Assembly (NCBI GenBank): GCA_039638595.1
Contig: JBDIWM010000001.1
Coordinates: 62,001-126,000 of the forward strand
DNA from: Atribacterota bacterium
GTDB taxonomy: Bacteria; Atribacterota; Atribacteria; Atribacterales; Caldatribacteriaceae
Direction: 5' to 3'
Length of the DNA: 64,000 nucleotides
Notes under the pieces: model-generated
The model's input: only the letters and a program-made list of their open reading frames with translations
The model's database searches: none
What the model was told of the DNA's origin: nothing
Shown: positions 1-64,000 of the stretch, piece after piece
Layout of the letters: every line of letters starts with the position of its first letter
How positions within the stretch are numbered: position 1 is the stretch's first letter
Program-made: the position numbers and the translations under genes

Positions 1-509
1 AAATCCCCGGTGAGGCAGAAACGGATATAATCCTTGGGCAGGAGAACTTTATCAATCTTCTGGTAAACGTCCGGTTCGTTATTTTTTACCCATTGGATTT
101 TGGGAGCCGTAAACCCAGCCAGAACTGGATTACAGTTAATTCGCATAATGCGCTCGAAACCAACAATTTCGGTAATCTGCTGACACTCCAGGGCTGTCCG
201 CTGGTCACACCAGAGTATCGCTGGGCGCAGGACTTTTCCATCCTTATCGAGAAACACCGACCCATGCATCTGTCCGGTAAGACCAACACCAGTGACCGCT
301 TTTGGATTTATTCCAGAAGAAGCGAAAGCCTTCTCCATGGCTTTCTGGGTTCCCTGCCACCAGGAAAGCGGATCTTGTTCTGCCCAGTTGGGTCGAGGCG
401 TATAGAGGGGATACTCTTCCACACCTCTTCCCACGAGCGCTCCTTCCTCGTTAACCAGGACCACCTTACATCCAGTCGTCCCGACATCAATACCCAGAAA
501 GTATTCCAT
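1..509 (-). CDS. xylB: Xylulokinase (FGGY family), C-terminus beyond window edge
   Basis: This reading frame runs off the left edge, so only about 169 N-terminal residues are visible. It starts at an ATG (507-509) and begins MEYFLGIDVGTTGCK, the phosphate-binding loop of FGGY kinases. Farther in it has the TGQMHG motif followed by LWCDQRT, which is the usual xylulokinase signature and is lacking in the two FGGY kinases farther upstream in this operon. It would phosphorylate D-xylulose with ATP in the cytoplasm. It is 13 bases downstream of the E2 gene and is the last visible gene of the polyol operon. The kinase family is clear; substrate is inferred from the motif. Confidence 0.85.
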   Translation of the reverse strand, partial: MEYFLGIDVGTTGCKVVLVNEEGALVGRGVEEYPLYTPRPNWAEQDPLSWWQGTQKAMEKAFASSGINPKAVTGVGLTGQMHGSVFLDKDGKVLRPAILWCDQRTALECQQITEIVGFERIMRINCNPVLAGFTAPKIQWVKNNEPDVYQKIDKVLLPKDYIRFCLTGD

Positions 510-522
510 CTCTATCCCCCCT

Positions 523-1767
523 TTAAAGAATTAAAGCAAATGGTTCCTCAAGGAGCGATTTCAAGTACTGCATGAATTGCGCTGCCACAGCACCGTCAAC
601 GAGGCGGTGATCACAGGAAAGTGTCAACTCCATAAGGGAGGCAATCACCACTTCGTCATTCCTAACCACCGGCTTTTTCTTAATGGTCCCGCAGGCTAGA
701 ATCGCCGATTCGGGAGGATTAATGATGGCTGTGAATGAATCTGTTCCAAACATACCCAGATTGGAAATGGTGAAAGTTCCACCAGAAACCTCTTCCGGAA
801 CAAGTTTTCCATTTTTTGCCTTCTCCGCCAGAGCATGGAGTTCCTGAGCAATCTGGGCTAAACCCTTGAGGTTTGCGTTTTTCACCACCGGCACCACCAA
901 TCCTTCTTCCAGGGCCACGGCCACACCAATGTTCACTTCCGAATTGAAGACAATCTCCTCCTCGATAAGGTACGCATTCAAAAGGGGATATTTCTCCAAG
1001 GCTTTGGCCACCATCTTTACCAAAAGATCCGTATAGGAAAGGCGAAGGCCGATTTGCTTTTCAATGATGGGCAAGAGCCTTTCCCGAACCCGAATGAGTT
1101 CATCCACCAGTATTTCCTGCCGTACAAAGAAATGGGGCTTGGTCTGGAAACTCTCTGTTAACCTCTGAGCGATGATTTTTCGCATCCGCGAAAGCGGCAC
1201 CCTCTCCTGAGAACCTAAAACCACCGGCGTTTTTTCCATCGATGGAATGGGTATTTCTTTTTCAACTGGGGGTTTTGTCACAGTTTCTTTCTGAAGCTTT
1301 TTCACTCTTTCCACATCTTCTTTTACAATTCGACCACCCGGACCAGTGCCTTCCACCCGGGAAAGATCAACCCCATATTCTGCAGCCAAGCGCCGGGCTA
1401 AAGGCGAAACCTTAATACGCTCCTCTTTCTCCTCGGAAACAATTTCTGCCTTTTGCTCTCCCTCCTGCTGCGTGCTTTCCTCAGATACACCGACTGCCTC
1501 TTCTACAACCTCTTCATTAACGGTTTCTCCCGGTTCACCAATGTAGGCCACCGTTTGGGTAATGGGAACCGTGGCTCCATCAGGGTAAAGAATTTTCAGA
1601 ACCACTCCCGAAGCCGGAGATTCAACTTCCATATTCACTTTATCGGTGGCCACTTCGAAAAGAATATCACCTCGCTCTACCTGATCTCCCTCCTTGACCA
1701 GCCACCGATTGATAACACCTTCTTCCATGGTCAAACCCAACTTTGGCATGATTACCTTTTTAGCCAT
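523..1767 (-). CDS. pdhC: Dihydrolipoamide acyltransferase (E2) of a 2-oxo acid dehydrogenase complex
   Basis: This is the core acyltransferase of a pyruvate- or acetoin-type dehydrogenase complex. It has one N-terminal lipoyl domain with the lipoylated lysine in ATDKVNME (about residue 43), a Glu/Pro-rich linker, a peripheral-subunit-binding domain near residues 120-155, and a C-terminal catalytic domain ending with the CDHRLVDGA motif that holds the active-site histidine. At 414 residues it has the normal size for a one-lipoyl E2. I chose the ATG at 1767 because an AGGGG ribosome site is 8 bases upstream; a GTG at 1776 would sit on that site. It overlaps the AcoX-like gene by 8 bases. The matching E1 is at 9879-11888. 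No E3 is in the window. Symbol is by family only; acoC is equally possible. Confidence 0.9.
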   Translation of the reverse strand: MAKKVIMPKLGLTMEEGVINRWLVKEGDQVERGDILFEVATDKVNMEVESPASGVVLKILYPDGATVPITQTVAYIGEPGETVNEEVVEEAVGVSEESTQQEGEQKAEIVSEEKEERIKVSPLARRLAAEYGVDLSRVEGTGPGGRIVKEDVERVKKLQKETVTKPPVEKEIPIPSMEKTPVVLGSQERVPLSRMRKIIAQRLTESFQTKPHFFVRQEILVDELIRVRERLLPIIEKQIGLRLSYTDLLVKMVAKALEKYPLLNAYLIEEEIVFNSEVNIGVAVALEEGLVVPVVKNANLKGLAQIAQELHALAEKAKNGKLVPEEVSGGTFTISNLGMFGTDSFTAIINPPESAILACGTIKKKPVVRNDEVVIASLMELTLSCDHRLVDGAVAAQFMQYLKSLLEEPFALIL

Positions 1768-2767
1768 CGTATACACCCCTTTCCCGCGTCAAACTCATAA
1801 TCCTCTCGATGTTTGCTCTGAGAGGTCCATTTTCTTCAAGAACCACCTTCCATGTCTCTCCCTCTCGTACCGGCAACTCTCTTTCCCCATCCAGAGCCAG
1901 AATCCCCCTGTCAGCTTTAAGAACAATTTCACTTCCCATTTGCAGGAAATCAAAACCCCTTACCGATACTTCCTTCACCAACCCCGGAGCAAGAGGAACT
2001 TTCACTTTTTTTCCCGGTACCCCCAGTTCCGCATATGCCCCTCGCTTTTCCTGAGGCGTAATCGGCACAATCCTTCCGATTACTGCACTCAACCCAATAG
2101 AAAGGGAACTGCTCTGGGTAACCATGACCAACTTTACGAGCTCTGGTTCCCATATGGCTCTGGCTCCCGAAATCTCCGTGTCAACCAACACCAGGTCAAC
2201 CAATGCCAGATCTTCCTTTCGTCCACCTTCTAACATTGTACAGCGCAACACTTTACTCCGTTCAACCACTTCGGATACGGTCACCCATCCTTCCAAGAAA
2301 AACCCTAAAGCCATCCCTGCAATTGTGGGTTCTACAGTGTGAGCAAAAACATTATTTGTTCCTCCGGAAACCGGGAACAGTGGGACTGAAGCGCTTTTTT
2401 TTGCCACCAGCCTATTTGTCCCATCTCCACCCAGAACCAGAAGCGCCTCCACTCCTTCTGTCACTGCCCATTCCGTAAAACTCAGGGTGTCCGTTTCGTC
2501 TCCCAGAATTGGAATGGGAGCCGCCAAAAGTTCCAGAGGCAAATACCGGGATTTGATTTCGTCCCGCACCATCCCCACCAGGTCGTAAGGGTCCGGCATA
2601 TAAAGGACCCGAACCGGTTTTTCTGCAGTGCTGGCAAGGCCCATGAGCATGCGGATGGCATAACTCACCTTTTCCCGATTACCGAACACCGATCCATAAG
2701 CCACCAGTCGACGAATGTCTTTTCCTGCTGCTGGATTGACAATAAGTCCAACCTGATGCAGTTTCAA
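1760..2767 (-). CDS. acoX: AcoX-like protein (ATP-NAD kinase fold)
   Basis: The 335-residue protein begins with VGLIVNPAAGKD and carries GGDGTNR near residue 116 and SGGTNN a little later, the nucleotide-binding motifs of the NAD kinase/diacylglycerol kinase fold. The full pattern matches the ATP-NAD/AcoX family, whose members sit in acetoin dehydrogenase operons and whose exact reaction is not settled. Here it lies between an SDR gene (4-base ATGA overlap) and the E2 gene (8-base overlap), so the three are translationally coupled. The link with E2, and with E1 higher in the operon, suggests the complex could act on acetoin or a similar carbonyl compound. Function beyond the fold is inference. 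Confidence 0.75.
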   Translation of the reverse strand: MKLHQVGLIVNPAAGKDIRRLVAYGSVFGNREKVSYAIRMLMGLASTAEKPVRVLYMPDPYDLVGMVRDEIKSRYLPLELLAAPIPILGDETDTLSFTEWAVTEGVEALLVLGGDGTNRLVAKKSASVPLFPVSGGTNNVFAHTVEPTIAGMALGFFLEGWVTVSEVVERSKVLRCTMLEGGRKEDLALVDLVLVDTEISGARAIWEPELVKLVMVTQSSSLSIGLSAVIGRIVPITPQEKRGAYAELGVPGKKVKVPLAPGLVKEVSVRGFDFLQMGSEIVLKADRGILALDGERELPVREGETWKVVLEENGPLRANIERIMSLTRERGVYDG

Positions 2768-3552
2768 TGAACCTCCTGCCCACCAGTAACGTTAATTGCC
2801 TGTCCAGTCATATAATCAGAATACGCAGAAGCCAGGAAAACAGCCACATTGGCGACATCCTCCACCGTACACTCTCGGCCCAGAGGAACCTTTTCCACAT
2901 AGATCTTTCGCACCTGTTCCGGTGGTACCCCTAATTTCCTTGAATATTCCTTGTCCAACAAATCCCACATGGGAGTGGAAAAGACGTTCCCCGGACAAAT
3001 GGCGTTGACGTTGATACCAAAGGGCGCCAGGTCCATCGCCACACTTTGAGTGAGTCCAATAATACCAAACTTTGACGCCGAATAGGCACCCAACCATAAT
3101 CCTCCCCTTTTCCCTGACTTAGAACTGATACTGATGATTTTCCCTTTTTTTTGAGCCACCATATATTTCGACACTTCCCGAATACAAAGAAAGACTCCTT
3201 TCAGGTTTACTGAGAGAATCGCATCCCAGGTTTCCTCCGGAACCTCGGTAATGAAATGAGCTTTGATAATTCCAGCCGAATTAACTAAGATATCAATCCT
3301 ACCCCAGCGCTCAAAAACCGCCTTAGCCATCTCAGCCACATCATGACTCTTGGTGACATCCACCCTGATGCCTAACGACTCTTGCCCCAATTTTTCGATT
3401 TCCCGAGCTGTGCCTCGCACACCCTCTTCGTTCAGGTCACAGCAAGCCACATGCGCACCCTCCGCAGCAAAGCGGACGGCAATACCCTTACCGATACCCG
3501 AGGCCGCTCCGGTCACAATGGCAATTTTGTCTTTTAAAGGTTGGGGATCCAT
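2764..3552 (-). CDS. Short-chain dehydrogenase, sorbitol-6-phosphate dehydrogenase-like
   Basis: This is a 262-residue classical SDR with the NAD(P)-binding TGAASGIGKG motif at about residues 15-24, an NSAG motif, a catalytic serine in SISSKSG and YSASK as the catalytic Tyr/Lys pair. The C-terminal end TGQAINVTGGQEVH resembles the tail of SrlD/SorD-type sorbitol-6-phosphate 2-dehydrogenases, which fits the SorC-family regulator of this operon. It would interconvert a sugar alcohol (or its phosphate) and a ketose with NAD(P). It overlaps acoX by 4 bases and follows the zinc dehydrogenase after 14 bases. A butanediol dehydrogenase role is the main alternative, given the AcoX neighbour. Confidence 0.85.
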   Translation of the reverse strand: MDPQPLKDKIAIVTGAASGIGKGIAVRFAAEGAHVACCDLNEEGVRGTAREIEKLGQESLGIRVDVTKSHDVAEMAKAVFERWGRIDILVNSAGIIKAHFITEVPEETWDAILSVNLKGVFLCIREVSKYMVAQKKGKIISISSKSGKRGGLWLGAYSASKFGIIGLTQSVAMDLAPFGINVNAICPGNVFSTPMWDLLDKEYSRKLGVPPEQVRKIYVEKVPLGRECTVEDVANVAVFLASAYSDYMTGQAINVTGGQEVH

Positions 3553-3566
3553 CCTTATTCATCCTC

Positions 3567-4610
3567 CTACTTCTCCATACTTACAACCGCCTTGAGTGCC
3601 CTTCCCGTTTTCACCAGATCAATCCCCTCCACCACCTTTTCCAAGGGCAATACATGAGTGATGAGATCTTTCGCTTTCACGCGCTGATTATAAATGAGTT
3701 TTGCTGCTTCTTCATATTGCGAAGCATGTGAAGCAAATACGCCAAACACCCCAATTTCCTTGTAGTGCACAATATTGCTATTGAAAGTGATGGTTGGTTT
3801 ATCCTTAGGAAGTCCCCCAAAAAGACTCATTCGACCTTGAGGAGCCAGGAGTTCCAAAGCCTGTTCCTGAGCACTACCCGAAGAAGCCGCCACAATAGCC
3901 ACATTGACGCCCAGACCACTGGTAGCCTGCAAAATCACTTCTTTTAGATTCTCCTGTGCCGAATTGATATAAAGATCAGCGCCGATCCTCTGAGCTAACT
4001 GCAAGCGTTCTTCCGAAATATCCGCCAGGAAAATTTTTCCTGCTCCCCGGTTTCTAGCCATAGCCACATGCATACAGCCTATAGGACCCGCACCAATAAC
4101 CAGCACCGTTTCACCCAGACCAATGTTCAGATAGGATTGGCCGTTAACCACACAGGAAAGGGGTTCAACGAGACTGGACTCCAGAAGGTCGGCATCGGGA
4201 GGTAAAACCAGAAGGTTCCCATGTTCCACCCCCTTTCGGGGCATTTTCATATATTCAGCAAAGCCACCGGGATAATCATAACCAATATACTTCTGCTCAG
4301 GGCAAAGGTTTTGCAGCCCCTTTCGACAGTAGGAACACCTCCCACAGGAAATGACAGTGATGACGGCCACCTTATCACCGACCTTGTACCCCTCTACACC
4401 CTTTCCCACTGCTACAATTTCTCCGGCAATCTCATGTCCAGTAATTTGAGGAGGAACCACATGAGCATGACCATGCTGAAAGATCCGCACGTCGGTACCA
4501 CAAATAGCACAGGCCGCCACCTTTATGAGAACCTCTCCCTCTTCAACCCGGGGTATCTCCACCTCTTTGACTTCCATTTTTCCCGGACCAAGAAAAAAGG
4601 CCGCTTTCAT
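3567..4610 (-). CDS. Zinc-dependent alcohol/polyol dehydrogenase (MDR family)
   Basis: A 347-residue medium-chain dehydrogenase. Catalytic zinc ligands are seen in ACAICGTD (Cys near 38) and TGHEIAG (His near 59). The four structural-zinc cysteines are in CGRCSYCRKGLQNLC, and the NAD-binding Rossmann motif is VIGAGPIG. The closest named groups are sorbitol, galactitol-1-phosphate and threonine dehydrogenases, so the protein probably oxidises a sugar alcohol to a ketose. It is one of three different polyol-type dehydrogenases in this operon (with the SDR and MtlD), which suggests a multi-step or multi-substrate polyol route. Substrate cannot be fixed from sequence. Confidence 0.87.
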   Translation of the reverse strand: MKAAFFLGPGKMEVKEVEIPRVEEGEVLIKVAACAICGTDVRIFQHGHAHVVPPQITGHEIAGEIVAVGKGVEGYKVGDKVAVITVISCGRCSYCRKGLQNLCPEQKYIGYDYPGGFAEYMKMPRKGVEHGNLLVLPPDADLLESSLVEPLSCVVNGQSYLNIGLGETVLVIGAGPIGCMHVAMARNRGAGKIFLADISEERLQLAQRIGADLYINSAQENLKEVILQATSGLGVNVAIVAASSGSAQEQALELLAPQGRMSLFGGLPKDKPTITFNSNIVHYKEIGVFGVFASHASQYEEAAKLIYNQRVKAKDLITHVLPLEKVVEGIDLVKTGRALKAVVSMEK

Positions 4611-4611
4611 G

Positions 4612-6126
4612 TTACGATTCTCCTTTCAAGATAAAATTGCGGAGCGCTGGGTAAATCCGCTGATAAACCAGAAACTTCTCTTCATAGAGAGCCGCCCGAT
4701 GCATATTCGGTTCATAGACTTTTTCTACTCTTACCAATTCATCAACCAGTGCTCCAAAATCGGTAATTCCCTCCTGGGCTTTACGACCAAGAAGTGCGGC
4801 CCCAAAACAGGCCGCTTCAGAAACAGAGAGGGTTTCTACCGGCAAACCAAACATATCAGCCTTCAGTTGCAACCACACTGGACTTTTGGCGCCACCTCCA
4901 ATGGCCCGCAATCGTTCAACCGGAACTCCTGCTCTCTGTAGGAGCTTCAGGTTCAATTTCATTTCATAGCTTATACCCTCAAGGAGCGCTTTGATAAAAT
5001 CCTCTTTTTGCGTTGAAAGTCGAAGCCCCACAACCACACCGCAGGAATGGGAATCACAGTAAGGTGTACCCGTGGTGGTAAAGTGGGGAAGAACCCACAG
5101 AGAAGTAGGTTCCTCTGGTAAAGAGGAAAGGAGTATTTCATACACTTCTTTTCCCTGTTGCACAGCGATTTCTTTTTCCTTTGCGGCAAATTGGTCCCGA
5201 TACCAGCGCAGGAGCGATCCCCCAGTAAAATTGTAAACCAAGGTCACGTAAAGGCCGGGAAAGGCATGATGGTAACAGCAGAGGTTGTTCTCCCACATGG
5301 AAGGAGAAGCGATAAAACTCTCCATCGCCGAAGCAATACACTCCACTGTCCCAGTGGCATCCATGGCATACCGAGGTCGAATGACACCTGCCCCTAACGC
5401 CCCGCAGGGCTGGTCATGACCCCCCGAAGCAACCACCACCTTCCCGACCCAGCCCATTCGGTTGCGGAACGATGACGCCACTTCTCCGGCAACTGCACCT
5501 GAAGGAAGAACCCGTGCTAAGCGCTCTTTTCCAAGATCAGCCAAAGAGAGAATCGCTTCCGACCAATCTCCTTTTCGTACATCAAACATCATAGTTCTTC
5601 CAGCGAGGGCGAAATTCATTGCTGGCTCAAGCCCCATGCGAAGCATAAGAAAATCTTCGAAACAGAGAAAATACCGGGCGTTTTCGAAAATGGGGGGTTG
5701 ATATTTCTTCCACCAGAGGATCTTGTTGATGGTTCCCACACCGCTTAAGGGCATCCCGGTGATGGCAAAAAAACCATCCCTACCCAGTTTTTCTTCCCAA
5801 AACGGAACAAATTCGTCGCCTCGGGTATCAAAGGTGACGATACTCCGAGACATCACTTTCCCCTCTCTATCCACAGGAACGACAGCTTCGCCCTGAGAGG
5901 AAATTCCAAGACTCCGTGGAGGATCGTCCTTGATTCTCTCCGATACGGTCCCTAAGCATTCCTCTACCGCCCGGAAAACTTCTTCCGCGTCGAGTTCCAC
6001 CCATCCCTCCCGGGGATGATAAAGGGGATACTCTTTGTACGCCGAAGCGAGAATTCTTCCTCTCTCGTCAAATGCAATGATCTTACAACCTGTAGTTCCA
6101 ACATCGATACCCAAATAACTCAACAA
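4612..6126 (-). CDS. FGGY-family carbohydrate kinase, copy 1
   Basis: A 504-residue sugar kinase with the ATP/phosphate loop LGIDVGTTGCK at the N-terminus, FDTRGDEF, and the conserved SGGHDQPCGALG motif mid-protein. It is a clear paralogue of the kinase at 7134-8648: same length, with shared ITGMPL, NKILW, RTMMFDVRK and GGHDQPCG blocks. It lacks the TGQMHG motif of xylulokinase, with SSQGEAV in that position instead, so the substrate probably differs. The start is a TTG at 6126 (another TTG follows at 6123) behind a G-rich ribosome site. It begins 15 bases after the isomerase-like gene and stops 1 base before the zinc dehydrogenase start. Confidence 0.88.
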   Translation of the reverse strand: MLSYLGIDVGTTGCKIIAFDERGRILASAYKEYPLYHPREGWVELDAEEVFRAVEECLGTVSERIKDDPPRSLGISSQGEAVVPVDREGKVMSRSIVTFDTRGDEFVPFWEEKLGRDGFFAITGMPLSGVGTINKILWWKKYQPPIFENARYFLCFEDFLMLRMGLEPAMNFALAGRTMMFDVRKGDWSEAILSLADLGKERLARVLPSGAVAGEVASSFRNRMGWVGKVVVASGGHDQPCGALGAGVIRPRYAMDATGTVECIASAMESFIASPSMWENNLCCYHHAFPGLYVTLVYNFTGGSLLRWYRDQFAAKEKEIAVQQGKEVYEILLSSLPEEPTSLWVLPHFTTTGTPYCDSHSCGVVVGLRLSTQKEDFIKALLEGISYEMKLNLKLLQRAGVPVERLRAIGGGAKSPVWLQLKADMFGLPVETLSVSEAACFGAALLGRKAQEGITDFGALVDELVRVEKVYEPNMHRAALYEEKFLVYQRIYPALRNFILKGES

Positions 6127-6141
6127 TGGTCCCCCCCTCTC

Positions 6142-7113
6142 TTATAAGAGGCTCTTGACGTAACGCATGGCCGAAAGTCCATCCGCTTTCCTCTGCATTT
6201 CCCGAAGCATCACCACATCGATTTTTTCCACCACACTCAACATGCTGGTTACATTTTCAATACTGACCTGACAAGCCATTGTCGGATCCTCCCGATAGGG
6301 AAAAATGTCAAGTCCCAACCAGCCATTATAATTAGAATGATAGAGATAATAAAGGAACTCCAGCGTCTCCCAGAAATGCACCACTCCCACAGCCATATCG
6401 TCGTCCCAATCCCGGAAATTGTCATTAAGATGCAAAGCAAAAAGCTTCCCGTATCGATCCAGAAAAGCCACCACATTTCCTGGAGACTCTTTACAATTAA
6501 ACGAATGACCAAGGTCGATGGTCACGCCAACATTGGGCAGCCCAGTTATTTGAGCCAGAAAAAGCGCCACTCCGGCATTGGTAATGGTGGAATGAGTCCG
6601 GGGCTCCCGTAATTTATACTCCAAACTCAACTTGACCCGGGGATTGTGCTCGGCAATTTCCCGCAGAGCCTGAACCAGGAGCTCCCATTGAGTACGATAA
6701 TCAATTTGAAAAGGATAATCAAAACCATCTTGACCTGGCCAGAGGTTCATGACCTCGGCTCCCAGATATTCAGCAATATCCATTGCTTTTTTGCTCATAT
6801 CAATCGCTTTTTTCCGCAAACCCTCGTTCTCTGACACGATACTACCCAGAGCAAACACGGGGTCACTAAAAAGGTCCACATCACAGGAAGCAAGTTGCAG
6901 ATTCCGCCTTTCCAGCTCTTTTTTGACAGCTTCCACCGTCTGCTCATTAATGGGATGGGGATAATGCATGATTACGCCCCGTAATCCATCAATCGCCGCA
7001 ATCTTATCTAAGGCCATCTCCAGAGAAAATCCCTCTTTGTATCCCCGCACACAGTATCGGTCTGAACACGAACCAAAAACCCAGATACCAGTCGCAAAAC
7101 CTTTGCTCTTCAT
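6142..7113 (-). CDS. Xylose isomerase-like TIM-barrel protein (sugar isomerase/epimerase)
   Basis: About 323 residues. Features of the AP endonuclease 2/xylose isomerase-like fold are metal-ligand Glu and Asp/His candidates in KLSLEYK, VTIDLGHSF, FALHLNDNF and WLGLDIFP. Such proteins isomerise or epimerise free or phosphorylated ketoses, with L-rhamnose isomerase-like members among the closest. I chose the ATG at 7113 because a GGGGGG ribosome site lies 7 bases upstream; the ATG at 7134 overlaps the preceding stop and has none. It is sandwiched between the two paralogous FGGY kinases, which suggests isomerisation then phosphorylation of one sugar. Substrate unknown. Confidence 0.82.
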   Translation of the reverse strand: MKSKGFATGIWVFGSCSDRYCVRGYKEGFSLEMALDKIAAIDGLRGVIMHYPHPINEQTVEAVKKELERRNLQLASCDVDLFSDPVFALGSIVSENEGLRKKAIDMSKKAMDIAEYLGAEVMNLWPGQDGFDYPFQIDYRTQWELLVQALREIAEHNPRVKLSLEYKLREPRTHSTITNAGVALFLAQITGLPNVGVTIDLGHSFNCKESPGNVVAFLDRYGKLFALHLNDNFRDWDDDMAVGVVHFWETLEFLYYLYHSNYNGWLGLDIFPYREDPTMACQVSIENVTSMLSVVEKIDVVMLREMQRKADGLSAMRYVKSLL

Positions 7114-7133
7114 GAAAGAACCCCCCTTATCCA

Positions 7134-8648
7134 TTATACTAATTTGCTAATCTCCAAATTCAACTCCCGAATCTTTTTATAAATCTCACGATAAACGGCA
7201 TAACGCCGGGTGTAGAGCGAAACAAGATGAGAAGGTACAAATTCTTCCCCTACCCGGACCATTGCTTCTCCCGCTTCGTCAAGGGTGGAAAAAATACCCC
7301 TGGCCTTGCCGGCCAGCATAGCCGTACCGAGTGCCACGGCTTCACCGGTTTCAAGTACCATAAGCGGTTTTTGGAGAATATCAGCCTTAATCTGCAACCA
7401 CTGCCGGGAACGCGAACCACCCCCAATAACCCGTAATGCCCTTACCGGAATTCCGAACTGTTCAAAGAGATCCAGATTGAGTTTCATCTCATAGGTCAAA
7501 CTCTCCAAAATTGCCCGGACCACTTCTTTCTTTCTGGTGCCCAGAGTGAGACCCAGCATGGCCCCCCGAGAACGCTCATCAAGATACGGTGTCCCAGAAC
7601 CGGCAAAATGCGGCAGAACAAAAAGAGAAGTTGGTTGTTCAGGAAGGTCCTCTAAAAGAACATCATACACATCCCGGCTTTCCTGTTTGGCTCTGAGAGT
7701 CTCCTCATAGCCAAATTGATCCCGAAACCAACGCAACACCGACCCCCCCGAAGCGACATACGCCAGGGTGATGTAATTTCCCTCCGCCACGTGAGGATAA
7801 CAGCAAAAACTGTTCTCCATCATTTCTCGAGTCAAAGAAGGAGAGCTGCCCAGATTAAGCGCCACGCACTCTGAAGTTCCGATTCCATACATGGCTTCAC
7901 CCCGTTTCCGTATTCCACAACCCAGAACTCCACAGGGTTGGTCATGCCCCCCGGTGGCAATGGGTATCTCCGGTAACCCCCATTCTCTCCGAAGTGAAGC
8001 GCTCAAAACCCCCACTATCTTCCCTGAAGGCTCAAGACGAGGGAGACGTTCTTTTTCCACTCCGGCCAGTGCCAGAATCTTGTCCGACCATTCTTTCTTT
8101 CGGACATCAAACATCATGGTCCGGGAAGCAAGCGAATAATCAATAACCGGCTCGTCCTGGGTCAGACAAGCGATCACGAAATCCTCCACGCAAGAAAACT
8201 TCCAAGTTTCTTCAAATATTTCTGGCCAATGCTCACGAAGCCAGAGAATCTTGTTGACGGTATACATACCATGAAGAGGCATACCGGTAATCTGAAAAAG
8301 TTCGAAGGGATCGATTCTTGCTTTCCAGAAATCCACATACCCCTGGGCTCGAGTATCAAAATTGGCGATGGCGTTGCCAAGCGGTTTACCGTTTTTACCG
8401 AGCGGGACCAGCGTTTCTCCATGTGAAGTGACAGCGATAACATCGATACGTTTCTTGAGTTGGACTGTAATTTCCTGAATAACAAGCGAAACTGCCTCCC
8501 ATATTTTCTTCGGATCGATCTCCAACCACCCTGACTGAGGGGTAATGAAAGGGTACTCTCGCTGAACCACCCCTAACAATGCTCCATCCTCCTGAAAGGC
8601 CACCCCCTTGCAACCACTTGTACCGACATCAATACCTAAAAGAATCAA
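7134..8648 (-). CDS. FGGY-family carbohydrate kinase, copy 2
   Basis: This 504-residue kinase is a diverged paralogue of the one at 4612-6126. It has LGIDVGTSGCK at the N-terminus, ANFDTRAQ, RTMMFDVRK, and TGGHDQPCGVLGCG. As in copy 1 the xylulokinase TGQMHG motif is replaced, here by TSHGETL, so the two copies probably share a substrate class that is not D-xylulose. The start is a TTG at 8648 with a GAGGGGG ribosome site 9 bases upstream. It directly follows the MFS transporter by 6 bases, which links uptake to phosphorylation. Confidence 0.88.
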   Translation of the reverse strand: MILLGIDVGTSGCKGVAFQEDGALLGVVQREYPFITPQSGWLEIDPKKIWEAVSLVIQEITVQLKKRIDVIAVTSHGETLVPLGKNGKPLGNAIANFDTRAQGYVDFWKARIDPFELFQITGMPLHGMYTVNKILWLREHWPEIFEETWKFSCVEDFVIACLTQDEPVIDYSLASRTMMFDVRKKEWSDKILALAGVEKERLPRLEPSGKIVGVLSASLRREWGLPEIPIATGGHDQPCGVLGCGIRKRGEAMYGIGTSECVALNLGSSPSLTREMMENSFCCYPHVAEGNYITLAYVASGGSVLRWFRDQFGYEETLRAKQESRDVYDVLLEDLPEQPTSLFVLPHFAGSGTPYLDERSRGAMLGLTLGTRKKEVVRAILESLTYEMKLNLDLFEQFGIPVRALRVIGGGSRSRQWLQIKADILQKPLMVLETGEAVALGTAMLAGKARGIFSTLDEAGEAMVRVGEEFVPSHLVSLYTRRYAVYREIYKKIRELNLEISKLV

Positions 8649-8654
8649 GGTTTA

Positions 8655-9818
8655 TTACCCCCTCTCTTCTCTGAAATTCTCACCTCGCACCACCATCAAG
8701 AGCACCACCACCAGTATAAGAACCAGTAAAAAGATGGAACGAAGATTCAAAAAATCGATCCATACTCCCATCAACCAGGGAAAAAAGAGAGCCCCTATCC
8801 CCCCAAAAGCAACGGTAAAACCAATAGCCGTCGCCTGGAGATGTCCAACTTTACCGGCCACGTTGGCCACAATAAAGGGCCATATCGCCGAGTACCCCAG
8901 ACCCACGCCACCCAGAGCGAGGAGTACTAAATTCACCTGACTGGTACTGTTAAGGAGTACAAGGAATACCAGGCTAATACCCACCGCTAAACGTAATAGT
9001 CGCGGAGGAGGGAAAAAACGCGCAAGCTGTGCAAAGAGGAACCTGCCCACAGTTATGCTGCCCCAGAAAATAGCCATGGCAATTCCCCCAACATAGATGC
9101 TTGCGTTAAGTTCCCGCACCATATACGTACTCATCCAGGCAGAAGACCCAATTTCTGCTCCCACATATAAGAATATAGCCAAGAAACTGGAAAGAAGCAA
9201 ACTCCGAAAATTCAGAAGGCTCAACCAGTCCTTTTTCTCTTTCTCTACCTTAGGTACCACCAAAAATGTTCGCTCAATCGCGAAAAGAACCAGAAGCAAA
9301 AAAGAAATCAAAGCAGAAATAAAATAGAGTACCCTCCAGGAAACACCCTGACCCAGGAAAAAACCCATTAAAAATGGTCCGCTTGCTGCCCCCAGTCCAA
9401 AAGAAATCTGACTTACGTTCAACGCATACCCCTCTTCCCCTGTAAAAACTCTGGAAACAAGACCAGTAAGGGGAGCTTCACAGAATCCTCCTCCAAAACC
9501 CAAAAGGAGCATCCCCCATTTGATGGTGGAAAAACGATCCGCAAGACTCACGGTGGAAAATCCGATGAGGAGAAAAAGCTGGCTCAAAACCAAAATCCAT
9601 TTCGTCCCCACCAGGTCCGCAAGGATCCCACTACTGAAAGTAACAAGAACATAAGAGAAATAATAAAGAGAAAAAAGCTGCCCCCCTTCGGATGACGAAA
9701 TCTGAAAGCGATTCAACCATTCAGGAAGCACAGCTCCGGTGAGAACCATCGAGAGAGCCAAAAAATAAAAGGCAACGGTAACCAAAAAATAGAGTTTTTG
9801 CCGTACCTTCTTCTCCAT
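8655..9818 (-). CDS. Major facilitator superfamily transporter
   Basis: A 387-residue integral membrane protein with about 12 hydrophobic helices, beginning KLYFLVTVAFYFLALSMVL. The GILADLVGTKW segment after helix 2 is the MFS A-type loop motif (G-x-x-x-D-x-x-G). The length and pattern fit the sugar/FucP-like or general MFS group. Because it lies between the fused E1 gene and a sugar kinase in a polyol operon, the most likely cargo is a sugar or sugar alcohol brought in by ion symport, with phosphorylation inside the cell. Cargo is inference only. Confidence 0.85.
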   Translation of the reverse strand: MEKKVRQKLYFLVTVAFYFLALSMVLTGAVLPEWLNRFQISSSEGGQLFSLYYFSYVLVTFSSGILADLVGTKWILVLSQLFLLIGFSTVSLADRFSTIKWGMLLLGFGGGFCEAPLTGLVSRVFTGEEGYALNVSQISFGLGAASGPFLMGFFLGQGVSWRVLYFISALISFLLLVLFAIERTFLVVPKVEKEKKDWLSLLNFRSLLLSSFLAIFLYVGAEIGSSAWMSTYMVRELNASIYVGGIAMAIFWGSITVGRFLFAQLARFFPPPRLLRLAVGISLVFLVLLNSTSQVNLVLLALGGVGLGYSAIWPFIVANVAGKVGHLQATAIGFTVAFGGIGALFFPWLMGVWIDFLNLRSIFLLVLILVVVLLMVVRGENFREERG

Positions 9819-9837
9819 AGCCTAAGCTCCTTTTTGG

Positions 9838-9871
9838 CCCTGCAGGATCCAAAAAGTCCATACAGGGCCAT
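9838..9871 (-). repeat. Intercistronic inverted repeat between E1 and MFS genes
   Basis: On the minus strand GGCCCTG at one end pairs with CAGGGCC at the other, with a further GGA/TCC pair inside. The hairpin lies in the only sizeable gap (60 bases) inside the operon. It is not followed by a T-run, so mRNA stabilisation or partial attenuation is more likely than full termination. Confidence 0.5.
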
Positions 9872-9878
9872 TACGGTA

Positions 9879-11888
9879 TTATCGCACCAACTCCTTGACG
9901 GCTTTTACCACGTCCTGTACCTGAGGAATATAATTATCCTCTAAGTATCGGCTACAGGGAACCGGAGCATCATAAGCTCCCAGACGGATGATGGGAGCAT
10001 CCAGATAATCAAAAGCATGCTCCATAATCTGCATCCCAATCTCGGCACCTGTCCCACCGGTACGGCAGCCCTCATAGACGATAACCACTCTATTGGTTTT
10101 TCGGACCGATTGACAAATTGTCTCGATATCAAGAGGAAGAAGAGTCCTGGGATCCACCACTTCCACTTCTATTCCTTCCTGGGAAAGGAGCTGAGCTGCC
10201 TCCAGGGCCACAAGAAGCATACGGGAATAGGCAACCACCGTCACATCCCGCCCCTCTCTTTTTATATCTGCCACACCAATGGGAATGATGTACTCCTCAT
10301 CTGGAAGAGGGCCCTTCGTGTTATAAAGCATCTTGTGTTCGATAAAAAGAATGGGATTATCTTCTCGAATCGCCGCTTTCAACAATCCTTTAGCATCAAA
10401 AGGAGTCCCCGGCATCACCACCTTGAGTCCTGGAACATGCAAAAACCAGGCTTCCAGGCTCTGCGCATGTTGCGCGCCCGAAGAACGCCCACATCCACCT
10501 TCGGTACGGATCACCATGGGAACCCGAGCTTTCCCACCAAACATGTAACGAATTTTGGCCCCCTGGTTAACCAGCTGGTCCATAGCCAGAGTGAGAAAAT
10601 CAATATACATGATCTCCCCTACAGGACGTAAACCAGTCATCGCCGAACCTACGCAGCAACCAACAATGGCCGCCTCAGAAATGGGAGTATTACAAATCCG
10701 TTCTCCCCTGCATTCCTGCCACAATCCCCTCGTCACCCCGTAAGCTCCTCCATAGAGTCCAATATCTTCCCCGATAAGCACCACATTTTCGTCACGGAGC
10801 ATTTCCTCTCGAAGCGCCTCATTCAAAGCATCCCGGTAAGTTATGACTCGCATTGATTCAACGCTACCCATCTCTTCGATGGTTTTGACGACCCTCGTTC
10901 CTTTCCGCCGTTCAATCTCGGCAAAGTCCTCCTCCACATAGACGTCTCTGGTGATTTCTTCCAGTGGAGGATAGGGACTTTTTTCTGCAAAAGCAATGGC
11001 CTCTTCAACTTCCTTTTCCACTTCCTCGTCGATTTTTCGCAGATCCTCTTCCAGAACCCCACCATTCTCCAAAAGCCACTTTCGATACCGCTTGATTGGG
11101 TCCCTCTCCTTCCACTGTTTTTCCTCTTCTTTGGTCCGATAGACCCGGGGGTCGTTTTTGGAGTGCCCCAGATACCGATAGGTCTTGCACTCAATGAGGG
11201 TAGGACCATCACCCCGGCGAGCCCGTTCTGCAGCCTGTTCTACCGCCTCTTTGACTGCCAGCACGTCCATTCCATCCACGACCAGTCCCGGAATTCCGTA
11301 AGCCTGAGCCCGTTCAGCGATATCCTGGATGGGAAACGCCTCTCTGACTGGTGTAGACATGGCATAGAGGTTATTTTCACACACAAAAACGACCGGTAAC
11401 TTCCACACCGCTGCCAGGTTCACAGCCTCGTGAAATGCTCCGGTGTTTACGGCTCCATCCCCAAAAAAACACACTGTAACTTTACCACTGTTTTTGTATT
11501 TAGCCGTAAAGCCGGAACCAACGGCAATGGGGATCCCACCACCGACAATCCCGTTGGCTCCCAGATTAAACGCATCGAGGTCCGCAATGTGCAGCGAACC
11601 ACCCTTTCCCTTACAGTACCCATCGATTTTCCCATACAGCTCAGCCATCATTTTATCGAGTGTAGCCCCTTTGGCAATACAGTGACCATGCCCCCGATGG
11701 GTAGAAGTGATGTAATCGTCGGAGTGGATTCCATGACATGCCCCCACTGCCACTGCTTCCTCGCCAATGTAGAGATGGGTTGTTCCTCGAATCTTATCCT
11801 GACTGAAGAGATCGCTCACCGTTTCTTCAAAACGGCGGATGCGAAGCATATCCTTATACATGGCTAAAAGTTTTTCTCTATTTTCCAT
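9879..11888 (-). CDS. 2-oxo acid dehydrogenase E1, alpha and beta subunits fused
   Basis: At 669 residues this is an E1 alpha and E1 beta joined in one chain. The first half (about 1-330) is alpha, with the thiamine diphosphate motif GDGAVNTGAFHEA ending at ENNLYAM, and THRGHGH and YRYLGHSKNDP. The second half starts near residue 345 with VITYRDALNEAL and has IGEDIGLYGGAYG and PISEAAIVG, typical of beta subunits. The start is the ATG at 11888 with GGAGGTG 5 bases upstream. It would decarboxylate a 2-oxo acid or cleave acetoin and pass the acyl unit to the E2 at 523-1767. The E1 and E2 genes are 8 kb apart within one operon, which is unusual. Substrate unknown. Confidence 0.92.
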   Translation of the reverse strand: MENREKLLAMYKDMLRIRRFEETVSDLFSQDKIRGTTHLYIGEEAVAVGACHGIHSDDYITSTHRGHGHCIAKGATLDKMMAELYGKIDGYCKGKGGSLHIADLDAFNLGANGIVGGGIPIAVGSGFTAKYKNSGKVTVCFFGDGAVNTGAFHEAVNLAAVWKLPVVFVCENNLYAMSTPVREAFPIQDIAERAQAYGIPGLVVDGMDVLAVKEAVEQAAERARRGDGPTLIECKTYRYLGHSKNDPRVYRTKEEEKQWKERDPIKRYRKWLLENGGVLEEDLRKIDEEVEKEVEEAIAFAEKSPYPPLEEITRDVYVEEDFAEIERRKGTRVVKTIEEMGSVESMRVITYRDALNEALREEMLRDENVVLIGEDIGLYGGAYGVTRGLWQECRGERICNTPISEAAIVGCCVGSAMTGLRPVGEIMYIDFLTLAMDQLVNQGAKIRYMFGGKARVPMVIRTEGGCGRSSGAQHAQSLEAWFLHVPGLKVVMPGTPFDAKGLLKAAIREDNPILFIEHKMLYNTKGPLPDEEYIIPIGVADIKREGRDVTVVAYSRMLLVALEAAQLLSQEGIEVEVVDPRTLLPLDIETICQSVRKTNRVVIVYEGCRTGGTGAEIGMQIMEHAFDYLDAPIIRLGAYDAPVPCSRYLEDNYIPQVQDVVKAVKELVR

Positions 11889-11928
11889 AAAGACACCTCC
11901 ATTCATTTTCATCAATGTTTGAACCCCA

Positions 11929-13110
11929 CTACCGAACTTTCGTGTGCAACCAGAAATGATAAGAAGCAAGGACCTCCTTCCCTATCTCACTCTCCGGATC
12001 AAGCGCACACACCTCTTTTATGACCTCTTTTACCCCTTTCTTGATGATCATCTCTTGCAACATGACCGCTTCGGGATCGCCAGAAAAATCGTAATGGAGG
12101 GCTGCTCCGCAGGCCATGGCAATAAACCGCGGAAAAATTCCCTGGGAAAGACAAAGATGAATGCCTCCCACCAGCCTATCGTCTGGCTTTAACTTCCGGA
12201 GCGGTTCTCGTCCCACCCGTTCCACTGTATCCATCAGAGCCGGATTAGCAAAGCGTTCCTTGAGGTCTTGTACCATTTCTTTTGTCTCAGTACGGTTGAT
12301 GGCAGGATACTTGTGAAACAGAGAACGCGTAACCTCCTCCCACACACCCCCCAAAATCCCTTCAACCTCTGGATCATGAATGGCTTCATGAATATAGGCA
12401 TATTTTTTCAGGTATCCCACGTATGCCAGCACTGCATGACCCAGGTTGTGAAGAAAAAGTTTTTTATCCACCTCAGCTTGAAAATCACTGGCTGGTTTTA
12501 ATCCTGAAATGGAAGGAACCGAACCCCTTACTGCCCCGACATCAAAAGGAAGTTTATGATAGGATTCAGCCACAATAAGGAGGGGGTCGTTAATTCCATA
12601 CCGCTCTCCAATAACTGGAACCATTCTGGCAACCACCGTTCCCACAAAACCAACTTTTTGCTGACAGAAATCTTTTCCCAGAGGCGAAAGATACGCCTCC
12701 ACTTCTTTCCGCAGCAAGACCGGAGCATCTTTCAAGTTCTCACAGAGAAATACGTTGAGAAACTGAGGATTAGCCCTAAACCTTTTTTCAATTCCCCGAG
12801 CCAAGGTTCGGGCAATTAGTTGTAGATTTTTTACTCCCACTGCGGTAAAAACGATTTCTGCCCCGCCAACAGCGTCAATCACTCGGTCCTCTTCCTCACT
12901 TGAGAGTGCTTCAATGCGGTCGATCAGAAGGTCGTGAGCGGTCCCATCTTTATCCAGAAGCCGCAACGGATACCTTCCTTTTTCGTTAAGAAGCTTTACC
13001 AGTTCCTGGTTCGCTTCTACAAAAATCGTCCGGAAACCCGATTCCCAGAGGAGATGTCCAATAAAACCCCGTCCAATGTTACCAGCCCCAAATTGAACTC
13101 CATATTTCAT
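11929..13110 (-). CDS. mtlD: Mannitol-1-phosphate 5-dehydrogenase
   Basis: A 393-residue polyol-specific long-chain dehydrogenase starting MKYGVQFGAGNIGRGFIG, the NAD-binding motif of MtlD. The conserved catalytic block with lysine, asparagine and histidine is in FLHNLGHAVLAYVGYLK. It oxidises mannitol 1-phosphate (or a similar polyol phosphate) to fructose 6-phosphate with NAD. I chose the ATG at 13110 since GGAGG lies 8 bases upstream; the upstream TTG at 13125 overlaps the site. It follows the PfkB kinase by 4 bases. No PTS genes are visible, so the phosphorylated substrate would have to come from a kinase such as PfkB or FGGY. Confidence 0.9.
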   Translation of the reverse strand: MKYGVQFGAGNIGRGFIGHLLWESGFRTIFVEANQELVKLLNEKGRYPLRLLDKDGTAHDLLIDRIEALSSEEEDRVIDAVGGAEIVFTAVGVKNLQLIARTLARGIEKRFRANPQFLNVFLCENLKDAPVLLRKEVEAYLSPLGKDFCQQKVGFVGTVVARMVPVIGERYGINDPLLIVAESYHKLPFDVGAVRGSVPSISGLKPASDFQAEVDKKLFLHNLGHAVLAYVGYLKKYAYIHEAIHDPEVEGILGGVWEEVTRSLFHKYPAINRTETKEMVQDLKERFANPALMDTVERVGREPLRKLKPDDRLVGGIHLCLSQGIFPRFIAMACGAALHYDFSGDPEAVMLQEMIIKKGVKEVIKEVCALDPESEIGKEVLASYHFWLHTKVR

Positions 13111-13114
13111 CGTT

Positions 13115-14056
13115 TTATCCTCCAACTTCAGGCTGTTTCATAAAAGCCAGCACCTCTCCCAGAGTCCCCACACCTTCAGTAGCACCCATCTTCTGGACAC
13201 ACATCGCCCCACAAGCGTTGGCAAACCGACCCACCTCGTAAAGGTCCCATCCTTTCAAGTATCCGGTGAGAAAGCCCGCCGCAAAAGCATCACCTGCACC
13301 AGTGCCATCCACTACTTTCACCCGAAAGGGAGGAACAACAATTTTTTCTTCATCAGTCATAATAAAACTTCCTTCTGCACCCATTTTGATCGCCACAATT
13401 TTGATTCCCCAATCAAGGAAAAACTGTGCTATTTCGACAAGGCTCGTTTTACCAGAGATCCGGGATGATTCGTCCCGATTAGAGATGAAAATGTCGATAT
13501 GCGGTAAAACCGGTTTAATCGTAGCCAACCACTTTCCAGTATCATCCCAGGCTGTATCTAAAGACGTTATCACTCCCAGACCCTTTGCCCGCCGAAAAAG
13601 GAGCGCAGTCTCTTCTCCATCAAAACCAGGCATCAGAAAGCTCCCAGCTACATGGACGATTTGAACATCTGCCAAGAACTCATCCCGTACATCCTGCGCT
13701 CGCAGGCAAGAATTCGTCCCGGGGTAGTGGAGAAAAGTTCGTTCCCCAGCCGTGTCAAGAATGACCATGGTCGCCGAAGTATGGTACACTTCATCCAGAG
13801 CTACCCCCCGAGCGTCCACTCCATGCCGTTCCAGAGAACGGATGACCACCTCACCCAGGTCATCTTTTCCAACCTTTCCTACTACCGTAACCTCTTCCCC
13901 CAGCTTCCGCAACACCACTCCAGTGTTGTGGGCACATCCACCAACATGGAGTTCCATTTCCGGAACGAGCATTAACTTTCCCTTCTCCGGTAAACGATCA
14001 ATGGGCCGGCCAATGAGGTCTGCAACCAGAATTCCCACACAGGTTATCCGTGCCAT
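13115..14056 (-). CDS. PfkB-family (ribokinase-like) carbohydrate kinase
   Basis: A 313-residue kinase with the N-terminal PfkB-type GGCAHNTGVVLRKLG motif and the C-terminal signature VVDGTGAGDAFAAGF, where the second Asp is the catalytic base. It would phosphorylate a sugar or polyol using ATP. It is the first enzyme gene after the SorC regulator (3-base gap) and precedes mtlD, so it may supply the phosphorylated polyol for MtlD. That coupling is inference from order. Confidence 0.88.
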   Translation of the reverse strand: MARITCVGILVADLIGRPIDRLPEKGKLMLVPEMELHVGGCAHNTGVVLRKLGEEVTVVGKVGKDDLGEVVIRSLERHGVDARGVALDEVYHTSATMVILDTAGERTFLHYPGTNSCLRAQDVRDEFLADVQIVHVAGSFLMPGFDGEETALLFRRAKGLGVITSLDTAWDDTGKWLATIKPVLPHIDIFISNRDESSRISGKTSLVEIAQFFLDWGIKIVAIKMGAEGSFIMTDEEKIVVPPFRVKVVDGTGAGDAFAAGFLTGYLKGWDLYEVGRFANACGAMCVQKMGATEGVGTLGEVLAFMKQPEVGG

Positions 14057-14059
14057 ACC

Positions 14060-15013
14060 TTACCCCTCTCCCTTCTCATATTCCACAATTTTGAGCGCCG
14101 TCGGCTCATCAGTAATGAGAATTTTGATGTACCCACCATGCAGAGCCCCCAAAATCGCTTCCACTTTATTCAGTCCTCCAGCAATCCCAATGACATTCTG
14201 CATCCTTTTGACATCCTCCAAAGGAATAGCCACCGTTCGGCGATGCAAAGGCGTATCCACAATGTTTCCCCAAACGTCGTAAAACTGTCCAACGATATCT
14301 CCTACCGCTCCCTTCTGCCTCAGGAGTTCCCATTCGTGATAATCAATAAATCCAGTAAGAGAATAAATAGAATACCGTGCATCCACAGTTCCAATCCCTA
14401 CCAAAGACCACTTGGCCTGGCGAGCAAGGTCCAAAGTCCGACGATTGATTCGTTCATTGAGGTAAAAATTCCGTACGTCCTCGCTTTCCACCACTGCCGG
14501 CGCGTAGAGATAATAGCACTCACCTTCAAAAATCGAGGCAAGTTTCTCCCCAATGGTATAGGGATTGAGTGACGCAGAAGAAGTGAGTCCCCCCACCAGA
14601 GTGACAAACTTAAGATTCTTGACCTCCGCTTTTTTGATGGAAAGGGCCACCTGCTTCAGAGTTCTTCCCCAGGCAATGCCCACCAAGTCCCCATCTCGTA
14701 AAACTCGTTCCAGGTACCAGGCACCAGCTCGACCCAAACTTTCAAAAATAGTTTCCTGAGAGGGTACCGGTACCACCAGAACATCCTTAAGGGTGGGAAA
14801 AAGCCGAGAAAGCTGTCTCTCAACTTCAAGACAGCTCCGATAGGGAGAAGCAATGGAAATTTTTACAATGCCTATTTTCTGAGCCTTGTCAACCAGGCGA
14901 GCCACCTTGGGTTGAGAAATCCCCAGATACGAAGCAATCGTTCCCTGAGTCATTCCCTCCACAAAGTGAAGCCACGCCACCCGGGTCATCAATTCCAGGT
15001 CATCTTCATCCAT
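14060..15013 (-). CDS. SorC/DeoR-family sugar-responsive transcription regulator
   Basis: The 317-residue protein has an N-terminal helix-turn-helix (TQGTIASYLGISQPKVARL, about residues 22-40) and a C-terminal sugar-binding domain with the LVGGL and GIGTVDA segments typical of SorC/CggR. Members bind a phosphorylated sugar and dissociate from or activate the promoter. It is the first gene of the 13-gene polyol operon. A promoter and a dyad lie immediately upstream, so self-regulation of the whole operon is likely. Effector unknown. Confidence 0.88.
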   Translation of the reverse strand: MDEDDLELMTRVAWLHFVEGMTQGTIASYLGISQPKVARLVDKAQKIGIVKISIASPYRSCLEVERQLSRLFPTLKDVLVVPVPSQETIFESLGRAGAWYLERVLRDGDLVGIAWGRTLKQVALSIKKAEVKNLKFVTLVGGLTSSASLNPYTIGEKLASIFEGECYYLYAPAVVESEDVRNFYLNERINRRTLDLARQAKWSLVGIGTVDARYSIYSLTGFIDYHEWELLRQKGAVGDIVGQFYDVWGNIVDTPLHRRTVAIPLEDVKRMQNVIGIAGGLNKVEAILGALHGGYIKILITDEPTALKIVEYEKGEG

Positions 15014-15016
15014 AGA

Positions 15017-15037
15017 ATTATTCCTAAAAAGAATAAT
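15017..15037. promoter_or_regulatory. Likely operator for the SorC-family regulator
   Basis: ATTATTC and GAATAAT form a perfect 7-base inverted repeat separated by 7 bases, 3 bases before the regulator's ATG and just downstream of a promoter -10 box. The position is suitable for repression of the polyol operon. The protein-site pairing is inferred from location. Confidence 0.45.
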
Positions 15038-15048
15038 ATTTCAAATAT

Positions 15049-15076
15049 ATTGTACAAACAGAGGCAAAAAAATCAA
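15049..15076 (-). promoter_or_regulatory. Sigma-70-type promoter of the polyol operon
   Basis: Read on the minus strand, TTGATT (15071-15076) and TACAAT (15049-15054) are 16 bases apart, upstream of the SorC gene and its dyad. This is the best promoter candidate for the operon from 15013 down to 1. Confidence 0.5.
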
Positions 15077-15106
15077 TAACTCTTATAACAAAGAATAAAT
15101 TTTCGC

Positions 15107-15841
15107 TTACTTCCCTGAAGCAATGGCCAGTACCCGAACCGTTCGACAACCCGCCTGCTTCAGGACCCTACTTAAAGCATCCACTGTGGCTCGAGAAGTC
15201 AAAACATCGTCAATAATAAGAATACGATTGCCCTGGTGGGATATTGGTTGTACCATCCGGAAGGCATTCTGGACATTCTTCCGCCGCTCTCGAAGGCTTA
15301 AACCGACCTGGGGGACGGTGTGTTTCCATCGAATGACAGCCCCATTCAGAAGGGGAATCCCAAACTGGACACTCAAGTTCCGAGCCAGAAGTAACGTCTG
15401 GTTAAACCCTCTTTCTTTTAACCGCTTGGGGTGTAAGGGTACCGGCAAGATATAATCGACCTCTCGTAAAAAAGGGTGTTCTTCCATGTATTCGACCAGC
15501 AAATGGACAAAAAAGGGGATAAAAGAGAAGACCCCCTGATATTTCAGAGCATGGATACATTCCCGAATCGGGGTTTCATAGAGCGTTACAGCCCTCGCTT
15601 CATCGAAGTGAAACGAAAAACTCTGACAACGTCGGCAGAGAAGAATCCGTCCTCCTGCAACGGGTCTTCCACAACGAACGCAAAACGGAGTCCTTAAGAA
15701 AGGAACCTGCAAAAGGCATTGTTCACAGAGAGGAAAACCGGATGAGGAAGGAAGATAACGAGCACAAGCCACACAATGCTGGGGAAGGAAAAAATTGCAT
15801 AAACCCTCAAGGAGGTTTATATTCCTATCTCGATCTACCAT
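15107..15841 (-). CDS. comF: ComF-family phosphoribosyltransferase-like protein
   Basis: A 244-residue ComF/GntX protein. The N-terminal third has a zinc-ribbon with paired cysteines (CVAC, CEQC, CVRCG, CRRCQ). The C-terminal part is a PRTase fold with the PRPP-binding motif ILIIDDVLTSRATVDAL. ComF proteins take part in natural DNA uptake in some bacteria, but no other competence gene lies nearby. It follows tenA by 62 bases on the same strand. Family call is firm; role in DNA uptake here is not shown. Confidence 0.85.
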   Translation of the reverse strand: MVDRDRNINLLEGLCNFFLPQHCVACARYLPSSSGFPLCEQCLLQVPFLRTPFCVRCGRPVAGGRILLCRRCQSFSFHFDEARAVTLYETPIRECIHALKYQGVFSFIPFFVHLLVEYMEEHPFLREVDYILPVPLHPKRLKERGFNQTLLLARNLSVQFGIPLLNGAVIRWKHTVPQVGLSLRERRKNVQNAFRMVQPISHQGNRILIIDDVLTSRATVDALSRVLKQAGCRTVRVLAIASGK

Positions 15842-15903
15842 GAAAACCGATCCCGTTCACAAAGTCCACCCGATTGCCAATGTCACTCAGGTATCATTCA
15901 CCC

Positions 15904-16545
15904 TCAATGAAATGCATAACTCTCCTCCCAAAAGCGATACTCAAACCAAGTGGCCCGTTGAAAAAGACCAACGAGATTCACGTGCTTTCTTTCTGAAACA
16001 CCACTCAGCTCTTCTTCCACGCGGGTAAGAAGCTCACTGGTAATCCGCCTATACCCATCGCTGACATAACTCTCTACCCAGAAACGGTATACCGAAGGGA
16101 TATTTGTTTCTATCTGAGGAAATAGTTGTTCTCCGATTTCCAGATAACTCCAGAAACAAGGACAAATTGCAACGAGGATATCAAGCGCATCCCCTTCATA
16201 CGCCGTGCGAAGCAGAAAGTCACCATACGCAGACGCCGCTTCACCCCTGGGAAAAGTTTTTGTTTTACCTTCTTTTGCGATTACTTCATGCATTGTTATT
16301 TCACCATGTAAAGTCTCATAGAGTAGTCGAACGGCAAACCTTTTGGTCTCTCCGCACGATTTAGCCACCAGAATCCCCAAGGTGGAAAGAAGATCCTGGA
16401 GGTAGTGATCATCCTGACTTAGGTAATAATCGAACTTGGTTCGGGGAAGAACACCCCGAACCAATTCCACCAAAAATGGATGAGTCAGAATTTTCTGCCA
16501 ATCGGCGATAACGCTAAGACGAAGTTTTTGGATAAACGGCCCCAC
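15904..16545 (-). CDS. tenA: TenA/thiaminase II-family protein
   Basis: This 213-residue all-helical protein has the TenA pattern: WQKILTHPFLVEL at the N-terminus, FDYYLSQDDHYL (the acidic pyrimidine-binding residue is in this segment), a central LHGEI, and a C-terminal FWEESY with the catalytic glutamate. TenA hydrolyses aminopyrimidines for thiamin salvage. A cysteine is present in the CPCFWSYLEIG stretch where TenA-C members keep their nucleophile. No other thiamin gene and no TPP riboswitch is visible around it. It follows the chemoreceptor gene by 20 bases, a neighbourhood with no obvious metabolic link. Confidence 0.83.
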   Translation of the reverse strand: MGPFIQKLRLSVIADWQKILTHPFLVELVRGVLPRTKFDYYLSQDDHYLQDLLSTLGILVAKSCGETKRFAVRLLYETLHGEITMHEVIAKEGKTKTFPRGEAASAYGDFLLRTAYEGDALDILVAICPCFWSYLEIGEQLFPQIETNIPSVYRFWVESYVSDGYRRITSELLTRVEEELSGVSERKHVNLVGLFQRATWFEYRFWEESYAFH

Positions 16546-16565
16546 GCTTTGGTATCTCCTTACCT

Positions 16566-18638
16566 TTACATTTTAAAACGAGAAACTGCCTGGCGCAATT
16601 CTTGAGCCAATTCAGAGAGGGCTTTTGTTGTCCCAGCAACACCTTCCAAAGAGGCACTCTGTTCTTCCACTGAAGCCGAGACCACTTCGCTTGAAGCAGC
16701 GTTCTCGCTGGACACCGAAGCGAGTGAAGCAATGCTTTCAGAAACGAACCGAATATGCCCCAAGACTTCCTCAATGAGTTTGACGTTATCTTCGGAAAGG
16801 GTCGTAATTTCTTCTTCTCCTCTTTCGGTCGTTTTTTGAGCATTCCTCGCTGTCTCAAAAGCCTGAGCCAAAGCTTGAATGCTTTCCATTACCCGGTGTA
16901 TGGCCTGAGCAATGGTGCTGAATCCAGTGCTCGCTTCCTGTGTCTGTCGCACACCACCGTCAACTCGAGAACGTGCTTCTTCCATTTTTTCTACCGCCAT
17001 GGCAGTATCTTTCTGGATCTCTGCGACGAGTTGCGCAATCTGCTGGGCAGCCTGCGCTGAGTTCTCGGCCAACTTTCGGACTTCTTCGGCCACCACCGCA
17101 AAACCTCTCCCAGCTTCGCCAGCCCGAGCCGCTTCAATGGCCGCATTGAGAGAAAGGAGATTGGTCTGTTCGGCAATGGTGGTAATGATATCAACAATCT
17201 TTCCAATTTCTTGCGACCGTTCGTTCAATGTGGATATGGCCTTTCCTGCTTCTCCGGCAACCTGAGAGATGGAAGAAATGTTATTCAAGAGAATCTCCAG
17301 AAGTTCCCGCCCCTTTTGAGCTTCCTTCTGGGTATTTTCCTCTTCTTTTTCCACCATGGTAATAGCCTTCTCAATTTCAGTGAGAGAGCGTGAATTTCTC
17401 TGCAAGTTCTCTTTCATTTCCTCAAGAAGAGCAAGGTTTCGCTGCGTAGCCCGGTTCACCATATCGGCTTTTTCAGCCATTTCCTCAGCTCTTCGACTAA
17501 GCTGGTTAAGGTCTTCACTCTGTTTCGCGGAACCCTCAGCTACCTGCGCTACAGCACCGGCGACTTCTTGGTTTGCTCTGGTTATCTCCTCCAAAGAACG
17601 GGAAACCTCGACACTCGAAGAAGCAAGACGTGTGGAAACCTCAACAATGCTTCGGGCCAAGTCCCGCAAATTGGAGACCATCTGCGAAAATACCCCAGCC
17701 AGAATTCCCACCTCATCCCGAAACCGTTCTTTCAGACCCTCAAGCTCAGCGGTTTCTACACTTAAATCCCCCGTCGCAACGAGTTTCGCAATACCCGTTA
17801 TTTTGATAATCCCCGAAGAAACCATTCCCGAAATCCAAAGAGAAAGCAACGTAACCACCACACCAATAACGGCAATAATCACTAAAAGCCAGGTTCGCAC
17901 CATCAGCACTCCGGCGTACGCTTCTTGAACGGGAATTTCAGCGAGAACTTGCCAGCCGGAAAGTTCTGATTTAGAAAACGCCAGGATGTTACTCCGACCA
18001 TCTCCTCCTTGCAAACCACTTTTCTCTTCCATGAGCCTTTTTCCCAAAGTAGCATCGACATCAGAAATTTTGGTCACTAAAGCCTTATCTTCATCAGGAT
18101 GAATGGCAAAATATCCCTCTCCATCCACCAAAACCACAGAGCCACCTTGTCCCACCCGGATGGAAGCAACCATGTTCTCGAGGTCTTCCACAGAAACAAC
18201 CATTCCCAACACTCCAATAAGCTTCTCGTTGACGACCTGCGGTTGAAATACCCACACTACTTTCTTTCCGGTTTCCTTATCCCGTTGAAAACCCGAAAAG
18301 GTGGGCAACACCGTTGACTTCGCTTTCAAAAAGTAGGGGTTATCCCTCAACGCAATCTTGGCACCCTTATTATCCGAACCCTCCCCGTCCGGATTCACGT
18401 AAAAGGTCTGAACCGCGTTAGGATCCCTACCGGCAGAAAGTTGGTCAATCTTTCTCTGTGCCCAGGCGTCAACAGAGCGAGCCACGGTATCGGCAATGCT
18501 CAGCAACTGGGAGTTATACGCCTCGGTGAGCGAAACCTGAAAACGGGAGAAAGCATAAAAAAACAGGAAAAGCAACGGACCCAAGGAAAAAACGAGAAAA
18601 AAAATCATCAACTTTCCCTTTAAACCACGGTGAAGCAT
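16566..18638 (-). CDS. Membrane chemoreceptor (methyl-accepting protein) with periplasmic Cache-type sensor
   Basis: A 690-residue receptor. TM1 is at about 10-31, followed by an extracytoplasmic dCache-like sensor (32-245; VVWVFQPQV and [12 protein letters not shown] are typical), TM2 at about 247-272, then HAMP (273-330) and a long coiled-coil signalling domain. The hairpin tip is at about 488-525, with [19 protein letters not shown]. It would sense a small extracellular molecule and control CheA through CheW. The che genes are about 30 kb away at 46406-60537. Upstream are a GH4 glycosidase and RpiB on the same strand, so a sugar ligand is possible but unproven. A long structured leader precedes it. 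Confidence 0.92.
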
Positions 18639-18931
18639 GATAAGCCCTCCCTTAGTTATGAGGCTTCTAACGGACGACTTGGCTCATGAATAATAGAGCG
18701 GCCGTCCTCTTTCTGAAGACGTTTTGGTGAGCATGAAAAAGAAACCAGGGACAAACTCTGGAAATCACAAGGCGAAAGCGGCATCGATACAGTATTCCTG
18801 TAAAGACCATAATTCGTGCGAATTTTTATCCTCATTCTCCATCCCCCTTTTTCACCTCTCCACTTCTATATATCGGTGCATACGGAATAAACTTTAGTTT
18901 GTCCCTGAGCCTTTTCCTGAAAAATAACAAT
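18639..18931 (-). promoter_or_regulatory. Long structured leader between rpiB and the chemoreceptor gene
   Basis: About 290 bases without a supportable gene. On the minus strand there is a perfect AATTCG-CA-CGAATT hairpin (18811-18824), a CCAG/CTGG hairpin, and two stems that compete for the same GAGGACG segment near 18700-18710: CGTCTTC-AGAAA-GAGGACG, or GGACG...CGTCC spanning about 30 further bases. Mutually exclusive stems suggest a regulatory leader. I could not match it to a cyclic di-GMP, TPP or other riboswitch consensus. Confidence 0.35.
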
Positions 18932-19408
18932 TTACTGAGCAAATTTCCTCTGTAACAATTCCCAGACCTCCCGTTCGACCCTTTCAAGATACGCCAGACG
19001 TTCAGCGTACTTGCCCCCATCAAAAGGCGTCTGTAAGAAGATATCAACAAAAACCAGAGCCTGAGCAAGGTCGATGGTTCGCGCACCCAGAACCAGAACA
19101 TTAGCATCGTTGTGTTTTCGAGCATTCAGAGCGGTAAACTCATTGAAAACAAGCACTGCCCGCACGTTAGGGTAACGGTTAGCACCAATCGACATACCCC
19201 CACCGGTTCCACAGATGAGAATTCCCCGCTCTACCTCCCCCAGAGAAACAGCACGAGCGACTTTCTGAGCATAAGGGCCGGTCCCAGTGGGCGTTTCATC
19301 CGCTGCTCCATAATCCAGTACCTCGTATCCCTCGTGTACCAGCTTCTTTTTAACTTCCTCCTTAAAACGAAAACCAGCATGATCCGAAGCAATGGCGACT
19401 TTCATCAT
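18932..19408 (-). CDS. rpiB: Ribose-5-phosphate isomerase B / RpiB-LacAB family
   Basis: The 158-residue protein begins MMKVAIASDHAGFRFKEEV and has the active-site cysteine in CGTGGGMSIGAN (about residue 68) and NVRAVLVFNEFTA, all diagnostic of RpiB. It interconverts ribose 5-phosphate and ribulose 5-phosphate, or related aldose/ketose phosphates. It overlaps the GH4 glycosidase stop by 4 bases and so is translated with it. Allose-6-phosphate or galactose-6-phosphate isomerase activity occurs in the same family, and the GH4 partner makes a hexose phosphate role possible. Confidence 0.9.
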   Translation of the reverse strand: MMKVAIASDHAGFRFKEEVKKKLVHEGYEVLDYGAADETPTGTGPYAQKVARAVSLGEVERGILICGTGGGMSIGANRYPNVRAVLVFNEFTALNARKHNDANVLVLGARTIDLAQALVFVDIFLQTPFDGGKYAERLAYLERVEREVWELLQRKFAQ

Positions 19409-20817
19409 TGTGCCAGCTCCCCAAAACGGGCAAAAATTGCCAGGGCCGGATCAACCGGAACTTTGGCCCGTTCAACATTTTTGGGAATAACAATGGTGGG
19501 AGTGGACTTTAATATTTTCCCTTCGAACTGAGGCAACCACTGTTTCTCTTTTTCCAACATCTCCCGAACCATGTCCCGAACTTCTTTCAGAGTAAGTACC
19601 GCTCCGGTGAGGGGATCCAAGGCACAGGCCTGGACGACGTATTCCGGATCACCACTTTTGGCTGCCAGTACTGCCAGGCGCTGGACGTTAATATTGGTTA
19701 AATTTAAGGCTGCACACTGAGGAGGCAGGTTCCCCACAATGGTTCGATGTAATCCTGAACGGTCCGCATACATGGGTCCTTCGGCACAGCAATCCGGAGG
19801 AAGATTGGTAATCATTCCATCGTTCCGCACGTTTCCGTTGAATTTGAAGGTTTTTCCCGTTTCCAGAGCCTCAATGATGTATGAACAGTATTCCACGCTT
19901 CGCGGTGGAAGAGTTACCGGCTCATCACTCAATACATCCCTGTTCTGATACTTAAAAGCGACGTACTGCGACCACTTATAGTAGGCTCCAGACTCACCAC
20001 CAAAAGATGGTTCGTCACAGTAAAGTGACAAGGCTTTCCCGTTCTTGCGGAACCAGGGAACATATTCTGAAAGATGGCCAGTCGACTCAGTCATGAAGTA
20101 CCCAAAATGCCGAAATACCTCTCCACGTACTTTTTCGTTGACATAGTACTCAGGCTGCTCAAAACGCTCCCGCAGAATAGGATAAAGGTCCTTCCCTCGG
20201 TGCTCCAGTTTAATAAACCAGGCCATATGATTAATTCCGGCACAGATATAATCAATTTCCTCCTTCGGTACCCCCACGTATCCAGAAATCAAATCCAGAG
20301 TGGTCTGGACCCCATGGCAAAGACCAACAAACTGAACTCTGGTTTCTCCCAATGCCCAGCAAACCATGGCCATAGGATTGACGTAATTAAGGAGAATGGC
20401 TCTAGGACAAACTTCTTCCATTTCTCGAGCAACTTCAAGCATGACGGGAATGCTCCGCAGGGCTCGAAAAACTCCTCCCGGTCCAAGCGTATCGCCAATA
20501 CACTGATCCACACCATATTTAAGAGGAATTTCATAATCCATCTGAAAAGCCGACACCCCGCCAACCTGGAAGGTAGTAATCACATAATCTGCATCCCGCA
20601 GGGCTTCTCTGCGATCCGTGGTAACGTACACTTCCGACTTGAGGCGATTGGCCTCAATGACCCTTTTAGCAAAACGTTCTACCTGGCTTGTGCGGGTGGT
20701 AGAGGGAGCCATCAACGCAAACTGCGTCTCTTCCAGAGGTGGCGTAGCCATAATATCAAGCATGAGTGTCTTGCAGAAAACGATACTTCCTGCTCCAATA
20801 ATGGCAATCTTTCTCAT
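19405..20817 (-). CDS. melA: GH4-family alpha-glycosidase (alpha-galactosidase-like)
   Basis: This 470-residue protein is an NAD- and metal-dependent GH4 enzyme. The Rossmann start is IAIIGAGSIVFCKTLMLDI. The conserved GDTLGPGGVFRALRSIP, NYVNPMAM, the metal-ligand cysteine in GLCHGVQTT and the histidine in GINHMAW are all present. GH4 enzymes cleave alpha-galactosides or alpha-glucosides by an oxidation-elimination path. MelA-type alpha-galactosidase is the best named match; alpha-glucosidase or alpha-glucuronidase are alternatives in the family. It is first in the rpiB-chemoreceptor-tenA-comF row. Confidence 0.88.
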   Translation of the reverse strand: MRKIAIIGAGSIVFCKTLMLDIMATPPLEETQFALMAPSTTRTSQVERFAKRVIEANRLKSEVYVTTDRREALRDADYVITTFQVGGVSAFQMDYEIPLKYGVDQCIGDTLGPGGVFRALRSIPVMLEVAREMEEVCPRAILLNYVNPMAMVCWALGETRVQFVGLCHGVQTTLDLISGYVGVPKEEIDYICAGINHMAWFIKLEHRGKDLYPILRERFEQPEYYVNEKVRGEVFRHFGYFMTESTGHLSEYVPWFRKNGKALSLYCDEPSFGGESGAYYKWSQYVAFKYQNRDVLSDEPVTLPPRSVEYCSYIIEALETGKTFKFNGNVRNDGMITNLPPDCCAEGPMYADRSGLHRTIVGNLPPQCAALNLTNINVQRLAVLAAKSGDPEYVVQACALDPLTGAVLTLKEVRDMVREMLEKEKQWLPQFEGKILKSTPTIVIPKNVERAKVPVDPALAIFARFGELAQ

Positions 20818-20945
20818 GTTCCATCCCCCTTATGGTGTCATGGATTGAAATATATTCTAAGTATACCATCCAAAAAAATGTTATCTCTATCCAACATCGC
20901 TCTTTTCCTCTATAATGGTTTCAAGATGAAAAGGAGGGAAAGAAT

Positions 20946-21359
20946 ATAGCAGATTGGATCTGGATACTGATTCCCTTAGCAGGAATTTCGGTCGCCGTTG
21001 TGGCCATTCTCACCGAACACCGTCAAAAAATGGCCATGATTGCGAAAGGACTTTTACCTCAGGACCTGAAGACTCCATCACCACCCAAACGGGGGGATAC
21101 CGGACAAAGTAGTCTCACCACCATTGCCATCGGCATCGCCTTTCTTCTTGCCGAAGTCATAGGAAAGTTAAACTCCTGGATTCTGGTCCCAGCGTTTATC
21201 TGTATCTGCGTGGGAGGGACACGTCTTTTGGTGTTATTTTTTTCTCCGTCGCCCCTCACCAGAAAAGTAATCAACGCTGCACAGGGGTTTCTTCTGGGAG
21301 GACTCCTTTCACAACTCCCAAATCCAGAACGCCGTTTGTCACCCACAGTGACCGGCTGA
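20946..21359 (+). CDS. Small three-helix membrane protein (DUF6249-like)
   Basis: About 137 residues, with three hydrophobic helices (IWILIPLAGISVAVVAIL; LTTIAIGIAFLLAEVIG; SWILVPAFICICVGGTRLL). A cytoplasmic stretch after helix 1 contains EHRQKMAMIAKGL, the pattern seen in DUF6249-type inner-membrane proteins of unknown function. The strong ribosome site AAGGAGGGA (20931-20939) points to an ATA codon at 20946 as the start, giving the family-like N-terminus MADWIWIL. The nearest ordinary start is a GTG at 21000, which would remove the first helix. The 3' end overlaps the convergent inositol phosphatase gene by 89 bases. Confidence 0.6.
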   Translation: MADWIWILIPLAGISVAVVAILTEHRQKMAMIAKGLLPQDLKTPSPPKRGDTGQSSLTTIAIGIAFLLAEVIGKLNSWILVPAFICICVGGTRLLVLFFSPSPLTRKVINAAQGFLLGGLLSQLPNPERRLSPTVTG

Positions 21360-22065
21360 CGAAGGTCCACTCCTTTCCCCAGAGGTCACTGACTGTTCCT
21401 TTTGCTTCCCTCACCAGGCATATTCCTGCCGCCACATCATAGAAAGAAATCCCCAGTTGAACATACCCATCTAGACGACCACAGGCAACATAGGCCACAC
21501 CCAACGCCGCACTTCCCATGGCCCGGAGAGCCTGACAGGTAGTCAACAATCGAGCATAGAGTGGCTCGATAAACGCCCAGCGTTTTTCATCGTGGGGAAA
21601 ACCGGTCCCCACAATTGCCTGATGCCACGTGTCCACCGGAGAAACTCGAATCGGCTCTCCATTGAGGAAAGCACCCTGTCCTTCTTCAGCAAAGAAAAGC
21701 TCTTTAAGAACAGGAGCATAAATCACCCCTATGGATGGTTTTCCACCCCGAAAATATGCCATAGAAATAGCATAAAAAGGTAAACCATGGATGTAATTAC
21801 TCGTCCCATCAATCGGATCGATGACCCAGGTGGAGGAAAAATCCTCCAGTGGATATCCACTCTCTTCACCCCAGACCAGATCTTTCGGAAAAGAGCGATT
21901 CAGTTGCCTGGCGATTAAATGCTGCGTCTCCTTATCAACCTCGGTCACAACGTCAATGAGGCTACTTTTGGTTTCAACTTTGCCTACCGAATGGCACCGA
22001 GAAAAAGCGAATTTTCCTGCCTCTTGAGCAATTTCTAAGGCCTTTTTTGTTCTTTCACTAATCAC
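21271..22065 (-). CDS. suhB: Inositol monophosphatase family protein
   Basis: A 264-residue IMPase/FIG family phosphatase. Metal-binding motifs are DVVTEVDKETQ, WGEESGYP, and WVIDPIDGTSNYIHGLP (the classic DPxDGTxN motif). It is a Mg-dependent, Li-sensitive type of phosphatase for inositol phosphate, fructose 1,6-bisphosphate or NADP-like compounds. It is 15 bases downstream of a phosphofructokinase gene, so fructose 1,6-bisphosphatase activity, as in several thermophile members, is worth considering. The C-terminal region overlaps the convergent DUF6249-like gene. Confidence 0.88.
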   Translation of the reverse strand: MISERTKKALEIAQEAGKFAFSRCHSVGKVETKSSLIDVVTEVDKETQHLIARQLNRSFPKDLVWGEESGYPLEDFSSTWVIDPIDGTSNYIHGLPFYAISMAYFRGGKPSIGVIYAPVLKELFFAEEGQGAFLNGEPIRVSPVDTWHQAIVGTGFPHDEKRWAFIEPLYARLLTTCQALRAMGSAALGVAYVACGRLDGYVQLGISFYDVAAGICLVREAKGTVSDLWGKEWTFVSRSLWVTNGVLDLGVVKGVLPEETPVQR

Positions 22066-22080
22066 CGTTCGTCCTCCCTT

Positions 22081-23166
22081 TCAATCTCCAAAATAGGTTC
22101 CCATAGAACGAGCCACATCAAGAATTGGGGAATCAGGGGGCACAACTTTAAGTGAAACAATGGCCTCTTTCAGAGTCACTGGCACAATATCCTTCCCGCG
22201 CAGCGCAGGGAAATGGCCAAACATCCCTTCTACCACAAGATCTACGGCTTTTGCACCAAAACGGGTAGCCAAAATCCGGTCAAAAGCCGTGGGTGAACCA
22301 CCTCTTTGCAGGTGCCCCAGAATAACGGTTCGAGCTTCTAAACCAGTTCTTTCCTCAATACTTTGGGCAACAACATGACCAACACCACCCAGACGAATCT
22401 GGTCGTGACTCTCCTTGACGATTTTCTGAACCACCATTTCACCACCTCGAGGGCGAGCCCCTTCGGCTACCACCACAATGCTGAAACGCTTTCCGGCCTG
22501 CTGTCTTTTCCGGATAAACTCTCCAACTTTAGCTAGGTCGAAAAGAATCTCAGGGATGAGAATCACATCACCCCCTCCAGCAATTCCCCCATATAACGCA
22601 ATCCATCCTGCATAACGACCCATCACTTCCACCACCATTACCCGATGGTGAGACTGCGCTGTGGTGTGTAGCGCATCAATCGCTTCAGTGACAATTTTTA
22701 CCGCCGAGTCGAAACCAAAAGTGAGATCCGTCCCATTCAGGTCATTATCAATAGTCTTGGGAACTCCGACAATTCGAAGGTCCATCTGGGAAAGCCTCTC
22801 TGCCACATGGAACGTTCCATCCCCCCCGATGGCAATCAAGGCATCAAGTTTAAGTTTTTCATAAGTTTCGACCACCTTTTGAGACCGATCCTCAAAACAG
22901 AGTTCTCCTTTTTCGTCACAAACCGGGTAATGGAAAGGATTCGCCCGGTTCGAAGTACCGAGAATGGTTCCACCCAATGGCATGATGCCGGAAACATCGT
23001 TGTAATTGAGAGAGCGCCATCTTTCCTCCACCATGCCCTCAAAACCATCTAGAATACCAATTACCTCAAAACCATATTTGAGGATCGCTCTCTTTACTAC
23101 CGCATGAATGACCGCATTAATACCCGGGCAGTCTCCCCCTCCACTTAAAACTCCAACGCGTTTCAC
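22081..23166 (-). CDS. pfkA: 6-phosphofructokinase (mixed-substrate group)
   Basis: A 361-residue PFK. Seen motifs are GVLSGGGDCPGINA, GGTILGTSNRANPF, IGGDGTFHVA, the catalytic PKTIDNDLNGTD, MGRYAGWIALY and LGHLQRGGSP. In this family Gly at the position of E. coli residue 104 (GGDG here) goes with ATP, while Lys at position 124 (PKTIDND here) goes with pyrophosphate enzymes, so the combination is that of the mixed group. It phosphorylates fructose 6-phosphate, linking the sugar operons to glycolysis. Phosphoryl donor cannot be fixed from sequence. Confidence 0.92.
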   Translation of the reverse strand: MKRVGVLSGGGDCPGINAVIHAVVKRAILKYGFEVIGILDGFEGMVEERWRSLNYNDVSGIMPLGGTILGTSNRANPFHYPVCDEKGELCFEDRSQKVVETYEKLKLDALIAIGGDGTFHVAERLSQMDLRIVGVPKTIDNDLNGTDLTFGFDSAVKIVTEAIDALHTTAQSHHRVMVVEVMGRYAGWIALYGGIAGGGDVILIPEILFDLAKVGEFIRKRQQAGKRFSIVVVAEGARPRGGEMVVQKIVKESHDQIRLGGVGHVVAQSIEERTGLEARTVILGHLQRGGSPTAFDRILATRFGAKAVDLVVEGMFGHFPALRGKDIVPVTLKEAIVSLKVVPPDSPILDVARSMGTYFGD

Positions 23167-23227
23167 TGCTTAGCCCCCCTTCAGGATTCACAAGGCGCTC
23201 ACATTGCCAAACTCTTTCTACTCCTAA

Positions 23228-23256
23228 TTGGAAAAGCACTCCCAATATTTTACAAT
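23228..23256 (+). promoter_or_regulatory. Promoter of the exonuclease-glgB pair
   Basis: TTGGAA (23228-23233) and TACAAT (23251-23256) are 17 bases apart and 50 bases before the ATG at 23307. The gap also has to hold the divergent promoter for pfkA, which I could not place. Confidence 0.55.
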
Positions 23257-23306
23257 ATAAGTGTACAAGTAAGTAGTTTAAAAAAGAAACCCTAAAAGGA
23301 CAAAAT

Positions 23307-24173
23307 ATGTTAACATCCACTTTTTGCCACATACCGAACATAGGAGAAAAAATCGAACGAAAGCTCTGGGAACATGGCATTACCACCTGGGAGGAAGCGC
23401 TACTTGAACTTTCGCCTCAGCGTCTCCCTTATCCAGCAATCCATTATACCCTGAAATCCTTTGTACTTCGCTCCCTGAGCCATCTTGAGCGAGAGGAAGC
23501 TTTATTCTTTGCCAGCCTCTTGCCCTCTCGAGAACTCTGGAGGATGTTTCCTGAATTCAGGCACCATTCAGTATTCCTTGACATTGAAACCACCGGCCTC
23601 AATCCTCCTGATGATCATATTACCACCGTTACTCTTTTCAACGGGCAAGAGATTAAGACCTTCATCCACGGTATCAACCTACAGGAATTCGCCCGAGAAA
23701 TCGTACGTTATAAAGTGCTCATCACCTTTGGTGGCAAGTGTTTTGATGTTCCTTTCATTGAAAGGACTCTGAGAATAAAGCTTCCTCAGGTACATATTGA
23801 CTTGCGGTACGTCCTACGAAGTTTAGGCCTGCGAGGAGGTTTAAAAGCTTGCGAAAAAATGTTAGGCATCGACCGGGGAGAGCTGAAAGGAGTGGATGGA
23901 TACACTGCAGTACTACTCTGGCAGAAATATGAGGAAGGGTGTCCTGAGGCTTTAGAAACCCTTCTGGCGTATAACATCGCTGACACTGTAAACCTCGAGA
24001 AACTCATCGTCTTTGCCTACAATGCCAAACTTTCTTTGCTACCCCTTTCGCTTCCTCCTCTACCGGAACCATCATCCCGGATTGTCATCCCTTACAAAGC
24101 CCATCCGGAAGTCATTCAAGAAATATTTTACGAGAAACTTCGTTACTTTTCTCAAAAAGGAGAAAACACATGA
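23307..24173 (+). CDS. RNase H-like 3'-5' exonuclease domain protein (YprB-like)
   Basis: A 288-residue protein. The N-terminal part ([18 protein letters not shown]) looks like a helix-hairpin-helix segment. The rest is a DnaQ/RNase H-like fold with the metal-binding [11 protein letters not shown] (Exo I), a central [14 protein letters not shown] (Exo II-like) and [12 protein letters not shown] (Exo III-like). This is the YprB/ribonuclease_H_2 family, of uncertain nucleic-acid substrate. Its stop overlaps the glgB start (ATGA), so the two are coupled, although no shared role is evident. Confidence 0.78.
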
Positions 24174-26350
24174 CCGAAAGAGAATCGATTCAGGCCATCG
24201 TCAAGGGTAATTACAGCAATCCTTTCTCGTTCCTGGGGATGCATGAAATCCAGCAGGGTGTGGTCGTACGAGTTTTCCTTCCCGGTGCTCAAAACGTCAC
24301 CGTGATGGAAAAAGAAGGAGGAAAGTTATTCCCTCTTACGAAGGTCCATGAAGAGGGTTTTTTTCAAAGGATTTTGGAAGGATACACGGCTTTCCCTTAC
24401 CTACTTAAAATCAAAAAAGACGGTAAAGAATATACGATTCGGGATCCATATTCCTTTCCACCCTTTCTCACCGACCTTGACCTCCACCTCTTCAACGAAG
24501 GAACCCATCACTACGCCTATGCCAAACTTGGTGCCCATTGTATCAGCATGGAAGGGACAGAAGGGGTCCACTTTGCTGTCTGGGCTCCGAATGCCGAGCG
24601 AGTCAGTGTAGTCGGAGATTTTAACAATTGGGATGGAAGAGTACATGGTATGCGTCCTTTAAAAAATTCGGGAATATGGGAAATCTTTATTCCCGGAATT
24701 GGAGAAAATACCCTATACAAATTTGAGATTAAAACCAAAACCGGCCAACTCCTGCTCAAATCCGACCCTTATGGCTTTTTCTTTGAAGTACGTCCCAAAA
24801 CCGCTTCAATCGTTTACAAACTGGACGGATTCCACTGGGGTGATGAAGAATGGATGGAAAAGCGAAAGAACACAAACCTTCTGAAAAGCCCTATGAGTAT
24901 TTACGAAGTGCATCTTGGCTCATTCAAAAGGGGGGAAAATAATTCGTTTCTCAATTATCGGGAACTTGCCCACGCACTTGTCAAATATGTGGTAGAAATG
25001 GGGTATACCCACATAGAGCTTCTCCCCATTGCCGAACATCCTTTTGACGGTTCCTGGGGTTATCACGTTACAGGATATTTTGCCCCTACCAGTCGCTTTG
25101 GTTCACCTCACGATTTCATGTACTTCGTAGACTACTGCCATCGTCATGGTATCGGGGTAATCCTCGACTGGGTCATCGCCCATTTTCCGAAAGATGCCCA
25201 TGGATTGGGGCATTTCGATGGTACCGGACTCTATGAGCACGCCGATCCCCGTAAGGGAGAGCACCCTCATTGGGGAAGTTATATCTTCAATTATGGTCGC
25301 CACGAAGTACAGAGCTTTCTCCTCTCCAACGCTTTCTTCTGGCTCAAGGAATATCACATCGATGCCCTACGAGTCGACGCGGTGGCGTCCATGCTTTACC
25401 TTGATTACGGCAGGAATGAGGGAGAATGGATTCCCAACATCTATGGCGGACGAGAGAATCTGGAAGCTATGGATTTCTTAAAAAAACTCAATGAGCGTCT
25501 TTACACCAGTTTTTCTGGTATTGCCACCGTTGCCGAAGAGTCAACGGCCTGGCCAGGCGTAACCCTACCACCGTACCTTGGAGGGCTTGGCTTCCTTTTT
25601 AAATGGAACATGGGGTGGATGAACGACTTTCTCCTCTACATGAGCAAGGACCCCATCTACCGTAAGTATCATCATAATAATCTGACTTTCGCCCTAATGT
25701 ATGCATTCTCGGAAAACTTTATCCTTCCCCTCTCCCATGACGAAGTGGTTCACGGCAAAAAAAGTATGATTGAAAAAATGCCCGGAGACTGGTGGCAGAA
25801 ATTTGCTCAGCTTCGCTTGGCGTATGCCGTCATGTTTGGATATCCGGGCAAAAAGCTCCTCTTCATGGGAAACGATTTTGGTCAGTGGAGAGAATGGAAC
25901 CATAATCAAGAATTGGACTGGTTTCTTTTGAACTACCCTACTCACTCCGGACTCAAGCGTTTTGTCCAGGATCTCAACCACCTTTATCGCCAGGAAAATT
26001 CGCTCTTCGAATGTGATTACTCCTGGAAGGGTTTTGAATGGATCGATTGTCATGACGCCGACAATTCCGTTATTTCCTTCATCCGTAAAGCCGAAAATCC
26101 CGATGATTTTCTCCTGTTTGTGGCTAATTTTACCCCGGTGGTGCGCTTTAATTACCGTCTGGGGGTACCGAAACCTGGACATTACCGGGAAGTTCTCAAT
26201 AGCGACGCTGAAATTTACGGTGGAAGCAATGTGGGAAACTGGGGGCTGGTTCATGCTCAGGAAGAACCTTCCCACGGAAGGCCTTATACCCTTTCCTTGA
26301 CACTTCCCCCCTTAGGATGCCTTATTCTGAAGTGGGAGGGTATAAAATAG
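24170..26350 (+). CDS. glgB: 1,4-alpha-glucan (glycogen) branching enzyme
   Basis: A 726-residue GH13 branching enzyme with the normal layout: N-terminal CBM48 module(s) ([26 protein letters not shown]), a TIM-barrel with the nucleophile Asp in [17 protein letters not shown], the acid/base Glu in [10 protein letters not shown] and the third acid in [13 protein letters not shown], and a C-terminal beta domain. It makes alpha-1,6 branches in stored glucan. No glgA or glgC is present in the window. Its 3' end overlaps the convergent pdxA gene by 39 bases. Confidence 0.95.
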
Positions 26351-27310
26351 GGCATAATGTGCTGCAACACGACTTGCTTCGTACATACTTTCATACCGAG
26401 CAATGCCTCGACCAGCTATATCAAAAGCCGTGCCGTGATCCGGAGCAGTACGGATAAAGGGGAGCCCCAGCGTAACACTCACGGTACGGTAAAAATCAAG
26501 GCACTTAGTGGCAATGTGTCCCTGGTCGTGATAGAGTGAAAGAACCGCGTCAAAATTTCCCTGTGAAGCAAAAAAGAAAACCGAATCCGCCGGATAGGGA
26601 CCGGAAACCTGGTATCCTCTTTTTCTCAGTTCCTTTACAGCGGGCATAATTTCTTCGATTTCCTCTCTTCCCAAAAGCCCACCTTCTCCAGCATGGGGAT
26701 TTAAAGCCGCAACCGCAATCCGAGGGACAGAAATCCCCAGAAGTCGAAGATACAAAACCATTTTTTCCCCGAAAGAAACCAGAGCCTCTTTTTTCACGTT
26801 TTCAATGGCTTCTTTAAGAGAAAGGTGGCGCGTTAAAAAGAAAACCCGCAATGTTCCCACCTGAAACATGGTTAAAGCCTGATCCACACCACTTAAAGAC
26901 TGTAAAATCTCGGTGTGACCAATGAAGGGAATACCAGCCTGATAAAGGGCCTCTTTGTTGATGGGAGCAGTAACAATACCTTGCACCTTTTTTTCCAAGG
27001 CGAGCATGGTGGCCCTTTCAATATATTCGTAACTGGCTCGTCCCATTTCCGGAGTGATTTTTCCAAAAGAGAAAGAAGGATCAACATTACCAAGGTGGAG
27101 GAGCAATGGACCATCTCCCTGCACTGGAAAACGAGCCTCCTGCCAATGTACCGTAATCCCACTTACTTTTTGTGCTCTCTCCAAAACACCCCCATCGCCA
27201 ACCACAAGGGGAATAGCTTCTATATCCCAGGAAGCTATAGTTTTGACCACGATTTCAGGACCCACCCCAGCTGGATCCCCCATGGTGAGAGCCAGAACGG
27301 GCTTTAACAA
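26312..27310 (-). CDS. pdxA: 4-hydroxythreonine-4-phosphate dehydrogenase
   Basis: A 332-residue PdxA with [11 protein letters not shown] at the N-terminus, metal-ligand histidines in IGHTEIL and [11 protein letters not shown], and [13 protein letters not shown] near the C-terminus. It makes the amino-ketone precursor of pyridoxal phosphate, or in PdxA2-type members oxidises a sugar-acid phosphate (4-phospho-erythronate or threonate). No pdxJ lies nearby. SerC, whose product feeds the same vitamin B6 route, is 4.3 kb away on the other strand. It overlaps the aminotransferase gene by 7 bases. Confidence 0.9.
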
Positions 27311-28452
27311 TGTTCTCTCCTCCAGGAAATTAATCTCTTTACACCTTCTTCAACTTCCTCCTTTCGCCGACAAATGGAAATCCGCACAAATCCCTCTCCA
27401 CTCTCCCCAAACGTATCTCCAGGAGCGAAAGCGACCTTTTCTCTGAGGAGCAGTTCCTTGCAAAATTCCAGTGAGGGCCTCCCAAACTCTCGCACATCCA
27501 CCCACACATAGTACCCTCCCTGAGGATTAAAGAAGCGAAAACCACCCTCAGAGAGTAAAACCGTAACAATACGACGGTTATCGTCATAATAACGCACCAT
27601 TCTTTCGATTTCCTCTCTGGGAAGGTCAAGAGCAATTTCAGCAGCCTTTTGAGAAATATGGGAAGTACAGGCAATGAGGTATTCTGCAACCTTCGCACAG
27701 TGAGGGAAAAGCGACGGCGGAACCACCATATATCCCACCCGCCAGCCGGTGAGAGCATAGGTTTTGGAAAAAGAAAAGATAGTCACCAACCGTTCTGAAC
27801 TCACCATCTCAAACATACCGACGTGCTGACCCTGATACACATATTTTTCGTATGCCTCATCGGAAATCACGAGTAACCCATATTCCTCAGCAAGACGGGC
27901 AATTTCTTCTAGCGTTTCCCGGGAGAAAACCACCCCTAAGGGATTGGAAGGAGAGTTCACGAGGATCGCTCTGGTGCGAGAATTCACCAGACGGCGAATC
28001 TCGGCAAAATCGGGAAGGTACTGGTTTTCAGGAAGGAGATGATAATGAACCGATTTTCCTCCACAGAGTTCTACTTGGGAAAAGTGGTTCGTAAAGCCAG
28101 GATCAGGTACCAGTACCTCGTCACCTGGACGAAGAACGGTACGAAAAACCGTTACAGTTCCGAACAGTGACCCAGGTAAAACCATAATCTGGTCGACCGG
28201 AACCCGCCATCCTTTTTCTGCAAAAAGCTTAGCTGCAATTTTCTCCCGCAGAGAAGGAATGCCCACTGTAGGCGTGTAACGAATTTCTCCCTGGAGCAAA
28301 AATTGCTGTAACCGCTCTGTAACAAAAGCAGGAGTGGGGAAATGGGGTTCACCCATTTCCAGCCGAATGGAATCAGGTATAGCGAGAGCCATCCCCATCA
28401 ACTCTCGAATCCCAGAACGCGGGAGTTGTGAAACTTCCTGTGGCACTTCCAT
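27304..28452 (-). CDS. PLP-dependent class I/II aminotransferase
   Basis: A 382-residue fold-type I aminotransferase. The PLP lysine is in FSFSKTYALTGWRVGY, with the family's NSPSNPLGVVFSRE and ISDEAYEKYVY and the C-terminal FVRISICR arginine. It resembles aspartate or aromatic aminotransferases of the AspC/PatA type; the amino donor cannot be told from sequence. It is translated just before pdxA (7-base overlap), so PLP use and PLP supply are co-expressed. Confidence 0.88.
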   Translation of the reverse strand: MEVPQEVSQLPRSGIRELMGMALAIPDSIRLEMGEPHFPTPAFVTERLQQFLLQGEIRYTPTVGIPSLREKIAAKLFAEKGWRVPVDQIMVLPGSLFGTVTVFRTVLRPGDEVLVPDPGFTNHFSQVELCGGKSVHYHLLPENQYLPDFAEIRRLVNSRTRAILVNSPSNPLGVVFSRETLEEIARLAEEYGLLVISDEAYEKYVYQGQHVGMFEMVSSERLVTIFSFSKTYALTGWRVGYMVVPPSLFPHCAKVAEYLIACTSHISQKAAEIALDLPREEIERMVRYYDDNRRIVTVLLSEGGFRFFNPQGGYYVWVDVREFGRPSLEFCKELLLREKVAFAPGDTFGESGEGFVRISICRRKEEVEEGVKRLISWRREHC

Positions 28453-28486
28453 GGTTCACTCACATCCTTTTCTGGCTTTGTATCAT

Positions 28487-29149
28487 TCAAAACGGCTTTT
28501 CAGGAACCTTCTCCCAATCAGCAAGAAAATTTTTCAAACCGATATCAGTGAGAGGATGTCTGACCAGGTTCTGAATCACACCAAAAGGAAGGGTGACAAT
28601 ATGAGCTCCAATTTTTGCCGCTTCAACCACATGCATGGGATGACGCACCGATGAAACGATGACTTCAGCAGTCATTCCATAATTTCGAAAAATCTGGACG
28701 ATGTCGGCTACAAGACGCATACCGTCGCTCGATATGTCATCGAGTCTCCCTACAAAGGGGCTGACGTACTTTGCGCCGACTTTTGCCGCCATGAGCGCCT
28801 GCAAAGGGTGGAAAATGAGGGTGGTATTCACAGCAATACCCTCAGAAGCAAGGGCCCGAATCGCCTTCAAACCCTCCGCGGTCATGGGAATCTTGACCAC
28901 AATATTGGGTGCCCAGCCATGAAGTTCTCTCCCTTCCCGGATCATACCTTCGGCATCAAGACTGACCACTTCAGCCGAGACTGGTCCAGGCACAATTTTA
29001 CAAATTTCCATAATCACTTCCTTAAAACCTCGTCCGGTTTTGCTCACCAAGGTAGGATTAGTGGTCACACCATCAAGAATTCCCAGCTCAAGAGCCTGAC
29101 GAACCTCATCCACGAAAGCCGTATCGATGAAAAATTTCGTCCTCACCAT
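28487..29149 (-). CDS. tal: Transaldolase / fructose-6-phosphate aldolase (TalC-like)
   Basis: A 220-residue single-domain protein of the small TalC/FSA family. It starts [12 protein letters not shown], has [11 protein letters not shown], the Schiff-base lysine in [12 protein letters not shown] and [14 protein letters not shown]. It transfers or cleaves a dihydroxyacetone unit in the pentose phosphate pathway. It lies downstream of the FBP aldolase, separated by a strong terminator, and 34 bases upstream of the aminotransferase. Confidence 0.92.
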
Positions 29150-29177
29150 CCTCCTTTCTGTGATATGCCCCTCTACT

Positions 29178-29217
29178 CAAAAAACCAGTGGGGGATGTTG
29201 ACGCACATCCCCCACTG
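29178..29217 (-). terminator. Intrinsic terminator after the FBP aldolase gene
   Basis: A 13-base perfect stem (CAGTGGGGGATGT with its complement, 29186-29217) with a 6-base loop lies 4 bases after the stop codon. On the minus strand it is followed by GGTTTTTTG. Confidence 0.85.
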
Positions 29218-29221
29218 ACTA

Positions 29222-30193
29222 TCAACCGCGTCCAGCACTCCCCAGAAGCTGGCACTTTGAGATATACATTTTCTTCAACTCTTCTCGTGCATAGCCCAGG
29301 TATTTACGGGGATCAAACTCTTTGGGGTTTTCTGCCAGGTACTTCCGGATCATTGCCGTCATTACCAGACGGCCATCCGAATCAATATTGATTTTACACA
29401 CTGCTGACTGCGCTGCACGGCGAATCTGATCTTCGGGAACACCAGCCGTATTCTCCAATTTTCCCCCATATTGATTAATAATGTTTACGTAGTCCTGTAG
29501 CACCGAAGAAGCACCATGAAGCACAATGGGAAAACCAGGAAGACGACGCTCAATTTCCTCCAGAATGTCGAAACGCAAAGTGGGAAAAGGTTCACCGGGT
29601 TTTAGTTTAAATTTGTAAGCCCCATGAGACGTTCCAATGGAAATTGCCAAGCTATCAACGCCAGTCCGATTGACGAAATCTTCCACTTCTTCCGGACGGG
29701 TATAGTGGGAAACTTCTGAGGAAACATGTTCCTCAATGCCCGCCAGCACCCCAAGTTCTCCCTCTACGGTTACATCATGAGCATGAGCGTATTCGACCAC
29801 TTTTTTGGTCAGAGCGATATTTTCTTCATAAGGGAGATGTGACCCATCAATCATCACGTTGGAAAAACCATAATCAACGCAGGATTTCGCCAGCTCAAAA
29901 GAATCCCCATGATCGAGATTCAAAGCAATGGGAATGGAACTTCCCATCTCACGAGCCATTTGTACCGCCCCGGGAACCATATAACGTAGGAGGGTCTGGT
30001 TAGCGTATTGCCGGGCGCCCTTAGAAATTTGCAAAATGACCGGTGAGCTACATTCCACACAGGCAGTGATGATTGCCTGCAACTGTTCCATATTGTTGAA
30101 ATTGTAAGCTGGAACAGCATACTTTCCTGCCATTGCCTTACGAAACATTTCCCTTGTGTTGACCAACCCTAACTCGCTAAAGTGAACCGCCAT
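29222..30193 (-). CDS. fba: Fructose-bisphosphate aldolase, class II
   Basis: A 323-residue zinc aldolase. Seen are ALNLDHGDSFE with a zinc histidine, VMIDGSHLPYEENI, the EGELGVLAG segment, AISIGTSHGAYK, and FPIVLHGASSVLQDY with a further zinc-binding histidine. I place the start at the ATG at 30193, which has GGAGG just upstream; a longer frame to 30229 has no support. It cleaves fructose 1,6-bisphosphate in glycolysis and ends in a strong terminator. Confidence 0.93.
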   Translation of the reverse strand: MAVHFSELGLVNTREMFRKAMAGKYAVPAYNFNNMEQLQAIITACVECSSPVILQISKGARQYANQTLLRYMVPGAVQMAREMGSSIPIALNLDHGDSFELAKSCVDYGFSNVMIDGSHLPYEENIALTKKVVEYAHAHDVTVEGELGVLAGIEEHVSSEVSHYTRPEEVEDFVNRTGVDSLAISIGTSHGAYKFKLKPGEPFPTLRFDILEEIERRLPGFPIVLHGASSVLQDYVNIINQYGGKLENTAGVPEDQIRRAAQSAVCKINIDSDGRLVMTAMIRKYLAENPKEFDPRKYLGYAREELKKMYISKCQLLGSAGRG

Positions 30194-30260
30194 GATACTT
30201 CCTCCCTTTATAGAAAATAGAGTAATCACCCTCGATCATTTTTTTATTTTACCCTGTAAT

Positions 30261-30290
30261 TTGAAAATAGGAAGACCCAAGGAATAAAAT
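30261..30290 (+). promoter_or_regulatory. Promoter of the ferritin-encapsulin operon
   Basis: TTGAAA (30261-30266) and TAAAAT (30285-30290) are 18 bases apart, about 50 bases before the GTG start at 30343. No Fur- or IscR-like box was recognised. Confidence 0.5.
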
Positions 30291-30342
30291 ATAAGAGGAG
30301 TTTCTTTTTTTATTCTAAAAACACGTTTAAGGAGGTGCCATT

Positions 30343-30687
30343 GTGCCAGAATTTCTTAACCCTTTCTCGGGAATGGTTCCCCCGCGCAAAATGAGCACAG
30401 AAGAGTTATTGCGCGCCATACGTCTCAACCTCGCCGCGGAGGAAGAAGCGGTACATCTCTATTTGGCCCACGCCGACGCTACGGACAATCCCATAGCGAA
30501 AAAAGTCCTAATTGACATCGCTAACGAAGAGAAAGTGCATGCTGGTGAGTTTTTACGCCTTCTTGAAATCCTAGCCGAAGATGAAAAAGAGTTCTTACAG
30601 CAAGGTGCCAGAGAAGTGGATGAGTTGGTGCAGGAACGTGCAAAACCGGATACCCCTGAAGAACCGACCATTGGTTCTTTACGCTAA
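30343..30687 (+). CDS. Encapsulated ferritin-like cargo protein
   Basis: This 114-residue protein is half the size of normal ferritin, as in EncFtn proteins that dimerise to form the iron site. It has two helices with the metal-ligand glutamates in AAEEEAVHLY (about 31-40) and the E-x2-H pair in NEEKVHAGEF (about 61-70). The C-terminal peptide EPTIGSLR matches the consensus signal that docks cargo inside encapsulin shells. The gene starts with GTG behind a strong AAGGAGGTG. It lies 12 bases before the encapsulin gene. It would oxidise Fe(II) and store iron in the shell. Confidence 0.93.
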   Translation: MPEFLNPFSGMVPPRKMSTEELLRAIRLNLAAEEEAVHLYLAHADATDNPIAKKVLIDIANEEKVHAGEFLRLLEILAEDEKEFLQQGAREVDELVQERAKPDTPEEPTIGSLR

Positions 30688-30699
30688 GGAGGAATGATT

Positions 30700-31485
30700 A
30701 TGACTCACCCGTATTTGGGACGAGAAGACGCTCCTTTTGGCGAAAAAGTGTGGAAAATTCTTGATCAAACCATGATCGAAGTAGGAAGGGCTCAACTTGC
30801 AGGGAGAAAGATCCTCCCCCTGAAGGGCCCTGTGGGTCTGGGTGTTACAGCCTTACCCTTATCTACAAAGGTGTCACAGGATGTGACCATAGTTCAGAAT
30901 GCGCCTCTTTTTTATATCGAAAAAACCTTTCATCTCCATAAACTCACCGTAGCGCAGTTTGAAAGAGAAGGAATCACTTTAGACGTAACTCCCTTAGTCC
31001 AAACGGTAACCGCGTGTACCACCACTGAAGATACACTGATTTTCCGGGGTATCGAACAATGGCCTGGTCTTTTAACGCTTCCGCAAAGCCTCCGCTTTTC
31101 TCTCCATTCCTGGGAAAAAGTGGGTCAGGCAAGCCTTGATATCATCAATGCTGTCTCTCTTCTCGACGAAACCGGTTTTCATGGTCCATACGCCCTGGCA
31201 CTTGCGCCATCACTCTACAATTTGCTTCTCCGCCGTTACCCCGCCGGTCACCACACCGAGCTCGCTCACATTCAGGAAATCGTGCAGGACCGGGTCATCA
31301 AGGCACCAATCCTCCAAAGTGGTGGCATTCTCATCAATGTGAACGAGACCTATGCCGCACTGATCCTGGGACAGGATATGCAAATTGGTTTCCTGGGCAC
31401 CGATCAGGACGGGTTTTTCTTGAGTATTTCAGAAAGCCTGGGCCTCCTCATTCAGGAACCAAGGTCTATCTGTATTTTAGAGTAA
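30700..31485 (+). CDS. Encapsulin shell protein (family 1, linocin M18-like)
   Basis: A 261-residue encapsulin with the HK97-like fold. It has the N-terminal PYLGREDAPFGEKVWKILD, the GRKILPLKGPVGLGV segment, FHGPYALALAPSLYNLL and the C-terminal DQDGFFLSISESLGLL of family 1 shells. I chose the ATG at 30700, which is 6 bases after AAGGAGGA; the ATG at 30694 touches that site. It self-assembles into a protein nanocompartment, with the ferritin-like protein encoded just upstream as the cargo. A strong terminator follows, so the two genes are an isolated operon. Confidence 0.95.
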   Translation: MTHPYLGREDAPFGEKVWKILDQTMIEVGRAQLAGRKILPLKGPVGLGVTALPLSTKVSQDVTIVQNAPLFYIEKTFHLHKLTVAQFEREGITLDVTPLVQTVTACTTTEDTLIFRGIEQWPGLLTLPQSLRFSLHSWEKVGQASLDIINAVSLLDETGFHGPYALALAPSLYNLLLRRYPAGHHTELAHIQEIVQDRVIKAPILQSGGILINVNETYAALILGQDMQIGFLGTDQDGFFLSISESLGLLIQEPRSICILE

Positions 31486-31492
31486 ATCAATA

Positions 31493-31523
31493 AGAGGGGA
31501 TCCTCCTGGATCCCCTCTTTCTT
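31493..31523 (+). terminator. Intrinsic terminator after encapsulin
   Basis: An 11-base perfect stem (AGAGGGGATCC with its complement) and 4-base loop TCCT, followed by TTCTT, start 8 bases after the encapsulin stop. Confidence 0.85.
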
Positions 31524-31548
31524 CGCTTCTTCAGTTATTGCTAACGAA

Positions 31549-31576
31549 TTCAAAAACGAAAAAAGAATGATACAAT
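31549..31576 (+). promoter_or_regulatory. Promoter of serC
   Basis: TTCAAA (31549-31554) and TACAAT (31571-31576) are 16 bases apart. They lie between the encapsulin terminator and the serC ribosome site. Confidence 0.45.
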
Positions 31577-31626
31577 AGGAAGACTGATATAGAGAAACAA
31601 TGAGCACCAGTAAGGGAGGAATAACC

Positions 31627-32712
31627 ATGGAAGAAAGGGTATGCACGTTCAACCCTGGACCAGCAGCACTACCTTTACCGGTTTTAAAGCGAATCCAAGA
31701 AGAGATGCTGAACTGCCGAGGAAGTGGGATGTCTATCCTCGAAATGAGCCACCGTTCCAAAGAATTCGAAGAAATCCTCAACGAGGCTGTTACTCGCATT
31801 AAAAGAATACTCAAGCTTGGGGAAGAATTTGATGTGATTTTCACCCAGAGTGGAGCAAGCCTCCAGTTCACCATGGTTCCCATGAATTTTGCTCCGAATG
31901 GGAAACCGGTTGGTTACGTAGATACCGGTTACTGGGCTTCAAAAGCCATTAAAGAAGCTAAAAACTTGGGCAAAGAAGTGCGGATTCTGGCTTCGTCTGC
32001 CGATAAAGAATACACCTACATACCCAAAAATTTTACCATTGAACCCGGACTTTCATACCTTCACATCACCTCAAATAACACGATTCGGGGAACCCAGTGG
32101 CCTTTCTTTCCAAAAATAGAAGGAATTCCCCTCATAGCCGATATGTCTTCGGACATTTTTAGTCGGGTATTTGACCCGAAACCTTTCGGGTGCATTTATG
32201 CCGGAGCACAGAAAAATGCTGGACCAGCGGGGGTCACCATCGTCATTATTCGCAAAGACATGTTGGAACGTATACCCCAGAACCTTCCCACCATGCTCAA
32301 ATATTCCACCTTTGTGGAATCAAATTCCCTGTATAACACTCCCCCCTGTTTCGCCATATACGTGGTGAACCTGGTCATGGAATGGTTGGAAGAGACAATC
32401 GGTGGTTTAGAAAAAATGGAAGCAATCAATCGCCAAAAAGCTCAACTCCTCTACGACTATATCGATAGCCAGGATTTTTATCGGAATCCCATTCTCCCTG
32501 AAGACCGTTCAAAGATGAACGTAATTTTTCGTCTCCCTTCCGAAGCTTTAGAAAGCCGGTTTGTTCAGGAAGCGAAAAAGGCTGGCTTAGTGGGCCTGAA
32601 AGGCCATCGGGCTGTGGGTGGATGCCGGGCTTCGATCTACAACGCGGTAACCATAGAAGCAGTAGAGACACTCCTTAATTTTATGAAAGAGTTTGCGCGT
32701 ATTAATGGGTAA
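31627..32712 (+). CDS. serC: Phosphoserine aminotransferase
   Basis: A 361-residue class V aminotransferase starting EERVCTFNPGPAALPLPVL. The PLP lysine is in YAGAQKNAGPAGVT, with SHRSKEFEE and the C-terminal GLVGLKGHRAVGGCRASIYN. It makes 3-phosphoserine for serine synthesis, and 4-phosphohydroxythreonine for pyridoxal phosphate synthesis, the substrate of PdxA. The ATG at 31627 has AAGGGAGGA 6 bases upstream; a longer frame to 31600 has no ribosome site. The stop codon lies inside a 40-base perfect palindrome. Confidence 0.94.
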   Translation: MEERVCTFNPGPAALPLPVLKRIQEEMLNCRGSGMSILEMSHRSKEFEEILNEAVTRIKRILKLGEEFDVIFTQSGASLQFTMVPMNFAPNGKPVGYVDTGYWASKAIKEAKNLGKEVRILASSADKEYTYIPKNFTIEPGLSYLHITSNNTIRGTQWPFFPKIEGIPLIADMSSDIFSRVFDPKPFGCIYAGAQKNAGPAGVTIVIIRKDMLERIPQNLPTMLKYSTFVESNSLYNTPPCFAIYVVNLVMEWLEETIGGLEKMEAINRQKAQLLYDYIDSQDFYRNPILPEDRSKMNVIFRLPSEALESRFVQEAKKAGLVGLKGHRAVGGCRASIYNAVTIEAVETLLNFMKEFARING

Positions 32713-32746
32713 TAAAGCCTGGTGCATGCACCAGGCTTTATTACCC
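32707..32746. terminator. 40-base perfect palindrome at the serC stop, probable bidirectional terminator
   Basis: GGGTAATAAAGCCTGGTGCA is followed directly by its exact reverse complement. The GC-rich core with TTTATT on one side and AATAAA on the other can end transcription in either direction. The serC TAA is within the left arm. Confidence 0.65.
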
Positions 32747-32910
32747 AGCGTGTAATTTGTGTAGCAGGATTACAATGATTGATAAAAACTGAGCTTTCCT
32801 GGAAAAACACGACGAAGCAGTCTCTCCCCAAAATATACTGTGGAGCATTGGAGTATTGGGAATATTTTCATCACCAATCTGTTTTTCTCTAAAAGAAAGG
32901 AGGGTTCATG

Positions 32911-33123
32911 ATGAAAACAAAGGAAGAAGTAGCCAAATACTTAAAAAATTTTAGCGCCTTCCGAGAACCAATTATGCAGTTTTTCGTTCCCTGTGATCTC
33001 TGCGGTCAGGATGCTGATTGGCACATTGCTATTGGCTTAGACCGCGAAATCAACCTCTGTTACCTCTGTATGCAGATTATCGAAAGCCAAATTCAGCTTT
33101 CCGAAAAACTCCAACAAGTCTAA
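32911..33123 (+). CDS. Small zinc-ribbon-like protein, function unknown
   Basis: A 70-residue protein with a CDLCG pair and, 18 residues later, a CYLC pair, spaced to hold one zinc. The N-terminal half is basic and helical (KTKEEVAKYLKNF), and the C-terminus is a short helix. I do not recognise a named family. The ATG at 32911 is 6 bases after AAAGGAGGG; an ATG at 32908 is too close. It stops 4 bases inside the end of the convergent aldolase gene. The clean ribosome site and cysteine spacing support a real gene. Confidence 0.7.
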   Translation: MKTKEEVAKYLKNFSAFREPIMQFFVPCDLCGQDADWHIAIGLDREINLCYLCMQIIESQIQLSEKLQQV

Positions 33124-33776
33124 AGCTCCTTTTTGACAAGTTCTTGGCGGTACTTCTCAGCGTCAAGATCAAGGATGTCTGCGCATTCCTGAGCGCTCAG
33201 AATACGGGGAGCACCGAAAATTTTGCTAACAGCCGTAATCCGAGCAGCTTCCTCCATAATTTCCGTCCGATAATACGCCTCTTTCAGGGTCAAACCTACT
33301 GTAACCAAACCGTGATTACGAAGGAGCACCGCATCAGCTTCCCGAATGGCCTTCCGAACAGCCTGAGCAAGGTCCATGGTGCAAGGCGTAATGTAGTCAA
33401 GAATTGCAGTCCTCGCAAGATAAGCCACAAAATCAGGAAACATCGGCTGAATGGTACCCCCACCGCCAGTAACACCTAAAACAAAAGGAGGATGGGTATG
33501 CATCACGACCATGGCATCTTGGCGTTCAAGATAGATTAACCAGTGCATCAAAATTTCCGAAGAAGGTTTCCCCCCAGAAACCACTTTCCCATCCCGGAGC
33601 GAAATTTTGACATAATCTTCAGGACGTATTTCGTCAAAGGCAAAACCACTGGGGGAAATAAGGATGTGCTCTCCAAAGCGAGCACTCAGATTTCCGCCTG
33701 GCCCAACTACTAACCCCCGTTGGAGGATTTTTTGCCCATACCAAACTAATTCCTCCCGCAGTCTCGTTTCTTCCAC
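33120..33776 (-). CDS. Class II aldolase/adducin family protein (fuculose-phosphate aldolase-like)
   Basis: A 218-residue zinc aldolase. Zinc histidines are in VVMHTHPPFVLG and, later, LLRNHGLVTVG. GPGGNLSAR at the N-terminus binds phosphate, with the conserved ISPSGFAFDEI. It would cleave a sugar 1-phosphate such as fuculose, rhamnulose or ribulose phosphate, or act as an epimerase. It starts with GTG at 33776. The hairpin at 33801-33832 separates it from the FtsB-like gene. Substrate unknown. Confidence 0.87.
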   Translation of the reverse strand: MEETRLREELVWYGQKILQRGLVVGPGGNLSARFGEHILISPSGFAFDEIRPEDYVKISLRDGKVVSGGKPSSEILMHWLIYLERQDAMVVMHTHPPFVLGVTGGGGTIQPMFPDFVAYLARTAILDYITPCTMDLAQAVRKAIREADAVLLRNHGLVTVGLTLKEAYYRTEIMEEAARITAVSKIFGAPRILSAQECADILDLDAEKYRQELVKKEL

Positions 33777-33800
33777 GATGTAGTCCTCCTCTTTTTCAAA

Positions 33801-33832
33801 GGAGTAGGAGAAGCCCTTCTCCCCCTACTCCT
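33801..33832 (-). terminator. Hairpin between the FtsB-like and class II aldolase genes
   Basis: GGAGTAGG pairs with CCTACTCC, extended by AGAAG/CTTCT. The stop codon of the FtsB-like gene is inside the stem. Only a short TTT follows, so it may be a weak terminator or attenuator before the aldolase. Confidence 0.5.
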
Positions 33833-34086
33833 CAATGACTCGAACCAGGATTTCCCCTGGTTTTACTAAGCGCAGTTTCTCCCGAGCCAACTTTTCAATA
33901 TACCAATCTTCTTCCAGAAATTGCCGCTCTTTTCGTAACTCAGCGACTTCTCGACGCAACGCTTCTTCCCGAGAAGAAAGTTCCTGTAATTCTCGCTCCA
34001 ACCGAAAATACAGAACAACCTTCTCGCTGGTCCGCAACGTAAGGCCAAAAAAGAAAAACGAAAGGAACAGTACAAATATGAACTTC

Positions 34087-34091
<5 letters not shown>
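33825..34091 (-). CDS. FtsB/DivIC-like septum formation initiator protein
   Basis: About 88 residues: a short N-terminal membrane helix (KFIFVLFLSFFFFGLTL), then a leucine-zipper coiled coil (LQELSSREEALRREVAELRKE), then WYIEKLAREKLRLVKPGE, the C-terminal motif of FtsB/DivIC. It would act with FtsL and FtsQ at the division site. The start is inferred as the TTG at 34091, since AGGAGTG is just upstream. That ribosome site and the enolase stop codon lie in one inverted repeat (34087-34119), so expression is probably tied to enolase translation. Confidence 0.78.
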
Positions 34092-35400
<1,309 letters not shown>

Positions 35401-35781
35401 CTATTCCTTTACGATTTTTACCACACTGCCAGAAGAAATTTGCTCCAGCACGTCTACCTCTCCCAAAAGTTGCCCAACCACTTCTACATCGCTGGCCGGG
35501 CGAATTTCTTCAGCACTCAAACTTGCCGGTGTAGGACCAAAAAAGAGACAAAGACACGCTCCCTCCGGCCAGTATCCGATATCCCCCTTTCGGACCAATC
35601 CCTGTGGAAATATCATATCACTCTGAAGGGGAATGGGAAAGTAAATCTCTTTACCCCAAGTATTCACCCTCCCTTCAAACGGCAGGATTGCCAAAACACT
35701 TTGTGCCAATTGACTCTCTTTCAACTCTGCTTCTACAGTAACCCCCGACTGGGGAAAGATGAATTTAATTTTCTGCCCCAC
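35401..35781 (-). CDS. Cyclophilin-like fold protein (TM1367/DUF369 type)
   Basis: A 126-residue beta-barrel-like protein. The segments KIKFIFPQSG, FEGRVNTWGKEIYFPIP, VRKGDIGYWPEGACLCLFFGPTP and DVEVVGQL are those of the small cyclophilin-like family known from Thermotoga TM1367. It has no proven function in this family. It sits between glycerate kinase (3-base gap) and enolase (15-base gap), in a region of lower-glycolysis genes. Confidence 0.72.
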   Translation of the reverse strand: MGQKIKFIFPQSGVTVEAELKESQLAQSVLAILPFEGRVNTWGKEIYFPIPLQSDMIFPQGLVRKGDIGYWPEGACLCLFFGPTPASLSAEEIRPASDVEVVGQLLGEVDVLEQISSGSVVKIVKE

Positions 35782-35784
35782 TGT

Positions 35785-36903
35785 TTATACCTCCCTCATT
35801 ATCTTTCCCAAATTCAAACAAAGATTCCGCAACCGCAAAAAAGCCTGTTTAAAAGCTGCTTCCTCAGTCTCCCAGCAACTCGCCAAAGAAAAGAGCGCTA
35901 CGCGATCCCCAAAAAGCGTACCAGCATCTTCTTCCACAACCCCTCCAATCAGGATTAAGGGTTTTCCATGTCGCATACACATTTCCCGTACCCGCCAGGG
36001 AAGCTTCCCAAAAGTAGTCTGGCGGTCAATTTTCCCTTCACCACTCACCATCCAGGTTGCCCCTTCTGCCTCCCGTTCAACTTCAAAAATCCGCAGAAGC
36101 AACTCCCCTCCGGAAACAATCTGTCCTCCCCAGAAGGCAAACATTCCAGCAGCAATACCACCTCCTGCACCACCTCCGGGAAGATCGTCCAAGGAAACCC
36201 CGGTAAATTGTCGCACAACCGTGGCATAGTGTCGTAAACCTTTATCGAGGAACGATACATCTTCTGGCAAGGCCCCTTTTTGAGGAGCATAGACGTACGC
36301 AGCACCATTTTCCCCATATAGAGGATTTTCCACGTCACAAGCAATCAGAAATTCCACATCCCGGGGTTTCATGACCATACCCGAGAAATCAAGCGAAGCA
36401 ACGGAGAGCAAGTTCTCCCCGACACCAAAGAGTTCTCGACCTTGAGCATCCAGGAAACGAACCCCCAAGGCCTGAAGTGCTCCCATCCCCCCATCGGTTG
36501 TAGCGCTTCCACCCACCGCCAGGATGATTCGCTTTACACCCAATGCCAACGCTTTGCCAAGCAGCTCTCCCACACCATACGTGGTGGTCAGACGAGGATT
36601 ACGTTGGTGCGGAGATACAAGTGTTAATCCAGCCGCTTGAGCCATTTCCACGATTGCGGTACTCTCCCAAAGAAGTATCGTAGCCTCCACCTCTTCTCCC
36701 CAAGGACCCATGACCCGGTAGAGACGCTTCTGCCCACCTTTATTCCAGGCAAAAGCCTCAATCGTTCCCTCTCCTCCATCGGCCAGAGGTTTTGCAATCA
36801 CTCCCTCTATTCCTGCTTCCTCAAGGCCCTGGCATATCGCCAAAGATGCCTCAATACTTGACAAACTCCCCTTAAAAGAGTTCGGGCACACCACCACTTT
36901 CAC
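35785..36903 (-). CDS. Glycerate kinase (type 2, GlxK/GarK family)
   Basis: A 372-residue glycerate kinase starting KVVVCPNSFKGSLSSIEA. It has KPLADGGEGTIEAF, LAVGGSATTDGGMGALQALG and SGEGKIDRQTTFGKLP, all family motifs. It phosphorylates D-glycerate to 2-phosphoglycerate (some members make 3-phosphoglycerate). With enolase close by, the 2-phosphoglycerate product could go straight into lower glycolysis. It overlaps the S4 protein gene by 4 bases. Confidence 0.93.
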   Translation of the reverse strand: MKVVVCPNSFKGSLSSIEASLAICQGLEEAGIEGVIAKPLADGGEGTIEAFAWNKGGQKRLYRVMGPWGEEVEATILLWESTAIVEMAQAAGLTLVSPHQRNPRLTTTYGVGELLGKALALGVKRIILAVGGSATTDGGMGALQALGVRFLDAQGRELFGVGENLLSVASLDFSGMVMKPRDVEFLIACDVENPLYGENGAAYVYAPQKGALPEDVSFLDKGLRHYATVVRQFTGVSLDDLPGGGAGGGIAAGMFAFWGGQIVSGGELLLRIFEVEREAEGATWMVSGEGKIDRQTTFGKLPWRVREMCMRHGKPLILIGGVVEEDAGTLFGDRVALFSLASCWETEEAAFKQAFLRLRNLCLNLGKIMREV

Positions 36904-37151
36904 TCTTCAAGTCGCCTCTCTTTCCGGATAAGCTCGAACAATCCTCCTCCTTCCTTCTCGGAAAGAGCCATGACTTGCACTTCAACCTCCCAACTTGCAG
37001 AACAAAGCGTAATCCGATCCCCAATTTTCACCGGAGTAGCGGGTTTGGCAACCCTCCCATTCAATAACACCCGACCACTGTGGCATGCAGTTTGTGCCAA
37101 AGAACGACGTTTGATAAGCCTTGAAACCTGGAGAAACTTATCGAGCCGCAT
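36900..37151 (-). CDS. Small S4-domain RNA-binding protein (RqcP/HslR-like)
   Basis: An 83-residue protein that is essentially one S4 domain: MRLDKFLQVSRLIKRRSLAQ, then SGRVLLNGRVAKPATPVKIGDRI. Members such as Bacillus RqcP/YabO and E. coli Hsp15 bind rRNA or stalled large subunits and help rescue them. The neighbourhood of mazG and mfd is the same as around yabO in Firmicutes (mfd ... mazG-yabO), which supports the RqcP call. Confidence 0.85.
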   Translation of the reverse strand: MRLDKFLQVSRLIKRRSLAQTACHSGRVLLNGRVAKPATPVKIGDRITLCSASWEVEVQVMALSEKEGGGLFELIRKERRLEE

Positions 37152-37572
37152 GTTCCTCCCAGGGCAACAAGGTTTCTTCGCTTTTTTCTGGAAAACAGGA
37201 ATAATCTCCCTTTCTCCCCAGAATAACCATTTTCAGTATCGAAAGCGCTCCCCGTTCTTTCAAAAATGATTCAATCTTTTCTTGAGTCGAAGCCAAAAGA
37301 AAACGTCCCGCAACCATCACAACTCGCCTATCCTTCAAGTCCCCCACTGCTTCCCATAAAACTTGCCAGGGTTCTTCCTGAATACCCATCGTTCGAACCT
37401 CTTTCTGCAAGACCCGATTCACCAGGCCACTCAGAAGAAGCCCTTCTGCGTTAACAGCCACAAGACAATCCGGATTCCACCCCTGTAACAGCGGCAAAAG
37501 CACCTGGACCCTCGTCTTAAACTCATCCCAGGGAATTTGTCCTACAAGCGCTCCTTCTTGGCTTCCTCCCAT
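37138..37572 (-). CDS. Degenerate phosphoribosyltransferase-like protein
   Basis: A 144-residue protein. CLVAVNAEGLLLSGLVNRVL and DRRVVMVAGRFLLAS resemble the first strand-loop and PRPP-loop region of a PRTase fold, but the acidic DD pair of the PRPP motif is absent. So binding of PRPP is doubtful. It overlaps mazG by 31 bases and the S4 gene by 14 bases, so it is translated with both. I cannot name a function; the fold is a tentative guess. Confidence 0.5.
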   Translation of the reverse strand: MGGSQEGALVGQIPWDEFKTRVQVLLPLLQGWNPDCLVAVNAEGLLLSGLVNRVLQKEVRTMGIQEEPWQVLWEAVGDLKDRRVVMVAGRFLLASTQEKIESFLKERGALSILKMVILGRKGDYSCFPEKSEETLLPWEEHAAR

Positions 37573-38333
37573 AAGGCATCCATCTCCTCCAGAGTCACGT
37601 TTTCCAACGCCTTCCCTTGATCCTTTACTCTCTTTTCAACAAACTCAAACCGTCTCACAAAGCGGTCACAGGATTTCCGTAACGCATCTTCTGGTTGAAT
37701 CTCAAGATGACGAGCTAAATTGACCAGAGCAAAAACCAGGTCCCCCCATTCTTCCTCCATCCGAGTACGATTTTGATGGTTCCAAGCCTCAAGGAATTCT
37801 CTCCACTCTTCCTCCACTTTGCGTTCGACTTCTGTGGCGTCTTTCCAGTCAAAACCAACCCTGGCTACCCGAGACTGAATGGCCAAAGCTCGCAAAAGGG
37901 AAGGTAAAGACCGGGGGAGCGAAGAAAGCATTCCTTTTCCTTCTTTCCGCTCTTCATCCTTAATTTTTTCCCAATTCAGTAACACATCGTCAACACTTTT
38001 GACCTGGAGTTCTCCAAAGACATGGGGATGGCGCTTTCTCATCTTGGCAATAATGCCTGCTAAAACTTCTCTGATGGTAAAACTCCCTTGTTCACTCCCG
38101 ATCTGAGCATGGAAAACGATATGCAACAGCATATCCCCCAGCTCCTCCCGCAATGATATTTCATCGTGCTTGTCAATGGCGTCAAAAGCCTCGTACAGTT
38201 CTTCCAACATCAAAGGCTTAAGGCTCTCTCGCGTTTGCTCTCTATCCCAGGGACAACCATCTTCACTCCGTAATCGAGCAACAATATCGAGGAGTTCTTC
38301 AAAAAGTACTCCATTACTCTCCCTTTCATCCAT
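37542..38333 (-). CDS. mazG: Nucleoside triphosphate pyrophosphohydrolase MazG
   Basis: A 263-residue tandem MazG protein. The N-terminal half has CPWDREQTRESLKPLMLEE and EELGDMLLHIVFHA (the metal-binding E-x2-E-x12-E-x2-D pattern). The C-terminal half has KVEEEWREFLEAW and EEEWGDLVFALVNLARH. It hydrolyses nucleoside triphosphates to monophosphates and clears abnormal nucleotides. It starts 8 bases within the end of mfd. Confidence 0.92.
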   Translation of the reverse strand: MDERESNGVLFEELLDIVARLRSEDGCPWDREQTRESLKPLMLEELYEAFDAIDKHDEISLREELGDMLLHIVFHAQIGSEQGSFTIREVLAGIIAKMRKRHPHVFGELQVKSVDDVLLNWEKIKDEERKEGKGMLSSLPRSLPSLLRALAIQSRVARVGFDWKDATEVERKVEEEWREFLEAWNHQNRTRMEEEWGDLVFALVNLARHLEIQPEDALRKSCDRFVRRFEFVEKRVKDQGKALENVTLEEMDALWEEAKKERL

Positions 38334-41300
38334 TTTGGCTCATCCTCTCCAAAAACTGCACAAGTGTACCGGCTGACAACCTTGGCAAACGCAGCACCAC
38401 TCGACCGTTCTGAATGAGTAACCTCGTTTCTATTCGGTTCCTCATCACCGCGGAAATTTTACCCAACGTTTCCAGAGACCCTTCAATATATATCCCATCG
38501 TCTTTTTCTTCGATACTTTCAACCTGAGTTATTTTAGCATAATAGCGTAGTCTTGCAATCTGAAAGAGATTTTCAACCTCTTCCGGAAAACGTCCAAACC
38601 GGTCTTGTAATTCCTCCACGAGTTCAAGAATATCCTCTAGGCTTGATGACTCCCAAAATCTCCGATAATAATGAAGACGCTCGGTCTCATTCTCCAAATA
38701 GGTAGAGGGAATGTAGGCATTGACCCTCAAAAAAATACGGGGGTTTACGCCTGGTGCTTCCTTGTTTTCTCCTTTCAACAGAGCAACCTCTTCCTGCAAG
38801 AGCTTGAGATAGAGAGAAAAACCGACTTCCTGAATAAAGCCATGCTGTTCAGTACCCAAGATATTGCCCGCACCACGAATTTCAAGGTCCCTCATAGCCA
38901 GTTTCGCGCCAGAACCAGTGGTACTGAACTCAAGCAACGCTTCCAACCGTTCTTGCGCTTCGTAACGGAGATGAGAAGGATACAGAAAATAGGCAAACGC
39001 CTCTCGATCAAAACGACCAATACGTCCCCGTAATTGATAAAGCTGAGCTAACCCAAAGAGTGTCGCCGGATCCACAATAAGGGTATTGGCTCGAGGCACA
39101 TCCAGTCCAATTTCCACAATCGTAGTGCACAGGAGGACTGGTATGACTCCCTGGTAAAATGCCCTCATCATCTCTTCCAGCTCCTTCGCCTTCAAACGAC
39201 CATGGGCAATACCGAAAGAAAGGTGAGGAAATACTTCCCGCAGTTCTTTTTCTACTCGAAAAAGGTCCCGGATGCGAGGGCAAACGTAGAAAACCTGTCC
39301 ACCCCGCTCTATTTCTCTCCCAATTGCTTCCCGAATGGTTTTCACAGTTCGAGGCAGCACCAGGGTGGTGATCGGTTTTCGTCCCTCGGGAGGGGTTTCA
39401 ATGAGACTCACATCCTTTATTCCTAAAAGCGAGAGATAAAGGGTCCTGGGAATGGGTGTCGCCGTGAGAGTTAAAACGTCAACGCTGGCTTTCATAGTCC
39501 GCAGGCGTTCTTTATGAAAAACCCCAAAGCGCTGCTCTTCATCAATGATTAAGAGTCCCAGATCCCGAAATACGACGTCCTTACTCAGCAATCGATGAGT
39601 TCCAACCAGAATATCAATTTCTCCACTTTTTACCTTCTCCAGTATTTCCCTCTGTTCTCCAGGGGTCCGAAAGCGGTTTAACACGGCAATGCGCACAGGG
39701 AAAGCCTTCATCCGTTCCGAAAAAGTTAGATAATGTTGTTCAGATAATAACGTCGTGGGTGCCAGGACTACCACTTGTTTCCCATCCATCACCGCCTTGA
39801 AAGCGGCTCGAACCGCGACCTCAGTCTTTCCATACCCCACATCTCCACAGACCAGGCGATCCATGGGACGGGGACTTTCCATATCCCGCTTTACTTCCTC
39901 AATAGCCCTTTTCTGATCCGGAGTTTCGATAAAAGGGAAGGAAACCTCTAATTCCCTCTGCCAAGGCGTATCAGGGGAAAAAGCATGGCCTCTCTCAATC
40001 TGACGCCGGGCATAGAGCTCTACCAATTCCCGGGCTATTTTTTCAACCGATCGCTTCGCTCTTTCTCGACTCCGCGTCCATTCTCCCCTTCCCAAACGGC
40101 TCAATACGGGTTTTGCCTCACCCACCCCCAGATACTTCTGGACTACCTGGGCATTTTCTACGGGTACATACAAAACATCATTACCAGCATAACCAATCTC
40201 AAGATATACCCTGCGCACACCCTGCACCACCATTTCCTTTAATCCCTGAAAAATCCCGATTCCCTGTTCTTCATGTACCACATAATCACCAGGATTCAGG
40301 GTGGAAAGGAACTCAAAAGAAGAGGTAGTCATCTTTCCCTTCGAAGACGACGAAGGAAGAGAAAACCCAAAAATCTCTCGCCCGGAGAAAAAAACCGAAG
40401 AAAGGGTAGGAAGGAGGAAGCCGCTACTCAGAAACCCTACCTGAAAATGAACCCTCGCTGGACCATCCCAACCATTTTCAAAAGGAATACCCGATTCCAT
40501 AAAAATCTGCGAGAGAACCTCGATCTTTTCCTGGGGGAGAATCACCCCAATAAATTTCCAGTTCTCCGCCTGAATAGACTCGACAAACTGAGCAATATTC
40601 CCCTCGAAACAGGGACTGCTGGAAACAGAGACGGTCAAAACTTCACCGACGTTTCTCTTTAACCCCAGGTATACCGATAGAGGAAAAGAAAATCCCCCCT
40701 CAGGTGCCACGCCATCAAAAACAGAGACGAAGACCGCTTTTTCCAGAATTCGTAAAAAAGGAATGGTGCGGAAAAAACCACTGGCAGGAGGAATCAAAAG
40801 ATTTTCCAACTCTCCTCCGGTTCTCTGGGTCTCAGGGTTAAAAGTGCGTAACTTCTCCACCTGGTTCCCCCACCAGAAGGTCCTGACCGGTTGATCAAGT
40901 TGTGGCGGAAAAAGATCCACCACTTCGCCCCTTATGGCCACCTCCCCCTTGGAGGTCACAAGGTCAACCCGCTCATACCCCAGAGAGAAAAGAAAATCGA
41001 GAAAGTGATCTCGTTTGATTTCCTGACCCTTCTGTAAAAAATGGGAATGAGCCGTAAAATACTGCCACTCCACCACTTCCCTTTTTAAATCGTCAATCGA
41101 AACCGTCATGACCCAATTTTCGGTACTTTTCATCCGTTCCTGTAATGTTATACCCGAGAAAAGATCCATGGATTCAGCTTCTAAGACATGGCTTAAAGAA
41201 ACCAGGGACTGCCACGTCCTCAGTTCTCTGGCCACCCTCATCCTGCTTCTTTCATCTGGAACCACATAGAGGAGATTTCCCAATCGAGCCAAAAAAGCCG

Positions 41301-41412
41301 CAACGAGTGTTCGTAAGGGGGGCACAAGCTCTACACCAATAACTTTTCGCTCTTGCAGGCGCTCCACCAGGGGAGCCATCACGTGATTCCAAAATTCTTC
41401 CTGCCAACCCAT
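38326..41412 (-). CDS. mfd: Transcription-repair coupling factor
   Basis: A protein of about 1028 residues that removes stalled RNA polymerase and recruits UvrA. From the N-terminus: UvrB-homology region, RNA-polymerase interaction domain (GDYVVHEEQGIGIFQGL), and SF2 translocase with the Walker A VCGDVGYGKTEVAVRA, the DEEQRFG box and QLRGRIGR motif VI; a C-terminal TRCF domain (GAGNILGTEQHGFIQEVG) follows. It is a bit shorter than the usual 1150 residues, mostly in the N-terminal part. The ATG at 41412 is given; a TTG at 41436 is also possible and would overlap the PAP2-like gene. Confidence 0.95.
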   Translation of the reverse strand: MGWQEEFWNHVMAPLVERLQERKVIGVELVPPLRTLVAAFLARLGNLLYVVPDERSRMRVARELRTWQSLVSLSHVLEAESMDLFSGITLQERMKSTENWVMTVSIDDLKREVVEWQYFTAHSHFLQKGQEIKRDHFLDFLFSLGYERVDLVTSKGEVAIRGEVVDLFPPQLDQPVRTFWWGNQVEKLRTFNPETQRTGGELENLLIPPASGFFRTIPFLRILEKAVFVSVFDGVAPEGGFSFPLSVYLGLKRNVGEVLTVSVSSSPCFEGNIAQFVESIQAENWKFIGVILPQEKIEVLSQIFMESGIPFENGWDGPARVHFQVGFLSSGFLLPTLSSVFFSGREIFGFSLPSSSSKGKMTTSSFEFLSTLNPGDYVVHEEQGIGIFQGLKEMVVQGVRRVYLEIGYAGNDVLYVPVENAQVVQKYLGVGEAKPVLSRLGRGEWTRSRERAKRSVEKIARELVELYARRQIERGHAFSPDTPWQRELEVSFPFIETPDQKRAIEEVKRDMESPRPMDRLVCGDVGYGKTEVAVRAAFKAVMDGKQVVVLAPTTLLSEQHYLTFSERMKAFPVRIAVLNRFRTPGEQREILEKVKSGEIDILVGTHRLLSKDVVFRDLGLLIIDEEQRFGVFHKERLRTMKASVDVLTLTATPIPRTLYLSLLGIKDVSLIETPPEGRKPITTLVLPRTVKTIREAIGREIERGGQVFYVCPRIRDLFRVEKELREVFPHLSFGIAHGRLKAKELEEMMRAFYQGVIPVLLCTTIVEIGLDVPRANTLIVDPATLFGLAQLYQLRGRIGRFDREAFAYFLYPSHLRYEAQERLEALLEFSTTGSGAKLAMRDLEIRGAGNILGTEQHGFIQEVGFSLYLKLLQEEVALLKGENKEAPGVNPRIFLRVNAYIPSTYLENETERLHYYRRFWESSSLEDILELVEELQDRFGRFPEEVENLFQIARLRYYAKITQVESIEEKDDGIYIEGSLETLGKISAVMRNRIETRLLIQNGRVVLRLPRLSAGTLVQFLERMSQNG

Positions 41413-41419
41413 ACTCCAA

Positions 41420-41998
41420 CTAAACAAAAAGGGCAATAATCCCCAGAGTAAGCATCACCGACATGAAACTCCCTGCTACCACCTGAGGAACGGTATGTTT
41501 CTTGAGGTACCATCTTGCCCACCCAAGGGGTATGAGGGAAAGGTACAGGAGTCCCCACAGAGGGTGCAACAGCATCATCAGTGCCGTTACCGGTCCGGCA
41601 ATACCAGCCAGATGAAGGCTAATTTTCCAAAAAAGAGAGACAAACGCTCCCGCCAGAGTTACAGCAATGTAACACCAGGTAATGGCCAAAAGAGCAAACG
41701 AAGCAGAAAAAAAGTAGAAAATAGCCAAAGCCAGACCGTAGAAAAGAGAAATTAAAAGGTATGGTTTAAAGCGCTCTCGGCGATCAGGAAGATCCGGATC
41801 AGACACCTTTCCCCGCCAGGAAAGCCAGAGCACAAAAAGAGTGGGAACAAGACTGACCAAGACAAGACCCACCACGAAAAAATACAGCGCCCTAACTCCT
41901 CTTTCATAGGTAAAACTCACCAGAGCGTAAAGAACAACAGCCACAAAGGTGGGTTGCAACACAAAAGAAATGCGCTCAGCCAGAGCCTTCTTGGTCAT
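41420..41998 (-). CDS. PAP2-like membrane protein
   Basis: A 192-residue protein with five to six membrane helices. DRRERFKPY, KISLHLAGIAGP and GWARWYLKKHTVPQVVAG lie where PAP2 phosphatases have their K-x6-RP, SGH and R-x5-H-x3-D motifs. The match is partial: the third motif has Gln-Val-Val in place of the usual Asp. It may be a PAP2-superfamily lipid phosphatase or a non-catalytic relative. It shares a 4-base overlap with pth. Confidence 0.65.
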   Translation of the reverse strand: MTKKALAERISFVLQPTFVAVVLYALVSFTYERGVRALYFFVVGLVLVSLVPTLFVLWLSWRGKVSDPDLPDRRERFKPYLLISLFYGLALAIFYFFSASFALLAITWCYIAVTLAGAFVSLFWKISLHLAGIAGPVTALMMLLHPLWGLLYLSLIPLGWARWYLKKHTVPQVVAGSFMSVMLTLGIIALFV

Positions 41999-42570
41999 TC
42001 AGTCCCCTTCCCAGAAACATTAAAGCAGTTCATCGCTCTCTCCAGACCCTTCTCAATAATGCAGCGCAATGCTTCTTTCGCTTTTTTTTCACCTTCAACA
42101 AGAGCACGTACCTCTTCGCCTTCTGGCACACTCAGCACATACTCAACAACCTCTTCCTTGAAGGATGGGCGGCCGATTCCAACCCGCACCCGAACAAAGT
42201 CGGCACTTCCCCAGGCAGCCATGATCGACTCAACACCACGATGGCCTCCTGAACCTCCCCCTCTCTTAATTCGGATCACTCCAGGAGGAAAATCCAAGTC
42301 ATCGTGCACCACCACCAGTTCTGGAGTCAAAAAACAACGGCGAGTTAAAAAAAAACAGAGCCCCTCTCCACTTCGATTCATAAAGGTGAGAGGCTTGAGA
42401 AGATAAACTGGTTGACCTTCCAAAATCCAGGTTGCCCACTCAATCCCATTCTCTTTTTTCCAGCAAAGATGAAAATCTTCTCCAAAACGTTCCAAAACTC
42501 GAAAGCCAACATTGTGTCGTGTCTGGGCGAATCGTTTGCCCGGATTGCCTAATCCCACCAGGAGAAACAC
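41995..42570 (-). CDS. pth: Peptidyl-tRNA hydrolase
   Basis: A 191-residue Pth starting FLLVGLGNPGKRFAQTRHNVGF, which includes the catalytic Asn and His. PLTFMNRSGEG, VVHDDLDFPPG with the catalytic Asp, and KRGGGSGGHRGVESI follow. It recycles peptidyl-tRNA. It follows ribosomal protein L25 directly (0-base gap), a common pair in bacteria. Confidence 0.95.
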   Translation of the reverse strand: MFLLVGLGNPGKRFAQTRHNVGFRVLERFGEDFHLCWKKENGIEWATWILEGQPVYLLKPLTFMNRSGEGLCFFLTRRCFLTPELVVVHDDLDFPPGVIRIKRGGGSGGHRGVESIMAAWGSADFVRVRVGIGRPSFKEEVVEYVLSVPEGEEVRALVEGEKKAKEALRCIIEKGLERAMNCFNVSGKGTE

Positions 42571-43236
42571 TTATTCACCCCTGGCTTCTTCCTTTTCGGC
42601 TTTTCCTTTAGAAATAACTTTCGGTTCAACGGTTTCCTCTGCACTCACACTGACCTCTGCCACCACCTCAGGCGGGGTAATGACCACCACAACCTCATCC
42701 GGGCTTTCTGCAACCACTACACCCTGGGGTACTGAAAGTTCCCGGACATGGACAGCGTCTCCGATTTCCAAGTTACTGACATCCACAACGATGGCTTCAG
42801 GAATGGTTTCGGGAAGGCACTCAATCTCGAGTTCAGTGGTCACGACCTCTAAAATACCACCTTCTTTAACACCCTTTGCTTCACCTTTAACCACTACCGG
42901 TACCGAAAGAGAAATCTTCTGGTCAGCCTTGACTTCATAAAAATCGATATGCCATACCTCATTCTTTACGGGGTTTCGCTGTATCTCCTTAATAATGCTC
43001 CTTTTCTCCTTTCCGTCAAGGGAAAGCGACAAAAGATGATGCGAAGCGTGACGTGCATAGAGCACTTTTTCAAACTCTCTTGCCGGCAGTTTGACCAGTT
43101 CTCCTTTTCCACCCCGACTGTCTTTGGAGTATAACACTGCTGGAATCCATCCAGCCTTTCGCAGGCGGCGTGATCCACCCTTCCCCTTCTCTTCGGGGGT
43201 TCTCTGAAATAATTGAATCGTAACCTTGTCTTCCAT
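42571..43236 (-). CDS. rplY: Ribosomal protein L25 (TL5/CTC type)
   Basis: A 221-residue long-form L25 with an N-terminal 5S rRNA-binding domain (GSRRLRKAGWIPAVLYS; NPVKNEVWHIDFYEV) and a C-terminal TL5 beta domain (GGILEVVTTELEIECLPETIPE). An acidic tail of about 35 residues follows. The ATG at 43236 is preferred, as AGGA lies 8 bases upstream; the frame extends to 43251. It directly precedes pth. Confidence 0.94.
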   Translation of the reverse strand: MEDKVTIQLFQRTPEEKGKGGSRRLRKAGWIPAVLYSKDSRGGKGELVKLPAREFEKVLYARHASHHLLSLSLDGKEKRSIIKEIQRNPVKNEVWHIDFYEVKADQKISLSVPVVVKGEAKGVKEGGILEVVTTELEIECLPETIPEAIVVDVSNLEIGDAVHVRELSVPQGVVVAESPDEVVVVITPPEVVAEVSVSAEETVEPKVISKGKAEKEEARGE

Positions 43237-43261
43237 GGTTTCTATCCTCACTCTCCGTTTT

Positions 43262-44230
43262 TTATATAAAGAGTTCGCTCACCGAGCGTTCCCCATGAAT
43301 CCGTTTGATCGCCTCAGCAAAAATGGGTGCTACCGAGAGTACCTTTACTCGATCCTGAACCCGACGACGAAGCATTTCCTGGTCACAGCAAATGGTATTC
43401 GTCACCACCACCTCTTCGATACATGATTGACCGATCCGCTCCAGAGCCGGCTCACTAAAAAGGGGATGCGTGGCACACGCATAGACCCTTTTGGCTCCAT
43501 GCTTCAGAAGTGCTTCTGCTCCTTCTACGAGCGTCGCGGCGGTATCAATGAGGTCATCAACCATGATGGCATTTTTCCCTTTCACTTCTCCAATGACATT
43601 CATGACCATGACTTCAGAGTAGCTGGGCCGGTGTTTATCAATCACAGCAAGATCCACACCCAGAAAATTGGCAAAATTGCGCGCTCGAGCTGTCCCCCCC
43701 ACATCAGGGCTGACCACGACAATATCTTTTAGCCCCTTCGCCGAAAAATAACGAGCTAAGAGTGACTGTGCTGCCAGGTTATCAACCGGAATGTCAAAAA
43801 AACCCTGAATTTGCCCGGCGTGAAGGTCCATGGTCAAAACCCGATTTACTCCTGCTGTGGTCAGGAGGTTGGCCACCAGTTTTGCAGAAATCGGTTCTCT
43901 CCCTTTGGTTTTACGATCCTGCTTACAATATCCATAAAACGGGATAACCGCGGTGATCCGCTCAGCCGAAGCCCGATTCAGCGCATCAATCATGATCAGG
44001 AGTTCCATCAGATGGTCATTCGCTGGAGGAGAAGTAGGCTGAACCACAAAAACATCGCATCCCCTGACGCTTTCCTCAATCCGCACCCGAATTTCTCCGT
44101 TTGGAAAGCGACCTACGTCAACTTTGCCAAGGGGAATATCCAGGTACCAGCATATTTCCTGTGCCAAAAAGGGGTTAGCCGTCCCGGAAAAAACCTTGAG
44201 ATGCTGTGCAATTTCAACAAAACCAAACAT
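43262..44230 (-). CDS. prs: Ribose-phosphate pyrophosphokinase
   Basis: A 322-residue class I PRPP synthetase with KVFSGTANPFLAQEI, DLHAGQIQGFFDIPVDNL, VVSPDVGGTARARNFA and the PRPP loop AIMVDDLIDTAATL. It makes PRPP from ribose 5-phosphate and ATP. The start is the ATG at 44230, which shares its A with the glmU stop (TAATG), so the two are coupled. Confidence 0.95.
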   Translation of the reverse strand: MFGFVEIAQHLKVFSGTANPFLAQEICWYLDIPLGKVDVGRFPNGEIRVRIEESVRGCDVFVVQPTSPPANDHLMELLIMIDALNRASAERITAVIPFYGYCKQDRKTKGREPISAKLVANLLTTAGVNRVLTMDLHAGQIQGFFDIPVDNLAAQSLLARYFSAKGLKDIVVVSPDVGGTARARNFANFLGVDLAVIDKHRPSYSEVMVMNVIGEVKGKNAIMVDDLIDTAATLVEGAEALLKHGAKRVYACATHPLFSEPALERIGQSCIEEVVVTNTICCDQEMLRRRVQDRVKVLSVAPIFAEAIKRIHGERSVSELFI

Positions 44231-45609
44231 TACTTCTCCTCTCCTCGCTTTCTTTTCGCCCACTCCTCAACGTTTACCTGTTTTGCCCTTCCTATCCCCA
44301 GGGCATACGGAGGGACATCCCGGGTAATTGTCGAACCGGCCGCAGTATATGCTCCTTCCCCGATTCGAACCGGAGCCACGAGCGAATTATTGCTCCCTAT
44401 AAAGACCCGATCCTCGATAAAGGTGGGATTTTTTTTCTTCCCATCAAAATTACAGGTAATGGTGCCTGCCCCAACGTTGACCTCTCTTCCCACCTGTGCA
44501 TCACCAAGGTAACTTAAGTGGAGTGCCTTTGTTCCTTCACCAATCTGAGAATTTTTCACTTCCACAAAATTGCCTATCCGCACCCCCTTACCAAGCATTG
44601 TACCCGGACGAAGGTGAGCAAACGGACCAACCAGCACATCATCTTCAAGGTAAGCATGTTCAACCACGCTATATTCGATGACACTATTTTGACCAACGAC
44701 ACTGTCCACAATCCTGGCAAAAGGTCCAATTCTCGTTCCCCTCCCAATTGCACTCTTTCCCTCAATCACGGCTCCGGGATATAACCACACATCACTTTCA
44801 ACCTCAACGTCCCAGTCAATATAAACCGACTGTGGATCAAGAATCTTCACTCCTTTTACCCATAGCGAAGCAACTTTCTGCTCACGCACAAGCCCAAAAA
44901 CACCAGCTAAATCTGCAGGACTATTCACATTCAGAAATTCTTCTCGCCATTCTACCTGAAAAGCCTGCACAGAAAACCCCTTTTTCCGGCCCACTGCTAC
45001 TGCATCAGTTAAGTAAAACTCCTTCTGCTGATTTTCATCCCGAATCGCCTCCAGGATTGCTCCCAAAATTTCTTTCCGAAAAGCAAACACGCCCACATTG
45101 ACTTCACGAATTAAACGTTCCTGCGGCGTACAATCTTTTTCCTCTACCACCCCTAAGGGAAAACCTTTTTCGTCCCGAATCACCCTTCCAAAACCTCCAG
45201 GATTGGGTGAAACGGCCGTCAGGAAGACCACATCGACATGCTGTGCTTCGACAAAATGAATCATCGCTTCTATGGTATCCCGGGGAAGAAGAGGCATATC
45301 AGCATATACGGTCAGCACCCACTCAATACCAGCATCACAAAAAGGCAAAGCGCTTTTTACAGCATGTGCCGTACCCCTGGGAATCTCCTGAGTCACAACT
45401 TCCACTCTACCTCCAAAAGTTTTTTTTGCTTCCTCAAGAAAAGAAGGAGAGAACACCGCCAGACGCTTTGCAAATCCAAGCGATTCGGTTACATCGAGCA
45501 AATATTCCATCAGCGGCTTACCCAGAACAGGGAGGAAAACCTTGGGAAGAGGAGAACGCATCCGTTTCCCCTGACCGGCAGCCAAAATCACCAAACACCA
45601 CTTTTGCAC
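44230..45609 (-). CDS. glmU: Bifunctional N-acetylglucosamine-1-phosphate uridyltransferase/acetyltransferase
   Basis: A 459-residue GlmU. The N-terminal uridyltransferase has LAAGQGKRMRSPLPKVF and VYADMPLLPRDTI. The C-terminal left-handed beta-helix has repeated hexapeptides (from about 265) and the acetyltransferase active-site histidine in FAHLRPGT. It makes UDP-GlcNAc for peptidoglycan and, in diderms, lipid A. It lies 33 bases after the tRNA-Gln gene on the same strand and may be co-transcribed with it. Confidence 0.95.
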   Translation of the reverse strand: MQKWCLVILAAGQGKRMRSPLPKVFLPVLGKPLMEYLLDVTESLGFAKRLAVFSPSFLEEAKKTFGGRVEVVTQEIPRGTAHAVKSALPFCDAGIEWVLTVYADMPLLPRDTIEAMIHFVEAQHVDVVFLTAVSPNPGGFGRVIRDEKGFPLGVVEEKDCTPQERLIREVNVGVFAFRKEILGAILEAIRDENQQKEFYLTDAVAVGRKKGFSVQAFQVEWREEFLNVNSPADLAGVFGLVREQKVASLWVKGVKILDPQSVYIDWDVEVESDVWLYPGAVIEGKSAIGRGTRIGPFARIVDSVVGQNSVIEYSVVEHAYLEDDVLVGPFAHLRPGTMLGKGVRIGNFVEVKNSQIGEGTKALHLSYLGDAQVGREVNVGAGTITCNFDGKKKNPTFIEDRVFIGSNNSLVAPVRIGEGAYTAAGSTITRDVPPYALGIGRAKQVNVEEWAKRKRGEEK

Positions 45610-45642
45610 CGTGTTTCCCTCATCTCCAAAAATAGAAAAAGA

Positions 45643-45717
45643 TGGCTGGGGCGGAAGGATTCGAACCTTCGAATAAGGGATCCAAAGTCCCTTGCCTTAC
45701 CGCTTGGCCACGCCCCA
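45643..45717 (-). tRNA. tRNA-Gln (TTG anticodon)
   Basis: Read on the minus strand, the 75-base gene has acceptor arm TGGGGCG/CGCCCCA, a D-arm with GCCAAGCGGTAAGGC, an anticodon loop CTTTGGA giving TTG, a T-loop TTCGAAT and an encoded CCA end. It lies just before glmU. Its 5' end overlaps the 3' end of the open frame at 45697-46122. Confidence 0.95.
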
Positions 45718-46122
45718 TCCCTTGCGCAGAGCGCTTTCAATTATATCCCGAAGGTTCATGGGTGTCAACGAGATGTACAAGTTCACCTCGTGGGCACGCT
45801 CGATAAGACCAGTATCCTTCAGTAAACCCGGGGTGTCCTGGATTCCAAACTCCAATTTAGTCATTTTTATTGTACACTTCTTTCGTCCATCTTTGAAGGT
45901 GAAAACGCGGGCTTGAAAATTAATTTCGTCATCATGGAGATTCCAGAACTCTCCCGGAAGGTTCGTTTTCATCACCTGACCATTGTCTTGACCAAATCGA
46001 TCGTAACCCGAAAATAAAGGGAGGAAAAGGCGGAACTGAAAAACCCCATACCCTGCCTTTTCAGAAAGGGAACGGATACCGAGCGTATCAACAGCGATGA
46101 AGTCACCGGAAGTTTGGAAATC
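45697..46122 (-). pseudogene. Open frame without a usable start; decayed gene or N-terminally broken protein
   Basis: The frame is open for 142 codons from a TGA at 46123-46125 down to a stop at 45697, inside the tRNA-Gln gene. The codon pattern looks protein-like (for example GYGVFQFRLFLPLF, NLHDDEINFQARVF, IKMTKLEFGIQD). However, the first possible starts are the GTG/ATG at 45975/45972, which would leave 92 residues and lack a good ribosome site. Immediately before the TGA the same frame reads AIEFCVLTLAVISD, like the hydrophobic end of a signal peptide. A single TGA lesion in a secreted protein gene would explain this. Family not recognised. Confidence 0.4.
45869..45897 (-). promoter_or_regulatory. 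Possible promoter for tRNA-Gln and glmU
   Basis: On the minus strand TTCAAA and TACAAT are 17 bases apart, about 150 bases before the tRNA. It lies inside the open frame at 45697-46122 and so could be chance. Confidence 0.3.
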
Positions 46123-46405
46123 TCAGTCTGAGATTACAGCCAGCGTGAGGACACAGAATTCTATCGCTTTTTGTTTATCCTACCTATTGCAGATTCACAT
46201 GAATTTATATCTGAAAATAGCAGAGAAAATATGCAGGGAAACAATTGAAAGGTGATGCGAAAAACCGAGCAACTCAAAAAAAGAAACTCCGTAAAGCGCA
46301 AAAATGCAGCCAAAAAAACTATTTCCACCTCGACGAAAACTCAAAACACTCAGTAAAAATCGATAATCACCCATGCTATCGTAGAGTTCAAGAAAAAGAG
46401 TCTAC
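46123..46405. other. A/T-rich gap with no supportable gene
   Basis: About 280 bases between the end of the chemosensory operon (HD-GYP gene) and the broken frame. It has A-runs on the plus strand. I see no strong hairpin-plus-T terminator, no tRNA and no convincing reading frame. Confidence 0.5.
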
Positions 46406-47401
46406 TTACTTATTCCCCTTTACTGCCCTGAAGAAACTACGGTATTCAAAAAGGATGGAAAAGACTTTAGGATCAAAACGCTTCCTTTCCTTTTCCATTA
46501 TGGCATATGCTTCATCCAGGGAATAAGCAGGACGATAATGACGTGCAGATGTCAAAGCATTAAACACATCTGCTACCGCCACAATCCGAGCCGAAAGCGG
46601 AATCTCTTCGCCTCGCAGACCATAGGGATATCCCGAACCATCAAAGCGTTCATGATGATAGAGGGCTACTTCGTAACAGGTCTTGAGTATTTCATTTTCG
46701 GGATGGCGCATGATAGCTTCTTTCAGGATATCTGCTCCATAGAACGTATGATTTTCGACCAACTTCCGTTCCTCAGGAGTATAAGGACCAGGTTTACGAA
46801 GAAGGTCGGTGGAGATAATAATTTTCCCGATGTCATGGAAAGCGGAAGCGATTCGGAGTCGTTCCGCAAATCGAAGATCCTCCACTTCGTAACGCTCACT
46901 ATAAGCACGAGCAAGGATGAAGGAGAGAATACGAATATCGCGAACATGTTTCCCAGTATGGCCATCTTGCATTTCAATGATTTTTAAGGGTAGTTCAAGT
47001 ACCACATCAAGTGTTGACCAGGTAAGTTTACGAAGCCCAGAGCGGAGATAGGCAAAGAGTTTTTTTGCCGATACCGGTTTTTCCAGAAAATCATCGGCAC
47101 CACATTCTAAAGCACGGATGACGGCTTCTTCTTCACCATGACCAGAAAGGACGATAATATATGGATAAACATAGGAAAGCCGGTTACGTAACGCCGTAAT
47201 CATTTCAAAACCATCCATTTCCGGCATACTGAGATCGGTGATGATAATTCGATAGGCATGAGGATGCCCCTCAAATATTTCCAGCGCTTCCTTTCCATTT
47301 CCGGCGCTTTGCACTTCGTATCCCCATGTTTCAAGGTATTTTGCAATGACCTCTATGATAACCGGTTCGTCATCCACAAGAAGAACTTTAAAATCGCTCA
47401 C
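46406..47401 (-). CDS. Response regulator with HD-GYP domain (probable cyclic di-GMP phosphodiesterase)
   Basis: A 331-residue protein. The N-terminal receiver domain has the acidic pair near residues 10-11, the phospho-acceptor Asp about 56 in TDLSMPEMDG and the Lys in FLEKPVSAKK. The C-terminal HD-GYP domain has FHDIGK, the ENHTFYGADIL segment, YHHERFDGSGYPYGL (the GYP motif) and VADVFNALTSARHYRPA. It would hydrolyse cyclic di-GMP when phosphorylated. It is the last gene of the chemosensory operon, 10 bases after a CheX-like gene, and is the only recognisable output enzyme. Confidence 0.92.
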   Translation of the reverse strand: MSDFKVLLVDDEPVIIEVIAKYLETWGYEVQSAGNGKEALEIFEGHPHAYRIIITDLSMPEMDGFEMITALRNRLSYVYPYIIVLSGHGEEEAVIRALECGADDFLEKPVSAKKLFAYLRSGLRKLTWSTLDVVLELPLKIIEMQDGHTGKHVRDIRILSFILARAYSERYEVEDLRFAERLRIASAFHDIGKIIISTDLLRKPGPYTPEERKLVENHTFYGADILKEAIMRHPENEILKTCYEVALYHHERFDGSGYPYGLRGEEIPLSARIVAVADVFNALTSARHYRPAYSLDEAYAIMEKERKRFDPKVFSILFEYRSFFRAVKGNK

Positions 47402-47411
47402 GGTGAACCCC

Positions 47412-47852
47412 TTACGAAACGCTCAGACCAGCCAAAAGCAACCCTCCTCCGATAAACAAAGAAACTTTTTCTGCTGGCATGGTATTCAGTATTCCCCGCA
47501 CTACCCCACCCATCACCCCGGTGGGGGGAGTAGCTACCATCATCACATTGAGACGAGTCAAAAACGAGCCACATATCATGGTAGCGAGTTCTGAAAGGGC
47601 GCTTAAACCCATTTCAGAAGAAAGCCCACTAACATCGCCAATCATGATGCCAAGGAGAAACGAAGCCGCTTTTTCATCGAACTCCAGGCTCATAATTCCC
47701 TTCCGTTCTCCATTACATTCCAGAAGACCGGTGATGACACAGAGGACACCTGTTACCAGGTGCATATCTTCTTTAATAATTTTAAACTCGCCCAACTCAA
47801 GACCAAATGCCGAGAGTACTTCCTGAAGCGCACTGCCCAGTTCGGTAATCAT
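47412..47852 (-). CDS. CheX/CheC-like protein with altered active site
   Basis: A 146-residue protein with the CheC/CheX alpha-beta fold pattern, such as GIMSLEFDEKAASFLLGIMIG. The catalytic helix reads LSELATMICGSFLTRLN: the Glu of the E-x2-N motif is there, but Thr replaces the Asn. So it may bind CheY-P or its neighbour without fast phosphatase activity. It overlaps the next CheX-like gene by 4 bases. Confidence 0.75.
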   Translation of the reverse strand: MITELGSALQEVLSAFGLELGEFKIIKEDMHLVTGVLCVITGLLECNGERKGIMSLEFDEKAASFLLGIMIGDVSGLSSEMGLSALSELATMICGSFLTRLNVMMVATPPTGVMGGVVRGILNTMPAEKVSLFIGGGLLLAGLSVS

Positions 47853-48331
47853 GCGTTTTCCTCCAGCAAAATATTCATCTCCACATGGCCATGAGGAGTT
47901 TCAAAAACAACATGCGAGCCCCTCATGCCAAAGTTGAAGAATACCAGTCGTTCTCCCCAGAACGAACTTGGTGGCGCAGGTCGTACATTTTTGCCTGGGA
48001 AACGATTATTCACTCTGGTAAGGGCGTGACCAGCAACTAAGTTTCCAAACTCACTCACTGCCAGGATTTGTTCCTCCCAGGACGATGATGGATGACCACT
48101 CATGGTTCCATACAGCATGTTGAGAAAGGATTCTGGAACACCCAACCAGAATCTCCCTGAAAACCCTCCCGAAAAACCGACCACAGCCACAACACCATCA
48201 AACTGAATTTGGGAAATTTCCACTTCTCTTTTCGAAATCTCGCGAATACCTACACCGAGAAGCTGTACACAAACTTCTTGCGTTGCTTCAATAAAGTCCT
48301 GTACAATTTCGTAGATTTCTGCCTCGCTCAT
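47849..48331 (-). CDS. cheX: CheX-like CheY-P phosphatase
   Basis: A 160-residue CheX/CheC family protein. The catalytic helix is VSEFGNLVAGHALTRVNN, with the E-x2-N pair needed for dephosphorylating CheY-P. The C-terminal strand pattern (VFFNFGMRGSHVVFETPHG) also fits. It lies 4 bases after a CheY gene and is coupled to the degenerate copy that follows, which suggests the two work as a pair. It would turn off the signal. Confidence 0.82.
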   Translation of the reverse strand: MSEAEIYEIVQDFIEATQEVCVQLLGVGIREISKREVEISQIQFDGVVAVVGFSGGFSGRFWLGVPESFLNMLYGTMSGHPSSSWEEQILAVSEFGNLVAGHALTRVNNRFPGKNVRPAPPSSFWGERLVFFNFGMRGSHVVFETPHGHVEMNILLEENA

Positions 48332-48335
48332 ATCG

Positions 48336-48695
48336 CTACCCCCTCGCTAAATCCTCCAAAACCTCAAGGAGCCTTTGAGCAGTAAATGGCTTTTGAAGAG
48401 ACACATGAATTCCCATGTTCATGGCTTTCTTCAAGAGATTCTCGTCTCCCATGGCGCTGAGAAGTAAAATTTTTGCTTCGGGGTTTAGCATCAAGATTTC
48501 CTCCGCTGCTTGTAGGCCATCTTTGACAGGCATGGTGACATCGAGCGTTACAATATCGGGGTTGAGTTCCCGATAGAGTGCTACCGCTTCCTCTCCGTTT
48601 TTAGCTTCTCCAATCACCTCAAATTTTGAACCCATACAGGCCTTTTTGACCATATTTCTGACAAGGGGTGAATCGTCCACTACCAGGACCCGCAT
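48336..48695 (-). CDS. cheY: CheY-like single-domain response regulator
   Basis: A 119-residue receiver domain with VVDDSP, the phospho-acceptor Asp52 in TLDVTMPVKDG, the conserved Ser in LLLSAMG and Lys102 in SLQKPF. There is no output domain. It lies between cheB (6-base gap) and cheX (4-base gap). It would carry the phosphate from CheA to a partner or serve as a phosphate sink; no flagellar motor is visible as target. Confidence 0.92.
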   Translation of the reverse strand: MRVLVVDDSPLVRNMVKKACMGSKFEVIGEAKNGEEAVALYRELNPDIVTLDVTMPVKDGLQAAEEILMLNPEAKILLLSAMGDENLLKKAMNMGIHVSLQKPFTAQRLLEVLEDLARG

Positions 48696-48701
48696 ATCGC
48701 G

Positions 48702-49766
48702 TCACCTCGTTCCCACCTTTTTCACAATCTCTCTATAAATTTGGTACGACGGAAGAACCACATCCGTCCCACCTCTTACGATGGCTTCTTGGGGCATACC
48801 AAAAACGATCGCCGTTTCTTCAGATTCAGCGATGGTATACCCTCCACTCTGGCGTATTCTCACCATGGCTTCAGCACCATCGTCCCCCATACCTGTCATG
48901 AGCACCCCTACCATTCGTTCACCAAAAACTTCCAGTACCGACATCATCATCACATCCACCGAAGGCATGAACATATGTTTGGGAATGGTGGAAAGGAGAA
49001 TCAGAATTTCTTCTCCTTTACGTCCTACTTTGAGGTGATATCCCCCTTTCCCCACGTATACCACTCCTGGCTCCACCAACATACCATTTTCTGCTTCCAC
49101 CACTCTAAGAGCACAGTAAGTATTGAGCCTCTCCGCATAAGATTTCGTAAAAGCAGGAGGCATGTGCTGGACGAGAAACACCGCCGCGTTCAACTCGGCT
49201 GGAAGGAATGGTAATACATCATAAATGGTTTTTGGCCCTCCAGTGGATATCCCAATGGCCACGGCTGAGAAGGAAAGGAACGGTTGCCGGTGACGGAACA
49301 CCTTTTTTTCAACGGGAGAAACCGCTTTTCGCTGAGCAAGTCTTTGCAGAATGCGTTTCTTTCGGGAAGCTTTACAGGCAGCGCGCAACTTTTCCAGGAG
49401 TTCTTCCTGCACCAGATAAACATTAGTCGAAACCGTTCCACCAGGTTTGGCCACACAATCAAACGCCCCAAGCTCCAGTGCTTCAAAAGTCGTTACGGAA
49501 CCATCCTGGGTAAGAGAAGAGACCACCACCACAGGAGCGATGGCTTCCTCTACGATAATCTGGAGGGCTGTCAAGCCATCCATTTTAGGCATATTGACAT
49601 CCATGGTGATAACATCTGGGTGCAATGTCCGGGCCTTTTCCACCGCATCTTCTCCATCTCGGGCAACATCGATCACTTCAAAATCTGGTGACGCTGCAAT
49701 GATCCTAGTTAACACCTTACGCATCAAGGCTGAATCATCGACTACCAGTACTCGCCACTTTTCCAA
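48702..49766 (-). CDS. cheB: Chemotaxis protein-glutamate methylesterase
   Basis: A 354-residue CheB. The receiver domain (1-120) has Asp56 in TMDVNMPKMDG. A linker leads to the methylesterase domain, with the catalytic Ser in IGISTGGPKT, His in VQHMPPAFTKSYAERL and Asp in MTGMGDDGAEAM. It removes methyl groups or deamidates glutamines on receptors after phosphorylation by CheA. It lies 5 bases after the triple CheW gene. Confidence 0.95.
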   Translation of the reverse strand: MEKWRVLVVDDSALMRKVLTRIIAASPDFEVIDVARDGEDAVEKARTLHPDVITMDVNMPKMDGLTALQIIVEEAIAPVVVVSSLTQDGSVTTFEALELGAFDCVAKPGGTVSTNVYLVQEELLEKLRAACKASRKKRILQRLAQRKAVSPVEKKVFRHRQPFLSFSAVAIGISTGGPKTIYDVLPFLPAELNAAVFLVQHMPPAFTKSYAERLNTYCALRVVEAENGMLVEPGVVYVGKGGYHLKVGRKGEEILILLSTIPKHMFMPSVDVMMMSVLEVFGERMVGVLMTGMGDDGAEAMVRIRQSGGYTIAESEETAIVFGMPQEAIVRGGTDVVLPSYQIYREIVKKVGTR

Positions 49767-49771
49767 GATAC

Positions 49772-51277
49772 TTACTCTCCTTCCTGAAACCTTTTCAGCG
49801 CTTTTTTCGGTACCCTTTTTTGAGGTTCCTCTTTGGTTTCCCCCTCCAGGATTTTCGCCATCGTTTCAATTTCCCTCTCACTAAAAATCCGATTAAGGTC
49901 AAGGATAAGGATGATTTCCTCTTCCAGACGAGCGACGTTTTTGATAAACCTTCCCGACTCACCCGATAACACGACTTCGGGCACGGTGGATATAGCGCTC
50001 TGCGGGATTTTTTCCACACCCTCCACTGCATCAACAATCAAACCGGTCTTTTTCTCCTCGATTTCGGCCACGATAATTCGGGTGGATTCGTCCCGCTTAC
50101 CCTGGATAAGACCAAAGTGCCTGCGCAAATCCACAATCGGGGTCACTTCACCCCGAAGATTCATCACTCCTTCCAGAAATTCTGGAGCTCGGGGAACTCT
50201 GGTAATGGTAGCAATGCGGTTGATTTCTCGTACCTCCTCAATATCAACACCATACCGTTCTTCCGCCACCCGGAAAATGATGTACTGCGTTTCTACCTCT
50301 CGACCTATGGTTTTCGCTTCCCGACTCCGTTCTCCTCCCTCCTGAGACAACCCCGCAACTTCTTCTGAAAGCAAGGCGTCACTGCGTAGAATCATTATGG
50401 TCTGTTCCTCTTTGCGCACGATACCGGCAATTCCTTTTTTGCCAGCCTGTTCAAACAGGGAAGGTGGCTTCTGAATCTCACTTTTGCGTACCCGCAAAAC
50501 TTCATGAATGCGGTCAACGATGAGTCCAAATTGCCTCCCGCGCAATCGGAGGACAATGACCTTGGTAAACTCATCCGTGCTTGCCGCAGGAAGAGCGAGC
50601 ATGGTACGCAGATCAACGATGGGAAGGACGGTGCTCCGGAGATGAATCACTCCTTTGACATGGGGTGGTACATCCGGTACTTCAGTTGGCCTAGCGTAAC
50701 GAATGATTTCTTGAACATCTTGAATGGGAAATGCATATTCTTCGCCAGCCAGTGCAAAGCTTACAATTTGCACATATTCCTCCACCCGTTTTTCATCGAA
50801 TTTCTTGTCAACAGTTCGAGCTTCTCCAGAACGAGCGTCAAAATGCGCTTCCGAAACACCCATGGTAAAGAGTTTTTCTATCTCTAAGATCATCTGCAGT
50901 GTTTCGCCGGTACGAATAACCCTGCGCACCAGTTCGCTCGCCGTTGAAGCTTCCTCTATCCGGTCTTCCGTAATCTGAATCACCTGCGCTGTACGATCCA
51001 CGACTACTCCCAGCGTTCTCCCCTTCCAATCAAGGACAACCACCTTAGAAGTCTCGAGGTCCTCTTCCTCAAAACCCATTCTTTGCCGAATACTCATCAC
51101 TGGGAGGATTTCCCCCCGAAGATTGGCAACCCCCCGCACATATGCCGGTGTCAGTGGAACCCTGGTCACTTTGGGAACCCGAACGATTTCCCGCACATAT
51201 TCAACTGGTACAGCATACATTTCCCCGGCAATGGCAAAGGTGACATACTTCGCTTCAGCTGTAGCAAGCATGCTCAC
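49772..51277 (-). CDS. cheW: Triple CheW-domain adaptor protein
   Basis: At 501 residues this is three CheW domains in one chain (about 8-150, 168-305 and 328-475). Each has the receptor-binding pattern: [15 protein letters not shown] then [26 protein letters not shown] then [29 protein letters not shown] then [16 protein letters not shown] usual CheW has about 160 residues. It would couple receptors to CheA and could bridge several receptors or both ends of the double-tipped receptor. It overlaps that receptor gene by 4 bases (ATGA). Confidence 0.93.
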
Positions 51278-53241
51278 ACCTCCGCTTCATGTTGGAGTTC
51301 ATCAGCAATGGCAGCAATTTCCTCAATCGCCTTGGCCAGCTCCTCCACCCCTTTTGCCTGTTCCCGAGCACCCTTGGCTGCTTCTTCAATAGCTGAAGCC
51401 GACTCGACAGCAGAAGAATTGATCTGTTCGATGGCCTTACCGGTCTCTTCAATCGCGGAAGCAATCTGTTCCAGCTCCTTTGCCACGGTATCGAACCGGG
51501 AGGTTAGGTCGAGCATCGCTTTTCTGACGCTCTCGAGAAGCTTGGTCGTTTCCCGAGCTTTTCCTACTTCACCGGCAGCAACTTTAGCTGAATCAGCGAT
51601 ATCGCTCGCAACAAGCTGAACCTGGTACTGAATATTGGTTACCAGGTCTTTGATCTGTTCGGCATTGCTCCCCGATTCGTTGGCCAGGGTCCGGATATCG
51701 TTGGCCACCACTGCGAAACCTTTGCCATACTCCCCAGCTCGGGCTGCTTCAATAAATCCATTGACCGCAAGCATATTGGTCTGTATGGTAACCTTATCGA
51801 TGGTATCCACCGTTTTCCCAATACGTCGAGCACGCTCAGAAAGAGCTTCCACATTACCGGATGCTTTTGTATAGGACTCCGATGCAAAGGAGATCCCCTC
51901 AATCATCTTCTCCACACTCACTCGATTCTGGGCTATTTTCTCCGAGAGTTGTTGCAAAAGATTTAAATCACCTTCAACTACCATCCGCAGATCCTCTACC
52001 TTCTTGGCCAGAACTTCCACAATCTGCCTGGAACGTTCGGTGGATTCAGAGAGAATGTGGGCACCCTTTTCCAGCTGCTGCAAAGCAGTACCAATCTCTT
52101 GCGCACTACTTGAAAGTTCCTCAATGTTCGAAGAGAGCTCCTCTGCTGCGGAAGCCAGAGTTTCCGAAGACTTTTCGGTATCGGTAGAGGTTTTCAATTC
52201 TTCGGCAAGTTCGACCAGTTCCTGCGCTGCAGTACTCGTTTGCGCAAAGGCTTTACTCTGTTCCTCAACCGCCTTTGAGGATTGCGCTGCAGCCGAACTC
52301 ATCTCTTCCGAGCCACTGGCCACCTGCTCGGAAGATTCCAGAAGTTCCTGGGCGGCATCGGCGCATTCATTCATATCCCGTAAAATCCTCTCCATGTGGA
52401 CATTCATTTCCACAAAACGCTGAACAATGTCTTCAAGTTGTTCAGTCACTTCACGTCCCAGCTCCACCTGAGAACGAGAATCCTCCACAATCTTTTGAAT
52501 ATCCTGTACCGTTTGCACCACAGCTTGCTTGATGTCTCCCACAATACCAGTAATCTCCCGGGCTGAACGTTCGGATATCTCCGCCAATCCCCGGACTTCG
52601 TCAGCAACCACCGCAAAACCGCTACCGTGTTCTCCTGCTCTGGCCGCCTCAATGGCAGCGTTGAGCGCCAAAAGATTGGTTTGATCGGCAATCATGACCA
52701 CCGTTTTGACGATTTCCTCAATCCGATTTGATTGTTCCTCGAGCTTGCGAATGAGCGCAGCCGATTCCTCGTTTTTCGTAGCCGATTCTTCAATAGCCCC
52801 GATGAGACCTTGAATACTCTCGTTCATCAATCCCAGTGTATTCTGAGCATCTCTGCCGCTTCGAACCATGTCCTGAGCCATGTTCTGGATGTTTTCAGCA
52901 CTTGCCCGAATCTGGTTCACCGCCGCTCGCGACTCATCCGCAGCGCTGGAAGCCTGCTCAGCCCCAGCCGCGATCTGCTCCATAGCCTTGGCCAATTCTT
53001 CCACCGCAGATGACGCCTCTTCCACTCCAGCGAGTAACTCCTCAGCCGCACTGGAAATACGCTCAGCCATGGCTTGACGTTTAGCCAAGGTTCTCGCCCG
53101 AGCCCTCTCCTGAGCTCGTTGTCGTGCTTCGTCTCTTTTGACTTGAAGCTCTTCTTCCTCTACCGAGCGAATACCTGTCCGAGTCTGAACACTCTTTGCC
53201 CCTCCCTTTGTTTCCGGAACCGCCAGCTTTTTCTGAACCAT
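51274..53241 (-). CDS. Soluble chemoreceptor with two complete signalling hairpins
   Basis: A 655-residue methyl-accepting protein with no membrane segment and no recognisable sensor domain. It has two hairpin tips: [20 protein letters not shown] at about 187-206 and [20 protein letters not shown] at about 487-506, exactly 300 residues apart. Each is flanked by matching helical arms. The N-terminal 60 residues are basic and coiled. The layout resembles the double-signalling-domain receptor DosM of Vibrio cholerae, which holds together cytoplasmic arrays. It follows the Hsp70-like gene by 27 bases and is coupled to the triple CheW gene. Confidence 0.93.
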
Positions 53242-53268
53242 CCCATATCCTCCTTTCAGGAACTGACG

Positions 53269-54750
53269 CTAAAGAACTTCCAAACCTATACCCCGCCTCT
53301 CTAAAGCCGTTCTTTCCTCCGTCACTTCAAGTACCCCTCCATGAATTGTTAACGTCTCTGCTTTACCAGTATCTGTGTCTTCCGCCACCACCTCCAGCAC
53401 TCCGTTATCGTTCACGATAAAACTAATCGCCAGCCTTGCTTCGCCCTTCTTCCATCTCCGGGGAGAATGAAAATGAAAATAACCCAATCGCAATAACCTC
53501 TCCCCTCGTTCTTGGAGCACGGCCACCGTTACCTGATTCTGCTCGTCCTGGGTATTGGTAAACATTCTGGTCGCCACCGCCGGATAAACCGTACCTCGCT
53601 CGATTACCGGCACAAAACATCCATCATCATCCAGAACACCCAGGGAATGAGGAAGGATATCCCGAAACTCCACATGGTTTAGGCGTCCTTCCAGTATTCC
53701 CGCACACACCGCTGCACCCAGAGCTACAACTTCATCGGGATTTACCTCTCCTCGTAGTACCGCTTGAGGAAACATGGATCGCACGGTTTCACGAAAAAAC
53801 GGCATCCGGGACGAACCGCCACTCAAGATCACCACATCGATATCCTGAGGAAGGACCCCCGTATCCCTCAACGTCACTTTAATGAGTTCAAAAGCCCGCT
53901 CAAAAAGATAAGCGGTCAATCGCTCAAATTGCTGGCGGGAAACGGCAAGATGCACATGTACTGGCCCATCCTCAGTCAAAGCAAGATAGGGAATAATAAC
54001 GCTGGCCTCAGTGATACTGGAGAGATCCATCTTCACCCTCTCGGCATGAATCCATAGCTGGTGCATGGCGATGGGATCGCGTTCCAGGTCCACGCCACGT
54101 TCCTCAAAAACCGTCTCAGCAACCCAGTGTACCAGCACGGCGTCAAAATCGGCACCCCCAAGTTCGGTACTCCCACCCGTTCCCATGACTTCAAATAGCC
54201 CCTCCCGGCAGTTCATCAAGGTGATATCGAAGGTTCCTCCTCCAAAATCAAGCACCAGAATACGTTTATCTCCTTTTTCATGGATTCCGTACGCCAGAGC
54301 ACCGGCAGTTGGTTCGTTCAACAGTTTCACCACCTCGATACCTCCCAGGGATGCGGCCCACAAAACACCCTGCCTCTGGTTATCATCAAAATAGGCAGGA
54401 ACAGTCACCACGGCTTGTCGAACCTGCTCCCCCAAGAAATTTGAAGCGTACTGTCGCAACTTCTGAAAGATAAGCCCTCCGATTTCTGAGGGTGTGTATT
54501 GCCTTCCAAAAATAATGTAATGATGGCTGGTGCCCATTTTTCTCTTCACTCGCAGGATAGTCTGTTCAGGCCGGGCCAGAGCATGGGATTTGGCTAGTTC
54601 ACCCACCAGAACCTGCTTCTCATTTTTAAAGTACACTACCGAAGGAGTAAGCCGAGCACCCCGTTCATTAATGATGATTTCTGGTCTCAAAGTCTTATCG
54701 ACATAAGCGACCAGAGAATTGGTCGTGCCAAAATCAATGCCCACAATCAT
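53269..54750 (-). CDS. Hsp70/DnaK-like protein without C-terminal lid
   Basis: A 493-residue Hsp70 relative. The nucleotide-binding domain has VGIDFGTTNSLVAYVD, KLLNEPTAGALAYG, LVLDFGGGTFDITL and ILSGGSSRMPFFRETV. The substrate-binding beta domain follows (NTQDEQNQVTVAVLQERGERL). The chain ends about 110 residues earlier than DnaK, so the helical lid is missing, and no DnaJ or GrpE gene is near. It overlaps the TPR-like gene by 4 bases and precedes the soluble receptor. A role in folding or assembling the signalling array is inferred. Confidence 0.9.
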   Translation of the reverse strand: MIVGIDFGTTNSLVAYVDKTLRPEIIINERGARLTPSVVYFKNEKQVLVGELAKSHALARPEQTILRVKRKMGTSHHYIIFGRQYTPSEIGGLIFQKLRQYASNFLGEQVRQAVVTVPAYFDDNQRQGVLWAASLGGIEVVKLLNEPTAGALAYGIHEKGDKRILVLDFGGGTFDITLMNCREGLFEVMGTGGSTELGGADFDAVLVHWVAETVFEERGVDLERDPIAMHQLWIHAERVKMDLSSITEASVIIPYLALTEDGPVHVHLAVSRQQFERLTAYLFERAFELIKVTLRDTGVLPQDIDVVILSGGSSRMPFFRETVRSMFPQAVLRGEVNPDEVVALGAAVCAGILEGRLNHVEFRDILPHSLGVLDDDGCFVPVIERGTVYPAVATRMFTNTQDEQNQVTVAVLQERGERLLRLGYFHFHSPRRWKKGEARLAISFIVNDNGVLEVVAEDTDTGKAETLTIHGGVLEVTEERTALERRGIGLEVL

Positions 54751-55055
54751 TGGCCTTTTCCCTCCAAAATGGAGAGATTCTCTCTAACCCTTTCATTATC
54801 GGCGTCTTCCCAAAGTGCTTCCCGCAAAATACCAATTGCTTGACTAACGAAACCATGTTCTGCCAGGATTACGGCAGCGTTGTTCAGCGCCTCGACACGC
54901 AGATGCCCACGTAATTCTGCAACTTTCATATAGAGATGAAAGGCTCCAAAAACATCCCCCTTCCGATCGCATTCTAAAGCCTGGGTAAAAAGTGTCCGCT
55001 CTGAACCTTCAGAAAAAAACACCCGAAGCCCTCTTCCCAGAGGACCACGGTTCAT
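54747..55055 (-). CDS. Small TPR-like helical repeat protein
   Basis: About 102 residues. The segment from 22 on fits two to three TPR-type helical hairpins: ALECDRKGDVFGAFHLYMK, VEALNNAAVILAEHGFVSQA, then ADNERVRENLSILEG. I chose the ATG at 55055, which overlaps the ParA stop as ATGA; the longer frame to 55118 runs inside parA. Its stop also overlaps the Hsp70 start, so ParA, TPR and Hsp70 are made as one coupled set. It may link the ATPase with the chaperone or the array. Confidence 0.72.
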   Translation of the reverse strand: MNRGPLGRGLRVFFSEGSERTLFTQALECDRKGDVFGAFHLYMKVAELRGHLRVEALNNAAVILAEHGFVSQAIGILREALWEDADNERVRENLSILEGKGQ

Positions 55056-55828
55056 TGCCTTTTCATCCTTTCTACCATTTCGGCAACAATCATTCGCATA
55101 TCCTGTGCAGCCCGACAATGGGGAGCATAACGGTGAACTGGCATCGCATGACTGGAAGCTTCCATCACTTTGATATCCTGCCGCAGGGGAGGAAAGATTT
55201 TATCCACCCCAAACGTGCGAGAAAGTTCACTCAAAATCTCCCGACCAAAACGAGTCCTCGTCTCAAAAAACGTCGGCACGATACCCAGAAAACAGATGAG
55301 TGGATTAAGTGTCCCACTCACGCGATAGTAGAGTTCCATCATCTGAGCAAGACCCACCCCAGAGAGAAAATCAATTTTGGTGGGAATAACAAGGTACTGA
55401 GTAGCCACCAGAGCACTCAGGGTGGTAAAGCCCAAAGATGGCGGTGTGTCGATGATCAGATAATCAAAAGAAGCTTCCATTTCGAGGAGGAAATCTCGAA
55501 GAATAAGCTCCCCATCCTGAACACGGCTCAACTCCACATCCAATGCTGCCAGATTCTGATTGGAAGGCGCAACGGTCAGGTTCTCAACCACACAGAAAAG
55601 TTCCGGTTTCCATCGCTTTCCTTCCAGAAAATCAATGAGAGCTTCATAGACGCTATATCGTACACTAAGAGGATTAAGACCAAGATGCACGGTGGCGTGA
55701 GCCTGAGAATCGAGATCGATGAGTAGACACTTTGTGCCCTGATCCCCAAGCAACGCCGCAACATTCACCGCCACTGTGGTTTTTCCAGTTCCGCCCTTAC
55801 GATTGGAGAATGTCACGATTTTTCCCAT
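55052..55828 (-). CDS. parA: ParA/Soj-type ATPase, probable array-positioning protein
   Basis: A 258-residue ParA family ATPase. The deviant Walker A is in FSNRKGGTGKTTVAVNVAA, with the signature lysine. LIDLDSQAHAT is the Walker A' region, and YLIIDTPPSLG is the Walker B. There is no N-terminal HTH and no ParB gene or parS-like site nearby, so a plasmid or chromosome partition role is unlikely. It lies directly after cheA (TGATG) and before TPR and Hsp70. ParA proteins PpfA and ParC do position chemosensory arrays in other bacteria; a like role is inferred here. Confidence 0.88.
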   Translation of the reverse strand: MGKIVTFSNRKGGTGKTTVAVNVAALLGDQGTKCLLIDLDSQAHATVHLGLNPLSVRYSVYEALIDFLEGKRWKPELFCVVENLTVAPSNQNLAALDVELSRVQDGELILRDFLLEMEASFDYLIIDTPPSLGFTTLSALVATQYLVIPTKIDFLSGVGLAQMMELYYRVSGTLNPLICFLGIVPTFFETRTRFGREILSELSRTFGVDKIFPPLRQDIKVMEASSHAMPVHRYAPHCRAAQDMRMIVAEMVERMKRQ

Positions 55829-58244
55829 CACTGCACCACTCTCTGGGGATTCAGGATGACCACCACCGATCCATCTCCCATAATGGTGATGCCAGATACC
55901 AATCCATCTCCCCGCATGTACTCCGGCACCGCTTTCACCAGATACTCTCCTTCTTCCAGGAATTTATCCACCACAATGGCAAAGGTTTCGTCACTACTCC
56001 CTATTACCACAAGCGGCACCAAATCAAAGTCAAAAACCTTGCTTCCAAAAGAAATGGTTCTTTGAAAAAGAATCTCCTCGGCCAATACCAGGGGAAGTAT
56101 CGTACCCCTCACTTCCGCAAAGCGTCCATTAAAATATTCTCGCACCAGTTTCCGCGGAATTTTTACCGTCTCCCGAACAAAATCTAAGGGAAAGATGTAC
56201 CGCTCGCCACCAATACCGACCATAAGACCCCGTATCACCAAAAGAGAAAGAGGGATGCGCATCCGTACCATGGTTCCTCTGCCCGGGACAGAATCGATGT
56301 CCACTCGTCCACCAATGCTTTCCACATTGGTTTTTACTACATCCATCCCCACGCCTCTTCCTGAAAGATCCGAAACAACCCGCGCGGTGCTGAAGCCAGG
56401 AGCGAAAAGGAAGGAAAGCACTTCCTGATCCGACAACCGCAATGCTTGCTCTGAAGACACAAGACCCCGTTCTACCGCTTTTACTCGAACCGCCTGAGTA
56501 TCCACTCCCTTCCATCATCTTCTACCTCCACAAAAGCATACGCTCCCCGATAGTAAGCACGTAAAGCTATTTTCCCTTCCCTGGGCTTACCACAATGTTC
56601 TCGCTCCTCAGGTGTTTCAATACCATGATCGACTGCATTGCGTACCAGGTGTGTCAAAGGATCTGCCAGTTTCTCAATTACCGTACGGTCAAGTTCCGTA
56701 TCACCGCTCTCCACAGCAAGAATGACATTTTTGCCCAGCGATTGGGCAAGATCCCGCACTGTTCTCCGGTAGCGCGCAAAGAGCTCTGCAACTGGAACCA
56801 TGCGCAATGAAAGCACCATAGACTGAAACTCAGCAGTCAACCGTTCCAAACCAGAAGCAATGCCTTTCGCCTCCGAAAGGAAAACCGAAGACTCTTCTGC
56901 GATTTTTCGAATAAAAGTTCGAGTCGCATTTTTAAGGATTAAAAGTTCCCCAACCAGATTCAACATTTTCTCCAGCTTCTCACGGTCCACACGTACAGTA
57001 TGCACAGCATCATGCGATACGCCAGCAGAAGAACACAACACTTGACCTCTCCGTTCTTCGTGAACCTCTCTTTGTGCCTTCATAGTGGCAATGAAATTCA
57101 AAAATTCAGCCTGCAGCCCTTGTAGACACGACACATCGCCCTCACAAGCTTTTTCGGCGATCTCCTCCACGAGAGAAAGGTGGGTTTCTAAACCAAGACG
57201 AACTAAGCCACTTTTCAACGCTTCACCCAATCGCACCACCTGTTCCTTTTCTTCCTGTGAAGGAGAAGCCGGAAAATCCTTCAAAACGTCCAGGAACTGT
57301 TCAGCAATGTTCAGAAAAGCCTCCAAAGTGGCCCTTTTCCCTTCTGAAGGAGGCTTTTCGACTTTCATTCCCAGAAACACCTCAATAGCCCCTCGAGGAA
57401 AACTGGTCACACCGTTGACGATAGCCTGACGAAGATTCTTTACCAGATCAATCCCGGTATAGGTCTCTTTAAACACTGTTTCATTCAGTCCAGCCTGACC
57501 ATCCCGAACTTTTTGAAAGAGGTCTTCCAGGCGGTGTGCAACACGTTCTATAGAGCGGAAAAGTTCAGCCTGAGGACCTTCAGGAAGAAAACCCAAAACG
57601 AGTCGAGCCCCACCTTTGATGCTGTGAAACGCTCGCATCGCGGTGTCAACATGTTCTCCCCGGGAAGGTTCACCCTCCAGAAGAAGCAAAATGTCCTCTG
57701 CACGTGTCAGATTTTCTTCAAGTTCCGCCAAAAAATCTCGGAACACTTCTTTCACAAACACTTCGTCAACGATTGCAATTTTCTCCTGGTCTGCCATTTC
57801 TACCTTGGAAGGAGTTTCTCTTTTTTGACTCAGGATATGGTCAATCTTTGCAACCACACGTTCTTCTTGAAACTGAGCAAAGTCAACCCTCAGCGTTCCT
57901 CCAGAACATGTCGTCAGAGCTTCCCCAAGGTATCCCAAAATCTGCTGGACAAAGTCCTCCACTCCAAGTAAGGCGTCAACCACCTCTTGTACCGGAAACA
58001 CCCTTCCGCTTTTCATCTCTTTTATCAAATCCTCAGCTCTATGACAGCTTGTAACAATTGGGGTGAGGTTTGCAAAACCAGCAATCCCCTTCAGCGAATG
58101 AAACGAACGAAAGAGCGAGTCAAGGAGTTCTACCCCGGCTCCTCTTTCCAGGGCAAGAATCCGTTCTTCCAGATCTGAGAGATAATCCGGTGCTTCTTCA
58201 AGAATTCCACGGAGAATTTCCACTTCTTCTGGCACAAACTGCAT
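55828..58244 (-). CDS. cheA: Chemotaxis histidine kinase CheA, frame broken by a 1-base deletion
   Basis: Two overlapping frames (56481-58244 and 55828 to about 56505) together form one CheA of about 805 residues. It has two HPt domains with His49 (FRSFHSLKG) and His207 (MRAFHSIKG), a dimerisation region, the ATPase N-box LVRNAVDHGIETPEE, the G1 box VEVEDDGR, then GFSTARVVSDLSGRGVGMDVV and a C-terminal CheW-like domain. The break is in a short G-run at about 56507-56509, exactly after DDGR; one added G would restore DDGRGVDTQ. Upstream and downstream parts are intact, so a sequencing error or a very recent mutation is likely. Confidence 0.9.
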
Positions 58245-58250
58245 ATGGGA

Positions 58251-58619
58251 TCAACCCCCAATGGCCATATGCACACTCTCTACGAGAATTCCAGGCTGCG
58301 CAGGCTTCGTCAGGTAGAAATTCGCCCCAGCCCGAAGCCCTTCTTTGCAGTCTCTATCATCATCGAGAGTCGTCACAATGATGATCGGTACCTTTTGAAA
58401 CAGCACCTCCTGTCGTACCCTTCGAATAAAGGTCAGGCCATCCATGTTGGGCATATTCAGATCGGTGATAATACAATCAATATCACCCTCGGCATATAGC
58501 TTCTCCAGACCCTCGGCACCATCAACGGCGTCAATCACCGTAAAGCCAGAGCTTCGCAAGATGTAGGCATGAAAATTCCTGGTCATCTGTGAATCGTCGA
58601 TAATCAGAACCTTTGCCAT
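58251..58619 (-). CDS. cheY: CheY-like response regulator, second copy
   Basis: A 122-residue single receiver domain. It has LIIDDSQMTRNF, Asp53 in ITDLNMPNMDG, Thr in IVTTLDDD and Lys105 in YLTKPAQPG. It differs clearly from the CheY at 48336-48695, so the two may serve different partners. It overlaps cheR by 16 bases and precedes cheA by 6 bases. Confidence 0.92.
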   Translation of the reverse strand: MAKVLIIDDSQMTRNFHAYILRSSGFTVIDAVDGAEGLEKLYAEGDIDCIITDLNMPNMDGLTFIRRVRQEVLFQKVPIIIVTTLDDDRDCKEGLRAGANFYLTKPAQPGILVESVHMAIGG

Positions 58620-59455
58620 TCCTGATTCAACTCCTGTAAGGGTTTACGGTACACCAGACTCTCTCCCATTCGGCGTAGTTCAAAGGCACTGGTGATACGG
58701 CTCATCGACTCGGAGTGCCCCAAGAAAATATATCCTCCGGGATTCATCATGGCATAAAAAGCCTCCACCACCTTTTTTCGGGAATCATCGGAAAAATAAA
58801 TGAGGACATTGCGACAGAAAACAAAATCAAAACTCCGTCCTAAGGCAAACAGTTCCTCACGGTTACTGAGATTGACCTTGTGAAAGGTCACAAAATCCCG
58901 CACGTTATTCTTGACCATAAAGCCTTCCCCTGTCCTGATAAAGTACTTCTCCAAATATACCCGAGGAACATCTCGCACCGCCCGTTCATCATAAATCCCT
59001 CTCCGTGCACTTTCTAGAGCACGATAATCAATGTCCAGCGCATCAATAGAAAAAGTACAGGGTGGTTCAAGCATCTCCTGACAAATGATGGAAATGGTGT
59101 ACGGTTCTTCCCCTGTGGAACAACCGGCGGATAGAATCCGAACGTGTCGCGAGGTTTTCCCTCCCACTACTTCCGGCAGGCAAAATTCGGCAAATGCCTG
59201 CAACTGGGGAAATTCTCGAAAAAAATAGGTTTCATTCACCGTGATGGTACACACCAGTTCTTCGAACTCTCTTCCCGAACCGTCATAACGCTTCAAATAA
59301 TTGAGATACTCATTGACCGAAGAAAGCCCCAGAGTAGCAAGACGCTGTTCAATCCTCCGTTTGAGAAGGTAAATTTTCTGATCACCAATATAAACACCCG
59401 TCCGGGCATAGACGTAGTCACGTAACTGACAAAAGTCCCGAAATCCAAAAATCAT
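58604..59455 (-). CDS. cheR: Chemotaxis protein-glutamate methyltransferase
   Basis: A 283-residue CheR. It has the N-terminal helical domain (RDYVYARTGVYIGDQKIYLLKRRI in part) and the SAM-binding motif LSAGCSTGEEPYTISI, DIDYRALESARRGIY, and FDFVFCRNVLIYFSDDSR. It adds methyl groups to receptor glutamates with SAM. The start ATG at 59455 overlaps the HEAT-protein stop (ATGA); an upstream extension to 59497 lies within that gene. Confidence 0.94.
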   Translation of the reverse strand: MIFGFRDFCQLRDYVYARTGVYIGDQKIYLLKRRIEQRLATLGLSSVNEYLNYLKRYDGSGREFEELVCTITVNETYFFREFPQLQAFAEFCLPEVVGGKTSRHVRILSAGCSTGEEPYTISIICQEMLEPPCTFSIDALDIDYRALESARRGIYDERAVRDVPRVYLEKYFIRTGEGFMVKNNVRDFVTFHKVNLSNREELFALGRSFDFVFCRNVLIYFSDDSRKKVVEAFYAMMNPGGYIFLGHSESMSRITSAFELRRMGESLVYRKPLQELNQEWQRF

Positions 59456-60537
59456 TGTGGCTCGACACCCAATTTCCGAAGGGCATCCAGGGCACATTGT
59501 TTCACATCCTCATCCACTTCCTTTTCAAGAAGTGCTTGCACTTCGGGAATACATTCTTGAAGTCTATATTCCCCAATGACTTCCAAGGCTGCTAGGCGAA
59601 GGAGAGGATCTTCGCTCTCTAAAAACATCCGTACATCCTGCAAACAATTATCCCGATCTCCCTGAACAAGCAAGAAAAGGACCTCATATTTATTCGCAGA
59701 GGGAATATCGGAATCAAGGAGTATTCGAAGGCAACTCCCCATGGCCTTTTGATCACCTTCGCTTAGTGTATCAGTTCTCTGGATGATTCCTCGAATAACA
59801 TCAAGAATTTCTTTATAAAATACCTTACCCCACCTGAAAGCAATATCGAGTACCAGGGAAAGGTACTCCCCACTACCACACCCTGCCAAAAAACGGAGGT
59901 ACGAGGGAATGAGGTATTCCGGTAATGAAGCGGGATCAGGGAAAAGCTCTTGCACCACAGATTTCGTATACTGATTCCCTATTTTTCCCAGAGCCTCGAG
60001 ACAGGCGGAAACCAGGAATGGGTCCTGAGCCCTTGCCAGAACATCAGCAATGCGGTCGGCATAACGATATCCTTGCCGGTCAGCAATATATTCCACGGCG
60101 GCAATCAGGTTATTCACATCGTCATCGTCCAAAGCACTGGCAATAATGTCTGTAACAATAGGGTTATTGAGGGCGTACAGGGCATCAAGGGCAAGCTTTC
60201 TGACATGTTTATCTTCGCTTTTGAGGCTCCTGGCAAGGATCTCCAGAGGAGCCTGCCACTGACTGGCCAGAATATCTACCGCAGCATTGCGCAGAAAGAG
60301 ATCAGGTGAACGGAAAAGGACCGCAATCTTTTCGGGTATGGTACAATCCTGCAGTTTCTTGAGGGCCCTAACCACCGCTTCGCGAATGATATCACGGTGG
60401 TCTTCTTGAAGAATGGCGACCAGCGTATCTACATACTGAATGGCGTTCTGAGCAACAACGGCATCAAGAAAACCCAGAAAGGCCGGTAAGTCTTCGCGGA
60501 GAGGGACACCTTCTCTCTCTCTCTCGAAGGAATTCAC
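59452..60537 (-). CDS. HEAT-repeat protein heading the chemosensory operon
   Basis: A 361-residue protein made of HEAT/PBS-lyase-like helical repeats: REAVVRALKKLQD, LFLRNAAVDILAS, KHVRKLALDALYAL, DPFLVSACLEALGKIG, DPLLRLAALEVIGEY, DVKQCALDALRKLG. No catalytic domain is seen. Start is a GTG at 60537 with GGGAGGG 7 bases upstream. It is the first gene after the operon promoter and is coupled to cheR. Such proteins are scaffolds; it may organise the array or the receptor-modifying enzymes. Role is inference. Confidence 0.85.
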   Translation of the reverse strand: MNSFEREREGVPLREDLPAFLGFLDAVVAQNAIQYVDTLVAILQEDHRDIIREAVVRALKKLQDCTIPEKIAVLFRSPDLFLRNAAVDILASQWQAPLEILARSLKSEDKHVRKLALDALYALNNPIVTDIIASALDDDDVNNLIAAVEYIADRQGYRYADRIADVLARAQDPFLVSACLEALGKIGNQYTKSVVQELFPDPASLPEYLIPSYLRFLAGCGSGEYLSLVLDIAFRWGKVFYKEILDVIRGIIQRTDTLSEGDQKAMGSCLRILLDSDIPSANKYEVLFLLVQGDRDNCLQDVRMFLESEDPLLRLAALEVIGEYRLQECIPEVQALLEKEVDEDVKQCALDALRKLGVEPQ

Positions 60538-60610
60538 TGAAATTCCCTCCCAAAAACCTTACCGTGATTCGGAAAAGTACGATGAAGCAACCCTTACAAA
60601 CCGCGATTAC

Positions 60611-60639
60611 ACAGTACAACACCATTTGGAACATGTCAA
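60611..60639 (-). promoter_or_regulatory. Promoter of the chemosensory operon
   Basis: On the minus strand a consensus TTGACA (60634-60639) and TACTGT (60611-60616) are 17 bases apart, about 75 bases before the first gene. It points away from the HDOD promoter at 60747-60775. Confidence 0.6.
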
Positions 60640-60746
60640 GAGTTTCTTGTTGACTTTCTCAAAAAGGCCATGCACCAAACGCCACAGGCAAAACCCTTTT
60701 CACCCCCACCAAAAGGAATCAAAAACTCATCAGGCGGCAAACGATG

Positions 60747-60775
60747 GTGACACCGTCACGGAAACAGGATATAAT
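60747..60775 (+). promoter_or_regulatory. Promoter of the HDOD gene, with a dyad over the -35 box
   Basis: GTGACA (60747-60752) and a consensus TATAAT (60770-60775) are 17 bases apart, 18 bases before the ATG. GTGAC-ACC-GTCAC (60747-60759) is a perfect dyad covering the -35 box, a possible repressor site. Confidence 0.65.
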
Positions 60776-60793
60776 AGAAGGGGGCGTGAAGGG

Positions 60794-61636
60794 ATGGGCA
60801 AAGTTTCATTATCGGTTTTGGTTCAGGCAGTTGAAGAATTACCCGTTTTACCGACGATTGTCCAAAGGGTGATACAGCTTACGGAGGACCCAAAATCGAC
60901 CGCAAAAGACATCAACAATGTTTTGAGTCAAGACCAGACTCTCACGGCGAAGGTCTTACGTCTGGCTAACTCTGCTTTTTATGGGTTTCCCCGCCGCATT
61001 TCCACCATCACCGAAGCCACAATCATCCTAGGTTTTCAGACCATTAAAAGCATCGTGATTGCCGCCACTGTAAGTGAGATACTCAAAAAATCGCTTCCGG
61101 GATATGCCCTGGAACAGGGAGAACTGTGGAAGCATTCTCAAACTTCGGCGATCGCCGCACGCATGCTCGCTCGAGAGACCAAGTTTCCTCGTCTGGAAGT
61201 CGCCTATACGGCCGCACTGCTTCACGATATCGGTAAACTCGTCCTGAATACGTACCTGAGTGATACATATCAGGAGGTCCTGGAAAAAGTGGAGGGTGAG
61301 CATCTTACCTTCACACAGGCAGAAGAAGCCGTACTCGGTTTTAACCATGCCCAGGTCGGAGCAAAAATCTGCGAGAAATGGAATTTACCTGCGGAACTCG
61401 TCGAGACCATCGCCTTCCATCATGAACCAGAAAGGGCTACCATAACCCCGAAACTGGTGGCCATTACCCATATTGCCGACTTTATAAGCGTTTCGATCGG
61501 CATAGGAATGGGAATCGATGGATTTTTCTACGGCATATCCCCGGAAGCTGTAACCCTTTTGGGAATCAATGAAACGCTGATTGACCGTCTTTTAGTACAA
61601 CTCACCGATGTTCTGGTTGACCAAGACAGTTTTTGA
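60794..61636 (+). CDS. HDOD-domain protein
   Basis: About 280 residues. It is a single HDOD domain: LPVLPTIVQRVIQLTEDPKS, then DQTLTAKVLRLANSAFYGF, TEATIILGFQTIKSIV, LLHDIGKLVL and AFHHEPERAT. HDOD proteins bind regulators or nucleotides in signalling pathways and rarely act as phosphodiesterases. The ATG at 60794 is preferred (G-rich ribosome site upstream); a longer frame to 60626 crosses the promoter. It is divergent from the chemosensory operon and could be part of the same network. Confidence 0.9.
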   Translation: MGKVSLSVLVQAVEELPVLPTIVQRVIQLTEDPKSTAKDINNVLSQDQTLTAKVLRLANSAFYGFPRRISTITEATIILGFQTIKSIVIAATVSEILKKSLPGYALEQGELWKHSQTSAIAARMLARETKFPRLEVAYTAALLHDIGKLVLNTYLSDTYQEVLEKVEGEHLTFTQAEEAVLGFNHAQVGAKICEKWNLPAELVETIAFHHEPERATITPKLVAITHIADFISVSIGIGMGIDGFFYGISPEAVTLLGINETLIDRLLVQLTDVLVDQDSF

Positions 61637-61654
61637 GGGAAGGAGGGAAAAAAA

Positions 61655-61834
61655 TTGGAATGGCAAAAGGGAACCATGTCCAAGAGATCGCAATGTATTT
61701 TTTGCGGCTACGCCATTCAACCCTATGCACCCTGTGCCTTTCGAGAAAAAAATGGAGAAACAGAATGTGCTCACCTGCACTGCCTGAAAAAGCAGAATCC
61801 TGAAGAATTCGAAAAGCTCCAATCTCAGTCTTGA
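61655..61834 (+). CDS. 59-residue cysteine/histidine zinc-finger-like protein
   Basis: The frame starts with TTG at 61655, 7 bases after AAGGAGGG, 18 bases past the HDOD stop, and reads about 59 residues; an ATG at 61676 would give 52. It has CIFCGY, then PCAF and ECAHLHC, i.e. two or three cysteine/histidine pairs suited to a zinc site. I do not recognise a family. The strong ribosome site and operon position support a real gene co-expressed with the HDOD protein. Confidence 0.6.
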   Translation: MEWQKGTMSKRSQCIFCGYAIQPYAPCAFREKNGETECAHLHCLKKQNPEEFEKLQSQS

Positions 61835-61844
61835 GAAAGAATCC

Positions 61845-62523
61845 CTAATTTTTCAGCACTTTCGGAGAATTCAATTCTCGATTTATCTCACTAGCGATAA
61901 AGGAAGAAGCTCTGGTGTTGATTGTCTTCATTTCATGAGCCGTTTCTAAAGCTCGCTTCCAAAGAATTCTATTCCTCTTCCCAATCTGGCGTAAAGCCCA
62001 GCTCACGGCTTTTTTAACCATACGCCGCTCATCGCAGGAAGCACACAAAAGAAGAGTAAAAATATTTCCCCACCATTCATTAATTACCAATATATTTCCC
62101 ATGGACAGCGAGTTCTGCAATCATAGCAAAACTTGACCTTTTGACAAATTCCTCCTTGCGTTCTGCAAAATCAAATATCTTTCGGTAAACATGACCAGTC
62201 CAAAGAAAAAGGTTTCCACAAACCTGGTCACAAATCTCCCAGTTGTCGAAATCCAGAACCCACCGTTCCATTTGCGCCTTCGTAACCAGTTTTGGGTCAT
62301 CGACCATACTGGCAAGGAGCATAGTTTCCCGAATTTGGAAGCTCCAGAGCGTCAGGGCTAATTCATGGCTTACACCAAGAGAACGGGTCTTCCTTCGGAG
62401 TTCAGGCACAGAAACACCCAGCGCTTTTTTAGGAGTAATGCCAAACCGTTTTATATCCTGGACAACTTCTTCATGAGCCAGGGCGGAAAGTTTTTACACA
62501 ATTTCCTCTGCGGTCAGTGCCAA
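61845..62523 (-). pseudogene. AlkD-like DNA alkylation repair gene, broken by a stop and a frameshift
   Basis: Two frames (62080-62409 and 61845-62120) plus upstream sequence together match an AlkD-like HEAT-repeat glycosylase: TPKKALGVSVPELRRKTRSLG, then WEICDQVCGNLFLW, FVKRSSFAMIAELAVHGK, and VKKAVSWALRQIGKRN. The likely start is the TTG at 62521-62523, overlapping the LptD-like stop. About eight codons later a TAA interrupts the frame (LTAEEIV then stop, then KLSALAHEE). A second lesion near 62084-62090, one extra base after GKYI, shifts the frame. Two separate lesions make a real pseudogene more likely than sequencing error. Confidence 0.75.
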
Positions 62524-64000
62524 ACATTCCTTTTTACTTCAAAGAATGCACACCCTTCTCCTTCCTCAAAGAGCGTTTTTGATTTTTTCTTTCCCGCATC
62601 AAGCCCACTCAGATTGAGCGAGAGGAAAAAGCTCTGTTCTGGTTCCCAAAAGGAGGCCTCGACCTCGACACAATCCTCGATCTTTTTGCGTACAAAATAT
62701 CTTTTCCCTGTCCATGCTTCGTCCTGAAATGAGTAAATACCCTCGGCTCCTACCGAAAATTCCTCATTTCCCAGACCCAGACCGAGAGTCATCTTTTCCC
62801 ACTGAGCGTCCTCCAAATTATACTCTCCACGAGCATGAAGAAAACTCTCCTTTTCGTTACCCCAAATCAATTCCAGAGCAACCAGATTTTCCTTTTTGGG
62901 ATCGAAGGAAAAAGGACTCTGTTCGGTGTCCAAAAAGCGGTACGAGAGTTTCAGATCAAGAGTCGGCGAAATCTCTTTTTCCCACCATACTGACCCTCCC
63001 AAACGGGGGATGGACTCCCCAGATTCGAAAGCAGTATGCCAGAAAAAAGCTTGAGCACCCCAAGAATCGCTCTGCCACTGAGCTCCCAGGTAAAGGTCTT
63101 CCCGCCACAAGGTGAGATCTTTTTCCTGAAAGCATCCGCTGCTCCAGTGCGCTTCCCAGGAAAAACCCTCTTCGCGTTTTTCCTCCAGGGAAAGAACGTA
63201 TTGCGGAAAGCGAGAAAAGGTTACAGTGGTACCATCCACTTCCACATGTTCGTTTCGGACTACAATACCCCAGAAAGAGAAAACTCCGCTTCGGAAACGA
63301 ACATACCCACCCATTGTATCGTCCTTATCCCGATAAAAATCTCCAAAAATCCTCGCTTCCCAGGGAAAAACAGTGAAAAGGAAATCGACGCCCCAGGAAA
63401 AACCCTGTCGAGTGGCCAATTCAGCCTGTGCTAAGAAAAGGCAATGGTCACCGAAGGGATACTCATAACGACCCCAAAGGTAATATCCTTTATCCCTTTC
63501 ATACCCAAAATCCGGAGAAAAACCCCCTCCACCACCTTGGAGTGAGACTGAATACCTGGGAATTTCCAGAATTTTCTGGTTCCGGATATATAAATCCAGA
63601 CCTTCCATAACCAGACGTTCCTGCGGAAGAACGACGACTTCTTTTACCCTTATACTATAAAGGGGTGGTGCACGATGACATCCGGTGAGGAGTACATGTT
63701 CTCCACGCCATTTTCCCTGAGCATACTGGATTTTCTGTCCCCGAAAAAGGAGTTCTCCCTGCTCTCCAAGCTTATAAAAAAGCTCAGCTTCTTTAACCCA
63801 CCCCTCTTTTCGCTTAAAGGAATAATAAAAAGCACTCCCTCTCACGCGATTTGCACCCAGAGAGGCCTCCACAGGAACCGGAACCACCAGTTCAAGCTCT
63901 GGGAGAAAAAAAAGCGCGCGCTCAGTCTGAACGCTGATTTCTTGCCAAGATACCATCACCTTCCCCCAGGCTTCGATCTTCCCTTCTTTTTCTCCGTATA
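62514..64000 (-). CDS. LptD/OstA-like outer-membrane beta-barrel protein, N-terminus beyond window
   Basis: The frame is open to the right edge, so the N-terminus is missing; about 495 residues are seen. The upstream part (EGKIEAWGKVMVSWQ...; YAQGKWRGEHVLLTGCHRAPPLYSIRV) looks like the end of an LptA/OstA beta-jellyroll. GLDLYIRNQKILEIPRYSV and FSPDFGYERDKGYYLWGRYEY follow, as at the start of the LptD barrel. The rest alternates aromatic and polar residues as in a beta-barrel. It would insert lipopolysaccharide-like lipid in the outer membrane. No lptE is seen. Confidence 0.72.
   Translation of the reverse strand, partial: YGEKEGKIEAWGKVMVSWQEISVQTERALFFLPELELVVPVPVEASLGANRVRGSAFYYSFKRKEGWVKEAELFYKLGEQGELLFRGQKIQYAQGKWRGEHVLLTGCHRAPPLYSIRVKEVVVLPQERLVMEGLDLYIRNQKILEIPRYSVSLQGGGGGFSPDFGYERDKGYYLWGRYEYPFGDHCLFLAQAELATRQGFSWGVDFLFTVFPWEARIFGDFYRDKDDTMGGYVRFRSGVFSFWGIVVRNEHVEVDGTTVTFSRFPQYVLSLEEKREEGFSWEAHWSSGCFQEKDLTLWREDLYLGAQWQSDSWGAQAFFWHTAFESGESIPRLGGSVWWEKEISPTLDLKLSYRFLDTEQSPFSFDPKKENLVALELIWGNEKESFLHARGEYNLEDAQWEKMTLGLGLGNEEFSVGAEGIYSFQDEAWTGKRYFVRKKIEDCVEVEASFWEPEQSFFLSLNLSGLDAGKKKSKTLFEEGEGCAFFEVKRNVWH

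Follow-up and report, generated by a model that had tools for sequence, protein, structure and literature searches.

The window, a stretch of 64,000 nucleotides from an Atribacterota bacterium of the family Caldatribacteriaceae, encodes a chemosensory operon in which three genes, for a ParA-family ATPase, a small TPR protein and an Hsp70-like protein, are inserted between CheA and a receptor with two signalling tips. It is proposed that this operon makes a cytoplasmic array with two baseplates, which would be partitioned on the nucleoid by ParA via the TPR protein as adaptor and which would have the Hsp70-like protein as its dedicated assembly factor; a probability of about two in three is given to this reading as a whole. 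The new element is the inserted ParA-TPR-Hsp70 block. For chemosensory arrays, which are large and ordered assemblies, no dedicated chaperone was found in the literature searched; the Hsp70 subfamily described here, which is linked to the array genes across phyla and has a tail of its own, is a candidate array chaperone. The TPR protein, if its peptide is truly a ParB activator peptide, would exemplify the assignment of ParA motors to new cargo, and both claims are open to tests with peptides and single deletions.

Layout of the operon and its core genes

The ORF and Pfam analysis confirms 14 genes on the minus strand, from position 60537 to 46406 of the window (Table 1), in the order HEAT, CheR, CheY, CheA, ParA, TPR, Hsp70-like, double-tip MCP, triple CheW, CheB, CheY, CheX, CheX and REC-HD-GYP. 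The junctions range from -46 to +27 bases, with 4-base overlaps at CheA/ParA, ParA/TPR and TPR/Hsp70. This is in agreement with the first-pass annotation of this DNA, which described 14 minus-strand genes with short gaps or overlaps, and the Pfam matches also agree with its assignment of CheA, CheR, CheB, two CheY, two CheX-like proteins, a triple CheW and a receptor, with the difference that CheA is split. The same annotation placed a promoter with a consensus -35 element ahead of the operon; on the minus strand a TTGACA does begin at 60639, although TACTGT is a weak match at -10, and the TTGACA-N17-TACTGT element upstream of the HEAT gene is not among the predictions of the promoter scan.

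A single base is missing from a GGG run near 56,500, within the G box for ATP binding, and this frameshift divides CheA into two ORFs, 56481-58244 and 55828-56505, that overlap; in the relative G009 (locus L037) CheA is intact, being a single ORF of 810 aa. The frameshift is more likely to come from an error of sequencing or assembly than from a true mutation, and the window copy of CheA may be broken by it.

Table 1. Positions of the operon genes and of the promoter-like element in the window, in the order of transcription.
Feature	Position	Strand	Evidence and remarks
Promoter-like TTGACA-N17-TACTGT	60611..60639	-	Upstream of HEAT gene; weak -10 (3/6)
HEAT-repeat protein, 361 aa	59452..60537	-	First gene of the operon; Pfam HEAT_2 3.3e-22; 61% in G009
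CheR methyltransferase	58604..59497	-	Pfam CheR 1.4e-52
CheY-type single receiver domain	58251..58619	-	Pfam Response_reg 6.5e-27
CheA: two Hpt, dimer, ATPase and CheW domains	55828..58244	-	Pfam; frameshifted near 56,500
ParA-family ATPase	55052..55831	-	Pfam AAA_31 3.6e-42; deviant Walker A KGGTGKTT, conserved Y-E
Small TPR protein, 102 aa	54747..55055	-	N-terminal ParB-like peptide PLGRGLRVFF (motif); AlphaFold2 pLDDT 88; TPR matches
Lid-less Hsp70, 493 aa	53269..54750	-	Pfam HSP70 1.2e-133; ATPase residues kept, linker altered, tail ERRGIGLEVL
Soluble double-tip chemoreceptor	51274..53241	-	Pfam MCP signal; tips at residues 198 and 498, disordered N-terminus
Triple CheW protein	49772..51277	-	Pfam CheW, three stretches, 3.8e-108
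CheB methylesterase	48702..49766	-	Pfam CheB 3.1e-58
Second CheY-type receiver	48336..48695	-	Pfam
CheX-like	47849..48331	-	Pfam CheX 2.5e-9; E94-F-G-N motif kept
CheX-like	47412..47852	-	Pfam CheX 2.4e-8; T replaces N of E-x-x-N phosphatase motif
Receiver + HD-GYP	46406..47401	-	Pfam Response_reg 1.1e-28, HD_5 6.1e-36; HDIGK and HHERFDGSGYP intact

All 14 genes are collinear with the window in the relative G009, with identities of 50-82% (CheX1 being the lowest, with 56% for the N-terminal part of CheA and 61% for HEAT), and the order is partly preserved, as far as the contigs extend, in G005 and in G011, the latter with identities of just 44-60%. The operon is therefore more than a chance arrangement. 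G009 and G011 match records of Candidatus Caldatribacterium, which by kinship places the host in Caldatribacteriaceae, and the ParA-TPR-Hsp70 block is present in 4 of the 12 genomes of the family (Caldatribacteriaceae) and in 4 of the 50 genomes of the phylum (Atribacterota). The host is a thermophile from a largely uncultured group. Elsewhere, on contig C25, its genome has another CheA as well as FliM/N-type genes of the flagellar switch, and there are about 18 GGDEF matches; the operon is thus an extra system beside the flagellar one, and the cell probably uses cyclic di-GMP. The earlier remark that no flagellar gene is visible thus holds for the 14 genes of the operon but not for the genome, and the lack of CheD, noted at the same time, is also found for these 14 genes.

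Both tips of the receptor match solved MCP hairpins. Both tips are matched in 23 receptors, which come from hosts as different as Atribacterota, Pseudomonas, Halomonas and Azospirillum, and the tip-to-tip distance is exactly 300 residues in every one of them; in the remaining receptors the first tip alone fits the simple pattern, and the distance from this tip to the C-terminus is mostly equal. In the AlphaFold2 model two long helices join near the midpoint, and the N-terminus, which has the conserved basic motif MA[KR]KLxxP..., is disordered. With straight helices, 300 residues would correspond to about 45 nm from tip to tip; the value reported for V. cholerae, 35 nm, is the height of the array and not the tip spacing of DosM.

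When judged by its gene list and its receptor, the core of the operon resembles the F9/DosM-type clusters. The receptor is soluble with two signalling tips, and CheA, CheR, CheB, CheW and two CheY are present, being the genes listed for cluster I (F9) of V. cholerae (PMC11940527). DosM, the receptor with a double signalling domain, is described as a rod that spans two CheA/CheW layers, the baseplates (PMC7534058). Azospirillum and gamma-proteobacterial loci have their core genes arranged in this way as well (receptor, triple CheW, CheB, HEAT, CheR, CheY, CheA), and since the core matches these F9/DosM-like Proteobacterial clusters, the array itself is of a known kind. The earlier statement that no described system with exactly this set of genes is known is borne out by the inserted block, but the resemblance of the core to a described class means that the set is not wholly new.

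The ParA, TPR and Hsp70-like proteins

The array Hsp70s have the ATPase catalytic residues of DnaK but not its alpha-helical lid, the ORFs being 495-540 aa versus 600+, and the hydrophobic linker VLLLD is replaced by sequences of the type V-[ED]-[FL]-x-D. They fall under all NCBIfam DnaK cut-offs. In a tree of array Hsp70s, DnaK and viral Hsp70s, which does not include HscC and StkA, all 17 array Hsp70s are on one side of a branch with an SH-aLRT value of 100. The C-terminal tail R-G-x-x-[LI]-x-[VI]-[LIFV] is found 13 times in 5,590 ORFs, each time in an array Hsp70, and the delta-type array Hsp70s are without this tail. With the Hsp70 as query, viral contigs gave general DnaK-like proteins only and the plasmid search gave general DnaK only. 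Neither DnaJ nor GrpE is encoded in the operon.

The Hsp70-like protein is taken here as the assembly factor, and its client is probably the receptor that is encoded directly downstream. It is possible, although somewhat doubtful, that it is instead an ATP-dependent signalling regulator or scaffold, with CheA/CheW or the TPR adaptor as its target and with no part in folding, comparable with the role proposed for StkA of Myxococcus, an Hsp70-like protein of 540 aa that is a negative regulator between the pili and the Dif proteins (PMC4319316). The missing lid, the altered VLLLD linker, the operon without DnaJ and GrpE, the conserved ATPase residues and the unusual tail fit such a regulator; its gene, however, is translationally coupled to that of the TPR protein and lies just before the receptor, which suits assembly equally well, and the parallel with StkA is one of description and not of sequence comparison.

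The N-terminal peptide of the TPR protein, L-G-R-G-L-x-x-F-F, is of the ParB type. The window protein begins with MNRGPLGRGLRVFF and the ParB of the same genome with MNKRGLGKGLEALI. In M. xanthus ParB, residues L11, L15, L18 and I19 are required for the binding of ParA and R13 for the stimulation of its ATPase (PMC12462528), and the L, R, L, F and F of the window motif are spaced as L11/R13/L15/L18/I19. When 3,528 distinct ORFs are searched with L-G-[RKMI]-[GS]-L-x-x-[LFI]-[LFIY], 14 matches are obtained, which are one chromosomal ParB, 12 TPR proteins (with the motif 4-11 residues from the start codon) and one spurious reverse-strand frame. The peptide is kept while the remainder of the TPR protein diverges. 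Most Bacillota proteins have M or I at the central basic position, and those of Thermodesulfobacterium and of the delta type have just a looser L-x-x-L-L form, so that the ATPase stimulation may differ in these members. In each of the ten loci whose TPR peptide has the LG-x-GL form, ParA carries the Y-E pair (F-E in L121), and the pair is absent from the other aligned ParAs (L148 has Y-D); we infer that it corresponds to Y81/E82 of M. xanthus, in the pocket for the ParB peptide, and because it tracks phylogeny this agreement is suggestive only.

The fold of the TPR protein is assigned from its AlphaFold2 model, which has a mean pLDDT of 88 and matches TPR structures of the PDB (Foldseek) and in which the motif is a short helix of low confidence; the TPR/MIT matches of Pfam are weak and below cut-off, and NCBIfam gives no family. 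The ParB N-domain (PF02195) is not found in the TPR protein, the sole match of the genome being on contig C39, and a plasmid search with the ParA query gave general ParA proteins only. As in PpfA-like systems, the che operon encodes a ParA ATPase but no protein with a ParB family domain, and, going by sequence alone, a ParB-like activator peptide is located at the N-terminus of the TPR protein, the putative array partner. The TPR protein is likely to be a ParB analogue, which would act as the adaptor between ParA and the array, and not the general assembly factor that the first-pass annotation had suggested.

The basic N-terminus of the receptor is an unlikely alternative as the partner of ParA, in the way that TlpT is the partner of PpfA (PMC3964821), with the TPR peptide being secondary or vestigial. 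This N-terminal motif is conserved among the receptors and is predicted to be disordered, but basic N-termini also occur in receptors without a nearby ParA gene, and the hydrophobic spacing of ParB is found on the TPR protein, at the gene position of ParB, where the peptide is kept despite the divergence of the protein and is accompanied by the Y-E of ParA. The TPR protein as adaptor is therefore preferred.

Spread of the block

Of the 37 loci found by scanning genome contigs, 18 have the Hsp70-like gene immediately upstream of the double-tip receptor. The 18 loci are from records named Atribacterota, Thermotogota, Bacillota, Aminicenantes, delta/Thermodesulfobacteriota and Spirochaetota, with the MAG names taken as given; in these counts, contigs often end early and related genomes are not independent. 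ParA and TPR precede Hsp70 wherever the contig extends, except in L132, where a hemerythrin-like ORF is in the TPR place. Thermodesulfobacterium has ParA and TPR without Hsp70, and none of the Proteobacterial loci examined has the block. In L136 and L146 there is no ParA, TPR or Hsp70 between CheA and the receptor, so some lineages can do without the block. The HEAT gene adjoins CheR/CheY/CheA in loci across phyla, and receiver domains are fused to the HEAT protein in L133 and to the TPR protein in L138. The refutation proposed in the first-pass annotation, a lack of conservation of ParA, Hsp70-like and HEAT genes next to the che genes, is not what is observed: in about six phyla ParA, TPR and Hsp70-like genes stay beside the receptor and HEAT stays beside CheR/CheY/CheA.

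A linkage test with 63 Syntrophomonadales genomes gave ten intact loci, two of which were already known (L193 = L135 and L197 = L142). In the eight new loci the receptor follows in all eight, the tail is present in seven and the upstream ParB-like motif in six; for the 16 other Hsp70 paralogs of these genomes the count is zero for receptor, tail and motif. That ParA and Hsp70 genes were inserted by chance or hitch-hiking into a standard F9-like operon, with no joint function, would explain the block-free core in gamma- and alpha-proteobacteria but is highly improbable given the 4-base overlaps, the restriction of the Hsp70 and TPR motifs to these proteins in the data, the receiver-TPR and receiver-HEAT fusions and the Syntrophomonadales test, and it is rejected on the identical order in about six phyla.

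Proposed mechanism and known systems

In the proposed mechanism the operon would make a cytoplasmic, double-baseplate array of the DosM/F9-like kind. The double-tip receptor would be a rod, with a signalling tip at either end, inserted in two CheA/CheW layers that would be built from the triple CheW protein and CheA, and CheR, CheB and the CheX proteins would provide signal adaptation and reset. The ParA of the operon would partition this array on the nucleoid: the LGRGLxxFF peptide of the TPR protein would dock on the ParA dimer, leading to ATP hydrolysis, and the TPR body would grip the array or the Hsp70. ATP-driven assembly or remodelling, probably of the receptor, would be the task of the lid-less Hsp70, tethered via its conserved C-terminal tail. 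The cytoplasmic array with positioning by ParA, as first suggested, is well supported by the gene anatomy. In G009 the Hsp70 tail, RGTGLEVF (the tail form being RGxGLxVL), resembles the TPR peptide LGRGLEVFF. A speculative and rather improbable extension is that the block would by itself suffice to partition and assemble protein arrays, with the Hsp70 tail competing with the TPR protein for the ParA pocket and one ATPase thereby coupling the chaperoning of new receptors to movement along the nucleoid.

The output in Caldatribacteriaceae would probably be the breakdown of cyclic di-GMP by the REC-HD-GYP protein. Among the loci compared, this version is found in Caldatribacteriaceae only, and a lineage-specific HD-GYP output is plausible. 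PAS-HD-GYP genes, unrelated to REC-HD-GYP, flank L133 and L126, which mildly supports a recurrent cyclic di-GMP output. The control of cyclic di-GMP, as proposed earlier, agrees with the intact HD-GYP motifs and with these flanking genes but is less well supported than the array, being confined in its REC-HD-GYP form to one family.

Cluster I/F9 of V. cholerae (PMC7534058, PMC11940527) has, like the operon, CheA, CheR, CheB, CheW and two CheY, together with a soluble receptor in which the signalling domain is doubled. Its array in V. cholerae is a purely cytoplasmic double layer. The window adds ParA-TPR-Hsp70, CheX and HD-GYP; ParA, Hsp70, TPR and HEAT are unmentioned for cluster I in these two papers. 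The cluster on plasmid p2 of Azospirillum argentinense (NZ_CP032323, L112) has the order MCP-CheW(x3)-CheB-HEAT-CheR-CheY-CheA and the 300-residue tips in common with the window, and it has CheC, but it is without ParA, TPR and Hsp70. DnaK and the array Hsp70 share the nucleotide-binding and beta substrate-binding domains and the ATPase residues; the array Hsp70 differs in being without the lid, in its altered linker, in its private C-terminal tail and in its separate position in the tree. StkA of Myxococcus (PMC4319316), the sole relevant case found in the literature on Hsp70 in chemosensory gene clusters, is also an Hsp70-like protein (540 aa) that works with a chemosensory pathway, but by description it is encoded outside the che operon and acts upstream of the Dif pathway in exopolysaccharide signalling.

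CheOp3 of Rhodobacter sphaeroides (PMC3964821, PMC2829493) likewise encodes a ParA-type ATPase in a che operon and has a ParB-like activator peptide; there PpfA places the cytoplasmic array on the nucleoid, and TlpT has a ParB-like role (PMC3964821, PMC10241942). The activator in CheOp3 is the N-terminus of the TlpT receptor, and an Hsp70 or TPR adaptor is undescribed there (PMC3964821, PMC2829493). With the chromosomal ParA/ParB systems the operon shares a small ParA and a partner with the N-terminal peptide L-x-R-x-L-x-x-[LF]-[IF], which in ParB binds the ParA dimer. The chromosomal ParB, however, has a CTPase and DNA-binding body, whereas the partner in the window has a TPR body, and its proposed cargo is a protein array.

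Reading frames and CheX2

In the window, the loss of a single base at a GGG run interrupts the CheA frame; the copy in the relative G009 is intact. The REC-HD-GYP gene of G009 carries an in-frame TAG, which is either an error or decay, at a place where the window gene reads through. In CheX2, the E-x-x-N phosphatase motif is found without its N, and this protein is perhaps an inactive partner of CheX1.

Coordinates of the features discussed
Locus	Feature	Position
Window	CheX2	47412-47852
Window	CheA frame break	56481-56505
Window	promoter-like GTGACA-17-TATAAT, just upstream of the HDOD-domain gene	60747-60775
Window	HDOD-domain gene, divergent from the operon	60794-61636
L037 (G009)	TAG in REC-HD-GYP gene	14318-14326
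L112 (Azospirillum)	receptor and HEAT protein	8554-10527 and 13292-13909
L132	hemerythrin-like ORF	968-1276
L133	receiver-HEAT fusion	551-2068
L138	receiver-TPR fusion	519-1394

Other array loci

In the Azospirillum argentinense plasmid p2 cluster, the receptor and the HEAT protein both begin with MALVK at the N-terminus, which looks as though they bound a common partner; the gamma-proteobacterial receptors likewise start with MALVK or MALIK. In L132, the place of the TPR gene between ParA and Hsp70 is taken by a hemerythrin-like ORF, hinting at oxygen input. The fusions of the TPR adaptor and of the HEAT protein to receivers suggest that both are controlled by phosphorylation. The Syntrophomonas-type loci L136 and L146 share this core, but their CheA and receptor genes are not separated by ParA-TPR-Hsp70.
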